Shown: piece after piece, positions 1 to 64,000 of the stretch | Numbering within the stretch: the stretch's first letter is position 1 | How the letters are laid out: each line of letters opens with the position of its first letter | Source: Cafeteria roenbergensis | Taxonomy: Eukaryota > Sar > Bigyra > Bicosoecida > Cafeteriaceae | Length of the DNA: 64,000 nucleotides | Direction of reading: 5' to 3' | Assembly (NCBI GenBank): GCA_008330645.1 | Contig: VLTN01000001.1 | Coordinates: forward strand, 620,001-684,000 | Program-made: the position numbers and the translations under genes | The notes under the pieces: model-generated | The model's database searches: none | What the model was told of the DNA's origin: nothing | Seen by the model: only the letters and a program-made list of their open reading frames with translations

Positions 1-394
1 AATCCGCTCTGTCGTCGCCCTCCACGAGTAGGCAGCTCGGGTCGTGTCCAGATGCGTGCGCGCTTGTCGGGCAGCGTTGTCGGCCTCGCGAGCCGCGGCG
101 TGCGCGATTGGTGGGCTCCGGTTTTGCAGTCAGCAGCAAGCATTGCGGTCCATTGGCTCTTGCTGGCCGGCCCCGCCCCGTCCGCGATCACGCCCGCGCT
201 CGCGCCCACACAAACCCCACTCAGTCCGAGACTGTGCTCGTCGTGCGGAGAGCTCACGAGCGGCTGTGCCCGCTGCGCCGCAGCGCTCTCCGGCGTGGCT
301 CGGCGGCCCCAGCCGGCGTGCGTGGCGGGCGCCTCTGCCGGGCAAGTGTCAAGCAGCTTGCGCCGGCCGCACCGCCTTGGGGCCCAGGCGCAGC
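1..394. other. Upstream region of the ZW10 gene
   Basis: No gene is recognised here. The frame of ZW10 exon 2 happens to be open back to position 52, but that part shows no ZW10-like sequence and lies upstream of the ATG at 395 that fits the spliced model. The stretch probably holds the promoter and 5' leader. I see no TATA-like box and no repeat. Confidence 0.4.
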
Positions 395-3300
395 ATGGCA
401 GCCGAGCCCCAGGAGTTCACGTTGTCGGATGTGACAGCTGCGGCCCTGGACGTGCTGGTGAGTGCCTGAACTGGAGCAGCGGGCGGCCGATTGCGCGCGC
501 AGGCGGGCGCCGTTTGCGGGCCGCGTGCACTGGCAGCGCTGCTCCGCCCGACCGAACCTCGCATCCGCTCGTCCTCTCCGCCAAGAACGTGGGGTGCTCG
601 CAGCCCAGCGCCGTCCGCACGGCAGTGGCCCACGCGCCGGACGCCAGCGAGCCGTTCGGCCCTCCGAGCGCGTCGCTGGAGGTGCAAGTGGCCGCCCTTC
701 AAGCCCGGCTAGCAACAGCGCTGGCGACCGCCCGCAAGGCCGGCCCCGCCCCCAGCTCCTCCCAGCGGGCCACCCGAAGCGCTGCCCGCGCCAGTGCGGC
801 GGGGTCTGCCGCCCAGGACGAGGCGCAGGCTCGAAACGCAACCGAGGCGGTGGCCCTGCTCTCGGCAGCGCATGCGGCCCTGACGGACTGCGACGCGGCC
901 TTGCGCCGCGGCCGGGCGGACGCAGCGGTTGGCAGCCTGGCGCGGGCTCGAGAGGCCGTGGAGCGGCTCGGCAGCCTGACGGACGAGGAGGAGCAGCTGG
1001 CGACAGGCAAGTCGGGAGCCGGCGGCGTGGCCGCCGCGCTCCCTGGCGCTCGCCGCGCCCTCCGGGCTCTGCGCGAAGCCATCTCCACGCGCCAGGCCCG
1101 AGTGGCTCACGCAGCGGCAACCCTGTGGGACGGCTGCTTCTCCATCGCTGCAGGGGCCCAAGCCCGCCAGCTGGTCGAGCGGGTTCGGGCAGCCGGCGTG
1201 GACGAGGCTGCGGCTGCGCGGGGCGCCGCAGACGAGCTCGACGCCGCAGACAGCGACGCCTCCCTGCTGGACGCCCTCGTGAGCGGCGTCGCAGCGGTGC
1301 TCCACGTGCAAGGCCCCCGCCTCCCCGGCGCGGGCGCCGCAGGCGTGCCCTCCTCCCCGTCCCCTGCGTGGGCTCTGGCTCTCCTTGGCCGCGTGGGAGA
1401 GCAGCACCAGGCCGCGGCCGTCGCGGGGTCGGCGTCCTCGCTGTCCTCGTCGCTGCTCGCGCCCGCCCTCGCTGGGGAGCTGGGTCTCGTTCCGGTCTCC
1501 CTGCCCGTCGCTCGGCGAAACCGCGACGAGTGCCTGATCGCGGCGATTGCAGCCTCCTCCTCGTCCCCCTCGCCGTCCCTGCCCTCGTCGCCGTCCCTGC
1601 CCTCGTCGCCGTCCGGGCGCGACGCGACGGCGGCAGCAGTCTCGCGCGTCGGCCGAACGCTGCGCCTGGTCGCCGACGCTATGGAGGCGGGGGAGCAGGG
1701 CGCGTCGGAGGAGGAGCGCACGCAGTCGGCGGCGGCAGCGGCGCGGTTTCTTGCCGCCGTGTGGTGGGGCCACGCGCTCGACGAGGACGAGTTTCGCGAG
1801 GACGGCGACGACGACGACGACGGGGCGGACGGCGGCGAGTCCGACGTGGGCGCTGACCGGGTGCCACGGGGGTGGACGGCTCTGGCGCCGTCGCGGCAGG
1901 CGCTGGAGGGGGCGGCGGAGGAGGCGCTGGACGCCGCTGACGCTGCATCCGCGCTTGACCAAGGGAGCGGGCTGGCGCTGGCGCTCGTGCGCGCGCTCAG
2001 CGACGGCTGCCCGGAGCGCGTGGCTGACGCCGCGACCCTGCAGGCTGCGGCCGACGCGGCGGTGGCTCTAGAGCAGTGGGTCCTCGTTGTTCTCGGCGCT
2101 GCGGCCGCCAGCGCCGCGCTGCCCGAGGCTGGCGGCGGCCACAGTAGTGACGACGCTGCGGGGTGGCACGCCCCGGCTCTGCTCGCGGCCGTGGCCGCGG
2201 ACCTGCCGCACCACGCCGCAGTGGCGCGGCGGCAGCGAGTGCTCGCGCGCGCGCGGGACATCTGCGTCGGCAGCGGTTTCGCGGCCGCAGTTCCCGTGGG
2301 GGAGGCGTCCCCAGCGGCGCCCGGCACCGTGACGGCCCTCGTGGGGGCCGACGTTGCCGCCACGCCGGGCGACGCAGCAGCCGCGGCGTCTGGCGCCGGG
2401 GGCGGGACCGCGGCGGACGCGAGGACGGTCCGCGTCACGGCGGACGGAGACTGGGAGGACGACGGCTGGGCGCAGGCGTGGGAGGAGCCGAGCCCGGCAG
2501 AGCAGCCGGCGCCCCACCCGCTGGCGGTCGACGACGCGGCCATCGCAGCGGCCCGCGCGGGGCCCACGGCAGAGGACGAGGCCGCTGCCGCGGCCGCCGC
2601 CGGAGCTGCCGCCGCCGCGGCCGCCCCCGACGGCGCCGCTGCCTCCAGCTCCTCCCTGCGCGCCAGAGTGCAGCACGCGCGCCTGCACGCGGCCCTTGAC
2701 CTGCGGTCGGCGCGGGTGACCGCCACCCCCTTCTTCCGGCTCGCGGCCTGCAGCGTCTCGCAGGCCGCCGCGGACGTCCTGGAGCTCGTCCGAGAGACGC
2801 TGCTAGAGGCCGCGTCGCTGGGCTCCGCCTCTGCCGGCGCGGGGGACGGCAAGTCCGGCGCAGAGGCGGCCATGCCCGCCGCCGCCCGGGAGCGCGCGGC
2901 CGCAATCCTCTTTCACGCCGCGCGCGACTGCATCACCGTGTACCGCGCCGTGGTTCCCGCCGCCTTTGGGGAGGAGCTTGCGAGGAGCCCTCGCGCCGCG
3001 GCGCTGGTGCACAACGACTGCCTCTTCCTCGCCCACCACGCCGTGACGCTGTGCCTGCGCGTCCAGCCCTCGTTGCCCGGGGCGCTGCGCAGCACGGCAA
3101 CGTTTGCCGACATGGTGCCCCCCCTGAGGGAGCTGGCTGAGCGATGCCTCGTCACCCAGGTGCGCGCGCAGCGGGAGGCCCTCCGCGCGGCGCTCAGGAC
3201 CCCGCTCGGCCCCGCCGGGCACCCGCTGGGGCCGGACACCCCGTGGCAGTCCGACGGCCCGCCCAAGCCGTCCGTGGACGTGGACGCATGCGCCGGTCGC

Positions 3301-3912
3301 GGCCCCGAGGCCCTGGATGCCGTGCTGGAGCGGCCCGTCCAGCGGGCCCTGGCGCTGGTGGACAGCGTGGCGGGAGTCTGGGCCGGCGTCCTGCCCAGCC
3401 GTGTCTTTCGCGCCGCCATCGCTCACCTCCTCGACACGCTCCTGTCCTCGCTGGCGGCGGCAGTGCTCAGCGCCCAGTTCCTGCCCCGACCAGTGGCGGC
3501 GGGCTGCGCCGCGGCACTCGCACTGGTGGTGGACAAGGTGCCGCTCGTGGTGGCCGCCGACGAGGCCACCGCCGCGGCCGCGGGGGGCGCGCTCGCGGCC
3601 TCACTGCGCCTGTCGGAGCCTGCGCTGCACGCGCTCATCCCTCAGCTGGCCAGGGCGGTACGGGTGCAGGAGCTGACGGCCGCCATCGGCTCGGGGGGCG
3701 TCGCCGCTCTCGAGGCAGCACTCCGCGCGCGGCCCGCCGGCGAGCTGTTCAGGCCGCCCACGGACGACGAGGGGCCGCTCTCGCGGATCGAGGCCGCCCG
3801 CCTCGTCCGGGCAGCCGAGGTGTCCCCCGACTCGGACGACGGCGCGGCCCGCACGGCCGACGTGGCGCTGCAGGATCGCAGGCAGGCGCTCGAATACGAG
3901 CTTTTGGAGTAA
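395..3912 (+). CDS. ZW10: ZW10 homologue (Dsl1/NRZ vesicle tether and kinetochore RZZ subunit)
   Basis: The proposed structure is exons 395-457 and 604-3912, with a 146-nt phase-0 intron (GTGAGT...CTCGCAG), giving about 1,123 residues against about 780 in human. The C-terminal half carries the ZW10 signature: HNDCLFLAHH near residue 824, followed by TATFADMVPPLRELAERC, which matches the human segment closely. The end (EGPLSRIEAARLVRAAEVSPD) matches the family's terminal helices. The N-terminal part is predicted helical (LEVQVAALQARL and onward), as in the family. Extra length comes from Ala/Ser/Asp-rich inserts around residues 330-700. Family knowledge: ZW10 tethers Golgi-to-ER vesicles with RINT1 and NAG, and recruits dynein to kinetochores with ROD and Zwilch. 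The ATG at 395 is chosen because only the 603 acceptor keeps the frame with exon 2. The C-terminal identity is firm; the N-terminus is less so. Confidence 0.9.
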
Positions 3913-4177
3913 GCGCGTCCCCGGCGACAGAGTGTCTGGGTGTCGCGGCGTGCAAACCGGCGCGCGCAGGGCCTACGAATTCGAGCGCAGGTGTGCCCTT
4001 GGCTCTGGTGACTTGGCAGCTCGCGCGGGGGTGGGGGTGGGGGGTGGGGGGCAAAGGCGGGGGCTCGTGCATTGGTGCAACGCGCTGCAGATTGCGGGAA
4101 CTGTCGGGGCGAGCGAGCCCGACGAAGACCACACAACTCACGGCGCACAGGAAGCGCTGCGGCGCCCGCCCGCTTGC

Positions 4178-5062
4178 TCAGACCACGGACTGCAGCTCGG
4201 CCCTGGTGCGAAGCAGCAGATCCCGCTCCGCCGCTGGCCGCGCCTGAATGACCGCCAAGGGCAGCATGAGGGCATCCCTGACATTCTGCACCTGGGCGCG
4301 CTCGGCAGGCGGCAGCGCCATGACCTCTGCGTCGGTCATGGCCAGGATCTGCTGGATCATGGCGCGGTCGCCGCCGTCGCTCTCGGCCGGGGCCGGCGCC
4401 TGGGCGGCGAACCTCGGGTCCACTTGCGCGGCCATTCGCGGGTCGGCTGGGGCGCCGTGCGGGGCGTGGTAGCTGCTTGCGTGGGACGGGTCCGCAGCGC
4501 CGGCAGGGGCGGGGTGGTAGCTGCTGGCAGAGTGGTGAGGCGGCTGCTGGGGGTAACGCGAGAATTGGTGAGCGGAGGACGCGGACGAGGACGAGGACGA
4601 GGAGGACGAGCTGGGGCCCGACAGCAGCGAAGACGGCCCGGCAGAGTGCGTCGCCGGCTTGGGTGCGGCCTGCAGCAGGGGCTTCTTCGCTCGGACGCTC
4701 GCGGGCACCACCGCTGAGGCCGCGGCAGCGTGAGCCGGGGCTCCACCAAACCTCGACGAGGATGAGTGCCCGGCCGCCGGCGGGGCAGGGGCGGCTGCAG
4801 TCGATGTTGCAGGCTGGCTCGCGGACATCACCGTTGTCAGCGCCTTGGAGGCGAGGCCCAGCTTGTTGAGCCCGCGCACGAGCGCGCCCGCGAGCGCAGG
4901 GAAGCGCTCCAGCAGCGCCTCCATCCCGGCGGGGTCAGAGTCGGTCAGGGCCTTTGCCTCGGCCATGACTCGCCAAAGTTCGTCGCGCGACATGCCCTCC
5001 ACGGGCTGGCCTTGCGGCACTGGCGCAGAGGCTTGCGGGAACCGCGGCACAGAGGCGGCCAT
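4178..5062 (-). CDS. CstF64/CSTF2-like protein without an RNA-recognition motif
   Basis: The protein has 294 residues from the ATG at 5062. Residues ~20-75 resemble the CstF64 hinge (DELWRVMAEAKALTDSDPAG, then LLERFPALAGALVRGL), which in the family binds CstF77 or symplekin. Residues ~230-275 match the C-terminal helical domain (IQQILAMTDAEVMALPPAER), which binds Pcf11. Between them lies a Ser/Pro/His/Ala-rich linker with a run of serines. The family normally starts with an RRM; none is visible in the gene or in the 1.1 kb upstream. RRM-less relatives are known, such as plant ESP1, so this may be one, or an RRM exon may lie out of view. The frame is open upstream to about 5614 but without family-like sequence. 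The role would be in mRNA 3'-end cleavage and polyadenylation. The gene converges on ZW10 with 265 bp between stops. Confidence 0.7.
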   Translation of the reverse strand: MAASVPRFPQASAPVPQGQPVEGMSRDELWRVMAEAKALTDSDPAGMEALLERFPALAGALVRGLNKLGLASKALTTVMSASQPATSTAAAPAPPAAGHSSSSRFGGAPAHAAAASAVVPASVRAKKPLLQAAPKPATHSAGPSSLLSGPSSSSSSSSSSASSAHQFSRYPQQPPHHSASSYHPAPAGAADPSHASSYHAPHGAPADPRMAAQVDPRFAAQAPAPAESDGGDRAMIQQILAMTDAEVMALPPAERAQVQNVRDALMLPLAVIQARPAAERDLLLRTRAELQSVV

Positions 5063-6178
5063 GAGCACGTTGCCTTCCGGAACGAAAGGGCGCTTTCGGG
5101 GCCCAGCTGAGCGCCTCTCGAGCTGGTGGGAAGCCCTCTCCGCTGGGGGCCGCAGGCGCACGGTGCGCGCGTCCGCGAGTGGGTGCATAGAGGCGCCTGG
5201 GCACGGCACAGCCCGCACGCCGCGGCAAGGGCTCTGCCGCTCCGTGACAGACAGACTTGTCGCCGAACGAACACAAGCGAGGCGCTTCCAGCGCCGGCAA
5301 TCCAGCCGAGCGGGGGAAGGGTTGGCAACCACATGCGTGCGCCCTCCCGCTTGGTGTAGGTTGCGCCACTTGTGCATGCGGTTCCGTGCATGCTTGCGAA
5401 TTGGAGGAGCCCATCGCATTGAACGTGGCCATGGAGCACTTGGCAGCTGGAGCGTGTGCCCTTGTGGACAGGCTGTCCGTGTGCTGGCTGTCTCGCGCTG
5501 CCTCGCGCCCTGAGCCATAGCATGCACTCGACACCTGGGCGAGCGACATCCGAAAGGCATGGCCAGACACTGGAAAGCCGATTGACCGGCGCGACGCTTG
5601 TTAAACAAAGACAACGCTTCGTGGATTCAGATCCTGTCTCCCACGAGCAGCGCACAGGGAGCGATCCCACCAGAGCTGTCATCACGCTGCGCCGCCAACA
5701 GGCCCAAAGGGGTGAAGGGAGGTGGGCGACTGCAAGTGCAGCACGCTTGACTGAACACGACTTGAAAAGCCGCACGCCTGATCTGCGCGTACCTCTTGAC
5801 AACGACCCGACCTTGTTGCCCAATGGCATTCTCGTTCGCCAAGCAACGTTTCGAGAGCATGTTTTGAGTGCGCCGTCAAGCTAAACGATGCGCGAGCGCA
5901 GAGTTGGCTGGGTATCTTGGCTGCGCCAGCTGTGGCAGGGACAGGAACCCGTCCTTGCTGCCACGCCACGCCACGCCACGCCACGCCACGCGCGAACCCA
6001 CACGCCGGAACGCACGCGTGCTTCTGTACCTAGCCACGGTGTGCGCGAGTCCGGACGGCAGGACAGAGCTCCATAAAATTCCGTCTTGCGGCTTGGCGCA
6101 GGTTGCAGTTCTGCTGCGCCGCCGCTGCAGAGCACGCGTTTGCCTCGCGCCGCGGGCGGCAGCACCGCCCCGCTCAGG
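5063..6178. other. Divergent intergenic region between CstF64-like and carboxylesterase genes
   Basis: These 1.1 kb lie between two divergent starts. I looked on the minus strand for an RRM exon (RNP1/RNP2 motifs) belonging to the CstF64-like gene and found none. A TATA-like string (cataaaa) lies near 6070, about 105 bases before the carboxylesterase ATG; this is weak evidence for a core promoter. A short pentanucleotide repeat is annotated separately. No other gene is recognised. Confidence 0.35.
5961..5990. repeat. (CCACG)6 microsatellite
   Basis: Six perfect copies of the pentamer CCACG stand head to tail, about 190 bases upstream of the carboxylesterase start. They lie outside any gene model. 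Confidence 0.9.
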
Positions 6179-7897
6179 ATGCGGCTTGCGGCGGTTCTGC
6201 TAGGAGCCGTGCTTGCCACTGCGGCCGCTGGCGGGCGGCTCGGTGGCCTGCCACCGGATGCCGAGCGTGCTCGACTGCGCTTGCAGCAGCGCATCGCAGA
6301 CTCCGACGCCACCGTGACCGTGAGCACGCCGTTCGGACCGATCCGCGGGTTCGTCACAGAGTCCAACCGCTCCCAGCACTTCCTCGGGGTCCCGTTTGCC
6401 GCCCCGCCGGTGGGGCCGCTTCGCTGGCAGCCCCCTATGCCAACCAACTGGAGCACCGTGCTCAATGCGTCCTGGTTCGGGCCCAGCTGCCCGCAAAGCA
6501 GCGGCGTCATGACAGTCGGAACGACGATATCGGAGGACTGCCTGTACCTGAACGTTTACAAGCCAAACAGGCCCGCGCCGCCCGGCGGGTTCGCTGTCAT
6601 GCTGTTCCTCTACGGCGGCTCCTGGCAGGAAGGCAGCGGCTCCTTCCCTCTCTATTGGGCAGACAGGGATGTGTCCCTCGCGCAGAACGTCATCATGATC
6701 ACCACAAACTACCGCATGCGCGCCTTCGGCTTCCTCGCCAGCCAGAGCATCCAGAAGCAGACCTCGGACGGGTCCAACGGCAACTTCGGCCTGCAGGACC
6801 AGCGCGCGGCCCTCAAGTGGGCCATCCGCGCCGCCCCCTCCTTCGGCGGCAACCCGAAGAACGTGACTCTCTTTGGCGAGAGCGCTGGCGCCGCCTCCGT
6901 CGCGTGCCACCTCGTGTCGCCGCGCTCCGAAGGCCTCTTCCAGCGCGCCGCCATGGAGAGCGGCCCGTTCGGGCCGATGAACGCCATGCCGCTCAACGTG
7001 TCAGAGGTCAAGTTTGCCCGCCTGGCTTCGCTGCTGGGCTGCGCACCTCCCCCCAGCCCCGCACCCTCTCCAGGGGCGCAGCCACTCTCTGTGGAGGCAG
7101 TCAGCGCCTCCGACGCTGTGCTCGACTGCCTCCGGCGCAAGAACACCAGCGAGCTGCTTGCCGCGGGCTCCCACACGTCCCAGAGTCAGGCCATGGTGGA
7201 CTGGGGCCCGACCATCGACGGCGTCGACCTGACCGACTTCCCCGAGGTGCTCGCCGCCGCCGGCAAGATCCAAGACGTTCCAATCCTCTTGGGCAGCAAC
7301 GCGGACGAAGGGACGGCGTTTTCCAACGCCCCCAAGGACCTCAACGCCAGTGGTTTCATGCCCTTTCTGCAGCAGCGGTTCGGGGCTGCCATTGCCGAGG
7401 CCGTGGGCCCTCTCTACCCGCCCGCGCAGTACAAGGACGCGTGGTGGGCGGCAACTCATGTGCTTGGCGACGGTTTGTTCAGCTGCCCGGCTCGGCAGTC
7501 CTCGCGCTGGATTGCCAACGCACCGGGCCGCAAGTCGCCAGTGTTCCTCTACTTCTACGAGCATGTGCTGGAGCTAGTGGACCTTCTGGTCCCCGGAAAA
7601 GGTTGCTTCCACGGCAGCGAGCTCGCCATGGTGTTCCATGTCGACCTTGCGCTGTGGACGCAAGGCGAGCAGGAACTCGCCAGCGAGGTGCTTGGGTACT
7701 GGACGCGTTTCGCGGCGCACGGCAATCCCAACGGAGGCTCCGACCCTTTCTGGCCCGCCTACGGTCAAGACGGCGACACGGCCCTCGCGCTCAACGTGGG
7801 CGCGAACGGCACCGCGCGGGTGACCGGCTTGAAGCGGAGGCAGTGCGACGCGTGGGACACCGTCACTGTCACTTCCCGGTTCATTTTTGGCGAGTAG
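6179..7897 (+). CDS. Secreted type-B carboxylesterase (alpha/beta hydrolase)
   Basis: The single-exon protein has 572 residues. It begins with a signal peptide (MRLAAVLLGAVLATAAAGG). Family landmarks appear in order: HFLGVPFAAPPVGPLRW, SEDCLYLNVY, the nucleophile elbow GESAGAAS with Ser235, NADEGTAF with the likely acid Glu377, and CFHGSEL with His478. The Ser-Glu-His triad is therefore intact and the length is normal for cholinesterase/carboxylesterase-type enzymes. At least six N-x-S/T sites suit passage through the secretory route. The substrate cannot be told; carboxylic esters generally are expected. The ATG at 6179 is preferred over earlier in-frame starts because it places the signal peptide at the N-terminus. 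The frame open from 6103 to 8376 on the same strand is only a shadow of this gene. Confidence 0.93.
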   Translation: MRLAAVLLGAVLATAAAGGRLGGLPPDAERARLRLQQRIADSDATVTVSTPFGPIRGFVTESNRSQHFLGVPFAAPPVGPLRWQPPMPTNWSTVLNASWFGPSCPQSSGVMTVGTTISEDCLYLNVYKPNRPAPPGGFAVMLFLYGGSWQEGSGSFPLYWADRDVSLAQNVIMITTNYRMRAFGFLASQSIQKQTSDGSNGNFGLQDQRAALKWAIRAAPSFGGNPKNVTLFGESAGAASVACHLVSPRSEGLFQRAAMESGPFGPMNAMPLNVSEVKFARLASLLGCAPPPSPAPSPGAQPLSVEAVSASDAVLDCLRRKNTSELLAAGSHTSQSQAMVDWGPTIDGVDLTDFPEVLAAAGKIQDVPILLGSNADEGTAFSNAPKDLNASGFMPFLQQRFGAAIAEAVGPLYPPAQYKDAWWAATHVLGDGLFSCPARQSSRWIANAPGRKSPVFLYFYEHVLELVDLLVPGKGCFHGSELAMVFHVDLALWTQGEQELASEVLGYWTRFAAHGNPNGGSDPFWPAYGQDGDTALALNVGANGTARVTGLKRRQCDAWDTVTVTSRFIFGE

Positions 7898-8094
7898 CAG
7901 CCTGGCCAGTGGCCCCATACAACTCAGCGACGCACGGCCGGGGCGCGGCGGAGCGCGCTGTGCCTGCGCCGCGCGTTCTGGCTGTCGCAGCGCCGGGTCT
8001 GTCCGAAATGTTTGCGTGTTTGCATGCGATTCGCAAGCCCGCGCAGCGCGTGCCAACGGCGCGCACACTTGCCCGTGCCTGGAGCCCGCGGAGA

Positions 8095-9394
8095 ATGGCC
8101 TCTCCTCCCGCCCCGCGCGTCAATGTGTCGCTCGCCAAGTACTCGGCATACGTGGCCGCCGTGCTCGGCTTTGCCGCCACCGGTGAGGCCGCTAGCTGGG
8201 CGAGCGCTGCTGACAGGCAATCGCAACGTCGATCCGCGCGTCCCTGCCGGGCAGGCTGCCTTGCGCGCCCAGGTTGCCAAGACGCCGCTATTCACTTGCA
8301 AGGAGCGTCCGCGTATCGTCGTCCCCGGCCCGACGCGCGCCCCCGGTTCCCTCGCTTGCCGCGCCGTCGCTCCTGAGAGCCGCGAACCTGTCCAGACGCC
8401 GATCCGCATGCTCGCGCGCCGCGCGCATTGTCAGACAAATCCCCCGCTCCGCTTGCCCAACCGACGCCCCTGTCGTGAGCAGTCTTCATCATCCTGCGGT
8501 CTACGGCTGCCGCCTCCGACGAGACCTCCTGCAACTTCCAGGTGAGGCAGGGCGTTCGATTTCGCACAATGCGCTTGTCGCGGTTGCGTTTGCTGGCCAA
8601 CTTGGCTCACGTAGCGCCTGTCCGGGCGTGGGGTGCTGCGCTTGCTTGTGCAGGCTTTCCGGGACGCCTTCCAGCCGACCGGAGACACCACGTGCATCCA
8701 CAAGTTCTGGGATGCCCAGCGCGCGTCCTTCCCCCTGAGCTTGACGTTTGACATCGTGGAGGCCTTTGGCACCTTCTTGACCATCCCCGCCGTCTTCACG
8801 CTGTGCGAGATGTACGGCTGGCACTTTGTGGAGTCCAAGGTCATGGCCACTGCCTTCGCGGTGCAGCTGGGCACCAACTTCCTCGAGTTCACCGTGCGGG
8901 CCGGCGAGCGCGGCGTCACCGACTGGCTCACCGGCCCGTCGTGGAACCTGCATGCCGACCAGCTCCGCAGCATCACTCTCAGCTACATCCAGCAGCAGGG
9001 CCAGTTCACCTGGCTGTTCGCCATGGATGAGCTCCTCCTCGGCATCGCTCTCCTCGCTGCCGCGGTCCTCGGCCTCTCGCGCCGCCCCGGCCTCATGCCC
9101 GCCTGGTTCTCGTGGCTCAGCGTGGTCATCGGCGTGATCGCGATCATCAACTTCGGCCTCGAGCTCGGGCGCCTGGGCGCCTGGCAGACGCTCTCCCTCG
9201 TGGCCGGCATCACCGCCGCGGCCGTCGGATTCATCCTCTTCCCCATCTGGCTCATCGCCGTCGGCTGCTACCTCGAGGTGTACGCGCCCTCCGACAGCCG
9301 CGGGGCTCCCCTGATGGACGAGCCCGAGGGCGACCACTCTGGCCTCAGCACCTCCGAGGTCGGCCTGGCGACCGAGGAGCCCGAGACTGTGTGA
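8095..9394 (+). CDS. Six-helix membrane protein of unknown family
   Basis: Three exons are proposed: 8095-8182, 8483-8541 and 8654-9394, giving 295 residues. The introns (GTGAGG...GAGCAG and GTGAGG...GTGCAG) are phase 1 and phase 0 and join exactly; the 59-nt middle exon completes the first membrane helix (YVAAVLGFAAT joined to VFIILRS). Further hydrophobic segments include SLTFDIVEAFGTFLTIPAVF, VMATAFAVQLGTNFLEF, a segment around LLLGIALLAAAVLGL, WLSVVIGVIAIINFGLEL and a last one ending WLIAVGCYL, so about six helices. The C-terminus is hydrophilic and acidic (MDEPEGDHSG onward). I do not recognise the family, and no catalytic or transport motif is visible. The middle and last exons are supported by reading frame and splice phase only; the ATG at 8095 has a reasonable context. 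Confidence 0.7.
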
Positions 9395-9850
9395 GCTCCC
9401 GCTCCGCTTCGCGGGCGCCAAGCGCGTGCACGAGGCAAGCCCAGGGTCGTGGGCGCCGTCCGGCCGCAGGCCGCCTCGCAAAGCTTTTTTGCAGGCACTG
9501 GGACGCGCCACCGCCCTGCTTGCAGACACGTATGTGTGTGTGCGCGCGCGCGCGCGCTTGTGTGCGAAGTGCTTGGCGAGTTGCGCTCTGCGCCAGCGGC
9601 GCCCTTCGCTTCAGGGCCCCACACTCCACAAAGCTGGCTTGCGGATGCATGCCGCAGCATCAACGCCGCCGTGAGGCTCACTCTCTTTCTCACTCAGTTC
9701 TCGTTTAGTACTTCAACTTCCGCGCTACCAGAGGTGCTCGGCCCGTCCGAGCGGCCTCATGTCCCCCACACAGCCTGGGGCGCACGAGCCAGGGCCCACA
9801 CACCAAACCGTCACAGGATCTGAAGCTGTCAGACCCTGCGGCCTCTGAGT
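9395..9850. other. Convergent intergenic region with a Z-DNA-prone tract
   Basis: No gene is recognised between the two converging stops. It contains the alternating purine-pyrimidine run annotated at 9526-9557. Confidence 0.4.
9526..9557. repeat. Alternating purine-pyrimidine tract (TG)n(CG)n
   Basis: Thirty-two bases of strict purine-pyrimidine alternation, with TG dinucleotides passing into CG dinucleotides. Such tracts can adopt left-handed DNA under supercoiling. It sits in the gap where two genes converge. Confidence 0.85.
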
Positions 9851-12800
9851 TCAGGGGCTCCCCCCCAGCTCCGCCAGCTGCGCGGCGTGCACCAGCTGCA
9901 AGAGACGCTGCGCCGGCAGGGAAATGCCGAGATCCCCGCTCAGCAGCAGGCGCGTGCAGGCTACGCGGTCCGCTTCCCACAGCTGAAGCACGACCCTGAG
10001 CCCCGCGCCGGTTAGTTCTGAGCAGTCAGTGCCGGGCGGGAGCCCGTTCGACTCGAGCAGCGCCGCCAGCTCGTCGCCGGAACCGGCCCGCAGAAGCGGG
10101 CTGTCCCCGGCCGACCGGACCCACCCCTCGGTGGAGCCCCGGGTGCCGAGCGAGCCGAAAGCTGGGGCCAGGGCCGGGGCCGGGGCCGGGGCAGAGGCGG
10201 GGGTGGAGGGCGGTGCTGGTGCGGGCGCAGGGGCCGGTGCTGCGTTGGCCTGCTGAGGCCCGCGCGACGTGCTCGCGGCCGCGCCCCCCCCACCGCTGGG
10301 AAAGACTCCTAGCTTGGACAGCTGCTCCACCACCGATGACACGGAGTACTCGTAGCAGCTGTCGCCGTGCGGCTCCATGGCAGCGGGGCGCATATCGAGG
10401 TAGAGAGCCGAGCCGATGAGGAGTCCGAGCCAGTTGTCCGTTGAGTGCGGCTCGAGGAGCACCGGCACGATTGCTCGGCGCTGCATGGCCGCGAACTCGA
10501 GCTCCCGCTGGCAGTTGGTCGACTGCACGTATTCGGGACAGCGGAAGACGACGACTGCTCGGCTGCTGGTGATGGCCTCCGCCATGCGCTGGATGAGGCT
10601 GCCGTGCATCTGCTCAATGTCCAGCCACACGCGGAAGCCGCGCTCGGCCAGGCCCTTGGCGATGCGCCGGGGAGTCTCGAGCCTTGCCCAGGAATAGGAG
10701 ATCATGACGTCGAACTTGAACTCTGACGGGAGCGCGGGGGGCGGTCGCACCACCTGCAGCTTGAGCTCCTCGTCGATGCCCTCCCCGTCGCTGGCCGCCC
10801 CGCCGACCTCGGACTCGAACCCCACCGACTTGGCGACCCCCTGCTCGCTGCGATCGCAGTCCGGGCGCTCAGAGCCGTCCTCTGGAACGGACGACAGCGG
10901 GTTCAGCAGCGGCTGGCCGCGGCTGACGCTCGGCCCGATTGCTGGAAGGCCGACGGAGAATTCCGACTCGCTGGGGGCCGCATCGCCGTGGCCCACGAGA
11001 ATGGACCGCAAGCGCGAGCTGGTGTAGTGCTCGAGATCGACGTTGCAGGCGAAGAGGACGCCGTCCACGGCGTTGGCGAGAGCGGCTGCGGACTGGCCCA
11101 GCTCACTCGACGCCATCGCGGCGCTCAGCAGCTCGCGCCTGCTCCAATGGACGGTGGACCCCTCGCGGGGCGCGGTCCCCGGCGCCAGGAGGCGGCTGCC
11201 AGAGAAGCCGAGCCGGTGGCGGCTCGCGTGCGTTTGGGTTCCCGCCAACGCGCCGTCGCTCCCTGCGCTCGAGGCGGTGGCCGCGAACCCGCTCCTTGCC
11301 GGGCCCTCGCTGTCCGAGGAGCTGTCGCTGTCCGACGCTTGCGACAGCGCAGCGTTGAGGGACCCGAGGTTGAGCCCTCCCGCTGGGCGGTGGTTGCCGG
11401 CGAAACTGTCGTCGTCGACGTCGTCGTCGTCCTCCAGCCAGTCCGAGCCCGTCTGCCGCGCCCGCAGGCGCTCTGCCTGCAGCCTCGCCTTGACAAGCAG
11501 CATCCGCTTGCCGACAACTGTGCGCAGGTCGGCCGGCTTTGCAGTGGCCCGTTTGCCATCGCCCACCGAGGCGGGGAACGCGCTCGCCGCCTCGGAGCGC
11601 CTCCGGCGCGCGTCACCCTGCGAAGCGGCCGCGAGGCGCGGCGCGAGCCTTGCCAGGGCGTGGGCGGCGACCACGCGGGTCTCGAGCTCGCACTCCTCGT
11701 CGGCCACCACAGTGCAGAGCGAGTGGTGCGCGCCTGCCCGCACGAACTCGAGGCGGTTGCCCTCGTTCAGAGACAGGGTCCACACCGTGAAGGCGATCTC
11801 GTGAGCGGAGGACGTGTCGGACGAGCCAGTGGCAGCGCTGCACAGCTCCGCGGCCACGCGCAGCGCGATGCGGCGCCCCACGAAGGCGCCCTCTCCTTCC
11901 GTGGTCACCGGGGCGATGCAGCCCATCACGTTGGCGAGCTGAACGAGCCGCAGCGCCCGGTCCGGCTGGTCCACGGGGAGCAGCGCGGCGTGCCACATGC
12001 GCTGCCCGGCAGGCGCCGCGCGCTCCAGGAAAGCCGAAAAGGCTTCCCCGTCCCGCGGACCAGCTGCAGCGTCGTTGCCGTCGCCGCTTCCCGAGGCGGC
12101 TTGGGCCCGGCCTGCTGCGGCTGCCAGCTCGCGGTCTGCGGCGTCGCCCGCGGCGCCGGAGGGGCTCTGCGAGTGCGCCTCCGCGCCCACGATGGCTGCC
12201 TGCGCGATGGCAAAGGCGCCTGCGGCGTGAAGGGTTGACCGCGCTGCAGGCATCATGGCGGTGTTGGCGACGGCGAAGAGGCAGCTCTGCAGGATGTGGT
12301 CCAGCGAGACGATGCGCCGGCGCAGCACGGCAGCCGGGGCGGAGGGCTCCGCCGCCTTGTAGAGGGGGAGCTGCAGAACCGAGGCGAGCACGCGGACGCA
12401 GAAGCCGGCCATGCCGGAGCCGGCAGAGGCGGCCGCCCCGGCCTTGTTCTCATCCATGGTCTCCATGAACACGCCGAGAGCCTCGGCGAGGCAGGCGAGC
12501 TCCTCGTGCGGGATCGCCGCCCAAGAGACCCTGCCCGCCTTCGCCTGGGCCGACGCGACGGGCTTGCAGGGGGGGAGCAGGGCGAAGGAGGAGGAGGATG
12601 CGGATGCGGCGTCGGACGTGTCGATCACGGGGAGCGGGGGCAAGGAACGCCGAAGCGCGCGGCGGGCGGCGACGAACCACCGCCTCAGGGGCAGCACGGA
12701 GGTCCCGGCGGCCTCGGCGCCGGCTCGGCTCGTGGCCCGGCGGCCCATGGCGCCGATGATCTGCGCGGCCTCGAGCTTGCGCCTGGCCAGCGCGCTGAGC

Positions 12801-14302
12801 CTTGGGGGCATGGTCCCGAGAGCGCCGCCGCCGCCCGTGCGGGGGGTGCCGTGGAGGGCCCCCGCGCTGAGCACGGCGAACCTGTACGCGGACCTGCCGT
12901 CGTCGAGCACGTCGCAGAGGGCTGTGGCCGTTTGCCGCGCGCAGAGGAGGGCAAAGAGGGGGGGGTCCGAGCTCGCGGCCTTGAGGAGGCCGGTGAGAAC
13001 CACGGCTGAGAGGCGCCGGGCCATGTCCACCCACGCGAGGGGCGGGGAGGGCGCGGTTTCGCCGCCAATGGCGGCAACACACACCTGCTTCACGGTCTCC
13101 GCGCTGCCTTCGGCATCCCCGGAGCCGGGGGACGACGCGGCGGTTGCCCATCCGGGGGCCCCCACGTCGCTCCAGGTGACCCCGGGCACAGGACGGTCCC
13201 AGGAGAGGCCGTGGCCGGGACCCCGCGCGTCGGCGAGCGAGGGGAGCAGCGGGCCCTCTGCACCCCGCAGCTGCGGGGGGGCGTCAGAGGCCGCCGCGCG
13301 GCCGCCGCTCGCCTGCGGAGCCAAGGGGGGCGGCCCACCCAGGCGCGGCGGAGACGCGTCGGCGTCGCTCGGCGCGGCAGAGGCGCCGTCTGGCGCCGTG
13401 ACTGAGAGCATCGACCCCTGCCTCGCGAAACCGCCCTCGCTGGACACCACCGAGGCCTCGAGGCTGCGCGTGGCGCGCTCGAGGAGGAGGAAGCGGCTCA
13501 GCAGGCGGGCGGCAGACGTGCTGACCGCGGCACGGGACTCGGCCGCGCCGGACTCCACAGCGGCTCTGGTCCTTGCCACCGCGGTCGCGACGGCTGACCG
13601 CCAGCGCGGGTGGCTGGCCAGGCGGCGACGCTCCATGCGCTCCACAGCAGCGTGGCGGCAGCTGCTCTTGCGGGCGAACCGGAGGAGCTCCGCAATGCCC
13701 TCGAAGAGGTTGTCCGCGAGGCTGAGGACCCAGGCCAACGGCTTCCCCGAGCTCACTGGCTCTGCCTTGGCGCGCCCCCGAGCCACCTCGACGACCTCAG
13801 AGGTGCACCACGCAATGCGCTCTCCGATGTCGCACGCCAGGGAAGTGATGCCCGCGACGACGGCGCTGGAGTCCAGGAACGGCAGCGCCGAGTCACCGGC
13901 TGCGTCCCGGACCGAGTCAACCCGCTTCAGGAACGCGGAGAGCGCCCGCAGGCCCAGAAACATGGCCGTGGGGCTGTCGTGAGCCACGGCCAGGAACGCC
14001 GACGCAAGCAGCAGGAGCTGCCCAGCCTCGTCCGCGTCGTCGTGGCTGCCAGAGGCGGTGCTCGCAAACGCCTTGGCGGCCAAGCCAAAGCTGGCAACGA
14101 GCGGAAGCACCCGGACCGGAAAGAACACTTCCGCAGCGTCGCCACGCGTTCTGCGGAGCGACGCGTCGTCGCCGAGGCTCTCCGCCATGGCCATGGGGAC
14201 CACCAGCGAGGCCGTCGTGGCCTGGCATTCGGGCCCGTCGCCAGCGGTGCCGCGCAGTTGCGCCAAGAGCTCGCGGCAGCCCGAGTACGAAGGAGATTGC
14301 AT
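9851..14302 (-). CDS. Armadillo-like protein with C-terminal TIR and possible SAM-like domain
   Basis: The protein has 1,483 residues from the ATG at 14302. The first ~1,000 residues are helical and armadillo-like, clearest around ALRLVQLANVMGC and VVAAHALARLAPRLA. A TIR domain starts near residue 1196 (FDVMISYSW, with Asp1198), continues with GFRVWLDIEQMHG and reaches NCQRELEFA, where Glu1267 aligns with the catalytic glutamate of SARM1 (Glu642) and bacterial TIR NADases. A Pro/Ala-rich linker follows, then ~75 helical residues (DELAALLESNGLP to RLLQLVHAAQL) that may be a divergent SAM. SARM1 has the order ARM-SAM-TIR; here TIR comes before the last helical module. Inferred role: a regulated NAD-cleaving or signalling protein; activity is unproven. 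The frame is open upstream to 14548, with a possible acceptor near 14417, so a further 5' exon cannot be excluded. Confidence 0.85.
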   Translation of the reverse strand: MQSPSYSGCRELLAQLRGTAGDGPECQATTASLVVPMAMAESLGDDASLRRTRGDAAEVFFPVRVLPLVASFGLAAKAFASTASGSHDDADEAGQLLLLASAFLAVAHDSPTAMFLGLRALSAFLKRVDSVRDAAGDSALPFLDSSAVVAGITSLACDIGERIAWCTSEVVEVARGRAKAEPVSSGKPLAWVLSLADNLFEGIAELLRFARKSSCRHAAVERMERRRLASHPRWRSAVATAVARTRAAVESGAAESRAAVSTSAARLLSRFLLLERATRSLEASVVSSEGGFARQGSMLSVTAPDGASAAPSDADASPPRLGGPPPLAPQASGGRAAASDAPPQLRGAEGPLLPSLADARGPGHGLSWDRPVPGVTWSDVGAPGWATAASSPGSGDAEGSAETVKQVCVAAIGGETAPSPPLAWVDMARRLSAVVLTGLLKAASSDPPLFALLCARQTATALCDVLDDGRSAYRFAVLSAGALHGTPRTGGGGALGTMPPRLSALARRKLEAAQIIGAMGRRATSRAGAEAAGTSVLPLRRWFVAARRALRRSLPPLPVIDTSDAASASSSSFALLPPCKPVASAQAKAGRVSWAAIPHEELACLAEALGVFMETMDENKAGAAASAGSGMAGFCVRVLASVLQLPLYKAAEPSAPAAVLRRRIVSLDHILQSCLFAVANTAMMPAARSTLHAAGAFAIAQAAIVGAEAHSQSPSGAAGDAADRELAAAAGRAQAASGSGDGNDAAAGPRDGEAFSAFLERAAPAGQRMWHAALLPVDQPDRALRLVQLANVMGCIAPVTTEGEGAFVGRRIALRVAAELCSAATGSSDTSSAHEIAFTVWTLSLNEGNRLEFVRAGAHHSLCTVVADEECELETRVVAAHALARLAPRLAAASQGDARRRRSEAASAFPASVGDGKRATAKPADLRTVVGKRMLLVKARLQAERLRARQTGSDWLEDDDDVDDDSFAGNHRPAGGLNLGSLNAALSQASDSDSSSDSEGPARSGFAATASSAGSDGALAGTQTHASRHRLGFSGSRLLAPGTAPREGSTVHWSRRELLSAAMASSELGQSAAALANAVDGVLFACNVDLEHYTSSRLRSILVGHGDAAPSESEFSVGLPAIGPSVSRGQPLLNPLSSVPEDGSERPDCDRSEQGVAKSVGFESEVGGAASDGEGIDEELKLQVVRPPPALPSEFKFDVMISYSWARLETPRRIAKGLAERGFRVWLDIEQMHGSLIQRMAEAITSSRAVVVFRCPEYVQSTNCQRELEFAAMQRRAIVPVLLEPHSTDNWLGLLIGSALYLDMRPAAMEPHGDSCYEYSVSSVVEQLSKLGVFPSGGGGAAASTSRGPQQANAAPAPAPAPAPPSTPASAPAPAPALAPAFGSLGTRGSTEGWVRSAGDSPLLRAGSGDELAALLESNGLPPGTDCSELTGAGLRVVLQLWEADRVACTRLLLSGDLGISLPAQRLLQLVHAAQLAELGGSP

Positions 14303-15109
14303 GCCCACAGTCGCTCCCGCCCAGCGGCCACGCGCCTCTCGCAAGGCGCCCGGCGAGCACGAGTGGCGCGGCGGGGGCGTCGCGGGCGAGTTGGATCGGC
14401 GCAGCAACTGAGTCAACTGCGTGGGAGTCGAGAGCGGCTCTGCCAAATGCTTGCAGGGCAAGCATCGCGGCCGCGTCGCTTGGGCCTCGCACTCCTTCCC
14501 CGCCGCCGCAGTTGCGATGCCGCTCGCTCGGCCAGGGGATCGAGTCACCGGGCCCGCTTAGGCTCGGCACGCCGGCCTGACGCGGCCCGGGCCGGGGCGT
14601 CGCGGCGGGGGGGCTGGCTTGCGCCCGAGTTTCCTGCCGCCTTGCCAGTGGTTGGACGGATTGGCGCACTTCGCCGGCCCGATCCTCGCGCCCTCGGAGA
14701 GATCTCGCCCTGGCAGCCAGTCCAACTCGTGAGTGCAGCGCACGGTCCGCCCTCTCGCTTTTCTTCGCGCTCGCGTGCGAGCACGGCCGGTGACGATCCG
14801 CATCAGACTTTCTGAGTAGCGCGGGTGCCGAAATATACGCAAAAGGCACCCCTGCGACCCTTTATGCAGTCAACTCCAAATCCCTGAGGCCAGCTCTGGT
14901 CCCGCGAACGAAGCCCGCGCCGCCTGCGTTCCCCTTGCCATCGCCCTCTGTCGTTGCTCCAACCCTGGCCTTCTGCCTCCCGTGCCCGCAGCAGCCACGC
15001 AGGGGCCGCATCAGCCTGGCGGCTGGCGACTGGAACGGTGTGATAGTCACGCCTTTGATTGAGCGCTTGCCACGCTGCACATCGTCGCACAACCGATGCC
15101 GCGCCTCAC
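14303..15109. other. Intergenic region between ARM-TIR and P450 genes
   Basis: About 0.8 kb upstream of the ARM-TIR start and downstream of the P450 stop. The part next to 14302 could hold a 5' exon of the ARM-TIR gene, but I cannot find a convincing donor and ATG. No other gene is recognised. Confidence 0.3.
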
Positions 15110-17215
15110 TCAATCACGCGCTCGGAATCGCACTGGCATGCCCAGCAGCGGCACGGAGGTGATGCGCACCGAGCAGCCGTGGCGGTAGGAGGGGTCCAGT
15201 GCCCACTCCACGCGAGCGGCAAGCGCCGTCAGGGCCACGCGGGCCTCCATGAGAGCGAAGCGCTGCCCCACGCAGTTGCGCGGGCCTGCCGAGAAGGGCA
15301 GGAACTGGTAGGGGCTCAGCGCGGCCAGCCGCGGGCGCGCGGTCGTGACGGGGTCGTCGCCCGCGCCGAGGCCGCCAGCGGCGAGGCGGCGCATCCCGAG
15401 CGACGCCACCACGTCGTCGTCCAGCCACCGCGCAGGGTCGAAGTCGTCCGGGTCTGGGAAGAGCGAGGCCTGCCTGTGGGCCGCCGCGATGGGCACCGTG
15501 ACCTCGAGCCCCCTGGGCAGCAGCAGGCGCCCCTCCTTCCCCACGCGGACGTCCGCCACCACGTTGCGCGCGATGAGGCCGGCGGGCGGGTAGAGCCGCA
15601 TCGTCTCGTGGAGGATGGCCTCGCAAATGGGCAGAGCCTTGGCCAGGCTCGGGCTCTTGGCAAAGCCGTCGAGCCCCGCCGGGCGGCCGAGGAACTCCGC
15701 CGCCTCCGCGTGCAGGCGCCCCTGCCACTCGGGCGCCTGGGAGAGGCAGAAGATGGTCCACGTGAGCAGCTGAGAGGTGGTCTCGTGGCCGGCCAGCACA
15801 AACGTGATGGCCTGGTCGCGGATCTCCGAGTCGCTCATTCGAAGGGTGCTGGCCCGGGTGTGACGGGAGGACGGCGCCGGCGACGCTGCGGGCGCTCGGG
15901 CGGGGCCGGCCTCTGGTGCGGGCGCGGTGGCGGTGGGCTTGCCCGAGTGCGCGTCTGAGGCGCTGACGCCCGAGACCGCTGCCGAGGCATCGGCGGCGTC
16001 GGCGCCGGTGCTGTACTCGGCACGAGAGGCCTCCAGCTCGGCGTGGGACGTGGAGGAGCTGATCATGAGCCCCAGCAGGTCCCGCTCCCCCAGCGCCCCG
16101 CTCGCCGCCTCGGGCTCCGCGCGCCTCCGGACAATGACGGCCTTGCTCAGCTCGTCGAGCGCAGCCTGTGCGGCGTTGCGCTCCGCAGCCTCGGGGCGGT
16201 AGGCAAAGCGCTCCAGCCAGGGAACGAAGGCCACGAACGGCAGCCGCGTGAGGACGGCGTAGGAGTCGGCGATGCTGGCCTTGAGTGCGCGTTTGACGAT
16301 GTTGGCAGCTCCCGACGTGCCCGGCACGGCGGCCTTGGCGGCAGCGCTCCCGCCGCCCTCCCCGCTCCCGAACGCGCCCCCAAACGCGCTCTGGGCGATG
16401 ATCTCAAGCGTGAGGCCGCTCATTGCTGCACTCGCGTCCACCACCGGGCAGTCCCGGAAGCGAGCGGGCAGCGCCGGCGCGGGTCCGGACTCCTCCACCG
16501 GGGCGACGGGCACAGTGTAGCGGTCCGCGCGGTACAGCCACGCCGGCGGGACGTCCGGCCCCGCCAGCAGCCCGACCGTGTCGGCGGCGCAGCGCCCGAA
16601 AATGGGGGTCATGGCTTTGAGCATGTCGAAGGCAAACGCCTTGGCGACCAGTCGCCGCTGCAGCGCATGGGTGTCGCCCTCCGTGAGAAGGACGCTCGCG
16701 GGCCCCAGCAGCCTGCCGATGAAGTACTTCATGGTCGACGGCTTTTCAAAGTACGACGCCTTCCGCACGAGAATGTCGAGCAGAATGTCGGGCTCGGCCG
16801 TCTGCAAGCGGACCGAGGTGCCGAAGAAGTACACCATTGGCCCGTAGGACGGATCGCCGACCACCGACCGAGGCTCCGTGGCGGGAAGCTTCACGAGCTG
16901 CTCCGCAGTCCATCGCGCAGGCTTGCCGGCCTTGGTCGGCATGAACGCGGCCAGGTTCATTTCCGTGATGCCGGGGAACCGCCTGCTCCCGTGGTAAAGC
17001 GGAGCACACGGGCGAAGCTTGCCCACGCGCATAGTCCAAATCCCCAGCAGCGGCCAGAAGGGCTGCACGTGCGAGGCCCCGGGAAGCTGCTGCACGACCA
17101 CGCTGTAGCGGTGGAAGCATTTCCACACGGCAATCGCCAGTGCGCCTGCGACGAGCGCCACGAGCGCGCCGATGACGGCCGCAACGCCCATGGCCGCTTC
17201 CATGGCGTCGAGCAT
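15110..17215 (-). CDS. Membrane-anchored cytochrome P450
   Basis: The single-exon protein has 701 residues from the ATG at 17215. A hydrophobic anchor lies at the N-terminus (VIGALVALVAGALAIAVW). The I-helix motif AGHETTS begins at residue 475, the K-helix ExxR is Glu537 to Arg540 (ETMRLYPPAG), and the heme-binding loop is PFSAGPRNCVGQRF with the thiolate Cys648. All core P450 signatures are therefore intact. The order and spacing resemble CYP3/CYP4-type enzymes. Length exceeds the usual ~500 mainly through a low-complexity Ser/Ala/Pro/Thr insert of roughly 80 residues just before the I helix, plus other loops. The enzyme would be an ER monooxygenase using a P450 reductase; the substrate is unknown. 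The ATG at 17215 is chosen because it directly precedes the anchor; a second one four codons later is also possible. Confidence 0.93.
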   Translation of the reverse strand: MLDAMEAAMGVAAVIGALVALVAGALAIAVWKCFHRYSVVVQQLPGASHVQPFWPLLGIWTMRVGKLRPCAPLYHGSRRFPGITEMNLAAFMPTKAGKPARWTAEQLVKLPATEPRSVVGDPSYGPMVYFFGTSVRLQTAEPDILLDILVRKASYFEKPSTMKYFIGRLLGPASVLLTEGDTHALQRRLVAKAFAFDMLKAMTPIFGRCAADTVGLLAGPDVPPAWLYRADRYTVPVAPVEESGPAPALPARFRDCPVVDASAAMSGLTLEIIAQSAFGGAFGSGEGGGSAAAKAAVPGTSGAANIVKRALKASIADSYAVLTRLPFVAFVPWLERFAYRPEAAERNAAQAALDELSKAVIVRRRAEPEAASGALGERDLLGLMISSSTSHAELEASRAEYSTGADAADASAAVSGVSASDAHSGKPTATAPAPEAGPARAPAASPAPSSRHTRASTLRMSDSEIRDQAITFVLAGHETTSQLLTWTIFCLSQAPEWQGRLHAEAAEFLGRPAGLDGFAKSPSLAKALPICEAILHETMRLYPPAGLIARNVVADVRVGKEGRLLLPRGLEVTVPIAAAHRQASLFPDPDDFDPARWLDDDVVASLGMRRLAAGGLGAGDDPVTTARPRLAALSPYQFLPFSAGPRNCVGQRFALMEARVALTALAARVEWALDPSYRHGCSVRITSVPLLGMPVRFRARD

Positions 17216-17424
17216 CTGGGATTGGGGCCGTGCGGGGCGCCAGTGCGGCGAGGGCGAGCTCGCTGTTGAGCTCGTGTGCAAGATCGCCTCAGCCCTGTGT
17301 GACGAGTTTTGCCGGAGCAATCGCGAAGAACAGCGAACGATGCATTGGCGGGCAGCGAGTCACCATCACGTGCCACACGCAGCGCGTCGCTAAGGAATCT
17401 CGCATGCGCTCCAAGAGCGCGCGT

Positions 17425-19900
17425 TCATGATTTGGACGAGCGGAGCGACTGGAAAAAGGCCTTGCCGCCCCGCTGCTTGCCGGAGCTGCCCGTGCTTGCC
17501 CCGCTTCCGCGGCGCGGCCTGCGCGTCACAGCTGGAGGCGCGCCGCTCGCGACCGGGCTGTCGTCGTCCCTGCCGGCCCCCGACGCCGTAGACGGCGCCT
17601 TGGGAGGCACCGCGGCGTCCGCCCCGGCCGTGGCCGCAGTCGACGCGCCGGCGAGCCCTCCCACTGCGCGCCGGGAGTTGAACGCCGCGGCGGGGGGACG
17701 AGAGTCCGCAGCCGCCGCCGCCGCCGCCACCGACGACGACGACGCAGCAGGCGAGGGCGCGGCCGCGGCGTCTGCGCCCTCTGCGGCTGTCAGCTGCTCC
17801 GCGGCCATGGCCCCGGCCTCCCGCCGGAGCAACGCGAGGTCCTCTGCGGCGCCGGCCTGGGCAGCGGACTGTGTTCCGACCTTGGCGGCAGCCTTTGCCA
17901 GCCAGCCGATCACTTCTGCGCGGACGTCCACGGCCCGCGCCTCTGCGGCGCGGGAGGCAGCCTCCGCTCGCATGAGGGGCTCAAGCTCCTTGGAAAGGGC
18001 CGACTCGTCTGGAACCCGGCCGACGAAGCCGAGCCCTCCGCCCGCCCCGTGCCCCGCGCTGCTGTGCTGTGCCCCGCCGGACGGCGGTGCCGTCGCCTTG
18101 GCGCCGCCCTGCCAGCGCCACAGGTCCGCGACTGCGGGGAGCTCCGCACCAGCCGCGACCGCCTCGGCTCTCGGGCCCGCAAACATGTCGCAGAGCGCCG
18201 CCCCCAGCCCGGCGCCGTCTTGGCCGTCGGTGGTCCCGGGCTCGTCGCCGCCCACGGCGGCCGGGTCGATATCGTCCACCATGTCAGGGGCGTCGAACCC
18301 GTGCGGCAGGACGAGCGACGCGGCGTCGCCCGCTGCGCTGGCCTGCCTCCACAGACGCGCGACGCCAGCCGACCACGGCAAGACCCCCTCCTGGGCCAGC
18401 GTCCACGCGTAGCCGCTCAGCGCAGCCACCCCGCCGAGCCGCTTCCGGCGGCGGCCGCTGCCGGCACCGCCGCCGAGGCCGTCACCGTCCTCGTCCTCCT
18501 CGTCACCGTCTTGGCTGCCGGCAGCAGCACCGTCGTCCTCGTCACCGGCCCCGGGGGCGCCCGCCTCCCCAAAGGTCCCGCCGAGCTCTTCCTGCTTGGA
18601 CTCCGACCCTGCCCACGCGGCCGCGGCCTCTTCGGCAGCGCCGGCCGGCGTCCCGCCCGGTCTCGCGGCCCAGTTGCTGGGCAGCGACACGAGCGCCGCC
18701 CGCAGCCCGATGCACACGCGCCTGATTCGCGCAATCGCGGCCTGGCGGCGCGACCCCGTCGTTTGCGCAACGCACTTCCAGAGCGCGGCGGTCGGGTGGG
18801 CGCCGGCCTCGCCGCTGGCACCGTCAGCGTCGTCCAAGACGTCGGCGTCGGTGAGGACGACGACGAGGGGCAGGAGGCCGGACCCCGCCTCGCCGTCAGC
18901 TGCGCGGCCGGACCCCGGGGAGAGCGGTCCCGACGGCGACCCCGGCAGCGCCCCTGTGGCGAGCCCCGGGGCTGCTTGGGCCTCGGCCTGCGCCGCCCGG
19001 TCAAGGAGATCCCAGCGCTGCGCCTGGGCCGCGCGCAGCGCGGCAGCGAGGTCCGACCCGCTCAGGGCTGCAGACCCCAGCGCCGCCGGGCCGCCGGCTC
19101 GTTGCGAGGAGCGTGCGGCGCGGCCTCGCGGGGGTGTCGCGGGGGGGCCGCCGCGCGACGAGCCCGCGCCGGACAGGGCGCGCCGCGCAGCGGCAGATGC
19201 CCCTGCCCCGCGGCCTGGACCGCCCTTGCGGCCGTGCTCGTCGCGCCCAACGAGGGCGCGGGCAAGGCGCTCCCCGCCCTCGCGGAGGGCGGCGCCCCAA
19301 GCAAGGAGCTCGGCCTCTGCTGCCCAAGGGCGCAGCGCAGACACCACAACAACGACGCCCGCCGACGCGAGCTGGGCCGCAGGCAGGCTCGCCAAACGCT
19401 CCAGGAGATCCGAAGCGTCCGAAGGCGCAGCAACCGCTTGAAGGCTGGACAGGATGGTGGCGTCGCCGAACGCAAGCCTGCGCGCCCGGGGGGGCGGCCG
19501 CAGGCGGGCCTCGCACGCCAACGCACACTCCTGCGCTGCCGTCAGAGCCTCGAGTCGATCCGGGCCGCCAAGGTTGGCCATGGCGGGCGCCTGCCCGCCC
19601 CATTGACGCAGAGCTTGAACCACGCGAATGTGCCCGCTCGCAGGGGAGCCTGCGCAGAGCGGGGGCTCACGCAACGCGCCACGTCCCGCTCGGCGCGAGC
19701 AGCGCGGCGTGCCTAGCCCCGGCGCGGCAGGCGGGCGGAGCGGGGCGGGGGCGCGACTCGCGCCGGGCGGCGAGAAGCTTGCGGCTGGAGCTCAAACGGC
19801 GCCGCCTCAGCTCACCGCAAACCAGGAGCGTCGAGGCCCGCTCGTCCTCCTCGGCAGTCACCTCATCCAGCAAGCGCGTCCATGCTGACCCCCTGTCCAT
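17425..19900 (-). CDS. Cytoplasmic dynein light intermediate chain (DLIC)
   Basis: Exons 19816-19900 and 17425-19649 (minus strand), joined by a 166-nt phase-1 intron (GTGAGC...GCGCAG), give 769 residues. The N-terminus (WTRLLDEVTAEE, then STLLVCG) matches the start of the DLIC Ras-like domain. The P-loop position spans the splice site and reads GSPASGHI (residues 29-36), so the Walker A lysine is His35 and the next Ser/Thr is Ile36. LPAAQLASAGVVVVVSALRPW, with RPW at 135-137, matches the LIC LPETL...SRPW segment; LVVVLTDADVLDD near 290 and IRRVCIGLRAALVSLP match the later strands. The very C-terminus, AFFQSLRSSKS, resembles helix 1 of LIC1 (SFFNSLLSKK), which binds Hook/BICD-type adaptors. 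Long Ala/Gly-rich loops add length over the ~500 usual. Role: linking dynein heavy chain to cargo adaptors. Confidence 0.8.
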
Positions 19901-20921
19901 GGAGGCTGGGCGGTGCGCAGCCGACGGCGAGTGCCTGGCTTCCGGCAAGCGAGCGGAGCCCGCTGGCGAGTTGAGGGAGGGACAGGCCCTGACTCTGCAA
20001 GCGCCACCCAGAACTCAGGCTGCCTCCGAACTGAGAGCTCCGCAGACAAATCACGACAGGCAGCCCCGTGGTGCGCTCGGGGGCCTGTGCCGCGCCAAGT
20101 TTTCCCAGCTCAGCTGGTGCTCTCGAGGCGGCGCGCCTGTGCCGCGGGAGGAGCGCGCGTGCGTGAGGGGCCAAGGGCATTCAGCAGCCGCCAGGCCGCC
20201 GAGCACGCTTCAAGCCGCGACGCGCTGACAGAGCGATGCGCGTGGGACCCGGGGGCGCTACAGCTACCACAGGCGTGTCGGGAAGCGCACACTCATTTAC
20301 GGATCGCCCTCGCCTGCCGCCCAACGCCGCCACACAAGGCCCACTCGCCCGCGCGAAACCCGTCCCCCTGCGCGCGCGGGCGCACACAAGGTGCCCAGAC
20401 ACGGCAGGAAGCCCCCTTTGCGCAGCTTCTGGGTCCAGCCGCGCCCCCGCCAGCCCCTGCAGGCACGAGCGACGCCCGCCCTGCCGCTGCGGCTTGCATC
20501 GAGCAGCCGAGCTGCGCCAGCGCAGGGGCGACCGTTGCGCCCGTCCTACCCCGAAGGGCCGCCCACCATTCCCCGCGAACAAGGGCGTGCTGGTCCCTGC
20601 CCCGCGCCGGCGCTGGGCCAGCCTGCTCGCCCAGCTCCGCCGCGCCGCGCCGCGCCCGGCAGGCCTGCTGCGGCCCGTTCCGAGGCAGCGCGTCGCCCCG
20701 GCGGCCAGCGCAGTCCTCAAGGCTGCCCCGGGCGACTGCTGCGCACAACGGGTCGCCGCTCACTGTCGCCGTCGATGCGGCGACGAGAGCAGTCCGGGCG
20801 ACGTCTGGCACATCGCGCAGCCGTCTGCCGCCGAGCGCGCCCGCTTGTGAGGCCCACGGCGCTGCCCGACTCCGACAGCAGGGCCCCACGCGGCGAGCGC
20901 AGCATGCTGCACACGCCGGCT
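19901..20921. other. Intergenic region, no gene recognised
   Basis: About 1 kb upstream of the DLIC start. Several overlapping open frames of 100-340 codons occur on both strands, as expected from the low stop-codon density, but none shows a conserved motif, splice-compatible partner or domain. It probably holds the DLIC promoter and the 3' end of the next gene. Confidence 0.35.
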
Positions 20922-21224
20922 CTAGCCTGTGAACTCAACACCGCCGTCCGGCCTGCGCCGGGCCATGCCGATGTCCACGAGCAGCTGGTCCAGAAAGGCC
21001 GCAAACTCGGGGTTCAGCCGAGCCCGCTCCAGAGCCGCAGCGCGGTCCGTCGAGCCATCGATATGGCGAATGCACCGCTCCAGGCGCCCACTGGTCAGCA
21101 TCTTCCGAAGGGCTTCGGAGCGGCGCACCGCCGCGTGCTGCTCTTCGGTCACCACAATGCGGTTGGGGTTGTCCGCCTCCAAAATGCTCCCGTCGGGCCG
21201 CATCGCCGGCCACCGCGCTGCCAT
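20922..21224 (-). CDS. Small protein resembling the C-terminal domain of ZNHIT3
   Basis: The open frame from the ATG at 21224 encodes 100 residues. The segment SEALRKMLTSGRLERCIRHI, followed by DGSTDRAAALERARLNPEFA and AFLDQLLVDIG, resembles the C-terminal helices of the box C/D snoRNP assembly factor ZNHIT3 (ATLRSLLLNPHLRQLM through FVEFADCCLGIV) in motif spacing and length. In the family this part binds NUFIP1. The N-terminal zf-HIT finger (C-x2-C ... C-x2-C) is not visible here or in the 430 bases upstream in any minus frame, although an acceptor-like TTGCAG near 21329 leaves room for an upstream exon. It could instead be a different small helical protein. The domain call is moderate; the start is uncertain. 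Confidence 0.45.
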   Translation of the reverse strand: MAARWPAMRPDGSILEADNPNRIVVTEEQHAAVRRSEALRKMLTSGRLERCIRHIDGSTDRAAALERARLNPEFAAFLDQLLVDIGMARRRPDGGVEFTG

Positions 21225-21658
21225 CGCGACGCCGAGCCCGGCGCACAGCAAGGTGCTCCTGCCAGCCGGCCCAAGCGGGCCTGGGGCGTCGTTCCGTGCA
21301 AGTCTCGCCCGGGCTCTGCCGGCCAATCTGCAACGAGGGGATGGTCAGCAGGCCCGCGAGCCCCCCCCCGTCAGCGCCACAGGCAGCGCGCGCGGCCGTT
21401 GCTCGCGAGCAACGCGAGCGTCGCGGGCGTGGCAAAAAGTTTGTTTCCCGCCCCCGCCGTATCGCCCCGTGGGAAGCTGCCGCGACTGGGTGCCAGGAGC
21501 AAGCTCTCACTACGAGGGCGGCGTGCTTTCTCGCCGCGTTCTTGCACCCCTTCCTCAATCCCGCCACGTCGCGGCAATCCCCGGCGCAAGCTCGACCACG
21601 GCACCCCGCTGGCGCCGCCCCACCGCCGCACTAGCTTGGGTGGGCCCTGCGTGCCAGC
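21225..21658. other. Divergent region upstream of the FYVE/ankyrin gene
   Basis: I searched the minus strand for a zinc-finger exon with paired cysteines to complete the ZNHIT3-like gene and saw none. The stretch otherwise probably holds promoters for both neighbours. Confidence 0.3.
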
Positions 21659-23004
21659 ATGTCCGACGCTCAGCGCGGAGACCCAGGCCGGGCTGCGCCT
21701 CCCTCGGACAAGTCAAGCCCGCCTTCTCCCGTGTCGCCCCGGCGAGTGCGGCCGCAGGCAAGGCCCAATGTGTCGGCCCGCTCCGGCGCGCAGCTGCGGC
21801 AGGCGCTCTTTGTTCGGCTCAGCATGCCGGGCCAGTCGGCGCGGGCGCCGTCGTCCGCCTCGGAGCCCCGTTCGCGGCCTCGGTCCGTCAGCCACCAGCC
21901 CTCCATGTTCACCGTCGCGAACTTCATGATTGACGAGGTTGTGCTTGCCGACTCTGGGCCCTGGTCCGGCGAGGCCTCCAGACCCAGGAGCGCAAGCGCC
22001 GCGCAGAGACAAGTGAGGCGCGGGCAGCGGCCTTCCGTCGGCTCCTTCAGCGAATTGCTCGGGCATCGCAGCCCCGCCGCGCCCGCGTCCTTCGACCCGT
22101 CCGCGGTTGCCAGCGGCATGCTGGGCTCCGGCGCTGAGTGGAGCAAGGCGGCAGAGTCCGCCACCCGCGACGCCGGCCCGGGCCCTTCGCGCGCCCAGCT
22201 CGAGAGCGCCGCCCTCCCCGGCCAGGGCATGGGCGCCGCCGCAGCAGCGGGCAAGGCCTCCGTGCTGTCGTCCGCGTCTCGCCGCCGCAAGGGGGGGCGG
22301 TCCGGCCAGGAGCTGCGCATGGGCCTGCTGCGCAGGGTCCGCCTCTCTTCTCAAGCCTCGGAGGGCTCGACAGCCGGCACCGCAGCGTCCGCAGCAGGGT
22401 CCTCCGTGCCCTCTATGACTGGCGCGTTGGTTGGCGGCACGGCCGCCACGCTCCCCCCGGCGCTGCCATTGGCCGAAGCGGCCGCCACCGGCGTTTCCGA
22501 CGACCGCGCGGGCGCCCCAGGCGACGCGGCACAGCTGCAACCGGGGGAAGCGGGTGGCCCCACCCAGCCCCTCGACGACGCGTATGTGGGGGGCGCCGCG
22601 TATTGCCACGGCCTGCCCACCGTGCCGCCGCCCAGCGCCTCCTGCCGGGAGCGCGAGCGAGCCGCGGCGGAAGCGGAGGCGCACGCCGCCGAGGCACGGG
22701 ACCAGAAGCGGGCCACGGAGCGCATGCGGAGGCGCCTCCAGCGCCGGGCGCGAAGGTCGGCGGCGGCCAAGCGCGGGGCTGCCGTACCGGCGGAAGCAAG
22801 TTCCGACGCGCCGGCAGTGGCAGGGCGGGGCGGGCCGGCCTCCGGCGCAGGCGCAGGCGCAGGCGCAGGCGCAGGCGCAGGCGCAGGCGCAGGAGCAGGC
22901 GCTTCCTCGCCTGGCAGGGACGAGGGCGGACGGCCGCAGCAGCAGACCGAAGCGGCCAGTGGGAGCGGCAGCGCAGGCGACGACGACGTCGACGACGACG
23001 ACGT

Positions 23005-23035
<31 letters not shown>

Positions 23036-26000
23036 TCCGCTGAGAGCGTGCCGAGTGACGAGGACGAGGGGGACGCGCCGGACGGAGGCGGCACCCCGGG
23101 CGGAGACCTCGCTGCCCACCGAGCGCTCGGTGGCGTGTCCTCGCCCCTGGCGGCAGCGGAGGCCGCTGCCGCGGCAGCGGAGGCGCTGCGGCGGAGCAGC
23201 CTCCCTCACGAGGCCGTGCGCGATGCCATTGCGCTGGCCGTGCTGCGGGCTGACCGGCGCCACCGCTGGCACCGGCAGCAAGAGCGCTGCCCGTGGCGCG
23301 TGCTGGAGCACGGGGACTCCGCCTGGGTTCCGTCTGCCCGCGTGAGGGAGTGCCAGCACTGCGGGTCCAGGTTCGGCCTGCTCCTGCGGAAGCACCACTG
23401 CCGCCGCTGCGGCGCCGTCCTCTGCGCCGCCTGCTCGCCCTACAGGCCGGCCGGGGTGGGCCGCTGCTGCAGGCGGTGCAACGCCCTTGAGCGCGGCACG
23501 GTGTTCTGGCAGACCCCAGTGCTCCCCACCTACAAGCAGCAGCCCGCGGCGCCCGGCGACGCCCCGCCTGCGCCCCCCGCGGTTCCCGGCACGGAGCAGT
23601 GGGCACGGCTCGTTGACACGGTGGCTGCCGCCTGGCGCCGCGACGAGGTCACTCGCTCCAAGGCGCAGGCGCGCCCCAAGCCCTCCACGGCGGCGGCGGC
23701 CGGGCCAGGCAAGCCGCCGCGCGGCGCAGGGGGCAGCAAGCTCGCGGACCGGGGCGCCGCTCCTGCCGCCGACGACCCGGCCGACAGTCCCGCGGCCGCG
23801 GCCGCGCGGCGTGCCGAGGCCGAGCGAGCCCTCTCGCGCCTCGCGGCGCCCCCAGCCTGGGTCGTCTCGGCGGCAGGCCGCTCGCGCTCCCCCGCTGCCA
23901 CCGCGGTCGGAACCGTGGACTGGGCCGCGGCTGGCGTCGACGCGGACGCTTTCGCCGACGCAGCCTCGGCAGGCGACCTCGAGGAGGTGCGGAGCAGAGC
24001 CAGGCACGGGCAGAGCTTCCTGACTCCCATGCCCGGCACGGGGTGCACGCCGCTCCACGTGGCAGCGGCGGCCGACCAAGCCGACATCGTGGCAGAGCTC
24101 CTGCAGAGCGGAGGCGGGGACGGTACCGTGGCCGCCGCGGGGGTGAACTCGCGCGCATTCGACGGCAGAACCCCGCTTCACGCGGCTGCCGCGGCGGGGG
24201 CAGCGCGCGCGGCGGCCACGCTCGTCGCCTGCGGGGCGGACAGCGCGGCCGAGGACCTGGACGGGTTCACGCCGCTGGACCTGGCTTGGCTGCGCGGCCA
24301 CGGCCCCGCGATGACCGCGGCGGTGCCGCTGACAGCGGAGGGCCTGAGGCTGGCCCGAGCCGCAGACGCAGCCGCCGCGCGAGCCAGGGCCGGTGCCGGG
24401 GCCGGCGACTCCGCCGCATCGGCGGCGGCTTCGGCAGGGGCGCTGTCAAGCTCCATCCTGGGAGCGGCCATGGCTGCGCTGCGGCAGGTGGGCGACGGCA
24501 ACGCTTGGGGCGCTGGCGAGGAGGGTTTGTGCCGCGCTGCGGCGGCGCTCGAGGGGCCGCTCGACGCCTCGACGCTCACCCTCACGGGCGAGGAGGTGAC
24601 TGCCGCGCTGGGGGGCTCGTCGATGGCGACCCTCTGGGCATCGCAGGCCGCGGAAGCCAGGGCTGCGGCCGCGGCTGCTGTGAAGGCCAAACTTGCGGCC
24701 GAGGCCGAAGCCGCACGCCAGCTGGCGGCCGCGCGGTGGGGCGGGGACGATGCCTCGCGCCGGCGGAGGGCGGCGGCGGTTGCCGCGGCGCTGGGGAAGC
24801 CTCTGCCCAAGCCGCAAGGCGGGAGCGCGCCACTGCACGCGGATGCGGACCTGGCGTCCTCAACCGCTCTCGAGGGCAAGACTGACGAGGACGCGGACGT
24901 CGGACAGTGGGCCTGCGGGGCCGCCGCCGCCTGCGACAGCGTCGCGAGCAGCGCTGGCGCCGCGGCTGGTCTGGCCTCGATGCCGGACTCGCCTGGCTCC
25001 GGCCCGGCCTCGGCCATGGCAATGGACCCGCCCCCGCCCCGCACTCTGACGCTGAGGATGCCCCCGCGGGCGGAACTGCTGGAGAGCGGGCTGGGTGTGC
25101 TGGACGCGGCAGCGCAGGCACTGCAGGCCAACCTCATGGCCGTGGACAACGCCGGGGCGCGTGCGGCGCAGGCGGACGAGTGGCGCGTGGAGGCGGGCAG
25201 CGCCGCCGCGGGCACGGGGCCAGTGGGGAGAGGCGCCATGGCCGCGCGGTTCGAGGCGTGCGGGCTGCTGGACACGTCTCGCAGGCACGCGATGAGCACC
25301 AGCGCGTCGGCGAGGCGCCTCGTCGGCGAGACGTGGCGGCTCGGGCACTGGTACGGCGGCGACGCCGACCTCAGCACCCTCATCAGCGAAATCGCCGAGG
25401 AGCGGGGCCTCGTCAGCTTCCGCGCCAAGCCCATCCTGGCGCAGCTTGCTGAGGAGGGGGAGGAACCGGAGGAGGCGGAGGAGGAGGAGGCGGAGGAGGC
25501 CGCAGTCAACGGGGACCACCACGGGGCGCGGCAGCACGCCGAGGCAAGGGCGGGGGCGCAGGCTCCGGCGGCGGGCGGGGCGGGGGCCAGGGGCCAGGAG
25601 AAGGCATGGCCAGCGGGGCGCAGCGTGGCGCAGCAGCCGTCTTCGGCGCCGTCGTCGCCGTCCACGTCTGGCAAGCGGCAGGCCGCCGCAAGCGGCGTTG
25701 TTGCCTCCTCTGCAGCCGCGGACGCGGGCTCGCCCCGAGCCGGTCCCTCGACTCAAGGCGGCAGCGACGTGCTGTCTTCCAGCGAGCCGCACTCCGGGAC
25801 CTCAGGCGCTCCGTCCCCTCGTGCTGGGAGCGCCCCGCCGTCCCCGGGCCGCACGGCGGCTCCTGCCCGGTCCAAGCTGGGCGAGGCACCTGGCAGCACC
25901 GGCGGGGCGGCGAAGAAGGCAGCGGCGCAGCCCTCGTCGCCCTCGCACGGGCCGGCGCCGCCCGCCAGCGCCTCCCGCCCTGTCCCGGTGGCCTCAGATG

Positions 26001-26038
26001 CGGAGCTGCGGCACGCGCCGTTCAGCCTGCGGGGCTGA
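21659..26038 (+). CDS. FYVE zinc finger and ankyrin-repeat protein
   Basis: The single-exon protein has 1,459 residues. A FYVE-type finger lies at about 556-625: CQHCGS begins with Cys565, then the basic RKHHCRRCG core, CAACSPYRP and CCRRC give four cysteine pairs. The usual WxxD before the finger reads WVPS, so the aspartate that helps bind phosphatidylinositol 3-phosphate is lost. Ankyrin-like repeats follow at about 757-890 (GCTPLHVAAAADQADIVAEL; GRTPLHAAAAAGAARAAATL; GFTPLDLAWLRGH). The rest is low complexity, including a Gly-Ala repeat, an Asp-rich run (near 440-460) and a Glu-rich segment (near 1265-1280). A conserved-looking patch, GETWRLGHWYGGDADLSTLI, lies near residue 1222. Expected role: a scaffold at endosomal membranes. 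The ATG at 21659 is the first in frame. Confidence 0.87.
22844..22891 (+). repeat. (GGCGCA)8 repeat coding for Gly-Ala
   Basis: Eight perfect hexamer copies inside the FYVE/ankyrin gene, translated as alternating glycine and alanine. Perfect DNA identity suggests recent slippage expansion. Confidence 0.9.
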
Positions 26039-26469
26039 AGCGCGCACAGTCTCGGCAAGAGCGCAAGCGGTGGGGCAACGCAGGGCGGGAAGCAGCGGCT
26101 TCAACGGCTCCCGGTCCCCGAGCGTACGCAGCCCCACGTGCCAGGCAAGACGAGGGGGTTGGGAGTGAGGGCTTGCCACGTCTGAGCTGAGTGCACGGTG
26201 AATGATGAGTGAGTCTGCCTTGGGCCGCAGCGAAAATGTGAACTCGGAACTGAGGTGGTCTTGGCGCCCGCGGGCAGGTTCCCGGCCCACGACCTGGCCG
26301 GGCCGCTGGCAGCCGCCGAAACAAAAGGCCTTTGGACAGTCGCACGCAAAAACACGCGCACACACGCACTCACATGGCCAGGCAGGCGCCGCCGAGGGCG
26401 AGCGAGTCTGGACTTGGCCCCAGCGGGGCGTCGTGGGGCAGCCGGCTTGGCAACACCAGCGCTTGGCGG
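26039..26469. other. Convergent intergenic region
   Basis: Gap between the FYVE/ankyrin stop and the B9D2 stop. I see no conserved frame or RNA gene; it presumably holds both 3' UTRs. Confidence 0.35.
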
Positions 26470-27327
26470 TCAGGCGACGTCGACGCCGTGCGTCTCCACG
26501 GCCCTTGTGATTACGTAGAGCTCGACGGAGACCGTCCCCGACGCCACGGTGGGGAAGCTCGCGCGCTCGGAGCGGCGGGAGAACACGTACGAGGCGCGGG
26601 CGAGGCGCGGCACCCCGCCCATGAAGAAGGCGCTCATCTCCTCCGCGGCGGTTCCCAGGGGCCTCCACGTTGGAATGCGCAGCGTGTACATGCCGGGGGA
26701 GGAGGGGAGGTGGCTGAAGCCGTAGCCGCACAGCTCGAGACGGCCGTGGTCATCGACGCGCCACACTTCCAGCGTGAGGCGCGGCCAGCCCTTGAGCCCC
26801 CCGGCGACGTAGTGCACGTCGATGGGGTGCGACCACACTGCGCCGGCTCCCGCATCCTCGGGGTAGTCCGTTTGGGTCTGGCCGTGGTCCAGCCCCTCGC
26901 TCTTGCTCCACGCCGTGCCCTCGCCGCCCACCTCGATGGCCCACTTGCAGGTCACGCCACCGGGGAAGCCAGTGCCGCCCACCAGCTCCCCCAGGAAGTG
27001 GACCTGCGGCTGCGAGAAGGCGCGCGACATGGCCGCGGCCTCGGCGAGCTGGTACTCGACAGAGCTCAGCACTTGGCCGCCGCCGGAGGGCCGCCACCCG
27101 GAGTCCACCTTGAGGGACATGCCGAACGCACTCTTGACAACGCCGGTGCCTCCTCTGCTTGGGGTTCCGGACGCAGCGCGCGAGGCGGGCCGCGAGCCGG
27201 CGGCGCTGTGCGCGCCCGCCGTTGACGGCTCGCCGCCCTGAGGCCGCAACCTGGGAGGGCGGCCTCGCGACGCACTATCGCCGCGGGTGGGTGTTGTGGG
27301 GTGTTCCTCTGCTGCCGACGCTGCCAT
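26470..27327 (-). CDS. B9D2: B9 domain-containing protein 2, ciliary transition zone
   Basis: The protein has 285 residues from the ATG at 27327; human B9D2 has 175. The B9 domain fills the C-terminal ~175 residues and matches human almost throughout: VHFLGELVGGTGF, CKWAIEVGGEGTAW, GQTQTDYPEDAG, WSHPIDVHYVAGGLKGWPRL, CGYGFSHLPSSPG and PTWRPLGTA. Family knowledge: B9D2 with B9D1 and MKS1 forms part of the MKS complex that gates the ciliary base, so this organism very likely builds a flagellum or cilium. The first ~110 residues are a Ser/Gly/Pro-rich extension with no visible domain. The gene is divergent from the RRM gene, 161 bp start to start, so they may share a promoter. Identity is firm; the extension depends on the chosen ATG. 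Confidence 0.95.
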   Translation of the reverse strand: MAASAAEEHPTTPTRGDSASRGRPPRLRPQGGEPSTAGAHSAAGSRPASRAASGTPSRGGTGVVKSAFGMSLKVDSGWRPSGGGQVLSSVEYQLAEAAAMSRAFSQPQVHFLGELVGGTGFPGGVTCKWAIEVGGEGTAWSKSEGLDHGQTQTDYPEDAGAGAVWSHPIDVHYVAGGLKGWPRLTLEVWRVDDHGRLELCGYGFSHLPSSPGMYTLRIPTWRPLGTAAEEMSAFFMGGVPRLARASYVFSRRSERASFPTVASGTVSVELYVITRAVETHGVDVA

Positions 27328-27488
27328 GGCGCTCCCAGCCGGGCCGGCGGGTGGGCTCCAGGGGCGGCTCTCGAGGCCGGGTTCTGCGCACGCTTGCAGT
27401 TTCCCTTGCAGAGCCGGGCTTGGCCAGCGATTGACCAGGGCTCGATTGCAGTCACGAGGGCACTTTCCCAGTCGACCTTTTTGCAGCA
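27328..27488. promoter_or_regulatory. Short divergent promoter region, B9D2 / RRM gene
   Basis: Only 161 bp separate the B9D2 ATG from the proposed ATG of the RRM gene, so both promoters must lie here or overlap the genes. No TATA box is evident. This is inferred from gene positions alone. Confidence 0.4.
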
Positions 27489-28629
27489 ATGGCCGCCGCT
27501 GACGGTGAGCGCGTTGCATCCGGGCCGCGGCGCGGGGGCGCGCTGGGCAGGGACGCCCCCCGGCCAGCATCGTGTCCCCCGCAAGCCCGCCGAGGCCGCC
27601 CTCGCGCGCCTGGGGGCGCTGGTCGCACGCTGCCCCAGAACCGCTTTTTCGGGCCTGCTTGGCCAGCCGCTCGCTGCCGGGCGAGCCAGCTCCCTCCGCC
27701 CGCTTGCCCGCCCCTTCCCCGCCCGACCCCGCAGCTCCCGTCGCCAACCGCGTGTGTGAGTAGCGCCCCGTGGACTGCGCCCCCGCGCGTGCTCATGCCG
27801 GCCGCGGACGCAGCAGCTTGCTGCGAGCTGGCCCCTCAAGATCCAGCAGAGCGCACAGACGCGCTCGTCACCGCAGGGCGCTTCCCGCGCGCCGGGATGC
27901 CGCCGCCCGGGCGCGCTCGCGTCCCGCGGGTCCGAGAACTAGCTCCGTGATTTTAGGTGCCACGGCTTTCACGTTCCCGGTTCGTGTGCCCCCGCACCCG
28001 TCCCTGTCCCTGGCGCAGTCGTGGGCAACCTCGCGTGGGCCACCACCGACGAGACCCTCCTCACCCACATGTCCGGCGCCGGCTCCGTGACCAGCGCGAG
28101 CGTGCTCCGCTACTCCGACAGCGGCCGCTCCAAGGGCTCCGGCCTCGTGGACTTCGCCTCGGCCGAGGACGCCGAGCGCGCCATCGCCGAGCTCACCGAC
28201 ACCGAGCTTGACGGCCGCCAGATCTTCGTCCGCGCGGACCGCGGCGGCATGCCCCCCGGCTCCCGCCCCCCGCGCCGCACTGGTGGCGGCGAGGGCACCG
28301 GCCGCCGCGCCGAGCGCACCGAGGGCCGCCGCACCGGTGGCGACCGCCCCGCCCCCCGCTCTTCCACCCCCTTCGGCCCGACCGGCGAGCCCGGCACCGC
28401 CGCGTTCGTGAAGAACCTGGCGTGGGAGACCACCGACGTCGGACTCCTCGACTTCTTCGGCGACTTCAAGTCCACCGCCGCCGAGATCTCGCGCCGGGAC
28501 GGCCGCTCTCGCGGCTGGGGCATCGTGCGCTTCGCCACCGTGGAGGACCGCGACGCCGCCGTGGCTGAGCTCAACGACCACGAGCTCGACGGCCGCCCCC
28601 TGCACGTGCGCGAGTACCGTGAGGATTGA
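27489..28629 (+). CDS. Two-RRM RNA-binding protein
   Basis: A 16-nt first exon (27489-27504, ATG GCC GCC GCT GAC G) is joined to 28019-28629 by a 514-nt phase-1 intron (GTGAGC...GCGCAG), giving 208 residues starting MAAADVVGNLAW. RRM1 covers residues ~6-75 with RNP2 VVGNLA and RNP1 KGSGLVDF; RRM2 covers ~128-205 with RNP2 AFVKNLAW and RNP1 RGWGIVRF. An Arg/Gly-rich linker of about 50 residues connects them. Aromatic residues normally stacking on RNA are partly replaced in RRM1 (Ser and Leu in RNP1). Arrangement resembles small nucleolin- or UBP-type RNA binders; the target is unknown. Without the tiny exon the domain would lack a start codon, since the frame opens only with GTG, which supports the splice model. 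Confidence 0.85.
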
Positions 28630-29463
28630 GCGAGCGGCACCTGTGTGCCGTGGAAGGCAAGCCTGCTCGGCGCTCAAGCTGAACAGGCCTGCTCCGTTGC
28701 CGGTGGCGTCCAGACGGTAGCGGCACGGTGGGACGGGAAACGCGACGGAACGGGAGGTTTCGGCTGTGGAAGATCGAAGTGAAGGGGCACGACGGACTGA
28801 GCTCCAGGCTGTGGCTTGGGGTTGAGGGCTTGGAGGATGGAGCTCTTTCCGGGGGTTGCGTGGCGCAGTGGTGTCTGGGGCAAGCAGCTGGCGTGTGGCT
28901 GCTGCCTCCAGTGTGATGCGCTTCGCGCGGCGGGTGCAGCATTCCGCCCTCACGAAGCGAGGTGGAGGGGACCATGTCCGCGCGTGCTGCCAGCCCAAGC
29001 AAGCACCCACGCACCCGCCGCACACAGCTGTGTCTTGATTCGCCGCGCCGGATCAGCAAACAACACGCGCGCGAGTCATCGGCCTCGAGGGGACCAGACG
29101 CGAGCGGCACGGGATTTGGCCGGGCCAGCAAGTCCGTCACCAGAGTCCGGCCGAAAGCGCCGTGCATGTGCGCGAGCGACGCAGCCTCCTCCCTTCCCCC
29201 ACCATCGCCTCCTTTTCCCGTCCAGGCGAGCGAAGGTATTCCAGGCGCACGGGAGCGGCGACGAGAGAGAGCCGATTCGGGAAGTGACGTTGGCCGGGCG
29301 CGTGCCAAGCTGGTTGCGTCGCGCGACGGGTCTGCCGTCCCTCCGGCGACGCGACTTGAGCGCTCCCCCCCAGGCTGCCGCCAAGGCGGCGGGGGTGCCC
29401 GCGGCGGCGAGGCGGGGGTCCCGCGACTGGGCGTCGCCGAGGTCCGTCGCTGCTCCCGCTGCG
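28630..29463. other. Intergenic region upstream of the large membrane protein
   Basis: Gap of 0.8 kb. Frames are open on the plus strand into the next gene, but they show no domain and have mixed third-position composition. No RNA gene or repeat is recognised. Confidence 0.35.
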
Positions 29464-31656
29464 ATGTCATCGGTCGCGGCACTGACACGGGGCAGCCCGG
29501 ATGTCGCGTCTTCGACAGAGGCAAACGCCGCCCGCGCGCGCGGCGGCGGCCCACTCGCACTCCCCCTGGTGGCGAGGGCCCCGATGCCGGGCCCTCACCT
29601 CCGGTGTTGCAAACGCCCAAGACGGGCGGCGGGCGAGCCGGGCGCGTCTGCGGCGAATGGAGTCGCGGGCCACGGGCCAGCCTCGAACAGCCGCGGCGTC
29701 TCGGCGGCCTCCCCGCGGGTACCGCGGTGGGCCCTGGTCGGGGCTGCCTTGGCGGTGCTCGTTTTCCCAGGCATGGGTGGGCTTGCCAGCCCGCTGCGCC
29801 TCGCGGGCCACGGCAGGACAAAATCGCTCAGCCAGCTTGCCGCTGGCCTACGCCAGGCTGGCGCGCCCGTCACGGCGGTGCAGCCCAGCTACCGCATCGG
29901 GAACCGGTCTGTCGTCCTGGGTGAGTGCTACGATGGGGCCACAGAGCCCGGCGGGCGGCGCGGCCAGGCCTGGGCGTCGCTCGCAATCGGGAGGCCGTGC
30001 GGCCATGGTCGGACGCTGGCGCGCCGCCCAAATGCGCTCGCTTTGGGAGCCGCCAGCCCAGTGCCAACAGCAGTCTCCGCCCCCATCCCTCGCGTTTGAC
30101 CGCGTGCGCGTGTGCTGCCTGGCTTCTCTCGCAGGTGACCTCGCTGCAGCTGGCGGGGCAGGCGGCGGCTTCGAGCTCACGCTGGACGAGACGCTGAACT
30201 CCGGCGTCGCCAGCGGGCCCCGGCCGTCGTTCGCCGCTCCATGGACCTCTTTGCCGGCGTGCATGGGTGACGGGAGCGCGGCCGGCCTCGTTGGCCTCGG
30301 CGCGATGCCCCTTGCGGTGAGAACCGGCTTGCGAGGCGCCCAGCAACCGCAGGCGGCGGCCGTTTCCGCCGCCGCCGCCAGCTGGACGCCGTGCCCGCGG
30401 TCCGACGCCTGCCTGAGCGCCAGCGGCGCTCCTCGCGCGAGCGCTTGCGTTGCGCGGGCGCGCTGGCCTCCCCTTGCGGCCGCCCTGCCTCACACCCACC
30501 CGCGCCCTGGCCCCCGCATGCCCGCCCACGCGAGCCGCCTCTCCTTGCAGCCCGGATTGCAAGTTGCACGCGAGATCGGAGCGGCTCGGTCTTCAACAAG
30601 CTTGCCGGCCAACTTGACAAACTTCCGGGCGATTGCGCTCGAGACTTGGATCATCCCGAGGAACCACGACTCGAGCTTCTGGGTGGCCAGCTACGGCAGC
30701 GAGCCCGGCTGCGACGCAGTGACCGAAAGGGAGCCGGCCCTACGCCTGCAGTCCCGCGTCACCCTGTCTGCCGATGGGTCCAGCTTCGTGGACGCCACGC
30801 TGGCCCAGCCTCGGGCCGACGGCGTCCTCGATCGCGAGGCCCTGACTGTTCGGGCTCTGACCCATGCCCAGCACGGCCAGCCGCACCACGCAATGCAGCG
30901 GCGCCCGAAGCAACACTTTTCGGTTTTGCTCGTCGGAGCTCCCGAATCGCTCGCGAGCGCGCCCCAAGATGCAGAGCCCGTCGGCCCGCTGGCGCCCGCA
31001 CGGGTGGCCCCAGGGGCCATCGTCGACGGCAGCTCGGAAGGCGAGGTGCGCCTGCTTGGCGCTTTCTGGGGAGGGCGGCCCGCAGACTCGGGGTGCCTGG
31101 GGTCGGACGCGGCAGCCCCCGGGCCGAGCGCAGCTACGATTTGCTTCGGCGGGCACGCGGGAGCCTGCGACCTGCACGCAAGTGCCTGCTTCGCTCCGCC
31201 GCCGACTGCAGCTGCAGCTTCACCGCCCAGCGGCAACGCGTCAAGCGCTGGGTGTGCCACGGGAGACCGAGCGACCCTGGGCGGAAGCGCGCCCTCCAGC
31301 TTGCCTGCCGTCGACGCGCTGGCGTTGCGGGCGGATGACTTCTCTGTGGTGATGCTGGCAGCCTGGTGGGACCCGTGCCCTGCGTGCAGCGAGGCGGGCG
31401 GCCACTGCGACGAGGCAGAGTGTCGGGTCAACGTGTCTCGGCTCGTGCAGGCCAGGGTCGCCCGCCCCTATCAGGTGCCTGCGCATGCCTCCCTGGCCAA
31501 CCTAGCAGAGGCCGACGGCCGGGCCTTTGACTGGTACGACTGCGGCAACGCTCCGGAGGGGAGCTTCGTGGACGGCAGTCCCGCCTGCGCTGGCGTCTGC
31601 TGGGCCGCTGCTGGCACCACCACCACCACCACCAGCGGCGGCGACGACGGCGGCAT

Positions 31657-31703
<47 letters not shown>

Positions 31704-34700
31704 CCTTTGGGCAGAGCTTGAAGGCGATCCCGTGGGTCACGGGGGGCGAATGGGGGGGTGCTGGCGCGCTCAGTAGTCGCGTCAACCACATGCATTGGGC
31801 GGGGGGCGTCGCAGGCGACAGCGCGACCGCGCCAGCGGGCCTGAACGTGTCAGTGTGGCCGAGCAACCGCTCGTGTGTCAGCGCTCAGTCCGTGGTGCCC
31901 GCTGCCGCCGAGGCCCTTGTGGGCCCGCTGGAGGCGACCAACCTCGCCGCCGCAGCCGCCGGCGCGGACGCGAGCCTCTGGGACGCGCTGCTCTCGCCGC
32001 TGCTAGGACACGCCGCTCTGCTCGTGACGATCACCGTGCCCCAGTCGCGGCTGCAATTCGTGACGCCGGCGGAGTTCGGCGCCGAGCTGGCCAGAGAGGC
32101 GGCCGCGGCGGGCGGCGGGCTGGCCGGGTGCGTCCTCGTAGACTGCGCGGAGTGCCCAGCGGCGGAGAACCGGTCAGCGTGGCGGCAGCCGGGCACCGAC
32201 TCGGAGTCGCAGCGCCACGCCTCTCTTCGCGAGGATGCTGGCATCAGGCTCCGGGTTCGGCTCAATTTTTGGCCGCCAGGATTTCCGGAGTGCGAGGGTC
32301 GGGGCTGGGCCACAGGCGACGCAGCGGCGCGGGGACGGTGGCTTGTCCGCGCCGGCAGCGGCCTAGCAGATGGCCTGCCTGTGGCCGTTGCCGGGAGGGG
32401 CGTGGACTCCGAGAGCGCGCTGCAAGGGCGGCCGGCTGCCGATAGGGAGACGATGGATCGATGGCGCACTGCGAGCGCGCTGTCCGCAGCGGCCACGCCG
32501 GCCGTGCAGGCAACGAGCCTGGCGTGGATGCTGTCCCACCCCGAGCTGGAGAGCTCCGTCGTGGGCGAGTGGCTCTCGTCCGCGGCCGTGGGGCACCCGG
32601 CGGACGCGAGGGACGCGGTGTCTCTGGCGTTCACGCTCCCATGCTTCACCGCCATCACCGGAACCCGGGCAGTGGTGCTCGCGGGGGGCGCCGAGGCGCG
32701 CTTTGCGACCGACTGCCACCCCGACCTGGTGGTGCTTCACAGCTGGGCCGTCGTCCTGGCGGCCCTGGGAGTGACGCTCGGCATCCCCGCCCTGCTGCTG
32801 CTCGGCTCCGGGGTGGCAGCGGGCGCGTGCAGCACCGGCGGCTCGGTCCGGTCGGCGCGCAGGTGGCGCGCCGGCGAGGCCCTCCGCTTCGTCCAGACGT
32901 CAATCACCACTTCTGCGGTGACGGGGTCAGCCAGGCTGGCCCGCAACGCGTCGCTCGTCGCCTGCACCATAGCCCTGGCCCGCGTCGGCGGGGCGTTCCT
33001 CACCCTCCTCGTCATGCTGCTCGCGGTGATCCTTGCCGTCTCGCTAGCCGCGGCGGTCGTGGTTGCGGCCGGGCCGTCGAGCCGGATGCGCCGGCTTGCC
33101 GTTCTGGACGCTCAGCCGCGCATCATCGATGGGTCGAGACTCTCTCACAGCACCGCCATCGCGACGTCAAGCAAGCTCGCCGACAGCGGCAGCCACGCCG
33201 AGGGAGGCCTGACCGCCCGCACCATCACCACTGGGGCCGCGGTGATGCTGGCTGACGCGCCGTGCGACAGCCGGCCTCTGATGGCGGCGCTCGACGCAGC
33301 GGCGCAGACGGCTGCCGCTTCCGCGGCCGCCCGCCCCCGCCTCGAGCCGTCGCCAAGCCTGCACCTGACAACGGCGAAGCAAGCGCAGACAGGCGACGAC
33401 GGTGCCGGTGCCCACCGTGGCCGTGGCAGCTGCGCCGGCAGCTGCCTCGGCTGCTTCCGCTGCTGCTCGGACCTGGCGATATGCCACCCGCAGGCCGTCT
33501 TCGTCACGGCACCCGGCGTGCGCTCGGCCTGGACCAGCACGGGCCCGCTCGCCATGCTCGTCAGCCTGCTAGTGGGGACGGGCGACGCGCTGGCTGGTTG
33601 GGAGTGCCTCGCCGGCTGCGCTGCCGTGCCCGCCCTCCTGGCCGAGGCCAGGGCCCCGGCTGCGGCGCCGTCTGTGCAGCCGCCTGCCGCGCCGGCGTTC
33701 GGGTCCATCCACCACCACGCGCACCGCAACAGGAGGGACAAGCTCCGTGTCCGCGTGCCAGTGGCGCCGCCCCGGCCCTCGGGCGCTGCTCATCGCCAGC
33801 GGGTGAGCGACGCGCTCCGCTCCGGAGCAGCCAGCGACTCTCGCGTCAGCACGTCCCTGAGCTCCGGCCTGCCCAACGGCCAGGGCTCTGGGCGCCACAA
33901 GGGCACTTCGAGCAGCGGTGCGGCGGAGCAGGCCAGGACGGCGTCCTCCGCTGCGCCAGCGCGCGGCGCGGCGTCGTTCAGCGCCGCTCGCTCTTCCACC
34001 GCCCTCGCTGACCCGCCCGTGCCGACGTCGGCAGAGCCGCCTCGGCCTTCCGTTCACAAGGAGCTGCGCGCGTCGGCGCTGCAGCAGTCGCGGCTGGTCG
34101 TCGTCGGTCGCGGCGGCCGGCTGCCGCTGGTGCCGGAGTCGCCGGACAGGCAGGAGCTTCAGCTCGACTCGAGCAGCACCGGCCGCTCTGCTGACCTAAC
34201 TGTGAGGCAGTCGGCCCGACGTGCCGCACAAGGGGCTGAGGGCTGCGAGGCCGCGCGCCCGGCGCGGGCGAGGGCCAGGCCAGGGCCAGCAGCGAGCGGC
34301 AGCAGCGGCGAGTCCGGCCCCGGGTCTGGCGCTGCCGGCACGGGTCCAAGCGCTCGCGGCGTCTCGCAAGACTCCAGGGCTGCCGCGAAGGGGCGGAACT
34401 TGGACCTTGCCAGGGCGCTGAGCTCCTTGGGAAGCAGCGGCCGGCGCAGCAGCAGCGCCTCCGACAGCGCAGGCACGGTCGGCAGCGACGACAACGGCGA
34501 CCGCCCGAGCGCCGCTGTCAGGGCGGCGAGCTGCGAGGCAACGGACGGTCGCGGGGTCGTCCACTTTGACCCGGGCACTCCCGTGGGCAGCAAGGAGCAC
34601 CGGTTTCACGGACTCACCATGTCGGCTGACAGGTTCAGCGGCGAGGTTCAAACGCCCCGGGAGCCTCGAGCGCCTGCCATCGAGCCCTTCCCCGTCCTGC

Positions 34701-35674
34701 AGCTCTCTGGGAGAGAGTCGGACCTGGTCGCGCACGGCGGGCCGGCGCTTGGCACGGAGGCCGCGGGCACCGCGGCCCGCGGGTCGCGGCACACGTTTGC
34801 CCGGCAGAGCGCCCCGGGGAAGTGGGACGCCTACCTTGCGCCGGCCTCGCCGCGCGTGGCCAGATCCGACGCCCCCTTGGGCAGTGGCCGTGGCGACAGG
34901 AGCGGAGGCGCTGCCAGTGCCGTGGCTAGCAGGGAGCATGCTCCGCGCTCGCGCCAGGCCACTTCCGCCGGACACGTCCCTGCGCGGCCCTCGCGCCCAC
35001 CGACCAGCACCTCCGGGGCGCGAACCGCGGTCGCGAGCAGGCTCTCCCCGGCTCCGGGAACGCCGCAGGGGCGCAATGGGGACGCGTCGCGCACGGCGGG
35101 GCGCAGCGCCGCCGCCGCCACGGGCACCTCCTCCCAGGTCGCCGCGCCCCTTCCCCCGGCAAAGCGCGCCTTCTGGGGCAACTGGGTCGTGGAGTGCGCG
35201 CCGTCCGCCGTCCTCGTGCAGGCCGCCTCCCTAGCCGCGCCCAGGCGGTCGCAGGCGATGCGGGCCGCCATCCAGGAGGCGATGGCGGACGGCTTCGAGG
35301 CCGCATGGGCCCGCGTCCGCGTCGCCGCAGTGGTCCTCAGACCTGTCCAGCTGGTTCTGGACTTCGCGTGCCTCATCTTCGCCGGGCTGTGCTTGGCAGA
35401 GCTCAAGTTTATGATCCCGCAAGGCCCGATCTCGCGCTCCCTGGTCGCCAACGCGCTCTCAGCCGCGGGGCTGCCGATCACAGAGTCCACTATTGCGGCT
35501 ACCATCGTCGGGGTCCAGGCATGGAGCGTCCGCCAGCTGGCGTCGCGAGCCTCTGCGTCGTGCACCATCCTGCTCGCCAGCTGCGCGATTTCTCTTCTTG
35601 CGGCCGCATGGCGGGCCACGACTTGTTGTTGGGTGGCTCCCCCGAGGATGCCCGTGCAGTTGCAGAGAGCGTAA
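29464..35674 (+). CDS. Large multi-pass membrane protein with an extracellular LamG-like region
   Basis: Three exons, 29464-29920, 30135-30316 and 30551-35674, join in phases 1 and 0 (GTGAGT...TCGCAG; GTGAGA...TTGCAG) to give 1,920 residues. A signal-anchor-like segment ([13 protein letters not shown]) lies near residue 90. Residues ~230-370 resemble a concanavalin/laminin-G fold ([11 protein letters not shown], then [26 protein letters not shown]); this is a weak match. Cysteine-rich stretches and N-glycosylation sites follow. Hydrophobic segments begin near residue 940 ([19 protein letters not shown]), 1013-1055, ~1210, ~1800-1835 and ~1885-1905. Between ~1250 and ~1750 a long Ser/Ala/Arg-rich region has no recognised domain. 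I do not recognise the family; it may be a cell-surface receptor or adhesion protein. The chosen ATG lies well before the hydrophobic segment, so the true start is uncertain. Confidence 0.65.
31615..31702 (+). repeat. Trinucleotide repeats coding for poly-Thr and poly-Ser
   Basis: A (CAC)n run (31615-31635) and, after a short Gly/Asp spacer, fifteen perfect AGC copies (31658-31702) inside the large membrane protein gene. The translation is six threonines and a serine tract. Confidence 0.9.
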
Positions 35675-35838
35675 TGCAGCCCAGATTGGCTTGCCAAACC
35701 CGGGTGCAGAGCCCAGCGGCGCGCAAACACACTCTCCTGGCAGCGCAGATCTCGGCGAGCCAGCGCAGCGATTTGTTCCGCCAGGGCTCGCACTCCGCCA
35801 GCTTCTCCGCCTCCAGAGCGACCGCGCGAACACCAGCC

Positions 35839-36910
35839 ATGTCCATGACTAGCCGTGCAATCCGCATCACCGAGCGCGCCCTCGCGGCCGCCGCCAAGGA
35901 CACCGCGCACGTGGCCGGCCTGTCCAGCGTGGCCCAGGCTTCGGCGACGCTTCCCGACCTGGACTACGGCTACGATGCCCTCGAGCCCGTCATCAGCGCG
36001 GGAATCATGGAGCTCCACCACTCCAAGCACCACCAGACCTACGTGAACAACCTCAACGCGGCCCTTGAGAAGTACACTGACGCAGAGGCGCGCGGTGACG
36101 TTGCCGCCATGATCGCGCTGCAGGGCGCCATCCGCTTCAACGGCGGCGGCCACATCAACCATTCTCTCTTCTGGAAGAACTTGGCCCCCGCCTCAGCCGG
36201 TGGCGGCGGAGCCCCCGAGGGAGAGCTTGCCAAGCGCATCGACGCCGAGTTCGGCGATTTCGAGGTGCGCAACGATGGCGTCGCGCCCGGCCTGCGCGCA
36301 GCACGCCTGCGGCATAGCTCCCATGCCATTGGTTCGCTCCCCCTTTGTTAGGCTGTGGCGCTGTTTTGGGCTCGCGCGTTGGCGCTGGGCTCGGGGTCCG
36401 TGGCGGCTTCCTTTGCTGACGCGGCCCCGCCGCGCTGTCGCCGACTGCCGTTTCTCGCCCTCTAGTCGCCGTGCTGCGTCTTGTTCCCCCCCACCGCAGT
36501 CCTTCAAGGCTAAGTTCAACGCGCAGACGGCTGCCGTTCAGGGCTCCGGCTGGGGCTGGCTGGTCTACCACCCGGAGAAGGACACCGTCGCCATCCACAC
36601 CACCCAGAACCAGGACCCTGTGTCCATGTCTGGCCTGGTGCCGCTTCTTGGCGTGGACGTGTGGGAGTGAGTTTGCGCGCTGCGAGCCTGCTTGCCGGTC
36701 TCTCGGTTGAGCCTGAGAGAGCGCCGGTCGAGTTGCTCTGGCATGCGTGGGCAAAGTCTCTGCCCTCGCTCCGTTTGTGCCTGAGCCCGCTGTCGCAGGC
36801 ACGCCTACTACCTCGACTACAAGAACGCTCGTCCCGAGTACCTCAAGAACATCTGGAAGGTCGTGGACATGGGCGAGGTGGCTGCCCGCCTTGACCAGGC
36901 GCGCGCGTGA
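35839..36910 (+). CDS. SOD2: Mitochondrial-type manganese superoxide dismutase
   Basis: Exons 35839-36264, 36500-36666 and 36799-36910 join in phases 0 and 2 (GTGCGC...CCGCAG; GTGAGT...TCGCAG) to give 234 residues. After a ~35-residue basic, Ala-rich leader consistent with a mitochondrial presequence comes [13 protein letters not shown], then [17 protein letters not shown] with the first His ligand, [11 protein letters not shown] with the second, and [20 protein letters not shown] with the Asp and last His ligands. VQGSGWGW places glutamine where Mn-type enzymes have it, favouring manganese over iron. The enzyme converts superoxide to hydrogen peroxide and oxygen. The alternative ATG two codons on (35845) is equally possible. 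All metal ligands and the tyrosine in HHQTY are present; the three-exon model restores a full-length family member. Confidence 0.95.
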
Positions 36911-37113
36911 GCCTGTCGCTTGCAGTGCGTGAGCCGTGCCGCCTGCTCCCGGCAGCAGAATGTGATATGCAGCAGCCCCATCACCACCAACGTAGATCCC
37001 AGCATCGTCTTCATTGGTCGACGGAGCATCATGTCGCGCAAGGCATGCGTCACACTCACACCGCCGGAAGCCCGTCCCAGAACAGGCTCCCACCCGAAAG
37101 CGCAGGTTCGCGC

Positions 37114-37840
37114 TTACTCCGGCTTGGGCCGGAAGGCGCAGCCGTCCGTGATGGAGGCCTTGCCGCCAGTGGGGTGGCTCAGCACGGTGGCGCAGCCGGC
37201 GCACATGACCGCGGTCTGGGCATGGGAGAAGACCGTGGTGCTGCGGTTGCAGGTCGAACAATCAGGGGGGCACGCGAAAGCGAGGCGGTGGACGAAGAGC
37301 GCGGCAGGCCCGGAGGTATCGGAACCAGGCGCAGTGGCGGCTGGCCGCCCACCGAGGCGCGACTGCAGGGCGCGGTCCACAGGCGCGCTTTTCACCCAGA
37401 GGCACGTGCGGGCTGGTCTCACATGGAGAAGCAGCCCGGGCAGCGGACGTCCATGAAGAAGGAGTTGGGGGCCTGTACGAGGCGCTTGAGCTTGTGCTTG
37501 CGCTTCTCGGCAGCGGGCTCGGGGTGGAGAAGGTCAACGAGAGTCTTGGGCTGCGGAACGGAGAAGGCGAAAAGGCAATGGAACGCAAAGCGCGCGAGAG
37601 CAGTGGACGGCCAGCTCTCTCGATGCAGTGGCCCGCCCAATACCGCCCCGGCTCCAAGAGGGCCACAACGGCCATCCCCACACCCCCACAGCCGCCCGTC
37701 CCAGCCTCTCCACGGCGACCTCCCGCCGGGCAGCGCGGTCCTCGAAGCAGAGGCGCTTCCGTCAAGGGGAGAATTCCACCCCGCCTGCCAGCTCGAGTGA
37801 GGCCTCGCAGCCACCAGGCTCAGAACACTGCACGCACCAT
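37114..37840 (-). CDS. RPS27: Ribosomal protein eS27 (RPS27)
   Basis: Exons 37838-37840, 37423-37550 and 37114-37240 (minus strand) give 85 residues, against 84 in human. Exon 2 starts [20 protein letters not shown] and runs through [19 protein letters not shown]; the phase-2 intron (GTGAGA...CCGCAG) recreates ITTVFSHAQ, and exon 3 continues with [22 protein letters not shown]. The zinc ribbon is CPGC and CAGC. The first exon appears to be the ATG alone, followed by GTGCGT and a 287-nt intron ending TTCCGCAG; this gives [13 protein letters not shown], the right length against human MPLAKDLLHPSP. Alternative upstream starts would add an unrelated sequence. eS27 is part of the 40S subunit head. 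The coding identity is certain; the 3-nt first exon is inferred from splice consensus and protein length. Confidence 0.95.
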
Positions 37841-38542
37841 GGTTGCCGAAGGGGGGCTGAGGAAGTGCTCGGGGACCGCCAGGTGCGAGCGCTGAGTGGA
37901 AAGGGGTCTTTGCAGCTTCGACGGCCTTGACGGCTGTGCCGACGTCGGCCCCTTGCTTGCGAGGAGGAAATATTACGGCTGTGCTGAGAAGGCTTCGCTC
38001 GTTGACAATCCCCGCCCGCCACTGAAGCCCGTGCGCCGAAAGCGGCACGCTAGCCATGGCCATGCGCGGCCGGGAGCGCGAAGCAGGGCTGTGGCGCCCC
38101 TCGCGCAGTCGCAGCCGCATATCGAGCACGGGCCAGCTCAGCCACTCCCGCACGCTCTGCGCTCTCCCAGCGAGTTCTAGCTGCGCAAGAACATTTTCAG
38201 CGGCCTGCCTTTGGGCTCGGTCACTCCGCCTGGGGGCCACGCCTCCTTACCAGCGCGGTCGGCGACCCGAGGTTTTGTAGCGCCTGCACAGCGCGCGTTA
38301 AGGGCCGATGCCGGGCACTGGCCCCTGGCCTCTTTCGCCGAGCACAAGACCTTGTCGGCTCGAAAAGTGCTGAGGGCAACGTAGGAGGCAAGCAGCACGG
38401 GAACGCTGCTTTCAACGCCACCACATCCGCCCCATGGCGGATGACGTGGCAACGCGCAGAGCGCGCCGTTGGTTGGCGTCTGCTGCAGGATCTGCTCCAC
38501 ACCCGCAGGCGCCAGGCCGGCGGAAGCGGGAGAAGGCGCGCG
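37841..38542. other. Divergent region between eS27 and the coiled-coil gene
   Basis: About 0.7 kb, visibly less GC-rich than the genes beside it. It probably contains the strong promoter expected of a ribosomal protein gene, but I cannot name a motif with confidence. No gene is recognised. Confidence 0.35.
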
Positions 38543-41174
38543 ATGGCAGCAAGCCTGAAGCAAGTCGTGACACACTCCCTTGAGCTGGCGCCCAACCATG
38601 TGTGCAGCATGCCGGAAGGGCGGTTCGTGGTTGCAGCGGCCGGCGCAGGAGCCGACAACTGGCTCGCGGAAGTTCTAGCCGTCCCTGCAGACCGCGTGCA
38701 TGCTGGCGGTGCCGCAGGGGAGGTGCTTCCCGATGGCGTTGCCCTCGAGGACTCGCGCGCCCCAGGCGCCTTCAGCGCTTTCCTGGGGCGCGGGCCCAAG
38801 GCAGGTGAGACATTCACTCCTGCCGTTGTTCCACCGCGAGAAAGCTCCTGCCCTCCCTCCCTCCCTCCACCAGCCCTTTCGTCCGTCCCCCTTTCCCGCC
38901 CCGCCGCGCTCGTTGGCCGCAGCGCTGTGGATTCAGTTCCCGAGTGGGCCGAGGTGCAATCGCTGGGTGCTGTTCCTGCGAGTGGCGCAAGCTCCTTCGA
39001 GCACTGTTGACAGAGTCAAAGCTCCCAAACCGCTGTTGCCAAGGCTCCCTCAGGCGGCATGCCTGGGCGCAGACGCGGTGGGTGGCACTGTCTGGTCTGG
39101 TTGGAGTGCCCCCACAACGGTGGTGGTGAGCTCCGCCGAAGACGCAAAAAAAAACTGGACAAAGGCAGTTCGGACCTTTGAAGTCGAGCTGGAGGAGCTT
39201 GGGGAACTGAGCGGCAAGCTCCTCGAACAGAACAACCGCCATGCGGCATCCTTGAAGGAACTCGCCACGAGGAAAGAGGCGATGGCCGAGTCGTTGCAGG
39301 TGATGCGAGGGACGCTGGAGGAGCACGCCTCGGAATTGACGGCGGCCGAGGCTGAGATCGCTCGCCTCACGCGCGAGAAGGACGAGGCCAGAGCTGCGGC
39401 TGAGGCTGCTGCCGCCGAGTCGGCCGAGCAGGCGGCCCGACTGGCGCGGGAGAAGGACGAGGCAGTGGCGGAGGCCGAGGCTGCTGCCGCCGAGTCGGCA
39501 GAGCAGGCGGCCCGACTGGCGCGGGAGCGGGACGAGGCAGTGGCGGAGGCCGAGGCTGAGATCGCTCGCCTCACGCGCGAGAAGGACGAGGCCAGAGCTG
39601 CGGCTGAGGCTGCTGCCGCCGAGTCGGCAGAGCAGGCGGCCCGACTGGCGCGGGAGCGGGACGAGGCAGTGGCGGAGGCCGAGGCTGCTGCCGCCGAGTC
39701 GGCAGAGCAGGCGGCCCGACTGGCGCGGGAGCGGGACGAGGCAGTGGCGGAGGCCGAGGCTGAGATCGCTCGCCTCACGCGCGAGAAGGCCGAGGCAGTG
39801 GCGGAGGCCGAGGCTGAGATCGCTCGCCTCACGCGCGAGAAGGACGAGGCCAGCGCTGAGGCCGAGGCTGAGATCGCTCGCCTCGCGCGCGAGAAGGACG
39901 AGGCCAGCGCTGCGTCCGAGGCTGAGATCGCTCGCCTCGCGCGCGAGAAGGACGAGGCCAGAGCTGCGGCTGAGGCTGCTGCCGCCGAGTCGGCCGAGCA
40001 GGCGGCCCGACTGGCGCGGGAGCGGGACGAGGCAGTGGCGGAGGCCGAGGCTGAGATCGCTCGCCTCACGCGCGAGAAGGCCGAGGCAGTGGCGGAGGCC
40101 GAGGCTGAGATCGCTCGCCTCGCGCGCGAGAAGGACGAGGCCAGAGCTGCGGCTGAGGCAGCTGCCGCCGAGTCGGCCGAGCAGGCGGCCCGACTGGCGC
40201 GCGAGAAGGCCGAGGCAGTGGCGGAGGCCGAGGCTGAGATCGCTCGCCTCGCGCGCGAGAAGGACGAGGCCAGCGCTGCGTCCGAGGCTGAGATCGCTCG
40301 CCTCACGCGCGAGAAGGACGAGGCCAGAGCCACAGCCGACGGTGCCAAGAGCGACAGCCATGCTGCGCTCGCAGAGGCCACGAAGGTTGCAGCCGACCTG
40401 GAGGCGGAGCTCCAGGAGACGAAGGCGAAGCTGGCTGAAACTTGCAGCTCGCGTGACGAGATGGAGCTCGCCCACTCCGCCGACCTCAGTACTGCCCAGG
40501 AGCGGATGGGGGGCGCGGAGCTGGCGCTTCGCGAGAGCAAGGCTCGGGAGTCTCGGCTCAAGGCCCGAGTCATGTCTCTTGAGCAAGCCGACCTGGAGTC
40601 TGTCCGGGCGCGCCATGAGCTTGAGGCCACGCGACGAGAGCTCGAATCTGCTGAGAGCCGCGCGATGGCCTTGCAGCTCCACATGGAGGAAATGGAGCAG
40701 TCTTCTGACGCGGAGCGCAAGCTTGCAAGTGTCATGAAGGCTCTAAAGTCAGCGCATCCTTCGACGTACCGCATGATCCAGAACGAGCTCAGCGCCGAGT
40801 CCCGCAGGACTGCTGCTGCGCCCGCCAGAGGCCTCGGCGGGATCGGCAGCAGAGGCGGCGGTGCCACCGCGGCCGGTCAGCCCCCTGCAGCAGCGCAGGG
40901 CCATGCTGCGACCGGCGCTGCCGGGAGAACGAGCGGCGGGGAAGCCGCAACTGTCGGAGGCACGCGCTCAGCCGCTTTCGCCGGGGCGGGCGCCCGTGCG
41001 ACCGCCACGGGAGGTGCCTCGTGGCCGGCGGGCACCGCAAGCTCGCAAGCAGCGGCTCGGAGTCGCGCGGAGCCTCCCGCCCCTGCCGCCCAAGCCCCTG
41101 TCCCTGCTGCCCCGCTTGGTGCAGCGGACACCGCATGGCGCGGCCGCGTGACAGGCGGCCGCTTTGAGGGCTGA
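38543..41174 (+). CDS. Repetitive coiled-coil protein
   Basis: Exon 1, 38543-38804, starts MAASLKQVVTHSLELAPNH and ends with donor GTGAGA. Exon 2 runs to 41174 and starts at 38923 (CCGCAG, 837 residues in total) or 39073 (GCGCAG, 787 residues); both are phase-compatible. From about 39346 to 40331 the protein is a heptad-rich coil made of two alternating units, one like AEAEIARLTREKDEA and one like AAAESAEQAARLAREKDEAVA, repeated many times with few changes. A non-repetitive coil follows (LEAELQETKAKLAE; HELEATRRELESAESR), then a patch KLASVMKALKSAHPSTYRMI and an Ala/Gly-rich tail. The N-terminal ~90 residues are not coiled and not recognised. This probably is a structural or tethering protein. 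The opposite strand carries a long open frame over the repeats that is an artefact. Confidence 0.75.
39346..40331 (+). repeat. Imperfect tandem repeats coding for the coiled coil
   Basis: About 1 kb in which blocks of roughly 42-48 and 75-90 bases recur in changing order with near-identical DNA. One block contains gaggctgagatcgctcgcct and another contains gagcaggcggcccgactggc. Silent positions are conserved as well as coding ones, which points to recent duplication or gene conversion rather than selection on protein alone. Confidence 0.88.
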
Positions 41175-41574
41175 ATTGCTTGGTCTGCCCCGGGACTGGA
41201 ACCCGCCTTTGGTTCGGCATTGCCTCCGATGTGCAATTTCGCTCAGCACTGTCATGCGAGACGCCCCTGCCTTGTCAACCTCACGCGATCGCACACCCCT
41301 GCGGCTTGGCACAGCAACACATTCCATCGACTGGCACGGCGTGTCTCGCGGACCAGCAATGGTCTCCAGCGCTGAGGGGAGGCTGGCGCAGTCGCTCACG
41401 CGTTCTCGCCCGCTCGACGAGGTGCCAGCATAGACTGTCTTCCCCTCGCTGACACCCAGCGTTCGCCCGCCCCTTGCGGAGCCTTGTCCGCCGTTAGCCC
41501 GCTTCGCCGTCCAAAGCACTCCAGCTGCGCAAAGATTGCGCTCACACGTCCTACTCGCCGGCGCACGAGCGGAT
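41175..41574. other. Convergent intergenic region
   Basis: Gap between the coiled-coil gene stop and the stop of the RDEL protein gene. Nothing beyond probable 3' UTRs is recognised. Confidence 0.35.
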
Positions 41575-44500
41575 TCACAACTCGTCCCGCCCCCCGCGCT
41601 CGCCGGCCTTGGCGAGCCTGGCAGCGGCCGCTGCGGCCGCAGCGGCCGCTGCCTTGCGCGCGGCAGCTTGTGCGGCGTCCACGCGCGCCAGGGCGTTGGC
41701 TGCAAGCGCAACGCGTCCCCGCCTGGCCTCGTCCGCCCACTGGGCGACCTGCCGGCGCCGGTCGTCAGACAAGAGCACCCCAAGGACGTTGGCCCGCCTC
41801 TTGAGGGTTCCCAGAACCTCGGACGTTGCCGCGGCCGCTTGAAGGCCGCTGCCCGCCTGTCCCTGCGCCGTCGCCTCGAGGCCAGAGAGCACCCCGTCGA
41901 CTCGCTGGCGCTCGCGCGTCAGCCACGCGAAGGCGTCCCCAGACCGGTGGGCCGCTGACATCAGCCGCCCGTAGAGCTCGGCAGTGGCGCGAGCCTCGGC
42001 CGACAGGCCGCCGCCGTCCGAAGGCAAGCCTGTGGCTGTCGCTGCGCGCCACGCCTCGCCCAGGCTTGCATCTGCCTGCTGCTCCGCTAGCGCGGCAGCC
42101 GCGGCTTCCTGGCCTAAAGCTGGGATGTCCTCGTCCGCAGTGGCACCTTCCTCCTCGTCCACGCGCCAGGCCGGCTGCTTCTTCCTCCAGCGCGCCCGAG
42201 CAACGGCCTCCCTCGCCCGGGCCACCACCCCGTGGTCGTCCCTCAGCTGGCTAACCAGACCGCTGCGCACCTCCGACGCAGCCAGCCGCCGGGCCAGGCC
42301 CTCCATAACGGCCACACGGGCAGCAAGCTTGTCGCGGGGCAGCCACGCGAAGCCCGCCGCAACCGCGTCTGCGGCGGAGGTCCGGCCGGCAAGCGCCCCT
42401 TCGCCTGCAAGCGAGGTCCCCACCACTGCGCGCAGCAGCGCCGTCGCCTCCGCCTTGACAGCCTCCAGAGACCCTCGCGGAAGAGCAGGAGGCAGGATCG
42501 ACCCGGCCGCCCGCATGCGCTCTTCCAGCGTCAGCGGCTCATCCGCGTCACCCCGCGCACCCGCCGCGGCCGAGCGCGTGCCGTTTGCGGCCGCGTGCTG
42601 ATCGACGGTGTCGGCCATCGCCCGCCTGGCCGCCTGCGGGGACCTGAGCCCGGAGCGCGGGGCTGCTGCTCCGGGGGCCTCCGCCTGCCGGGCCGCCTCT
42701 GCCCGCCCCCGCGCCCGGCGGACTGCTCTGGCGAGCGAGGCGTCGAGAGCTGGCAGGCTCAGTCCGAGGGGGCTGGAGCCGGCCGCAGAGACGGCTGCCG
42801 CGGGGGCAGTTGCCCAGGACGCGGGGCCCTCCACCCCCGCGCTGTGGCTGCCGCGGCTTCGGAGATCCAGCGAGCCTTCCGAGAGGCTGAGCTCGCGCTG
42901 AGCTGGTTCCACCGCCTGCAACAGCCTGGCCTCCTCCACCGCGCGAGCGGCGGCCTGTCTTGCAGCTCCGCCCGCTCCCGGAGGCGGCTCAAGGGCCGAA
43001 GCAAAGTGGTCCTCCCCTGGGCCGAAGTAGCGGAAGGATGCCGCAGAGCCGGCACGGGGCACGCAGCCCAGCGCTCGGAGCGCCTCCGCGTCGCTCAGAG
43101 CATCATCGTCGAGAGCGCCAACGGCAGACCGAGAGGCCGTCGGACGCGAGCCCGTCAGCGCCCACACGGCGGCGCCCCATGCGCGGGAAAGCAGGGCGCT
43201 GGCCGCGCTGGCTGCGGCCTGGAGGAACGACCCCGCGGAGGGTGGCGCTGTCGCCTTGGGGGCGCGGCCCTGCCGGCTGCGCTGGCTGGAAGGCCGCGCC
43301 TCGGCGGAGCCCTCGCGCCGGCTCGGGGCCGCGCCAGTGGCGCCGCTGTGGGAGGAGCCGCCGCCAACGCCAGAGGCCTGCCCGGGCGGAGGCGAGCGAG
43401 ATCCATCCTGGTCGCTCGCCGCCGCACCGCCCCCCCGCAGGCCGCTGCGGGCGGCGCTGGCGTCAACCCACACCACGTCGATGAGCGCTGCAAGCGACCT
43501 GGCCGCCTCGTGGACAGCGTCCGCAGCCTCGAGGGCCTGCACCGCCTCCGGCTCGTCCGGGAGCAAGCACACCGCTACAATGTGCGTGGCCGCGTTGCCA
43601 CGGCCGGCCGCCAAGCCGCGCACTCTGCGGAGGAGAGCCCCCGGCAAGGCCTGCCCTGCGCCTGCGGGAAGAAGCCGGGCCGTACCGGGAACCGAGGCCG
43701 AGGCAAAGGCCGCAGAGAGCCCCCTGGGCGAGGAGGCTGCCCGGGGCGGAAGCAGGTCGGGCCTGTCCAGAAAAGCTGCAGCCGCGCGCAGCGCGCTCAC
43801 GCTGAACGAGGTCGCAGACGCGGCAAGCTCGACCGAGCTCGTCGCCGGTGAGTGCGGGGCGACCGCGCGCGCCCCGCCCGGCGCCGCTGCCCCGCCTGCC
43901 CCAGGCGGCGGCAAGCGCTCGCCGAACGGGTCAGGCTCCGCAGGGGCGCCTGCGACCGCGGCGCTCCCTGTTGCCCTGGCTGGCCGCTCGGTTTCGTTTC
44001 CCCTCGCGGCCTCGTTGCCCGCCATGCCGGCCAGCCAGGCGCTGGCGGCCGCTGCCCGAGACGCGGTGCCCCCGCGGAACAACACCCACGTCGGGTCCTG
44101 CCCCACGCTCTGGACAGAACCTGCGCGCCCGGCGAGCCGCTGCATCGAGAGCTGGGGCGAGCGCTCCCCAGCGCGCAAGACCGCCCCAAGCGTTGCCTCT
44201 GGGCCGCCCGGCAGCCCCGGCAATGGCTCGGCATCCCACGCGCCCGCAGCCGCGCTGCCCGCAACGCGCCTGCTGGGCGCCACGGTCACTGCGATCCCGT
44301 CGCCTGCCAGCTCGCGCGCAGCCACGGCGGCGCTGAACACAGCGCGCAGGGTTGCCTTCGACGGCCTGGCGGACGGCGGCACGAGCAGCGCGGCCACCGT
44401 GACGGACGGCCACGCAGCAAGGCAGCGCACCAGCGACGAGCCCGGCGGGGCGACCACCACGGCGAGCGACCGCCCCTCGGCCGCCCCGGGGTCGCCGAGG

Positions 44501-44649
44501 CACAGGCCTGCGACCGTTGCCTCGGTCAGCCAGGCAGCGGCGGCGCAACCAAGCCGCTGCTGTCGCTGGGTCGTCGCACCGTCGCGCACGTGGCATGCGG
44601 CAAGCGCCGCTGCTGAGGAGAGCAGCAGCAAGCCTGCAGCCCCCCGCAT
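41575..44649 (-). CDS. Large ER-lumen protein with signal peptide and C-terminal RDEL
   Basis: The single-exon protein has 1,024 residues from the ATG at 44649. It starts with a signal peptide (MRGAAGLLLLSSAAALAACH) and ends GERGGRDEL, a KDEL/HDEL-type retrieval signal, so it should reside in the ER lumen. The N-terminal half alternates predicted beta strands and helices (SLAVVVAPPGSSLVRCLAAW; DPTWVLFRGGTAS; AATHIVAVCLLPDEPEAVQAL, then LIDVVWVDASAA); thioredoxin-like folds are conceivable but no CxxC is seen. The C-terminal third is helical and charged (FAWLPRDKLAARVAVMEGLA; VARARWRKKQPAWRVDEEEG). The overall plan - signal, globular part, helical lid-like end, NDEL/RDEL-type tail - recalls the Hsp110/GRP170 chaperones, but I find no clear ATPase motifs, so I do not assign it. 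Homopolymeric alanine precedes the tail. Confidence 0.75.
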   Translation of the reverse strand: MRGAAGLLLLSSAAALAACHVRDGATTQRQQRLGCAAAAWLTEATVAGLCLGDPGAAEGRSLAVVVAPPGSSLVRCLAAWPSVTVAALLVPPSARPSKATLRAVFSAAVAARELAGDGIAVTVAPSRRVAGSAAAGAWDAEPLPGLPGGPEATLGAVLRAGERSPQLSMQRLAGRAGSVQSVGQDPTWVLFRGGTASRAAAASAWLAGMAGNEAARGNETERPARATGSAAVAGAPAEPDPFGERLPPPGAGGAAAPGGARAVAPHSPATSSVELAASATSFSVSALRAAAAFLDRPDLLPPRAASSPRGLSAAFASASVPGTARLLPAGAGQALPGALLRRVRGLAAGRGNAATHIVAVCLLPDEPEAVQALEAADAVHEAARSLAALIDVVWVDASAARSGLRGGGAAASDQDGSRSPPPGQASGVGGGSSHSGATGAAPSRREGSAEARPSSQRSRQGRAPKATAPPSAGSFLQAAASAASALLSRAWGAAVWALTGSRPTASRSAVGALDDDALSDAEALRALGCVPRAGSAASFRYFGPGEDHFASALEPPPGAGGAARQAAARAVEEARLLQAVEPAQRELSLSEGSLDLRSRGSHSAGVEGPASWATAPAAAVSAAGSSPLGLSLPALDASLARAVRRARGRAEAARQAEAPGAAAPRSGLRSPQAARRAMADTVDQHAAANGTRSAAAGARGDADEPLTLEERMRAAGSILPPALPRGSLEAVKAEATALLRAVVGTSLAGEGALAGRTSAADAVAAGFAWLPRDKLAARVAVMEGLARRLAASEVRSGLVSQLRDDHGVVARAREAVARARWRKKQPAWRVDEEEGATADEDIPALGQEAAAAALAEQQADASLGEAWRAATATGLPSDGGGLSAEARATAELYGRLMSAAHRSGDAFAWLTRERQRVDGVLSGLEATAQGQAGSGLQAAAATSEVLGTLKRRANVLGVLLSDDRRRQVAQWADEARRGRVALAANALARVDAAQAAARKAAAAAAAAAAARLAKAGERGGRDEL

Positions 44650-45343
44650 GAGCCGGGCTCGCGCCGGGCTCCCCTCCGAGACCAGCGCAGACTCCAGCCA
44701 AACGCCGGACCGCGTGTCGCGTGCAGCGCAGATTCTTGCCGATTCCGGACGCGCAGGGCGCCCGGCAGAGCTGAAGCGAACCGAGGGCGCCGTCGCAGGG
44801 CTGTTTCCAGACCTCGTGTTCGCGTGCCAGGCGTCTGACCTCGGCAGCCTCTGCGGTTGCTGAGAAACCCCCCGGCCGCGGCGGCATTCGCCGGTTTCGG
44901 GTCCGTGCTTGCGCCTCTGGGAGGGCGGCGCCCAGGGCAGAGGGCGCGAGGCCAGGGAGAGGCAGTGAGAGTTCCGAGGGAAGCTGCAGGGCCACCGGAA
45001 TGGGCGCGTGTCCTGCGCTTGCTGACCAGACTGTTCGAGGCAGCGCCTGCCCGCCCCCGCCCGCCCAGGAGGCTGGCTTCCCACGAGAACCCCGAGATCG
45101 TCTGCTTCTCCCTGTCCTGGCGCAAAGGGCTGAGAGGAGGGCGGCGTGGGGGCGGCTGGCGGCGGAGCACACAGCTCGCATCGCGCGTCACTCATGCGGT
45201 CGTGCTCTCAGGGTCGCGTGCCACTCAGAGCGGGCTCTCCCGGCCGCTCGAAGGTGCCACACCGCCAACCCTGCAAGCCTCCCCAAGAGCCGCCGCAGCA
45301 CCAGCCTTCGGAGGCGGGACGCTTTCCGGGTCGTATAGCAACA
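44650..45343. other. Divergent region between RDEL protein and 3R-Myb genes
   Basis: About 0.7 kb between two starts. The RDEL protein frame is open upstream to about 45195 without family-like sequence, so translation from there is doubted. The string tatagca near 45334, close to the Myb ATG, is a weak TATA-like candidate. No gene is recognised. Confidence 0.3.
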
Positions 45344-47958
45344 ATGCACGCTTCTGCAGCGCAAAAGCGACAGGCGACAGAATGGGTCGAGGCGCCACGC
45401 GGAAAAGCTTCACGGTCCGAGACCGACGAGAGTGAGCCTCCCGCCCCCGCGCAATGCCCCCGGCCTGGCCTCTCGCCTTCTGCCGCAACGAGCCCAACAC
45501 GCCGGCGCCAGTTCGCCCACTCCGGCCAAAGGCCGGTTCAGAGCTGGCTGGGCAAGAAGGCCGGCCCCCGTCGGTTAGCTCCAATGATCGGCAAGGTCGA
45601 TTGGGCCGCTGGCCAATCAGGTCGACCGTCCCGGGCGCGGCCGAGGCGGTCGCGTGTGGGCTGCCGCGCGATGAGCCGGCTTCGGCATGCGACAAGCTGG
45701 GGGTAGCCATCCAGCGCTCTCTATCCGGGGGCATGAGAGCGGAGGAAGGGGGTTTTGCTTTGGAGCCGTCTGAAGCCGGAGCACGAACACTCATCACGCT
45801 GCGCGCGGCTGCGTGCCCCGCAGCGCGCCCTGGCAGCCCCCATCAGACCCAACCCTCGCTCCTCGTGCCGTGTGGGATTGCTGACTTTGCCTCTGCCCAG
45901 GTGCGGGCGCCGCAGGCAGGCGCGCTGCGCTGGAAGCGGACACCGCCCGCAGCGAGCCGAATCAGCTCAGCGAGGGCTCGGCATCTCCTCACAGCGGCGA
46001 CCACTGGGACAGCGCCGGAACCCGCCCGCGCAAGTGGACGGCCGCCGAAGACTCGGCCCTGCGCAGCGCGGTGGCGGAGTTCGGCGAGCGGCGCTGGAAG
46101 ACCATCGCGGAGCGGGTTCCAGGGCGAGACCACGTGCAGTGCCTCCAGAGGTGAGAGCGCGCAGCTGCCTTCGTTTCCTGCCCGCCCCCGGCGCCCTTCG
46201 CCCCCCAGCGCATGCCCCGCGTGCGCCTGGAGGCGCTGCGAGGCCCGGTTCCTCCCAGCCCGGGCAGGCGCGCGCGAGCGGGCGTGGGCGGCGCAGGCTG
46301 GGCGAGCCCCGGTCTGCCGGCACGAACGGCCGCGCGGCGCCGGAGCTGCGGGAAGTCCAGTCGACGGAAACGCCCGCCGCTTCGCGCGCGCAGCTGCCAC
46401 CGCCCCCAGCGCCCCTGCGCCATGCAGGCACCCGTTCCCCCCGCCCCGGGCCCGTGCCGTCCTGCCTCTGTGCCCTGGGAGTGCGGCGGGCGGGTGGCTG
46501 GCGCGGGGTCGGGCTGGCGCTGGGCGCCCCGCTCCTGCCAAGTCTCGGCGGCCGTTGCCGCTGTCGGTTTCCGCGGCTCCCCCGAGCTTGCCGCCCGAGC
46601 TTGCTTGGTTGGGACCGCGGCACCGACGTCCTTCCGACTGCGAGCCCCTTTCCGCGCCTTGCCCCTCGCTGCCCCTCGCTTGCAGGTGGCGCAAGGCCTT
46701 GCAGCCAGGCCTGAAGAAGGGGCACTGGAGCCGCGAGGAGGACGAGATCCTCAAATCTGAAGTCGCCTGCCGTCCCAGGAACTGGGGGGATGTTGCGATC
46801 CACATCCCGGGGCGCACGGCAAAGCAGTGCCGCGAGCGCTGGTCCAACCACCTGGACCCTTCCATCAAGCGCTCCGCGTGGACTGCCGAGGAGGACGCCC
46901 TTCTGGAGCGCCTGGTGGATGCCATCGGATCGAAATGGGCGAGCATCTCCCGCAAGCTCCCCGGGCGCACGGAAAACGCGGTCAAGATTCGCGCAAAGAG
47001 CCTGGAGCGCCAGCGGCGCCGCGGGGAGCGCGCTCGCTCCCCCTCCATGACCAGCGCAACGGCAGCCGCCGCAGTCGCAATGTCCTCGGACGGGCCGCGC
47101 GGCCACTCGCGCCCTGGCTTTGCTGCTGGCGTCGGGCCGTCGCCGGAGGCGCACGGGTACGGCGGCCACCCCGCCTTCGCCCACGGCGCGGCGCACCTCT
47201 CGGCAGGAGACTCTCTTGCGCCTGTTCATCCGGCCTCCGGCGCTGTCCTGCCGATGACCTCGCCCGGCGGCATGGGGTCGAGCGGAGCGCTGTCACCGCC
47301 GCGCCCCGAATGGGCAGGCACTTCCCAGCACCCCCAGCTCCTGGGGCGCGGGGTCTCCGGCCCGGCAAGCTGGCACGGCGGCGCGCTTGCGCCTCCCTTC
47401 GTCCACACGGGCGCCCACGGCCACTGGCCCCCCGCGCAGTCGGGACCGCCCGGCCCTGACGTTCCCACGCCGCGCACGCTCTACTCCAACGTGTCCTCTC
47501 CCGGCCAAGCCCAGCCTGGCATGGCGACGGTGGGCGGCGAAGGCGCCCCCCCGCCCGTGTCGTACAGCCTGGCCCCGCACCCGCAGCAGCTCTCGGCCTC
47601 CGCGGCTTTGTCGGCGGCTGCCTCGCGAGGCCAGCCCGCGAGCTCCGGGGCCATGGCGGCGCGCTACAGCCCGGATGGTCCCACTCCCCGCTTGGCCGTG
47701 GCCCCGATCCCTGCCTCCGAGGCGTTCCTCGTCGGCGACATGCCCGAGGCCTCCCGCTACGGACCTCACGGCCTTACTGTGGAGCACTACGCAGCCTACC
47801 CGACCCACCGCTCCGCGCCATCGGACCAGTCGATGGGAGCCTGGTCCTCTTTCCCCGCGTCGTCCCCTCCTGGAGCCCCGAGTGCCTTCGGCGGCCAGCA
47901 CTCTGGCTACGGCGTGGACCCATCCGGCGCCGCGCACCACGCCTGGGCCCAGCACCAT

Positions 47959-47989
<31 letters not shown>

Positions 47990-48918
47990 TCATGGCCCAG
48001 CAGATGCACCACCACCAGCGAATGCATGATCAGCAGCAGATGCAGCTCTACCATCACCAGCAGCAACAGCAGCACCAGCACCAGCAGCAGCTCCGCCACC
48101 AGATGCTGCTGCGCCACGCTAGCCACGGCTCGGCCGACTGCGCTACGCCCGCCCAGGACGCGACCGGCAGGCCCGTCTTCTCGGGCTTGGAGGGAGCAGG
48201 AGCCGCCCCAGCCTCCTCAGTGGGCGGCCAGGCGCCCTGGGCTCCGCGCACCTTTGCTGACGGCCACGGCGGCAGCGGCCCGCTCTCCTCCGTGAGCTCC
48301 AACGGCTGGGGCCATGGCGGCGGTGGCGGTGGCGGTTTCGCGCCCACTGCTGGCCTTCGCGGGGCAATCGGCTCGGCAGGCGGGCCGCGCGCGAGCTCCG
48401 TTGCTGGGCGCGATCAGCCGCTGATGCCCTGTGGCCACAACCTGTCGGGGGCGTCGGAGCGCGCCGGCTCGGTTGCCGAGACCGCAGCCAGAGCTGCGCC
48501 GGACTCTGTTGGCTCCTCCATGCACTCCGCCGACGAGACGTCTGCTGCCGGGTGCGCGCCGACTATGGCTGGCCCTGCCGCTGCCGCGTCGGGCCATCCC
48601 CTCGCCGTGGCTCGCGGAGTGTCCAGCCGCTCTGACGCGGAGGCGACCCTCGGCCTCACTGGCGCCAACGCTGTGCCCCCCATCATGGTGCTCCGCGGTT
48701 TCAGCGCCGCCAAGCCAGGCAGCCAGTTCGAGCCCCTCCCCATGGTGTCAGCCAAGGGTGCCGAGCCGCCCGCCCCTGAGACCCCCCGCATCCCCGGGCC
48801 ATCCGAGGCGGCAGTGCGCCAGTCCCGCGCAGCCCTCGACTGCGCCAGCGCCGGAAAGGCCGTGATCGTGCCCGCCGTGGTGCTGCCCTCTCCCAGCGGC
48901 TCCGCGATGAGGGCTTGA
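45344..48918 (+). CDS. Three-repeat (R1R2R3) Myb transcription factor
   Basis: Exons 45344-45431, 45901-46150 and 46686-48918 join in phases 1 and 2 (GTGAGC...GCCCAG; GTGAGA...TTGCAG), giving 856 residues. R1 begins at Lys74 (KWTAAEDSALRSAVAEFGER) and crosses the second intron at QRW; R2 reads GHWSREEDEILKSEV and ends GRTAKQCRERWSNHLDPSI; R3 reads SAWTAEEDALLERLVDAIGS and ends GRTENAVKIRAKSLER. The regularly spaced tryptophans of all three repeats are present, with the usual replacements in R3. This is the animal c-Myb and plant 3R-Myb type, which regulates cell-cycle genes. The remaining ~630 residues are Pro/Ser/Gly/His-rich with a Gln/His tract near residue 540, as in activation regions. 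Exon 1 (MHASAAQKRQATEWVEAPRG) is chosen by splice consensus and phase and has no domain. Confidence 0.88.
47958..48100 (+). repeat. CAA/CAG-rich tract coding for poly-Gln
   Basis: Runs of CAACAG and CAG with interspersed CAC and ATG codons, inside exon 3 of the Myb gene. The translation is glutamine and histidine rich. Interruptions make it less prone to slippage than a pure CAG run. Confidence 0.85.
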
Positions 48919-49662
48919 GCGCTTTGCGCCCGCCCTCCTCCGGCCTCGGTCGCCCGTGGACACCACCCCGGCCCACCGAGGACCCTGAATGGTCCTGCAC
49001 CAATCCTCCTTCCCAGCGACGTTGCTTCATGTGCAGCTGCATGCATTGCGCGCTCGCCTCGCCGGTCCTGCCCACTGCAGGCCTGCCAGGCCCACCAGCG
49101 CCTCTCCATCTCCCGGCCCGTGCCGCCGCTCCCCACACTACTGGACCCGCCTCGCCTCGACCCCCCTCCGCTCCTCCACCTTCCAGGGCGGCCCCCCTGC
49201 CGGGGCACAGTCTTCGCCCGCAGGCGAGTGCTCAACGGTGGTGGGCAGTAAATGTTTCTGTGGCTCTACCCCGCTCTCCTTTGAAACGCCAGTGACTGCC
49301 AGAATCTTGATTGCGAAGTTGTGCGAGTGTCTCTGGGTGTGCTCGCGTCTGCTGAATTGTTTTCAACTTAGATTGCTGCGAACTCAGCGGGAGCGAACAG
49401 CGAGCTTCCCGGCGCTGCTCTGACACGCAGCCTAGCCCAACTGCCTCGCCGGCGCCAGAGCGGCACAAAGTTGGACCGCACACAGGTACCCCTGCGGGAA
49501 GCCACACACGCTGCACGGCGAGACGCCCGTCAGGCGCCCCCCGAGCAGCCGCACGTTCCCGCGAGGAGGCGATGCCGCCTCCCCCCCCCCCCCCCCACAC
49601 ACACACACACAGCCCCCCTGCCGCCTCCGCGCACTTTGTGGCCAAAGAACAACGAAGAAAAA
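48919..49662. other. Convergent intergenic region with a C/CA simple repeat
   Basis: Gap of 0.74 kb between the Myb stop and the stop of the minus-strand coiled-coil gene. The middle (about 49240-49400) is relatively AT-rich for this window. Nothing is recognised beyond the simple repeat at 49581-49611. Confidence 0.35.
49581..49611. repeat. C16 homopolymer followed by (CA)n
   Basis: Sixteen consecutive C residues pass directly into about eight CA dinucleotides. It lies 3' of both flanking genes. Confidence 0.9.
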
Positions 49663-51585
49663 CTAGTCCGCGCCTTGCGGGGACGCGCGCTCGGCGTCAC
49701 TGGCCTCTGGGCACCCCTCCGCCTGCTGCTCCGCCCCGGGCGCTGCGGGGCGTGCCTCCTCAGCCAGCGCTCCTGGCTCTGCTTCGGGCTCCGCACTTGG
49801 CTGGCCGTCCTGGTCACCGCCGCTCGCCGGGGCCGGGACTTGGCTCACCGGGCCCTGGCCTGCAAGATCAGCAGCCTCGGCCTCGCCGCCTGCAGGGCTG
49901 GAGTCTCCCGATTGGCCGGCCTGGGGGGCTGGTTGCTCACGGGCACTGCCGGCATCCTCTGCTGGTCGTTGCGCCGCAACGGGAGCGAGTTCTGCGGCTG
50001 TCGGCTCCGCCCTTGACCCTGGCGCCTCTGGTTCCGGCACCACCGACTCGGCCGCTGGCACGTCCGTTGAGGTCACAGCCGCAGTTGTCCCTACAGTTGC
50101 AGTTGCAGTTGCAGTTCCAGCCATCGCTGTCGTTGCGGCCGCAGCCTGAGCCTGCCGCTGCTTCTTCCACTCCGCCAGCTGTCGCCTCCTCGCCGCCTCC
50201 GCCTTGGCCGGCCGGCAGTCCGCCCAGCGCCGCCCCGCCCCCGCCACCACCGCCCCCGCAGCTGCCTGCACGGGGGAGAGCCCCAGCGCCCTGGCCTGGA
50301 CCCTGCTGGGGGCAAGCCGCTCCAAGGGCGGCAGAGGCTGCTGCTGCTGCTGCTGCTGCTGCCTCCGCTGCTGGGCGGCAGGCAGTGTGCCGCCGCCACC
50401 GCCGGCTTGCTCAGGGCCCGTCTCCAGGCCGGGCGCGAAGGACACGCGAGACCCAGGGCGCTCAGCCTCGGCGCCGCCCCGTCCCCAGCCTCGAGCCGGC
50501 TCCGCGCTGGCCAGCCCTTCCCGGGAGGCGCCGTCCCGCCCAGCCTCGTGGCCCTGCAGCGGCCCGAGGGGCTGGGAGCGAGGGCGGGCCATGGAGTCCT
50601 CAGACGCCTCGCCGGCTGATGCCAGGCTCCAAGTCGACGCGGTTGTTGTGTTGGGCCGAGGAGGGGGAAGCGGTGCTCCGCGACCGGCTCTGCGGGGAAG
50701 CCCGTGAGAGCCGATGGGATCCAGCTCCCCCGCTCGGCGCACGGGCAGCGTGGCTGCCGACGCAGACGCCGATCCTTGGTCGGGGTAAGAGGGGGAGGCG
50801 GGGGCGGCGGAGGGGGGCGCGAGGCACTGCCAGTCCTGGCCGCTGGGCGCGGGACCCGGCGAAGCCTCGGAGCCGAGGGAGCCGCTTCCGCTCGCCCTGT
50901 GGGCCTCCGCGTGCTCCCAGGGCTCGGCCGCCGCGTAGTCCTGGTACTCGCGTGCGCCGACGGCCGCGGCGGCTGCTGCTGCGAACCCCCCGCCTGCGCC
51001 CGTGTCTGGCGAGAGCGAGGCCCGACGAGCGGCCGCGCGAACCTCGGCCACGGAGGACGACGCGTCCACGCCCATGGCCCCCAGCAGGTCTGCCGAGCTC
51101 TGGCGCTTGAGGACCAGGGAGCGGTAAAACGCAGAGGTGGCCAGCCACTTGGCTCGCAAGGCGCGCTTGCGCTTTTGCAGCTGAGCCTTGACTTTCTCGA
51201 GGTTCTGCTCCTGCTGCTGCAGGATGAGCTTGCGCCGCTCCTCGTTCTCCACACGGCGCTTGGCGTCCCGCAGCTCCGACCCAAAGGTGAAGTCGCGGAA
51301 CATGACGAAGATGCCGGAGCCGGGAGCGTACTCGTAGCCCTTGCTGAAGGTGGCAATGCGGCGGTACTCGGAGATGGCGCGGTCCTCTGGCCCAGCGAGC
51401 GCCGCAGAACGGCCGAGCATCTGGCTGTTCATGGTGTTGAACCACGGTGCACTGGCGGCCGCAGCATCCAGCGCGCGGTCCAAGGCTGCACCAGACATTC
51501 CGTTGCGCCCGCTCGACGCCGCGGAGTGAACACTGGCCGCGGAGCTCGAAGGTGCGAGTGGGCGGATCTCGGGGAGGTGCGCCAT
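49663..51585 (-). CDS. Ala/Gln/Pro-rich protein with a conserved-looking coiled-coil block, unknown family
   Basis: The single-exon protein has 640 residues from the ATG at 51585. The most gene-like part is residues ~70-165: ISEYRRIATFSKGYEYAPGS and GIFVMFRDFTFGSELRDAKR, followed by a basic coiled coil (EERRKLILQQQEQNLEKVKA, then RALRAKWLATSAFYRSLVLKRQ). The remainder is low complexity: Ala-rich and Ser/Pro-rich stretches, a poly-Gln run, an AT-rich hexamer-coded segment (Thr/Ala/Val) near 50080-50120, and an acidic Ala/Glu/Pro tail. I do not recognise a family; a microtubule- or flagellum-associated role is a guess based only on the coil. Start and end are consistent with a single exon. It is divergent from the PPR gene with 533 bp between starts. 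Confidence 0.6.
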   Translation of the reverse strand: MAHLPEIRPLAPSSSAASVHSAASSGRNGMSGAALDRALDAAAASAPWFNTMNSQMLGRSAALAGPEDRAISEYRRIATFSKGYEYAPGSGIFVMFRDFTFGSELRDAKRRVENEERRKLILQQQEQNLEKVKAQLQKRKRALRAKWLATSAFYRSLVLKRQSSADLLGAMGVDASSSVAEVRAAARRASLSPDTGAGGGFAAAAAAAVGAREYQDYAAAEPWEHAEAHRASGSGSLGSEASPGPAPSGQDWQCLAPPSAAPASPSYPDQGSASASAATLPVRRAGELDPIGSHGLPRRAGRGAPLPPPRPNTTTASTWSLASAGEASEDSMARPRSQPLGPLQGHEAGRDGASREGLASAEPARGWGRGGAEAERPGSRVSFAPGLETGPEQAGGGGGTLPAAQQRRQQQQQQQQPLPPLERLAPSRVQARALGLSPVQAAAGAVVAGAGRRWADCRPAKAEAARRRQLAEWKKQRQAQAAAATTAMAGTATATATVGTTAAVTSTDVPAAESVVPEPEAPGSRAEPTAAELAPVAAQRPAEDAGSAREQPAPQAGQSGDSSPAGGEAEAADLAGQGPVSQVPAPASGGDQDGQPSAEPEAEPGALAEEARPAAPGAEQQAEGCPEASDAERASPQGAD

Positions 51586-52118
51586 GGCGTGCGGGGCAGC
51601 CTGCCCTGGGCTCCCGGGCGCGGCGCCTGCCTCGCTGTCGCGGGTGGCGCGAGTTGAGGGGTTGCCGTTCCGGGCTCGAGGGACGCGCTCGCGGCTCTGC
51701 CAGCGCGGCGCCGTCGCTCGGCCCGAAGCCCGGCGTGCGCGAGCGGCCTAGCAAGCGGGCCAGCGAGGCTGGGCCGGCAGCGGCCATGCGCAGCTCCGCT
51801 CGAGGCCCAGCGGCCCGGGAGCGCTGGATTGTGAGGGCCTGTGGACTGCCACTCGCTGCGCAGCAATCACACACGCCCCGTGCGCGCCCCAGTGGAGGAC
51901 GGCCGCCTGCTCACACCCGTCTGCGACGCCACGTAGCCGAGCCCCACCCAGGCGACCTTGCCCCGGATCGGCAGTCCTGGGGAAAGGGGGTGGGGATGAG
52001 CAACAAGCAACAGCGAACGCGCTGGCGCTGGCCACGCTCACAGGCGGCAGAGCCTTGCGACTGCGGGCGAAAGGCCTGCAGCTTCAAGCCACCTCACCGG
52101 CGCTTCCGCGTTGCGGCC
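51586..52118. other. Divergent region upstream of the PPR gene
   Basis: Gap of 0.5 kb. The PPR frame is open back to 51447, overlapping the neighbour, but has no presequence-like or repeat-like content there; an ATG at 51996 would give an extended N-terminus and is less likely. No other gene is recognised. Confidence 0.35.
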
Positions 52119-55100
52119 ATGCGGGGGCTGCCCTCGGCGAGCGCGGCGCGGCGCGTGCTTGTTGCAACCGCTGGCCGGGGCATGGGCGCACAGCGCTCGA
52201 CTCCGGCTCGGGTGCTCGCGCCGCAGAGGGCTTTCTTTGTTGCAAGCGGCGTGAACGCGGACCACGCCAAGGGCGGTGCGCAAGCTGCGGCTCCGGGATC
52301 CGGACGCCCTGGCCGCAGGATTCGCTTTTCGCGCACTGTGGCTTCGGTTCTCAGCGCCGGGAGCCAGGACGCCGCGCACCGAGCGATGGACGAATTTGCT
52401 CAAGCAGTGGACCTCGAGGAGATGCCGATGCGGGAGGCCGCTTCGGCCGTCGCAAGCATCATCACCAGCATTTCTCACGAGCGCATGCCTCGCGGACGGC
52501 GCGGCGCGGCCCAAGCAAACGCGCAAGCGGCTGTGTCGGCCTCGGCTGGCGAGTGGACCCCGCAGACGGCCGCTTGGGCCGTTGTGGAGTGGGCGCAAGC
52601 GCGCCGCCGCCAGCTGCGCGAGCAGACGGAGGTGCCCTTCGATCCGACATGGATTCGCCCGCTCTCGGACCTCGCCGGGCGGTTTCGGGACTCCGCTGCC
52701 GCCGCTCGCATCTCCGCGTCTGCGTCGGAGGCTGGCTACTGGGTGACGCCGGCGTCGCTCGCATCGCTTCTGATCGCGTGCGGAGGCTCCTCCCCGGCAC
52801 CGGCGCTCGCTGAGACGATTCTGCGGCGCGCGCTGGCGATGGAGCCGCCTACTCGCGCGAGCGCGGAGGGCGCGGCAGCTGCTGACGCCGCGGCCGGCGA
52901 CGCCGCCTTGGGAATGGGCCCAGACGGGGTCGCTGGCCCTGGGGGCCTCGGTGCGGTCGTGTCTGCTCAGGATGCCACGGGGGCCGCTGCCTCTGCTGGC
53001 CTGAGTGCCGCGGCCGCGGCCCGAGGCGGCGCAGCGGCGGGCGGCGGCAGCGCGCCGCGAGCTGGAGGGGTGGGCGGCGGCGGCGGCGGCGGCAGCGGCG
53101 GCAGCAGTCGTTCCCGGCGCCGCGAAGGCGTCTCATCGGAGCACTTTCGCCTTCTGGCTGAGGTGCACGCTGCCAACGGCGGGGTGGGCGACGTGGCGGC
53201 AACCATCGCAAAGGCCTCGTCTCTGGGGCTGCCCCTCGACGTCCCCACTGGGGCTCTGATGCGGTGCAGGGCGCTTCGGGCTGCGGTGGCAACAGGCGCC
53301 GTGTCGCCTGCCGCGGCCGTCACAGAGGCGCGTGAGGCAGTGGGGGAGGCCGAGGCGTTCCTCGAAGCGTCCCGCGCCGGCCCTGCCTCCGGCGCCGACG
53401 CCATCGCCGACGCCGACGCCGACGCTGCCGCCAGGATCGCGTCGGCTGGACCGGGGTCGGGAATGGCCGCGAGCGGCGCGGACGCACCGCCGGCGCTGCC
53501 ATCCCCGCCCGCTGCCGCACTCACGCCGCTGTACTCCGCGCTGGTGGCAGTGTGCACCGCTGCGGGAGATGTCGCGTCCGCCGTGCGGGCGGTGCAGGGG
53601 GCTGCGGCTGCCGGGGTGTGCGTTGAGCCGTGGGCCGTGAACGCAGCCGTCAAGGGGGCTGCTGCCGCCAACCGACCGCGCGACGCGGAGGCCATGGCCA
53701 GGGCGACGGCGTGGGTGGCAGGGTGGGTGGACGCCATGGGGAACCCCCTTGGCGCTGCTGCACGGCAGGCAGGCTCGCGCGAGGCGCCGGAAGCCACAAC
53801 GGGCGCACCGGCGGGTCTTGGTGCCGTCGTCAGCCGGGCCGCTGCGGCCGGCGGCACAGCCGGCTCCGGCGACCCCCTCTCCGCCCCCGCCTCCCGCTCG
53901 CCCGCCTCCGCCTCGTCGCTCACCCCGGTGGGCCACCACGCGCTGGCAGCGGCGATGGACGCCTACGGGCGGGCTGGCGACGCGAACGGCGCGCGCCGCG
54001 TCGACCTGCTCGCAGACGCCCTGCGCCTCGGCTTCCGGGCATCGGTCAGGCTGGCCCTCGTGCGCGCGCTGGCCACGGCGGGGGATGCCCCCGCGGCCGA
54101 AGAGGCGCTCGCGCGCATGGCGGGAGTGCCTGGAGTCACGGTGCCGGTGGTGGCCTGGAATTGGGTGACGTCGGCCTACGCGGCGGCGGGCGAGCCAGAG
54201 GCAGCGCTCAGAGTGGCCACTGAGCTTATTCGCGACGGGTACAGCCCCGATGCCGTCACGATGGCCACCGTGGTCACGGCGTTCAGACGGCGCCTGACTT
54301 CCAGCGGCAGCGGCGCCGTGCCGGCCGCGGCAGAGGGCGACGCCGTCCTCGCCGCCTGGCAGGCGCTGCTGGACGCGGGGGGCAGGCCGAACCAGGTCGC
54401 GTTCAACGCCATGGCGGCGGCTTGCGGGGCGGCGGGGCGGCCGGACGGCGTGCGGCTCGCTATGAAGCAGATGCGGGCGGCGGGGCTGGTGCCCCGCGAG
54501 AGGGCCTGGGTGGCGCTGGTCCACGCCCACGCCCGCTGCGCTGACGCCGAGGGTGCCGAGGCGGCTCTGCAGGAGGCCCTCGACACGGAGGACGCCGCCG
54601 TCATAGCGGGCGGGGGCGTCCTGGGGGAAATGGCAGCCGCGCACCCCGCCGGGGCGCAGGGCCGCGGGGCGGGTCACGGGGGTCGCGGTCAGAGGCCCGG
54701 CGCTCCGTCGCCCCTGCGCCGGTCTGTTGTGCTCTGGGGGGCTGCCGCGGGGGCGTTCGCTGCCAGCGGCAGGGCCGCTGACGTCGAGCGCATCCTCGAC
54801 CGGGCCAGGCGAGAGGGGGGCGTGGCCCCCTCCGCCGCGACGGACAGCATGCGAATCAAGGCGCTGGCCATCAGGGGAGACGCCGAGGGCGCGGCCAGGG
54901 TCCTGGAAGAGGCTTTGGCGGAGGGCAGGCCTGTCAACGGCCACGCCTGGACCACGCTGTGCGCGGCCTTTGCTGCCCGGGGCATGGGCGCGGAGGCCCT
55001 GGCCGCCATTCACCGCGCTCTGGACGCTGGAGCTCGTCCCCAGGCATCGGCCCTTGTCCTCGTGACGCGGGCTTTTGGCGACGACACGCAACGGGCGGCG

Positions 55101-56522
55101 ACCGCCTGGGAGGCCCTCGCCGAGCGCGGTGTTCCCCCCTCCCTGCAGGCCTTCAACGCCCTGGCGCGGGCGTATGCGTCGGCGGGCGACGTCGCAGGTG
55201 CAACCGCCACGCTTGACAGAGCCCAGGCCGCCGGCTTCGCGCCAGACTCCTTCTCCTTCCGCGCAGCCATGCACGCAGCAGCGGTGGCAGGTGACCCCGA
55301 GGCGGCGGAGGCGCTGCTCGAGCGCTCGCAGTCGGCGCTGGGGGTGGTCACCGTCGCCGACATGGCCATCCTGGCAAACGCGTACGGCGTCGCGGGGGAC
55401 CTGTCTGGGGCCCTCAAGGCGATGGAGCGTGGCGAGGCCGTTGCCGACGCAGCCAAGGCAGCTGCGGAGGCGGCAGCAGCTGCTGAAGGCGACGGGGCTG
55501 CGGAAGGCAGCCGTGCGGCGGCTGCCGCCGGCAGCGAAGCGTCTCATGAGAAGGACTGCGGGAGCGAGGCCGGCGGCGCCGCAGCGGGCCTCGAAGCCGA
55601 CGACGACGACGACGACGACGACGATGAAGGTATCGTCGATGACGACGCCGACGTGGACGACCAGCAGGCTGATGACAGCCAGGGCGGGCGGCCAGGCCAG
55701 CGAGGGGCTTCCTCCCCGGCCACTGCTTTCCCCGCTCCCGCCGAGGAGCGGGCCGCGGCGACTGGGCGGGACACCCCGCTGGTGTCGCTTTACAACTCTG
55801 CCATGAAGGCTGCGGCGCGCTGCGGGGACGCTGCCGCGGCCATGGGCGTGCTTGACAGGATGCGGGCCCGCGGGGAGGAGCCGTCGCGGTCCACGATGGG
55901 CGTGCTGGCAGAGGCCTTTGTCGCGGCTGGCTGCCCCGCCGACGCTGAGGCTGCCATAGGCACCCTCCAGAACGAGGGCGTCAAGGCCGCTTTGCGCCCC
56001 GGCAGGCACGCCTGGACGGCCATTATCGATGGCTGGGCGACGGAGGGCGTCGTGGACAAGGCGGAGGCGGCGCTGCAAAGGCTTGAGGCCGACGCCGCCG
56101 AGGAGGCCGCCGAAATCGGTCCGGGGCGCGCGTCAGAGGCGCTCGGGCCGGACATTGTGAGCTACGGGGCGCTGATGCGCGCCTACGCAACGGCGGCCGA
56201 CGGGCGAGGCGCCCTGGCCCTGGCCGACCGCTGCGAGGCGGCGGGGCTTGAGCTCACTGACCCAGTGTACATGTCGCTGGTGGCCGCCTTTTGGCGCTCC
56301 GGGGACGAGGAGGGCGCGGCAGGGGTGATCGAGCGCATGCACGCCAGGGGCCATTCACCGGAGCCGAAGCTCCTGTCCCACCTGCAGCACCTCATCGCGC
56401 AGGGGGCGGGCGCAGACGAGGCGATTGCAAGCGCTCACGCATCAGCCCACGGAGGAGTGGCGCGCGGAGAGGCGCTTCGCGACGCGCTCGCGCACTCCGC
56501 TGCGGACGACCCGCGGGCCTGA
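52119..56522 (+). CDS. Long pentatricopeptide-repeat (PPR) protein, probably organellar
   Basis: The single-exon protein has 1,467 residues from the ATG at 52119. The N-terminus is basic and rich in Arg/Ser/Ala (MRGLPSASAARRVLVATAGR), consistent with a mitochondrial presequence. PPR-type helical pairs appear from about residue 670: VAWNWVTSAYAAAGEPEAAL, VAFNAMAAACGAAGRPDGVR, AWTTLCAAFAARGMGAEALA, QAFNALARAYASAGDVAGAT, SLYNSAMKAAARCGDAAAAM, HAWTAIIDGWATEGVVDKAE and VSYGALMRAYATAADGRGAL, with spacing near 35. They are split by Gly/Ala-rich loops (about 260-320) and an acidic spacer of Asp runs near residues 1160-1195. PPR proteins bind specific organellar RNAs for processing, stability or translation. 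No DYW, SMR or other C-terminal effector is visible. The opposite strand has a 980-codon open frame that is an artefact. Confidence 0.85.
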   Translation: MRGLPSASAARRVLVATAGRGMGAQRSTPARVLAPQRAFFVASGVNADHAKGGAQAAAPGSGRPGRRIRFSRTVASVLSAGSQDAAHRAMDEFAQAVDLEEMPMREAASAVASIITSISHERMPRGRRGAAQANAQAAVSASAGEWTPQTAAWAVVEWAQARRRQLREQTEVPFDPTWIRPLSDLAGRFRDSAAAARISASASEAGYWVTPASLASLLIACGGSSPAPALAETILRRALAMEPPTRASAEGAAAADAAAGDAALGMGPDGVAGPGGLGAVVSAQDATGAAASAGLSAAAAARGGAAAGGGSAPRAGGVGGGGGGGSGGSSRSRRREGVSSEHFRLLAEVHAANGGVGDVAATIAKASSLGLPLDVPTGALMRCRALRAAVATGAVSPAAAVTEAREAVGEAEAFLEASRAGPASGADAIADADADAAARIASAGPGSGMAASGADAPPALPSPPAAALTPLYSALVAVCTAAGDVASAVRAVQGAAAAGVCVEPWAVNAAVKGAAAANRPRDAEAMARATAWVAGWVDAMGNPLGAAARQAGSREAPEATTGAPAGLGAVVSRAAAAGGTAGSGDPLSAPASRSPASASSLTPVGHHALAAAMDAYGRAGDANGARRVDLLADALRLGFRASVRLALVRALATAGDAPAAEEALARMAGVPGVTVPVVAWNWVTSAYAAAGEPEAALRVATELIRDGYSPDAVTMATVVTAFRRRLTSSGSGAVPAAAEGDAVLAAWQALLDAGGRPNQVAFNAMAAACGAAGRPDGVRLAMKQMRAAGLVPRERAWVALVHAHARCADAEGAEAALQEALDTEDAAVIAGGGVLGEMAAAHPAGAQGRGAGHGGRGQRPGAPSPLRRSVVLWGAAAGAFAASGRAADVERILDRARREGGVAPSAATDSMRIKALAIRGDAEGAARVLEEALAEGRPVNGHAWTTLCAAFAARGMGAEALAAIHRALDAGARPQASALVLVTRAFGDDTQRAATAWEALAERGVPPSLQAFNALARAYASAGDVAGATATLDRAQAAGFAPDSFSFRAAMHAAAVAGDPEAAEALLERSQSALGVVTVADMAILANAYGVAGDLSGALKAMERGEAVADAAKAAAEAAAAAEGDGAAEGSRAAAAAGSEASHEKDCGSEAGGAAAGLEADDDDDDDDDEGIVDDDADVDDQQADDSQGGRPGQRGASSPATAFPAPAEERAAATGRDTPLVSLYNSAMKAAARCGDAAAAMGVLDRMRARGEEPSRSTMGVLAEAFVAAGCPADAEAAIGTLQNEGVKAALRPGRHAWTAIIDGWATEGVVDKAEAALQRLEADAAEEAAEIGPGRASEALGPDIVSYGALMRAYATAADGRGALALADRCEAAGLELTDPVYMSLVAAFWRSGDEEGAAGVIERMHARGHSPEPKLLSHLQHLIAQGAGADEAIASAHASAHGGVARGEALRDALAHSAADDPRA

Positions 56523-56666
56523 GCTGCACCGCTTGCGGCCGCCCTTCGCCGCTGCCTCGCTGGCTTGGTTGCGTGCTCGCTGCTCGCCCCTCGCCACCAA
56601 GCCATGCGGCTCTGCCTGATTGAATTTTTCAGAGTGCGGAACCACTCAGCCCACGCGCTGCGGGCA

Positions 56667-58964
56667 ATGGCTGCACCGGCAGCGGCATTCCCGACCGAAT
56701 GCGATGTGTTGATTATTGGGGGCGGGATCGCGGGCGTGAGCTGTGCCGAGGAGGTGCGCCGCCTTGCGCCGAACGCGCGAGTGCTCCTCGTCAGCGCTTC
56801 CCGCAGCCTTGTTGGAGTGCGCTCCGTCGTCAAAGTGACGCTCACGATCGAGGAGCTGGACGTCGTGGAGAGGCCGCTTGACTTCCTCGAGGCCCAGTCC
56901 GAGGGCGGCTCCGGGAGCGGCTGGGTCAAAGCGCGATTCGGCACGGTGGCCTGCATCGGCGTGAAGGAAAGGACCGCAACGCTGGCCAACGGCGCCGTCG
57001 TCCGTTTTGCCAAGGCGTGCTGCGTCTGCACCGGTGCCACTCCGCGCTCCCTGGACCTTCGCCGCGCGGATGGCGCCGATGCGGAGCTTCCGGCCGCCTT
57101 GCGACCGCACGTCATCCGCGACAGCCCTTCCGTTGCAGCTCTCGCGAGCAGCGTGGTGGCTGCGGCGGTGCGCCGTGCACGGAGCTCGCAGGCCCCCGCA
57201 GCGGCGCCTGCGGCTGGTGGTGGCGGCGCGAGGCGGCCGGCCCGCGTGCTCCTCGTCGGGAACGGGCCCATTGCCTGCGAGCTCGCCGTCGCCCTGCGCT
57301 CCCTGGCGAGCGTGTCGTGGTGCTTGCGGGACGGGTACGTCGGCAGAACGCTGCTCGATGCGTCGGCGAGCCGCTTCTTCGTCGAAGAGGGGGCTGCAGG
57401 GGCTGCGCTGACCGAGGGGCCGTCGGACGCTGAGCACGCCTTCGGAGCTTGCGGCGACCCAGCCGACGGTCCCGGGTCCGTGGGCGCACCGCCCCGGTGC
57501 CCGTCGGGGTCAGAGTGCGGCAGCGCTGGCCCGGAAGGGGCTGCTGAGGGCGGGAGTGGGTTCTTCGCCAACGCGCTCGGACCCAGGTGGGTGGACGCTC
57601 TCCGCTCGCAGGTGGCGGCCGGGCTGGCCGCCAATGCCGCAACTGCTGGTACTGCCGCCGCCAATGCCGCCGAACCCGTGGCCCCTGCCGCTGCAGGCGC
57701 TGAGGGGCGCGAAGGCGAGGCGTCGACGGGCGGCCGCTTGACCGGCGGAGCCACGCGCGCTGCCAGGGGGCAGGGGGCCTCGGGCGAACCCACGCCGCCC
57801 GTGGGCCACCTGCGGCTGATGCGAGGGGCGGAAGTGGTGGCTTGCCGCGCGCGGGAGGGCTCGGCCGGCTGGTCGGCGTGGTGGAGCGTGGCGGCGGACT
57901 GCGAGCTCGTCACCCCCGCTGAGCAGGGCGACGACCAGCGGGGGCGCCCAGAGGACTGGGAGGCCGCCTGCTCCTCCAGCAGTGAGGCGGATGCCGACGC
58001 TGCGTTTGTGGCCGTGGTGCGGGTGCCGGGTCTCTCCTCCGCGGGGGGGTCGTTCGTGGCCGTTGCTGCGGACGTGCTTGTGGCGGCCACGGGGGTGTCG
58101 CCTTGCGTGGGCATGTGTCCGCCGGAGCTGGCTCGGGGAGCTGACGGCGGCCTGGCAGTCACGCGGCGGATGGAGGCTCGCGGGGGCGGCGGCGTGGTGT
58201 TCGCAGCTGGGGATGCCGCCTCCATCGACTGGGGTCTCGGCGGGGTGGGTCGACGGACCGAGACGAGCATCGGGGGCGGCAGCCACAGCGCCGCCACCGC
58301 CCCGGGCGGGGCGGAGGACTGCGATGACGACGACGTGGACGTGGGAGGGGAGCACTGGTTCCCCATGCGGCTGTGGACGCAGGGCCGAGTGACAGGCGCC
58401 TACGCCGGGGCGCGCATCGCTTGCGGGGCCATGACCACGGCGGAGCGGGGGGCGCCAGGGCTGACCGAGCTGGAGCTGGAGGGCGGGTTCAACCTCGACC
58501 TCTTCGCACACTGTACGTCCCTGGCGGGGTTCAAGGTGGTGCTGCTGGGGCGGTTCAACGGGCAGGGGCTGGGCGAGGAGTACGAGGAGGCTGTGAGGGC
58601 GCTCGCGGCGCCAACGCTGGAGGCGACCGCGTCGGCCGCGGAGGGCGCGCCTGAGGCGGCGGCCACGGCGGGCGCCCCGGCCGCGGGGGAGGACGGCGGG
58701 GAGGGCGGCGCGCAGGCGGGGGTCACGGTTCGCAAGGTGGGGCGTGCGGGGTCGGATCGCTGCGCCGTTGGCGTGCAGGTGAGCTGGCTTCCCGGCCACC
58801 ACTACATGAAGCTGGTGCTGCTGCGGGGCAGGGTGGTGGGCGCAGTGCTGGTCGGCGACACGGACATGGAGGAGGCAGCCGAGAGGCTCATCCAAGGGGG
58901 CCACCAGCTGGGCGACGTGGACCTGACCGATCCCTCCGTCGACATTGACGGCGTGCTCGACTGA
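56667..58964 (+). CDS. PYROXD1: PYROXD1-type pyridine nucleotide-disulfide oxidoreductase
   Basis: The single-exon protein has 765 residues from the ATG at 56667; human has about 500. The FAD site is CDVLIIGGGIAGVSCAEEV near residues 12-30; the second Rossmann motif, VLLVGNGPIACELAVAL, is near 194-210. LVAATGVSPCVGMCPPELA and AAGDAASIDWG follow. The C-terminus matches human closely: FNLDLFAHCTSLAGFKVVLL, GRFNGQGLGEEYEEAV, MKLVLLRGRVVGAVLVGDTD and DPSVDIDGVLD. As in human PYROXD1 there is no redox-active CxxC pair. Extra length comes from Gly/Ala-rich inserts around 250-410 and near the end. Human PYROXD1 protects the tRNA ligase RTCB from oxidative inactivation using NAD(P)H. An in-frame ATG at 56604 would add a 21-residue basic leader; a mitochondrial form is possible. 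Confidence 0.92.
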   Translation: MAAPAAAFPTECDVLIIGGGIAGVSCAEEVRRLAPNARVLLVSASRSLVGVRSVVKVTLTIEELDVVERPLDFLEAQSEGGSGSGWVKARFGTVACIGVKERTATLANGAVVRFAKACCVCTGATPRSLDLRRADGADAELPAALRPHVIRDSPSVAALASSVVAAAVRRARSSQAPAAAPAAGGGGARRPARVLLVGNGPIACELAVALRSLASVSWCLRDGYVGRTLLDASASRFFVEEGAAGAALTEGPSDAEHAFGACGDPADGPGSVGAPPRCPSGSECGSAGPEGAAEGGSGFFANALGPRWVDALRSQVAAGLAANAATAGTAAANAAEPVAPAAAGAEGREGEASTGGRLTGGATRAARGQGASGEPTPPVGHLRLMRGAEVVACRAREGSAGWSAWWSVAADCELVTPAEQGDDQRGRPEDWEAACSSSSEADADAAFVAVVRVPGLSSAGGSFVAVAADVLVAATGVSPCVGMCPPELARGADGGLAVTRRMEARGGGGVVFAAGDAASIDWGLGGVGRRTETSIGGGSHSAATAPGGAEDCDDDDVDVGGEHWFPMRLWTQGRVTGAYAGARIACGAMTTAERGAPGLTELELEGGFNLDLFAHCTSLAGFKVVLLGRFNGQGLGEEYEEAVRALAAPTLEATASAAEGAPEAAATAGAPAAGEDGGEGGAQAGVTVRKVGRAGSDRCAVGVQVSWLPGHHYMKLVLLRGRVVGAVLVGDTDMEEAAERLIQGGHQLGDVDLTDPSVDIDGVLD

Positions 58965-59333
58965 CGGCCGGCGCGCAGCGGCCGCAGGCTGAGCAGGAAG
59001 CCCAGGGCGGGAGGGAGGGGCAGGGGGGGCGGTGGGTGCTCGTCAAGCCGTCAGTGTGAAGGCAGGGCCGCTCCCTGGGGGGTGACTGGTGCACGGATCT
59101 GCTTCGTTCGGGCTGGTGGGTTCGACTGCGTGCTGGCGCCCCTGCGGTGCAGCGACGACGTTGAACTTGCCGCTCGTCGCGTGGTCGACGCGCGTTCGGG
59201 TTGCCCCGGCCTGCGCCTGCCTGCCTGTGCGCGCACGCACTGCGTGACATGGGCTCTCAAGCACCGCGCCCTCGTTGGCTGCCTCGCAACAGCACTCTGG
59301 CAGGCTCTGTGACAGCGCGCGAAACCTCCGCAA
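58965..59333. other. Convergent intergenic region
   Basis: Gap between the PYROXD1 stop and the TPRKB stop. I checked for a tRNA (the run gggttcgac near 59119 recalls a T-loop) but found no matching acceptor or anticodon arms. Nothing else is recognised. Confidence 0.35.
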
Positions 59334-60096
59334 TCACTCCGTCGTCCCAATGACGCAAATGCACGCCTCCGCCAGCTCGGACGGCGAGCTCGGCGCAACC
59401 GCCGGTCCTCCCGATTTCGCGGTGCCAAGCTTGAAAGCAGCTGCGACCGCTCGCGCTCCCTCGGCCGTGCTCGCAAGCCTGGCCAGGCGGTCGCTGATCT
59501 CGCTCCCGCCGACGAGGCCACCCCCGCCGCACGCCGCCGCCAAGCCCGCCAGCCACACGTCTGCACTCGCGCTGCTCGGGAGGATGGGGTTGCGGGGTGC
59601 GCCTTCTGCGCTGACAATCCTCGCGGCGAGCAGCGGTCCTTCAAAGCCAGCGCGCGGCCCAAACCTCCTCACAGCCTCGTGAAAGCTGCTGACTGGCGAC
59701 ACGGATGTCATAAGCTCGCTTTGCAGCGACTTGGCCCTGGAGCGACCGGCCTTGGTCATGTACACTGCTCGAGCCGCGGCGAACCGAAGCACGTCCAAGC
59801 TGGCGATGGTCTCTGCCCGCAGCAGCGCACATTCGCCCGGCCCGGGCCCACAGGCAGCAGAAACGGCAGACGGGGACGACGCAGTAGACACCATCGCGCA
59901 CTCCAGCGTCCTGCGGCAGAACAACCAGCCAGCAGGCGGCGGGCCTCGGTCGCGGGGCCGAAGGCGTTGTTGCCGGCCCGGCAGCCTTGCGGGCCGGGAG
60001 CACACTGGCAGCAGCGCCTCACAAATCCGAAAACGGGTCGAGCCTCAACCGAAGGAGCTTCTCCGCTGCGTCGCGGGGCACGACGGCGGCAGCCAT
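59334..60096 (-). CDS. TPRKB: KEOPS complex subunit Cgi121/TPRKB
   Basis: Exons 60023-60096 and 59334-59910 (minus strand) join through a 112-nt phase-2 intron (GTGAGG...CCGCAG), giving 216 residues; human has 175. The join restores the first strand: LRLRLDPFSDLTLECAMVST aligns with the human segment HQLDLFPECRVTLLLFKDV. The core ETIASLDVLRFAAARAVYMT, then GRSRAKSLQSELMTSVSPVS and FHEAVRRFGP, matches human TPRKB (the part ending in LSPNNNISEALKKFG) closely. Cgi121 binds the kinase Bud32/PRPK and the tRNA 3' CCA tail in the KEOPS complex, which makes t6A37 on ANN-decoding tRNAs. The alternative unspliced start (59894) would lose the first strand. It diverges from the TmcB-like gene with 231 bp between ATGs. 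Confidence 0.9.
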
Positions 60097-60327
60097 GCTG
60101 CCAGCTTGTTGTGCTGGCAGGGCGTCGGAACTGGCAGTGGACCGAGCAGAGCCGGCCACGGCCGTGTCGCAACCCTGGGGCGAAGCGACCGCGAACCCGC
60201 AGGCCGTGCCAGCCAGCCCCACTGTCGAGGGCGCAGCCGAGGCTCGCTGCGCCTGCCCTGCTGGCCCACCGCCCGGCCGAGCCAGGCTCCAGTTGCCTCC
60301 AAGCGGGCCAGAGTCGACGTCGGTGCA
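60097..60327. promoter_or_regulatory. Short divergent promoter region, TPRKB / TmcB-like gene
   Basis: The two proposed ATGs are 231 bp apart on opposite strands, so promoters and 5' leaders of both genes must fit here. No TATA box or other motif is convincing. Confidence 0.4.
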
Positions 60328-63300
60328 ATGCTGGCATCTTCGGCTGCCAGTGCCGGCCGGTTGGAGCGCGGTCTTGCGAAGGTCAAGGGCGTCTTTCTCC
60401 AGCTCCTCACCCTCAGCCTTGAGCAGGAGGCCACGACCAGCGTCTCCGCTGTCGTGGCCAGCGAGCTGCTGTCGTGGGCGCAGCTCATCTCGATGCCGCT
60501 GGGCGTCACGATGACGCTCTCCAAGAACCTAAACTCGCCGACGCCGTGGGCGCTGCGGCCGTTGTTGACCGCCCTGGCGGTCGTCAATCCCGACGAGATT
60601 CGCGACCTTCTCGGGAACACGGCCTACGTTGTCGTTCTGGCCATGAGCATCGCGTGAGCTTGCCGGGCGCCCCGCGTCCAAGCCCGCGCGAGCGCCCCAC
60701 CCGACGGCCGCTCCCAATCACGGTCGCTGCACTGGCCCTATTCGCGGTGGCGCGTGCGGGCCCTCCTGACGCCGCCCGCTGCCGGCCCACCCCCGCCTTG
60801 CACGCTCCGTGTCTTGAGACGCCTGCCTTGGTCCGCAGCTGGACGCTCATGTTCGTCGCCCTGCTGGTGGGTTGCATGTGGGAGCTGAGCAAGCAAAACC
60901 CCAACGTTCCTCCGATCGCGCTGCGGACGTTCAGCTCCATCGCGCAGCTCTCAGCAACCGTGCTGTTCGAGCCCATGGTAGCAATCTTGATGCAGGGGCT
61001 TGCTTGCAACAGCCAAGGCGGCTGGTACGGCGGCAGCGGGGTCATGTGCTACGATATGGTGCACGTGTCTCTTGCCGTTGTGATCGTTCCGCTGCTTCCC
61101 ATTTTCTTTGCCTCGTCCCTGGCCGTCGTCAGCGTTTACTTGGACCGAAACCCGACGTCTTCCGACCTGGACGCCCGATCCCACGGCCGGTCCGACGTGG
61201 TGCTGATGGTCTGCAAGCTGGCACTCACGAGCATGCTCATTTTTGGCGAACAGCTCCCGGCCTGGGTTCAGTGCCTGGCCCTTCTCGGAGCTGGCTTAGG
61301 CTGGATGGCTGCGTTCGTGGGCTGGGTGCCCTTCGCCAACAGCCTGATGAACGCCATGCACGGCGGCATGGCCACCTCGTTCCTGTGGGCGACTGGCGCC
61401 GCGTGCATCGTGTGGGTCTCCAACGGCACCCAGGACCCCGGCCTCCTCATCGTGATGGGGACCATCCCTGCCGGGGTGCTGGGCGCGCTGCTGACGTTCT
61501 CGCGCTTGCGCATCTTGGCCACCTGGCCAGATCCCAGGAAGCTCACGTCAATGCACTCAATCAACCTCTGGGTCCGCGAGCGGCTGCGGCTGGCCGAGGC
61601 AATCCATGCTGCAGTCACCGATGGATCGAGCTCGATGGGAGGGGTCTACGTCGGCGGGCTGACGATCTCCCACCCTGCGCTCAACGGGGCAGCCACAAGC
61701 AGTGCCCAAAGCCAAAACCGCGATCCGACGCAGGACTCCCTGACCGGCGTTGCCCAGTCGGAGCGCATCGCAGAGTCTGCGCAGGAGGGGATAGCCTGCC
61801 TGGAGCGCGAGTTCAGCGGCAACGGGCTCGCACAGGTTCTTGCAGCTGGCGCCCATTCGGCAGGCACTGATGATGGCGCGGACTTTCGCGAGCGCAAGGC
61901 GCTTACCGAGGCCCGTAAGTGCTCGGGAGCGCTCGACATCGAGTTCTTCTTCTTCGACAACGCCTCGTCGACGAAGAAAGAGACAAGTCGGGACAAGGCA
62001 GCTCGCCGTGGAGGCGAGAAGGTTGGACCTGCGCCCTCGACCCCAGCCAGTTCGCGTGGCCTGTCTGCAGTGGACGCAGTCTTGTTCGAGCAGCACAAGC
62101 GCAACGCCCTCCGCGCACAGGCGGAGTGCCAAAGCACCTACTTGGAGCTGCTCGAGCACGTGGAGTCGGGCGAGCTCGACATTGGGTTCGTCCACTCGAG
62201 CTTGGCATCGCGGCTCGAGCGCGCGGTGCGGAGCGCCAAGACGGAAGTCGAGAGCATGCTTCGCATCAACGAACACTCGGTGGAGGCGCTGCAGCTCGCG
62301 TCGGCAGTGTTCTCGTCAATGGTTGGCGACTCCCGCAGGGCTGCCACGCTGGCGCACAGGGCTGCAGTGATTCGGGAGACAACCCACAAAGCCCGGTCCA
62401 AGCGGTTGGACGACATGCCCGTGTTTGCCGTATGCCCGCCAGACGAGGGTGTGGTCCCCGAGGAGTCCAACGCGTGCGTGACAATCTCGATCGACGCTTC
62501 GCGGCTGGGCGAGATCACCGAGGCAAATGCCACAGCCCGCTCCATGTTCGGCGCTCCGTTGGTGGGCGCCAACGTTCGCTGCGTCGTGCCCCCTCCCATC
62601 GACGACGTCCACGACCTGTTTTTGCGCCTCTACGCTGCGAGTGGGTCCAGCCGGCTGATCGGCAAGACTCGGTACGTCGTGGGGGTGCACGCGCACGGCC
62701 ACATCTTCCCGGCCCGGCTTGCTCTCTACGAGCTCCCCCCGACCATCAACGACGCGAAGCCGCGCGTCATGGCAGCCATGCAGCCCGTGCTGTCGTCCCA
62801 GGGGTTCCTTGTCATCAGCGATGACCCCGAGGACGGCTTTCGGGTGCGCACGGCGTGCGCCAAGACCCACGAGTTCTTTGGAAGCAGCCACTCGGATCTG
62901 GAGGCGTTCGCGCTGGAGGCGGGCGAAGTGTTTCCCGCCCTTGTGATGGGCGTTCGGTCCGCACAAGCAGCAGCTGCGCAGGCGCACGAGCTCGGAGCAT
63001 TCGAAGCCCACCGCTCGGCGCTCCTGGCGAGCGGGCCCGCGCCTCCCAGACGCGCTCGGAGGACCAGCATGCTTGGAAAAGGCATCGCAATGCACGGCAC
63101 CGACGCCACCAGCCGCGCTCGCCGCCCTGTCAACGCCCTGGGCTCTGGCCGCTTCCTGGCCGGTGGCGCAGCGGCGGGCGTAGGGCTCGCGCCTGTGGCG
63201 GAGGAAGACGGGCAGGGCGCCGCAGCAGCCGAGGGCGACGGCCAGGGGCTGGCACGGTCGCAAAGCCACCTGGCTTTGCCAACCGCGCCTGCAGACGGGC

Positions 63301-64000
63301 AAGCTGAGAGCACGACGCCCGCCAAGACCACGCCGCTGCGCCGAAGCTCCAGCATGCTCGTCCCGCAGCTCGGGCCGGTCTCCCAAGGCGGCAGGGCCGG
63401 AGCCGACAAGGCATCGGCGGCCAGCCGCATGCGAGCTGCATCTGATGCCTCTCTCATCATGACTCCGATTTCCGGCCGCGGAAAAGACCGCATGTCGTTC
63501 TTCCGTAGAGCAGTCATCGCTTCCTCGATCATCAGGCTTGCAATCCAGCGAACTGAGCTGGCAGCGGTGAGGGACCACCACTTGGCCGCCCACCCGAGGA
63601 GCAGCCCGACCGCCGGGAAGCGAGCCTCGTTCTCGGACGGAGCAGGACCTGAGTCTGGGCTCAGTCAGCTCATGACGCACGAGCCCCCAAAGCGCGTGGG
63701 GCGGGCAGGGTCGGTCATGTCGTCCAAGATCGGATCCGTGATGACCAAGTCCCGCCTCAAGCCACCCCCCGCGCCGCAGGACTCGACAGCAGCCCTGCCC
63801 TCCGCTTTGCGCTCGGCACTAACGACACCGTTCAAGTGCCGAATGAACGCGCCTCCACCCAGTCGCTTTTCCACAGACGTTGTCAGCAACGCGGACGAGG
63901 TGAGCAGCCTGGGGGAAGACGGGCTGGACTTTAGCGGGCAGGGGCAAGGCCAGGTGAGCGGCATGTCTGTTGCAGACGACGACAGCACGCCATCGACGCA
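60328..64000 (+). CDS. TmcB-like multi-pass membrane protein with PAS domain (runs off the window)
   Basis: Exon 1, 60328-60653, joins an exon from 60839 through a 185-nt phase-2 intron (GTGAGC...CCGCAG); the frame is open to the window edge, so at least 1,162 residues are seen. The join falls inside a membrane helix (AYVVVLAMSIA to WTLMFVALLVGC). Further helices include VHVSLAVVIVPLLPIFFASS, VVLMVCKLALTSMLIFGEQL, LALLGAGLGWMAAFVGWV and LLIVMGTIPAGVLGALLTF, about six or more. Later comes a helical region (YLELLEHVESGELDIGFVHS), then a PAS-like domain near residues 650-750: EITEANATARSMFGAPLVGA, VHDLFLRLYAASGSSRLIGK and HAHGHIFPARLALYELP. This layout - N-terminal membrane helices, then PAS - is that of the Tiny macrocysts B family of protists (Dictyostelium, ciliates), whose role is unknown. 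The 3' end is outside the window. Confidence 0.75.

Follow-up and report, generated by a model that had tools for sequence, protein, structure and literature searches.

Among described TIR proteins, the animal SARM1, which has homologues in choanoflagellates, combines an ARM domain with tandem SAM domains and a C-terminal TIR domain; its ARM domain is inhibitory (PMC8635717, PMC7688312) and its TIR domain must self-associate for activity (PMC8635717). Arm domains are also combined with TIR in several choanoflagellates (PMC6040629), so that an ARM-TIR protein in a protist would not be a new kind of protein. Outside the usual models, eukaryotic TIR proteins are frequent and have received little study (PMC13142454): the TIR atlas in that paper includes eukaryote-only clades (3 and 9-13) that are uncharacterised, and reports that the TIR_2 model matches nearly every clade; the word 'stramenopile' is absent from its main text. 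The protein described here resembles those clades in having a protist TIR matched by TIR_2. It is encoded in a window of 64,000 nucleotides (contig VLTN01000001.1, positions 620,001 to 684,000, assembly GCA_008330645.1) from the marine bicosoecid flagellate named Cafeteria roenbergensis in PMC6972860 and C. burkhardae in PMC8547959. A first-pass annotation of the window had read it as an ARM-TIR protein with a helical, SAM-like tail, i.e., as SARM1 parts in another order. No literature on this gene was found among the open-licence papers searched.

The open reading frame (9851..14302, minus strand, as are all features of the protein given below) runs from an ATG at 14302 to a stop at 9851-9853 and encodes 1,483 amino acids, coordinates and length first given by the annotation and reproduced by our ORF listing and translation. 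The same frame stays open 5' of the ATG as far as a GTG at 14548, and the 5' end is therefore not fixed. From 14260 down to 10061 the codon-position GC pattern is coding-like, with GC3 of 0.83-0.93 and GC2 of 0.44-0.73 in 14 blocks of 100 codons; the block 14560-14261, mostly upstream of the ATG, has GC3 of 0.79 and GC2 of 0.71. This pattern argues against the least probable of the readings weighed here, a gene-model artefact, with a shorter true TIR gene preceded by a second gene or by an ORF that high GC keeps open by chance, as does an armadillo-like repeat (see below) that sits in the same frame as the TIR. An artefact would be favoured by the high GC of the locus (67-76% in the 4-kb blocks of the window), which yields long chance frames, antisense ones included, and by an intronless model in a species whose genes have a published average of 1.67-1.89 introns (PMC6972860).

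The TIR domain itself is well established: Pfam TIR_2 matches residues 1199-1305 (10388..10708) with an E-value of 7.3e-20 and 72.1 bits, well over the curated cut-off of 28, and PF01582 (TIR) remains below its own cut-off (14.6 vs 21.3 bits). In the whole genome (36,303,456 bases in 167 contigs), TIR_2 finds two places, the window TIR (E 5.7e-20) and a weak one on another contig (E 3.4e-4), and PF01582 finds the window TIR only (E 0.035). The second TIR_2 match, below cut-off (E 2e-4), lies inside a 2,102-residue frame (L012:2391-8696, minus strand, G000:C31) that by eye shows hydrophobic stretches, a large insertion within the TIR and a motif, SPNCVTELL, resembling STNCQREL of the window protein. 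Three partial queries, the TIR and residues 1398-1483 (both at E up to 1) and residues 600-892 (at E up to 0.1), returned no second copy from the own genome, the TIR query giving one further match at E 0.37.

No relatives were found in plasmids or viral contigs with the whole protein as query, none in viral contigs, plasmids or phages with the TIR, and nothing in viral contigs with a two-row TIR alignment, while of the 29 pattern matches from one scan of prokaryote genomes a single one proved to be a relative, namely an archaeal TIR with 33% identity; as these collections are prokaryotic, plasmid, viral and phage and hold no eukaryote genomes, the results have no bearing on eukaryotic relatives. 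The archaeal protein (L018:1918-3582, from a Methanotrichaceae MAG) joins a metallophosphoesterase-like region, recognised by eye, to its TIR domain, and a second TIR_2 match lies about 240 bases from its gene on the same contig. Among structures in the PDB, phmmer with the TIR (E up to 5) listed 19 sequences, comprising Cat1, Toll-related proteins, TLR, MyD88, plant and bacterial TIRs and, by chance, bicaudal D; SARM1 is absent from these 19. The bacterial defence model SAVED_TIR (TIR type rings) also matches the domain (E 6e-6). The likeness to bacterial defence TIRs (SAVED-TIR, ThsB, Cat1) lies in the TIR, where profiles and sequences match weakly, whereas none of the other domains of those systems was matched in the window protein.

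Compared directly by BLASTP, this TIR and that of SARM1 are 25% identical across 97 aligned columns (E 3e-4 for this single comparison, 27.7 bits), and the two are thus related as TIRs. The first-pass annotation had singled out E1267, the first glutamate of NCQRELEFA (codon 10502..10504), as aligning with the catalytic residue of SARM1, and it does pair with E642 in all three alignments made (MAFFT and two pairwise). Also kept are Y1203 (Y568), D1228 (D594), E1230 (E596) and, after a gap, G1234 (G601), and E1318 aligns with E686 in MAFFT and one pairwise alignment, outside the BLASTP alignment. Mutation of Y568, D594, G601, E642 or E686 lowers SARM1 activity (PMC8266388), as does mutation of E596 (PMC7688312). 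Several of these residues are shared by TIRs in general. The glutamate on its own is no argument for activity, because over 70% of TIRs possess it and its presence does not follow reported activity (PMC7075850).

Other SARM1 positions have diverged. W638 pairs with N1263 in MAFFT and with a gap in both pairwise alignments, H640 pairs with Q1265 or a gap depending on the alignment, H685 is replaced by Y1317, and D627, K628 and C629 are kept in none of the three. About eight residues ahead of the glutamate are absent, SARM1 630-637 according to MAFFT, while the pairwise alignments open two four-residue gaps; the latter, unlike MAFFT, pair C1264 with SARM1 C635, so that the position of the gap is uncertain. 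Of the features of a SARM1-type TIR, W638, D627-C629, the EKLEAG BB loop and the C-terminal position are not found in this protein. By sequence, this TIR falls outside the SARM1 type. With the SARM1 TIR as query at E up to 1, nothing was returned from this genome, not even the window TIR, an empty answer that carries no weight as the search had no positive control.

A single-sequence model of residues 1184-1483 (mean pLDDT 43.7) alternates strands and helices in its first half, which is TIR-like at low confidence, and places E1267 (model residue 84) in a helix, at a confidence that allows no statement on the pocket. Foldseek with the TIR model returned nothing at E 0.001, the best match being the RRS1 TIR (E 0.016). 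This model and that of the N-terminal half described below are both poor, since with no relatives for an alignment each was folded from a single sequence.

Our preferred explanation, held tentatively and with slightly less than even confidence, is that of a regulated, self-assembling TIR protein of non-SARM1 type that cleaves NAD+. Sensing or restraint would fall to its long N-terminal half, which is predicted to be helical and may be an alpha-solenoid, of degenerate armadillo or another type; upon a trigger, the TIR domains of several chains would self-associate, and their assembly would signal through NAD+ cleavage via E1267. We infer all of these steps, i.e., solenoid regulation, trigger, self-association and NAD+ cleavage, the regulation wholly so. 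NAD+ cleavage by this TIR is likely enough to test, though unproven, the TIR_2 match and the residues kept at SARM1 activity positions (Y1203, D1228, E1230, G1234, E1267, E1318) speaking for it; the armadillo-like repeat, the SAVED_TIR match and the dependence of SARM1 activity on TIR self-association (PMC8635717) also count for the explanation as a whole. Against the enzymatic version, to which the stated confidence applies, stand the six positions not kept (W638, H640, H685, D627, K628, C629), the residues missing before the glutamate, and Dictyostelium TirB and TirD, which gave no NAD+ cleavage in the assay of PMC13142454. Only just behind it in probability comes a non-enzymatic TIR scaffold that would recruit other proteins by TIR-TIR contact, with E1267 having a merely structural role. 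The missing SARM1 tryptophan, histidines and loop residues fit such a scaffold, as does the commonness of the glutamate in TIRs without reported activity (PMC7075850), and the second place that TIR_2 matches, more weakly, elsewhere in the genome could supply a partner; it is less readily reconciled with the Y, D, E, G and E kept at SARM1 activity positions, and the few TIR matches in the genome (PF13676 and PF01582 searched) are somewhat against a TIR network.

Restraint in such a protein would come from the region upstream of the TIR, read at first as a very long armadillo-like region, of which one weak repeat is visible. In a semi-global scan, residues 844-892 (11627..11773) score 22.34, a value reached by 0/300 shuffles (the best shuffle also rounds to 22.3) and by 0/40 in an earlier run, while nine other window frames score at most 19.1; the piece 841-892 alone gives z 4.6, with 1/1,000 shuffles. 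The scan, tried after the profile test had failed, used 16 of 30 profile repeats, and all 14 held-out real repeats outscore residues 844-892 (range 28.7-46.2). Pfam Arm is detected neither in the whole protein nor in seven pieces of it (residues 291-399 being covered only in the whole), and the 88 places listed for PF00514 in the genome at E up to 10 include none in this protein. Nor does a profile built from 30 of these 88 own-genome repeats raise the protein above its shuffles, which match it in 132/500 cases by whole-sequence score, in 189/500 by best stretch and in 26/60 by window; six separate windows reach at least 3 bits vs a shuffle mean of 1.7, and none reaches 5 bits vs a shuffle mean of 0.5.

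With residues 797-896, chosen by eye, phmmer at E up to 10 listed three sequences, all Vac8, which is an armadillo protein; the best E of 0.034 is a sum over several weak stretches, the strongest of 5.5 bits. A second armadillo-like stretch seen by eye at about 668-705 was rejected: its surroundings score just 15.8 in the scan, and phosphite dehydrogenase is all that phmmer lists for residues 600-710. A single-sequence AlphaFold2 model of residues 590-911 (11570..12535; mean pLDDT 48.2) is nearly all helical at low confidence and has no Foldseek match at E 0.001. The N-terminal half appears helical and is perhaps a solenoid with one plausible repeat, which falls short of a demonstrated ARM domain. 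A far clearer armadillo protein exists elsewhere in the genome, in a 4,140-codon frame (G000:C2:623533-635175, minus strand) that accounts for 35 of the 88 PF00514 places.

On the other side of the TIR, an Ala/Pro-rich linker (residues 1335-1381, 10160..10300) is followed by a C-terminal segment (residues 1405-1480, 9863..10090) that is mostly helical in the low-confidence model of residues 1184-1483, with four helices and two short strands, and is not recognisable as SAM. The proposed SAM-like tail finds no support in profile comparisons. With a profile of eight own-genome SAM places the tail scores 0.0 bits, equalled or exceeded by 238/1,000 shuffles, and the whole protein 0.3 bits, whereas the eight places themselves, left out one at a time as a positive control, score 16.0-64.7 bits each. 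By alignment score the tail has z 0.6 (250/1,000 shuffles), vs 10.3-24.4 for six real SAMs, namely those of the eight with at least 54 residues. The eight are the places found by Pfam SAM_2 and hence clear SAMs, and lower scores would be expected of a strongly diverged SAM. None of the eight lies in this protein, and Pfam SAM is found neither in the whole protein nor in the seven pieces (residues 291-399 again only in the whole); searched by itself at E up to 10, the tail has no match to any Pfam family, and a 184-residue C-terminal piece matches only DEC-1_N in Pfam (E 1.3) and two aminomutases in the PDB (E 0.34 and 1.3). The tail may be a heavily diverged SAM, to which the sole pointer is a GL...LGI...RLL pattern seen by eye.

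A reading as reordered SARM1 requires both ARM and SAM; the TIR and its aligned glutamate stand, the ARM amounts to a single sub-threshold repeat and SAM is not seen, and the reading therefore mostly fails. We consider it very unlikely that the protein is a true SARM1-like enzyme in which ARM precedes the TIR and a diverged SAM behind the TIR forms the oligomer: the one armadillo-like repeat, the four tail helices of the low-confidence model and the pattern seen by eye point that way, against the SAM scores of the tail, the absence of any Pfam SAM and a TIR unlike that of SARM1. Somewhat less improbable, though still unlikely, is that this stramenopile evolved a solenoid-gated TIR NADase independently of SARM1, its oligomer forming via a novel helical module at the C-terminus, set off by a flexible linker, instead of via SAMs before the TIR.

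The preferred non-SARM1-type protein shares with SARM1 a TIR with an aligned glutamate and perhaps a solenoid upstream, and differs from it in that no SAM was found before the TIR or, by Pfam, anywhere in the protein, where SARM1 has a tandem SAM between ARM and TIR, that the TIR is not C-terminal, and that W638 and the loop residues are not kept. If the armadillo reading holds, it has the same combination as the choanoflagellate proteins, whose Arm is reported as a domain (PMC6040629) whereas that of the window protein is below every profile threshold. With its armadillo weakly visible and its SAM tail unsupported, it is best taken as a further member of the little-studied eukaryotic TIR proteins. 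The bearing on the evolution of SARM1 control envisaged in the first-pass annotation finds no support, the TIR not being of SARM1 type, and as a test of that evolution the protein adds little on present evidence.

Nothing immune-like was found among the 11 window frames scanned for domains. The neighbours at 52-3912, 15110-17320, 21659-26038, 45454-48918 and 51447-56522 carry, in this order, ZW10_C, a cytochrome P450, FYVE with ankyrin, two Myb stretches and PPR repeats.
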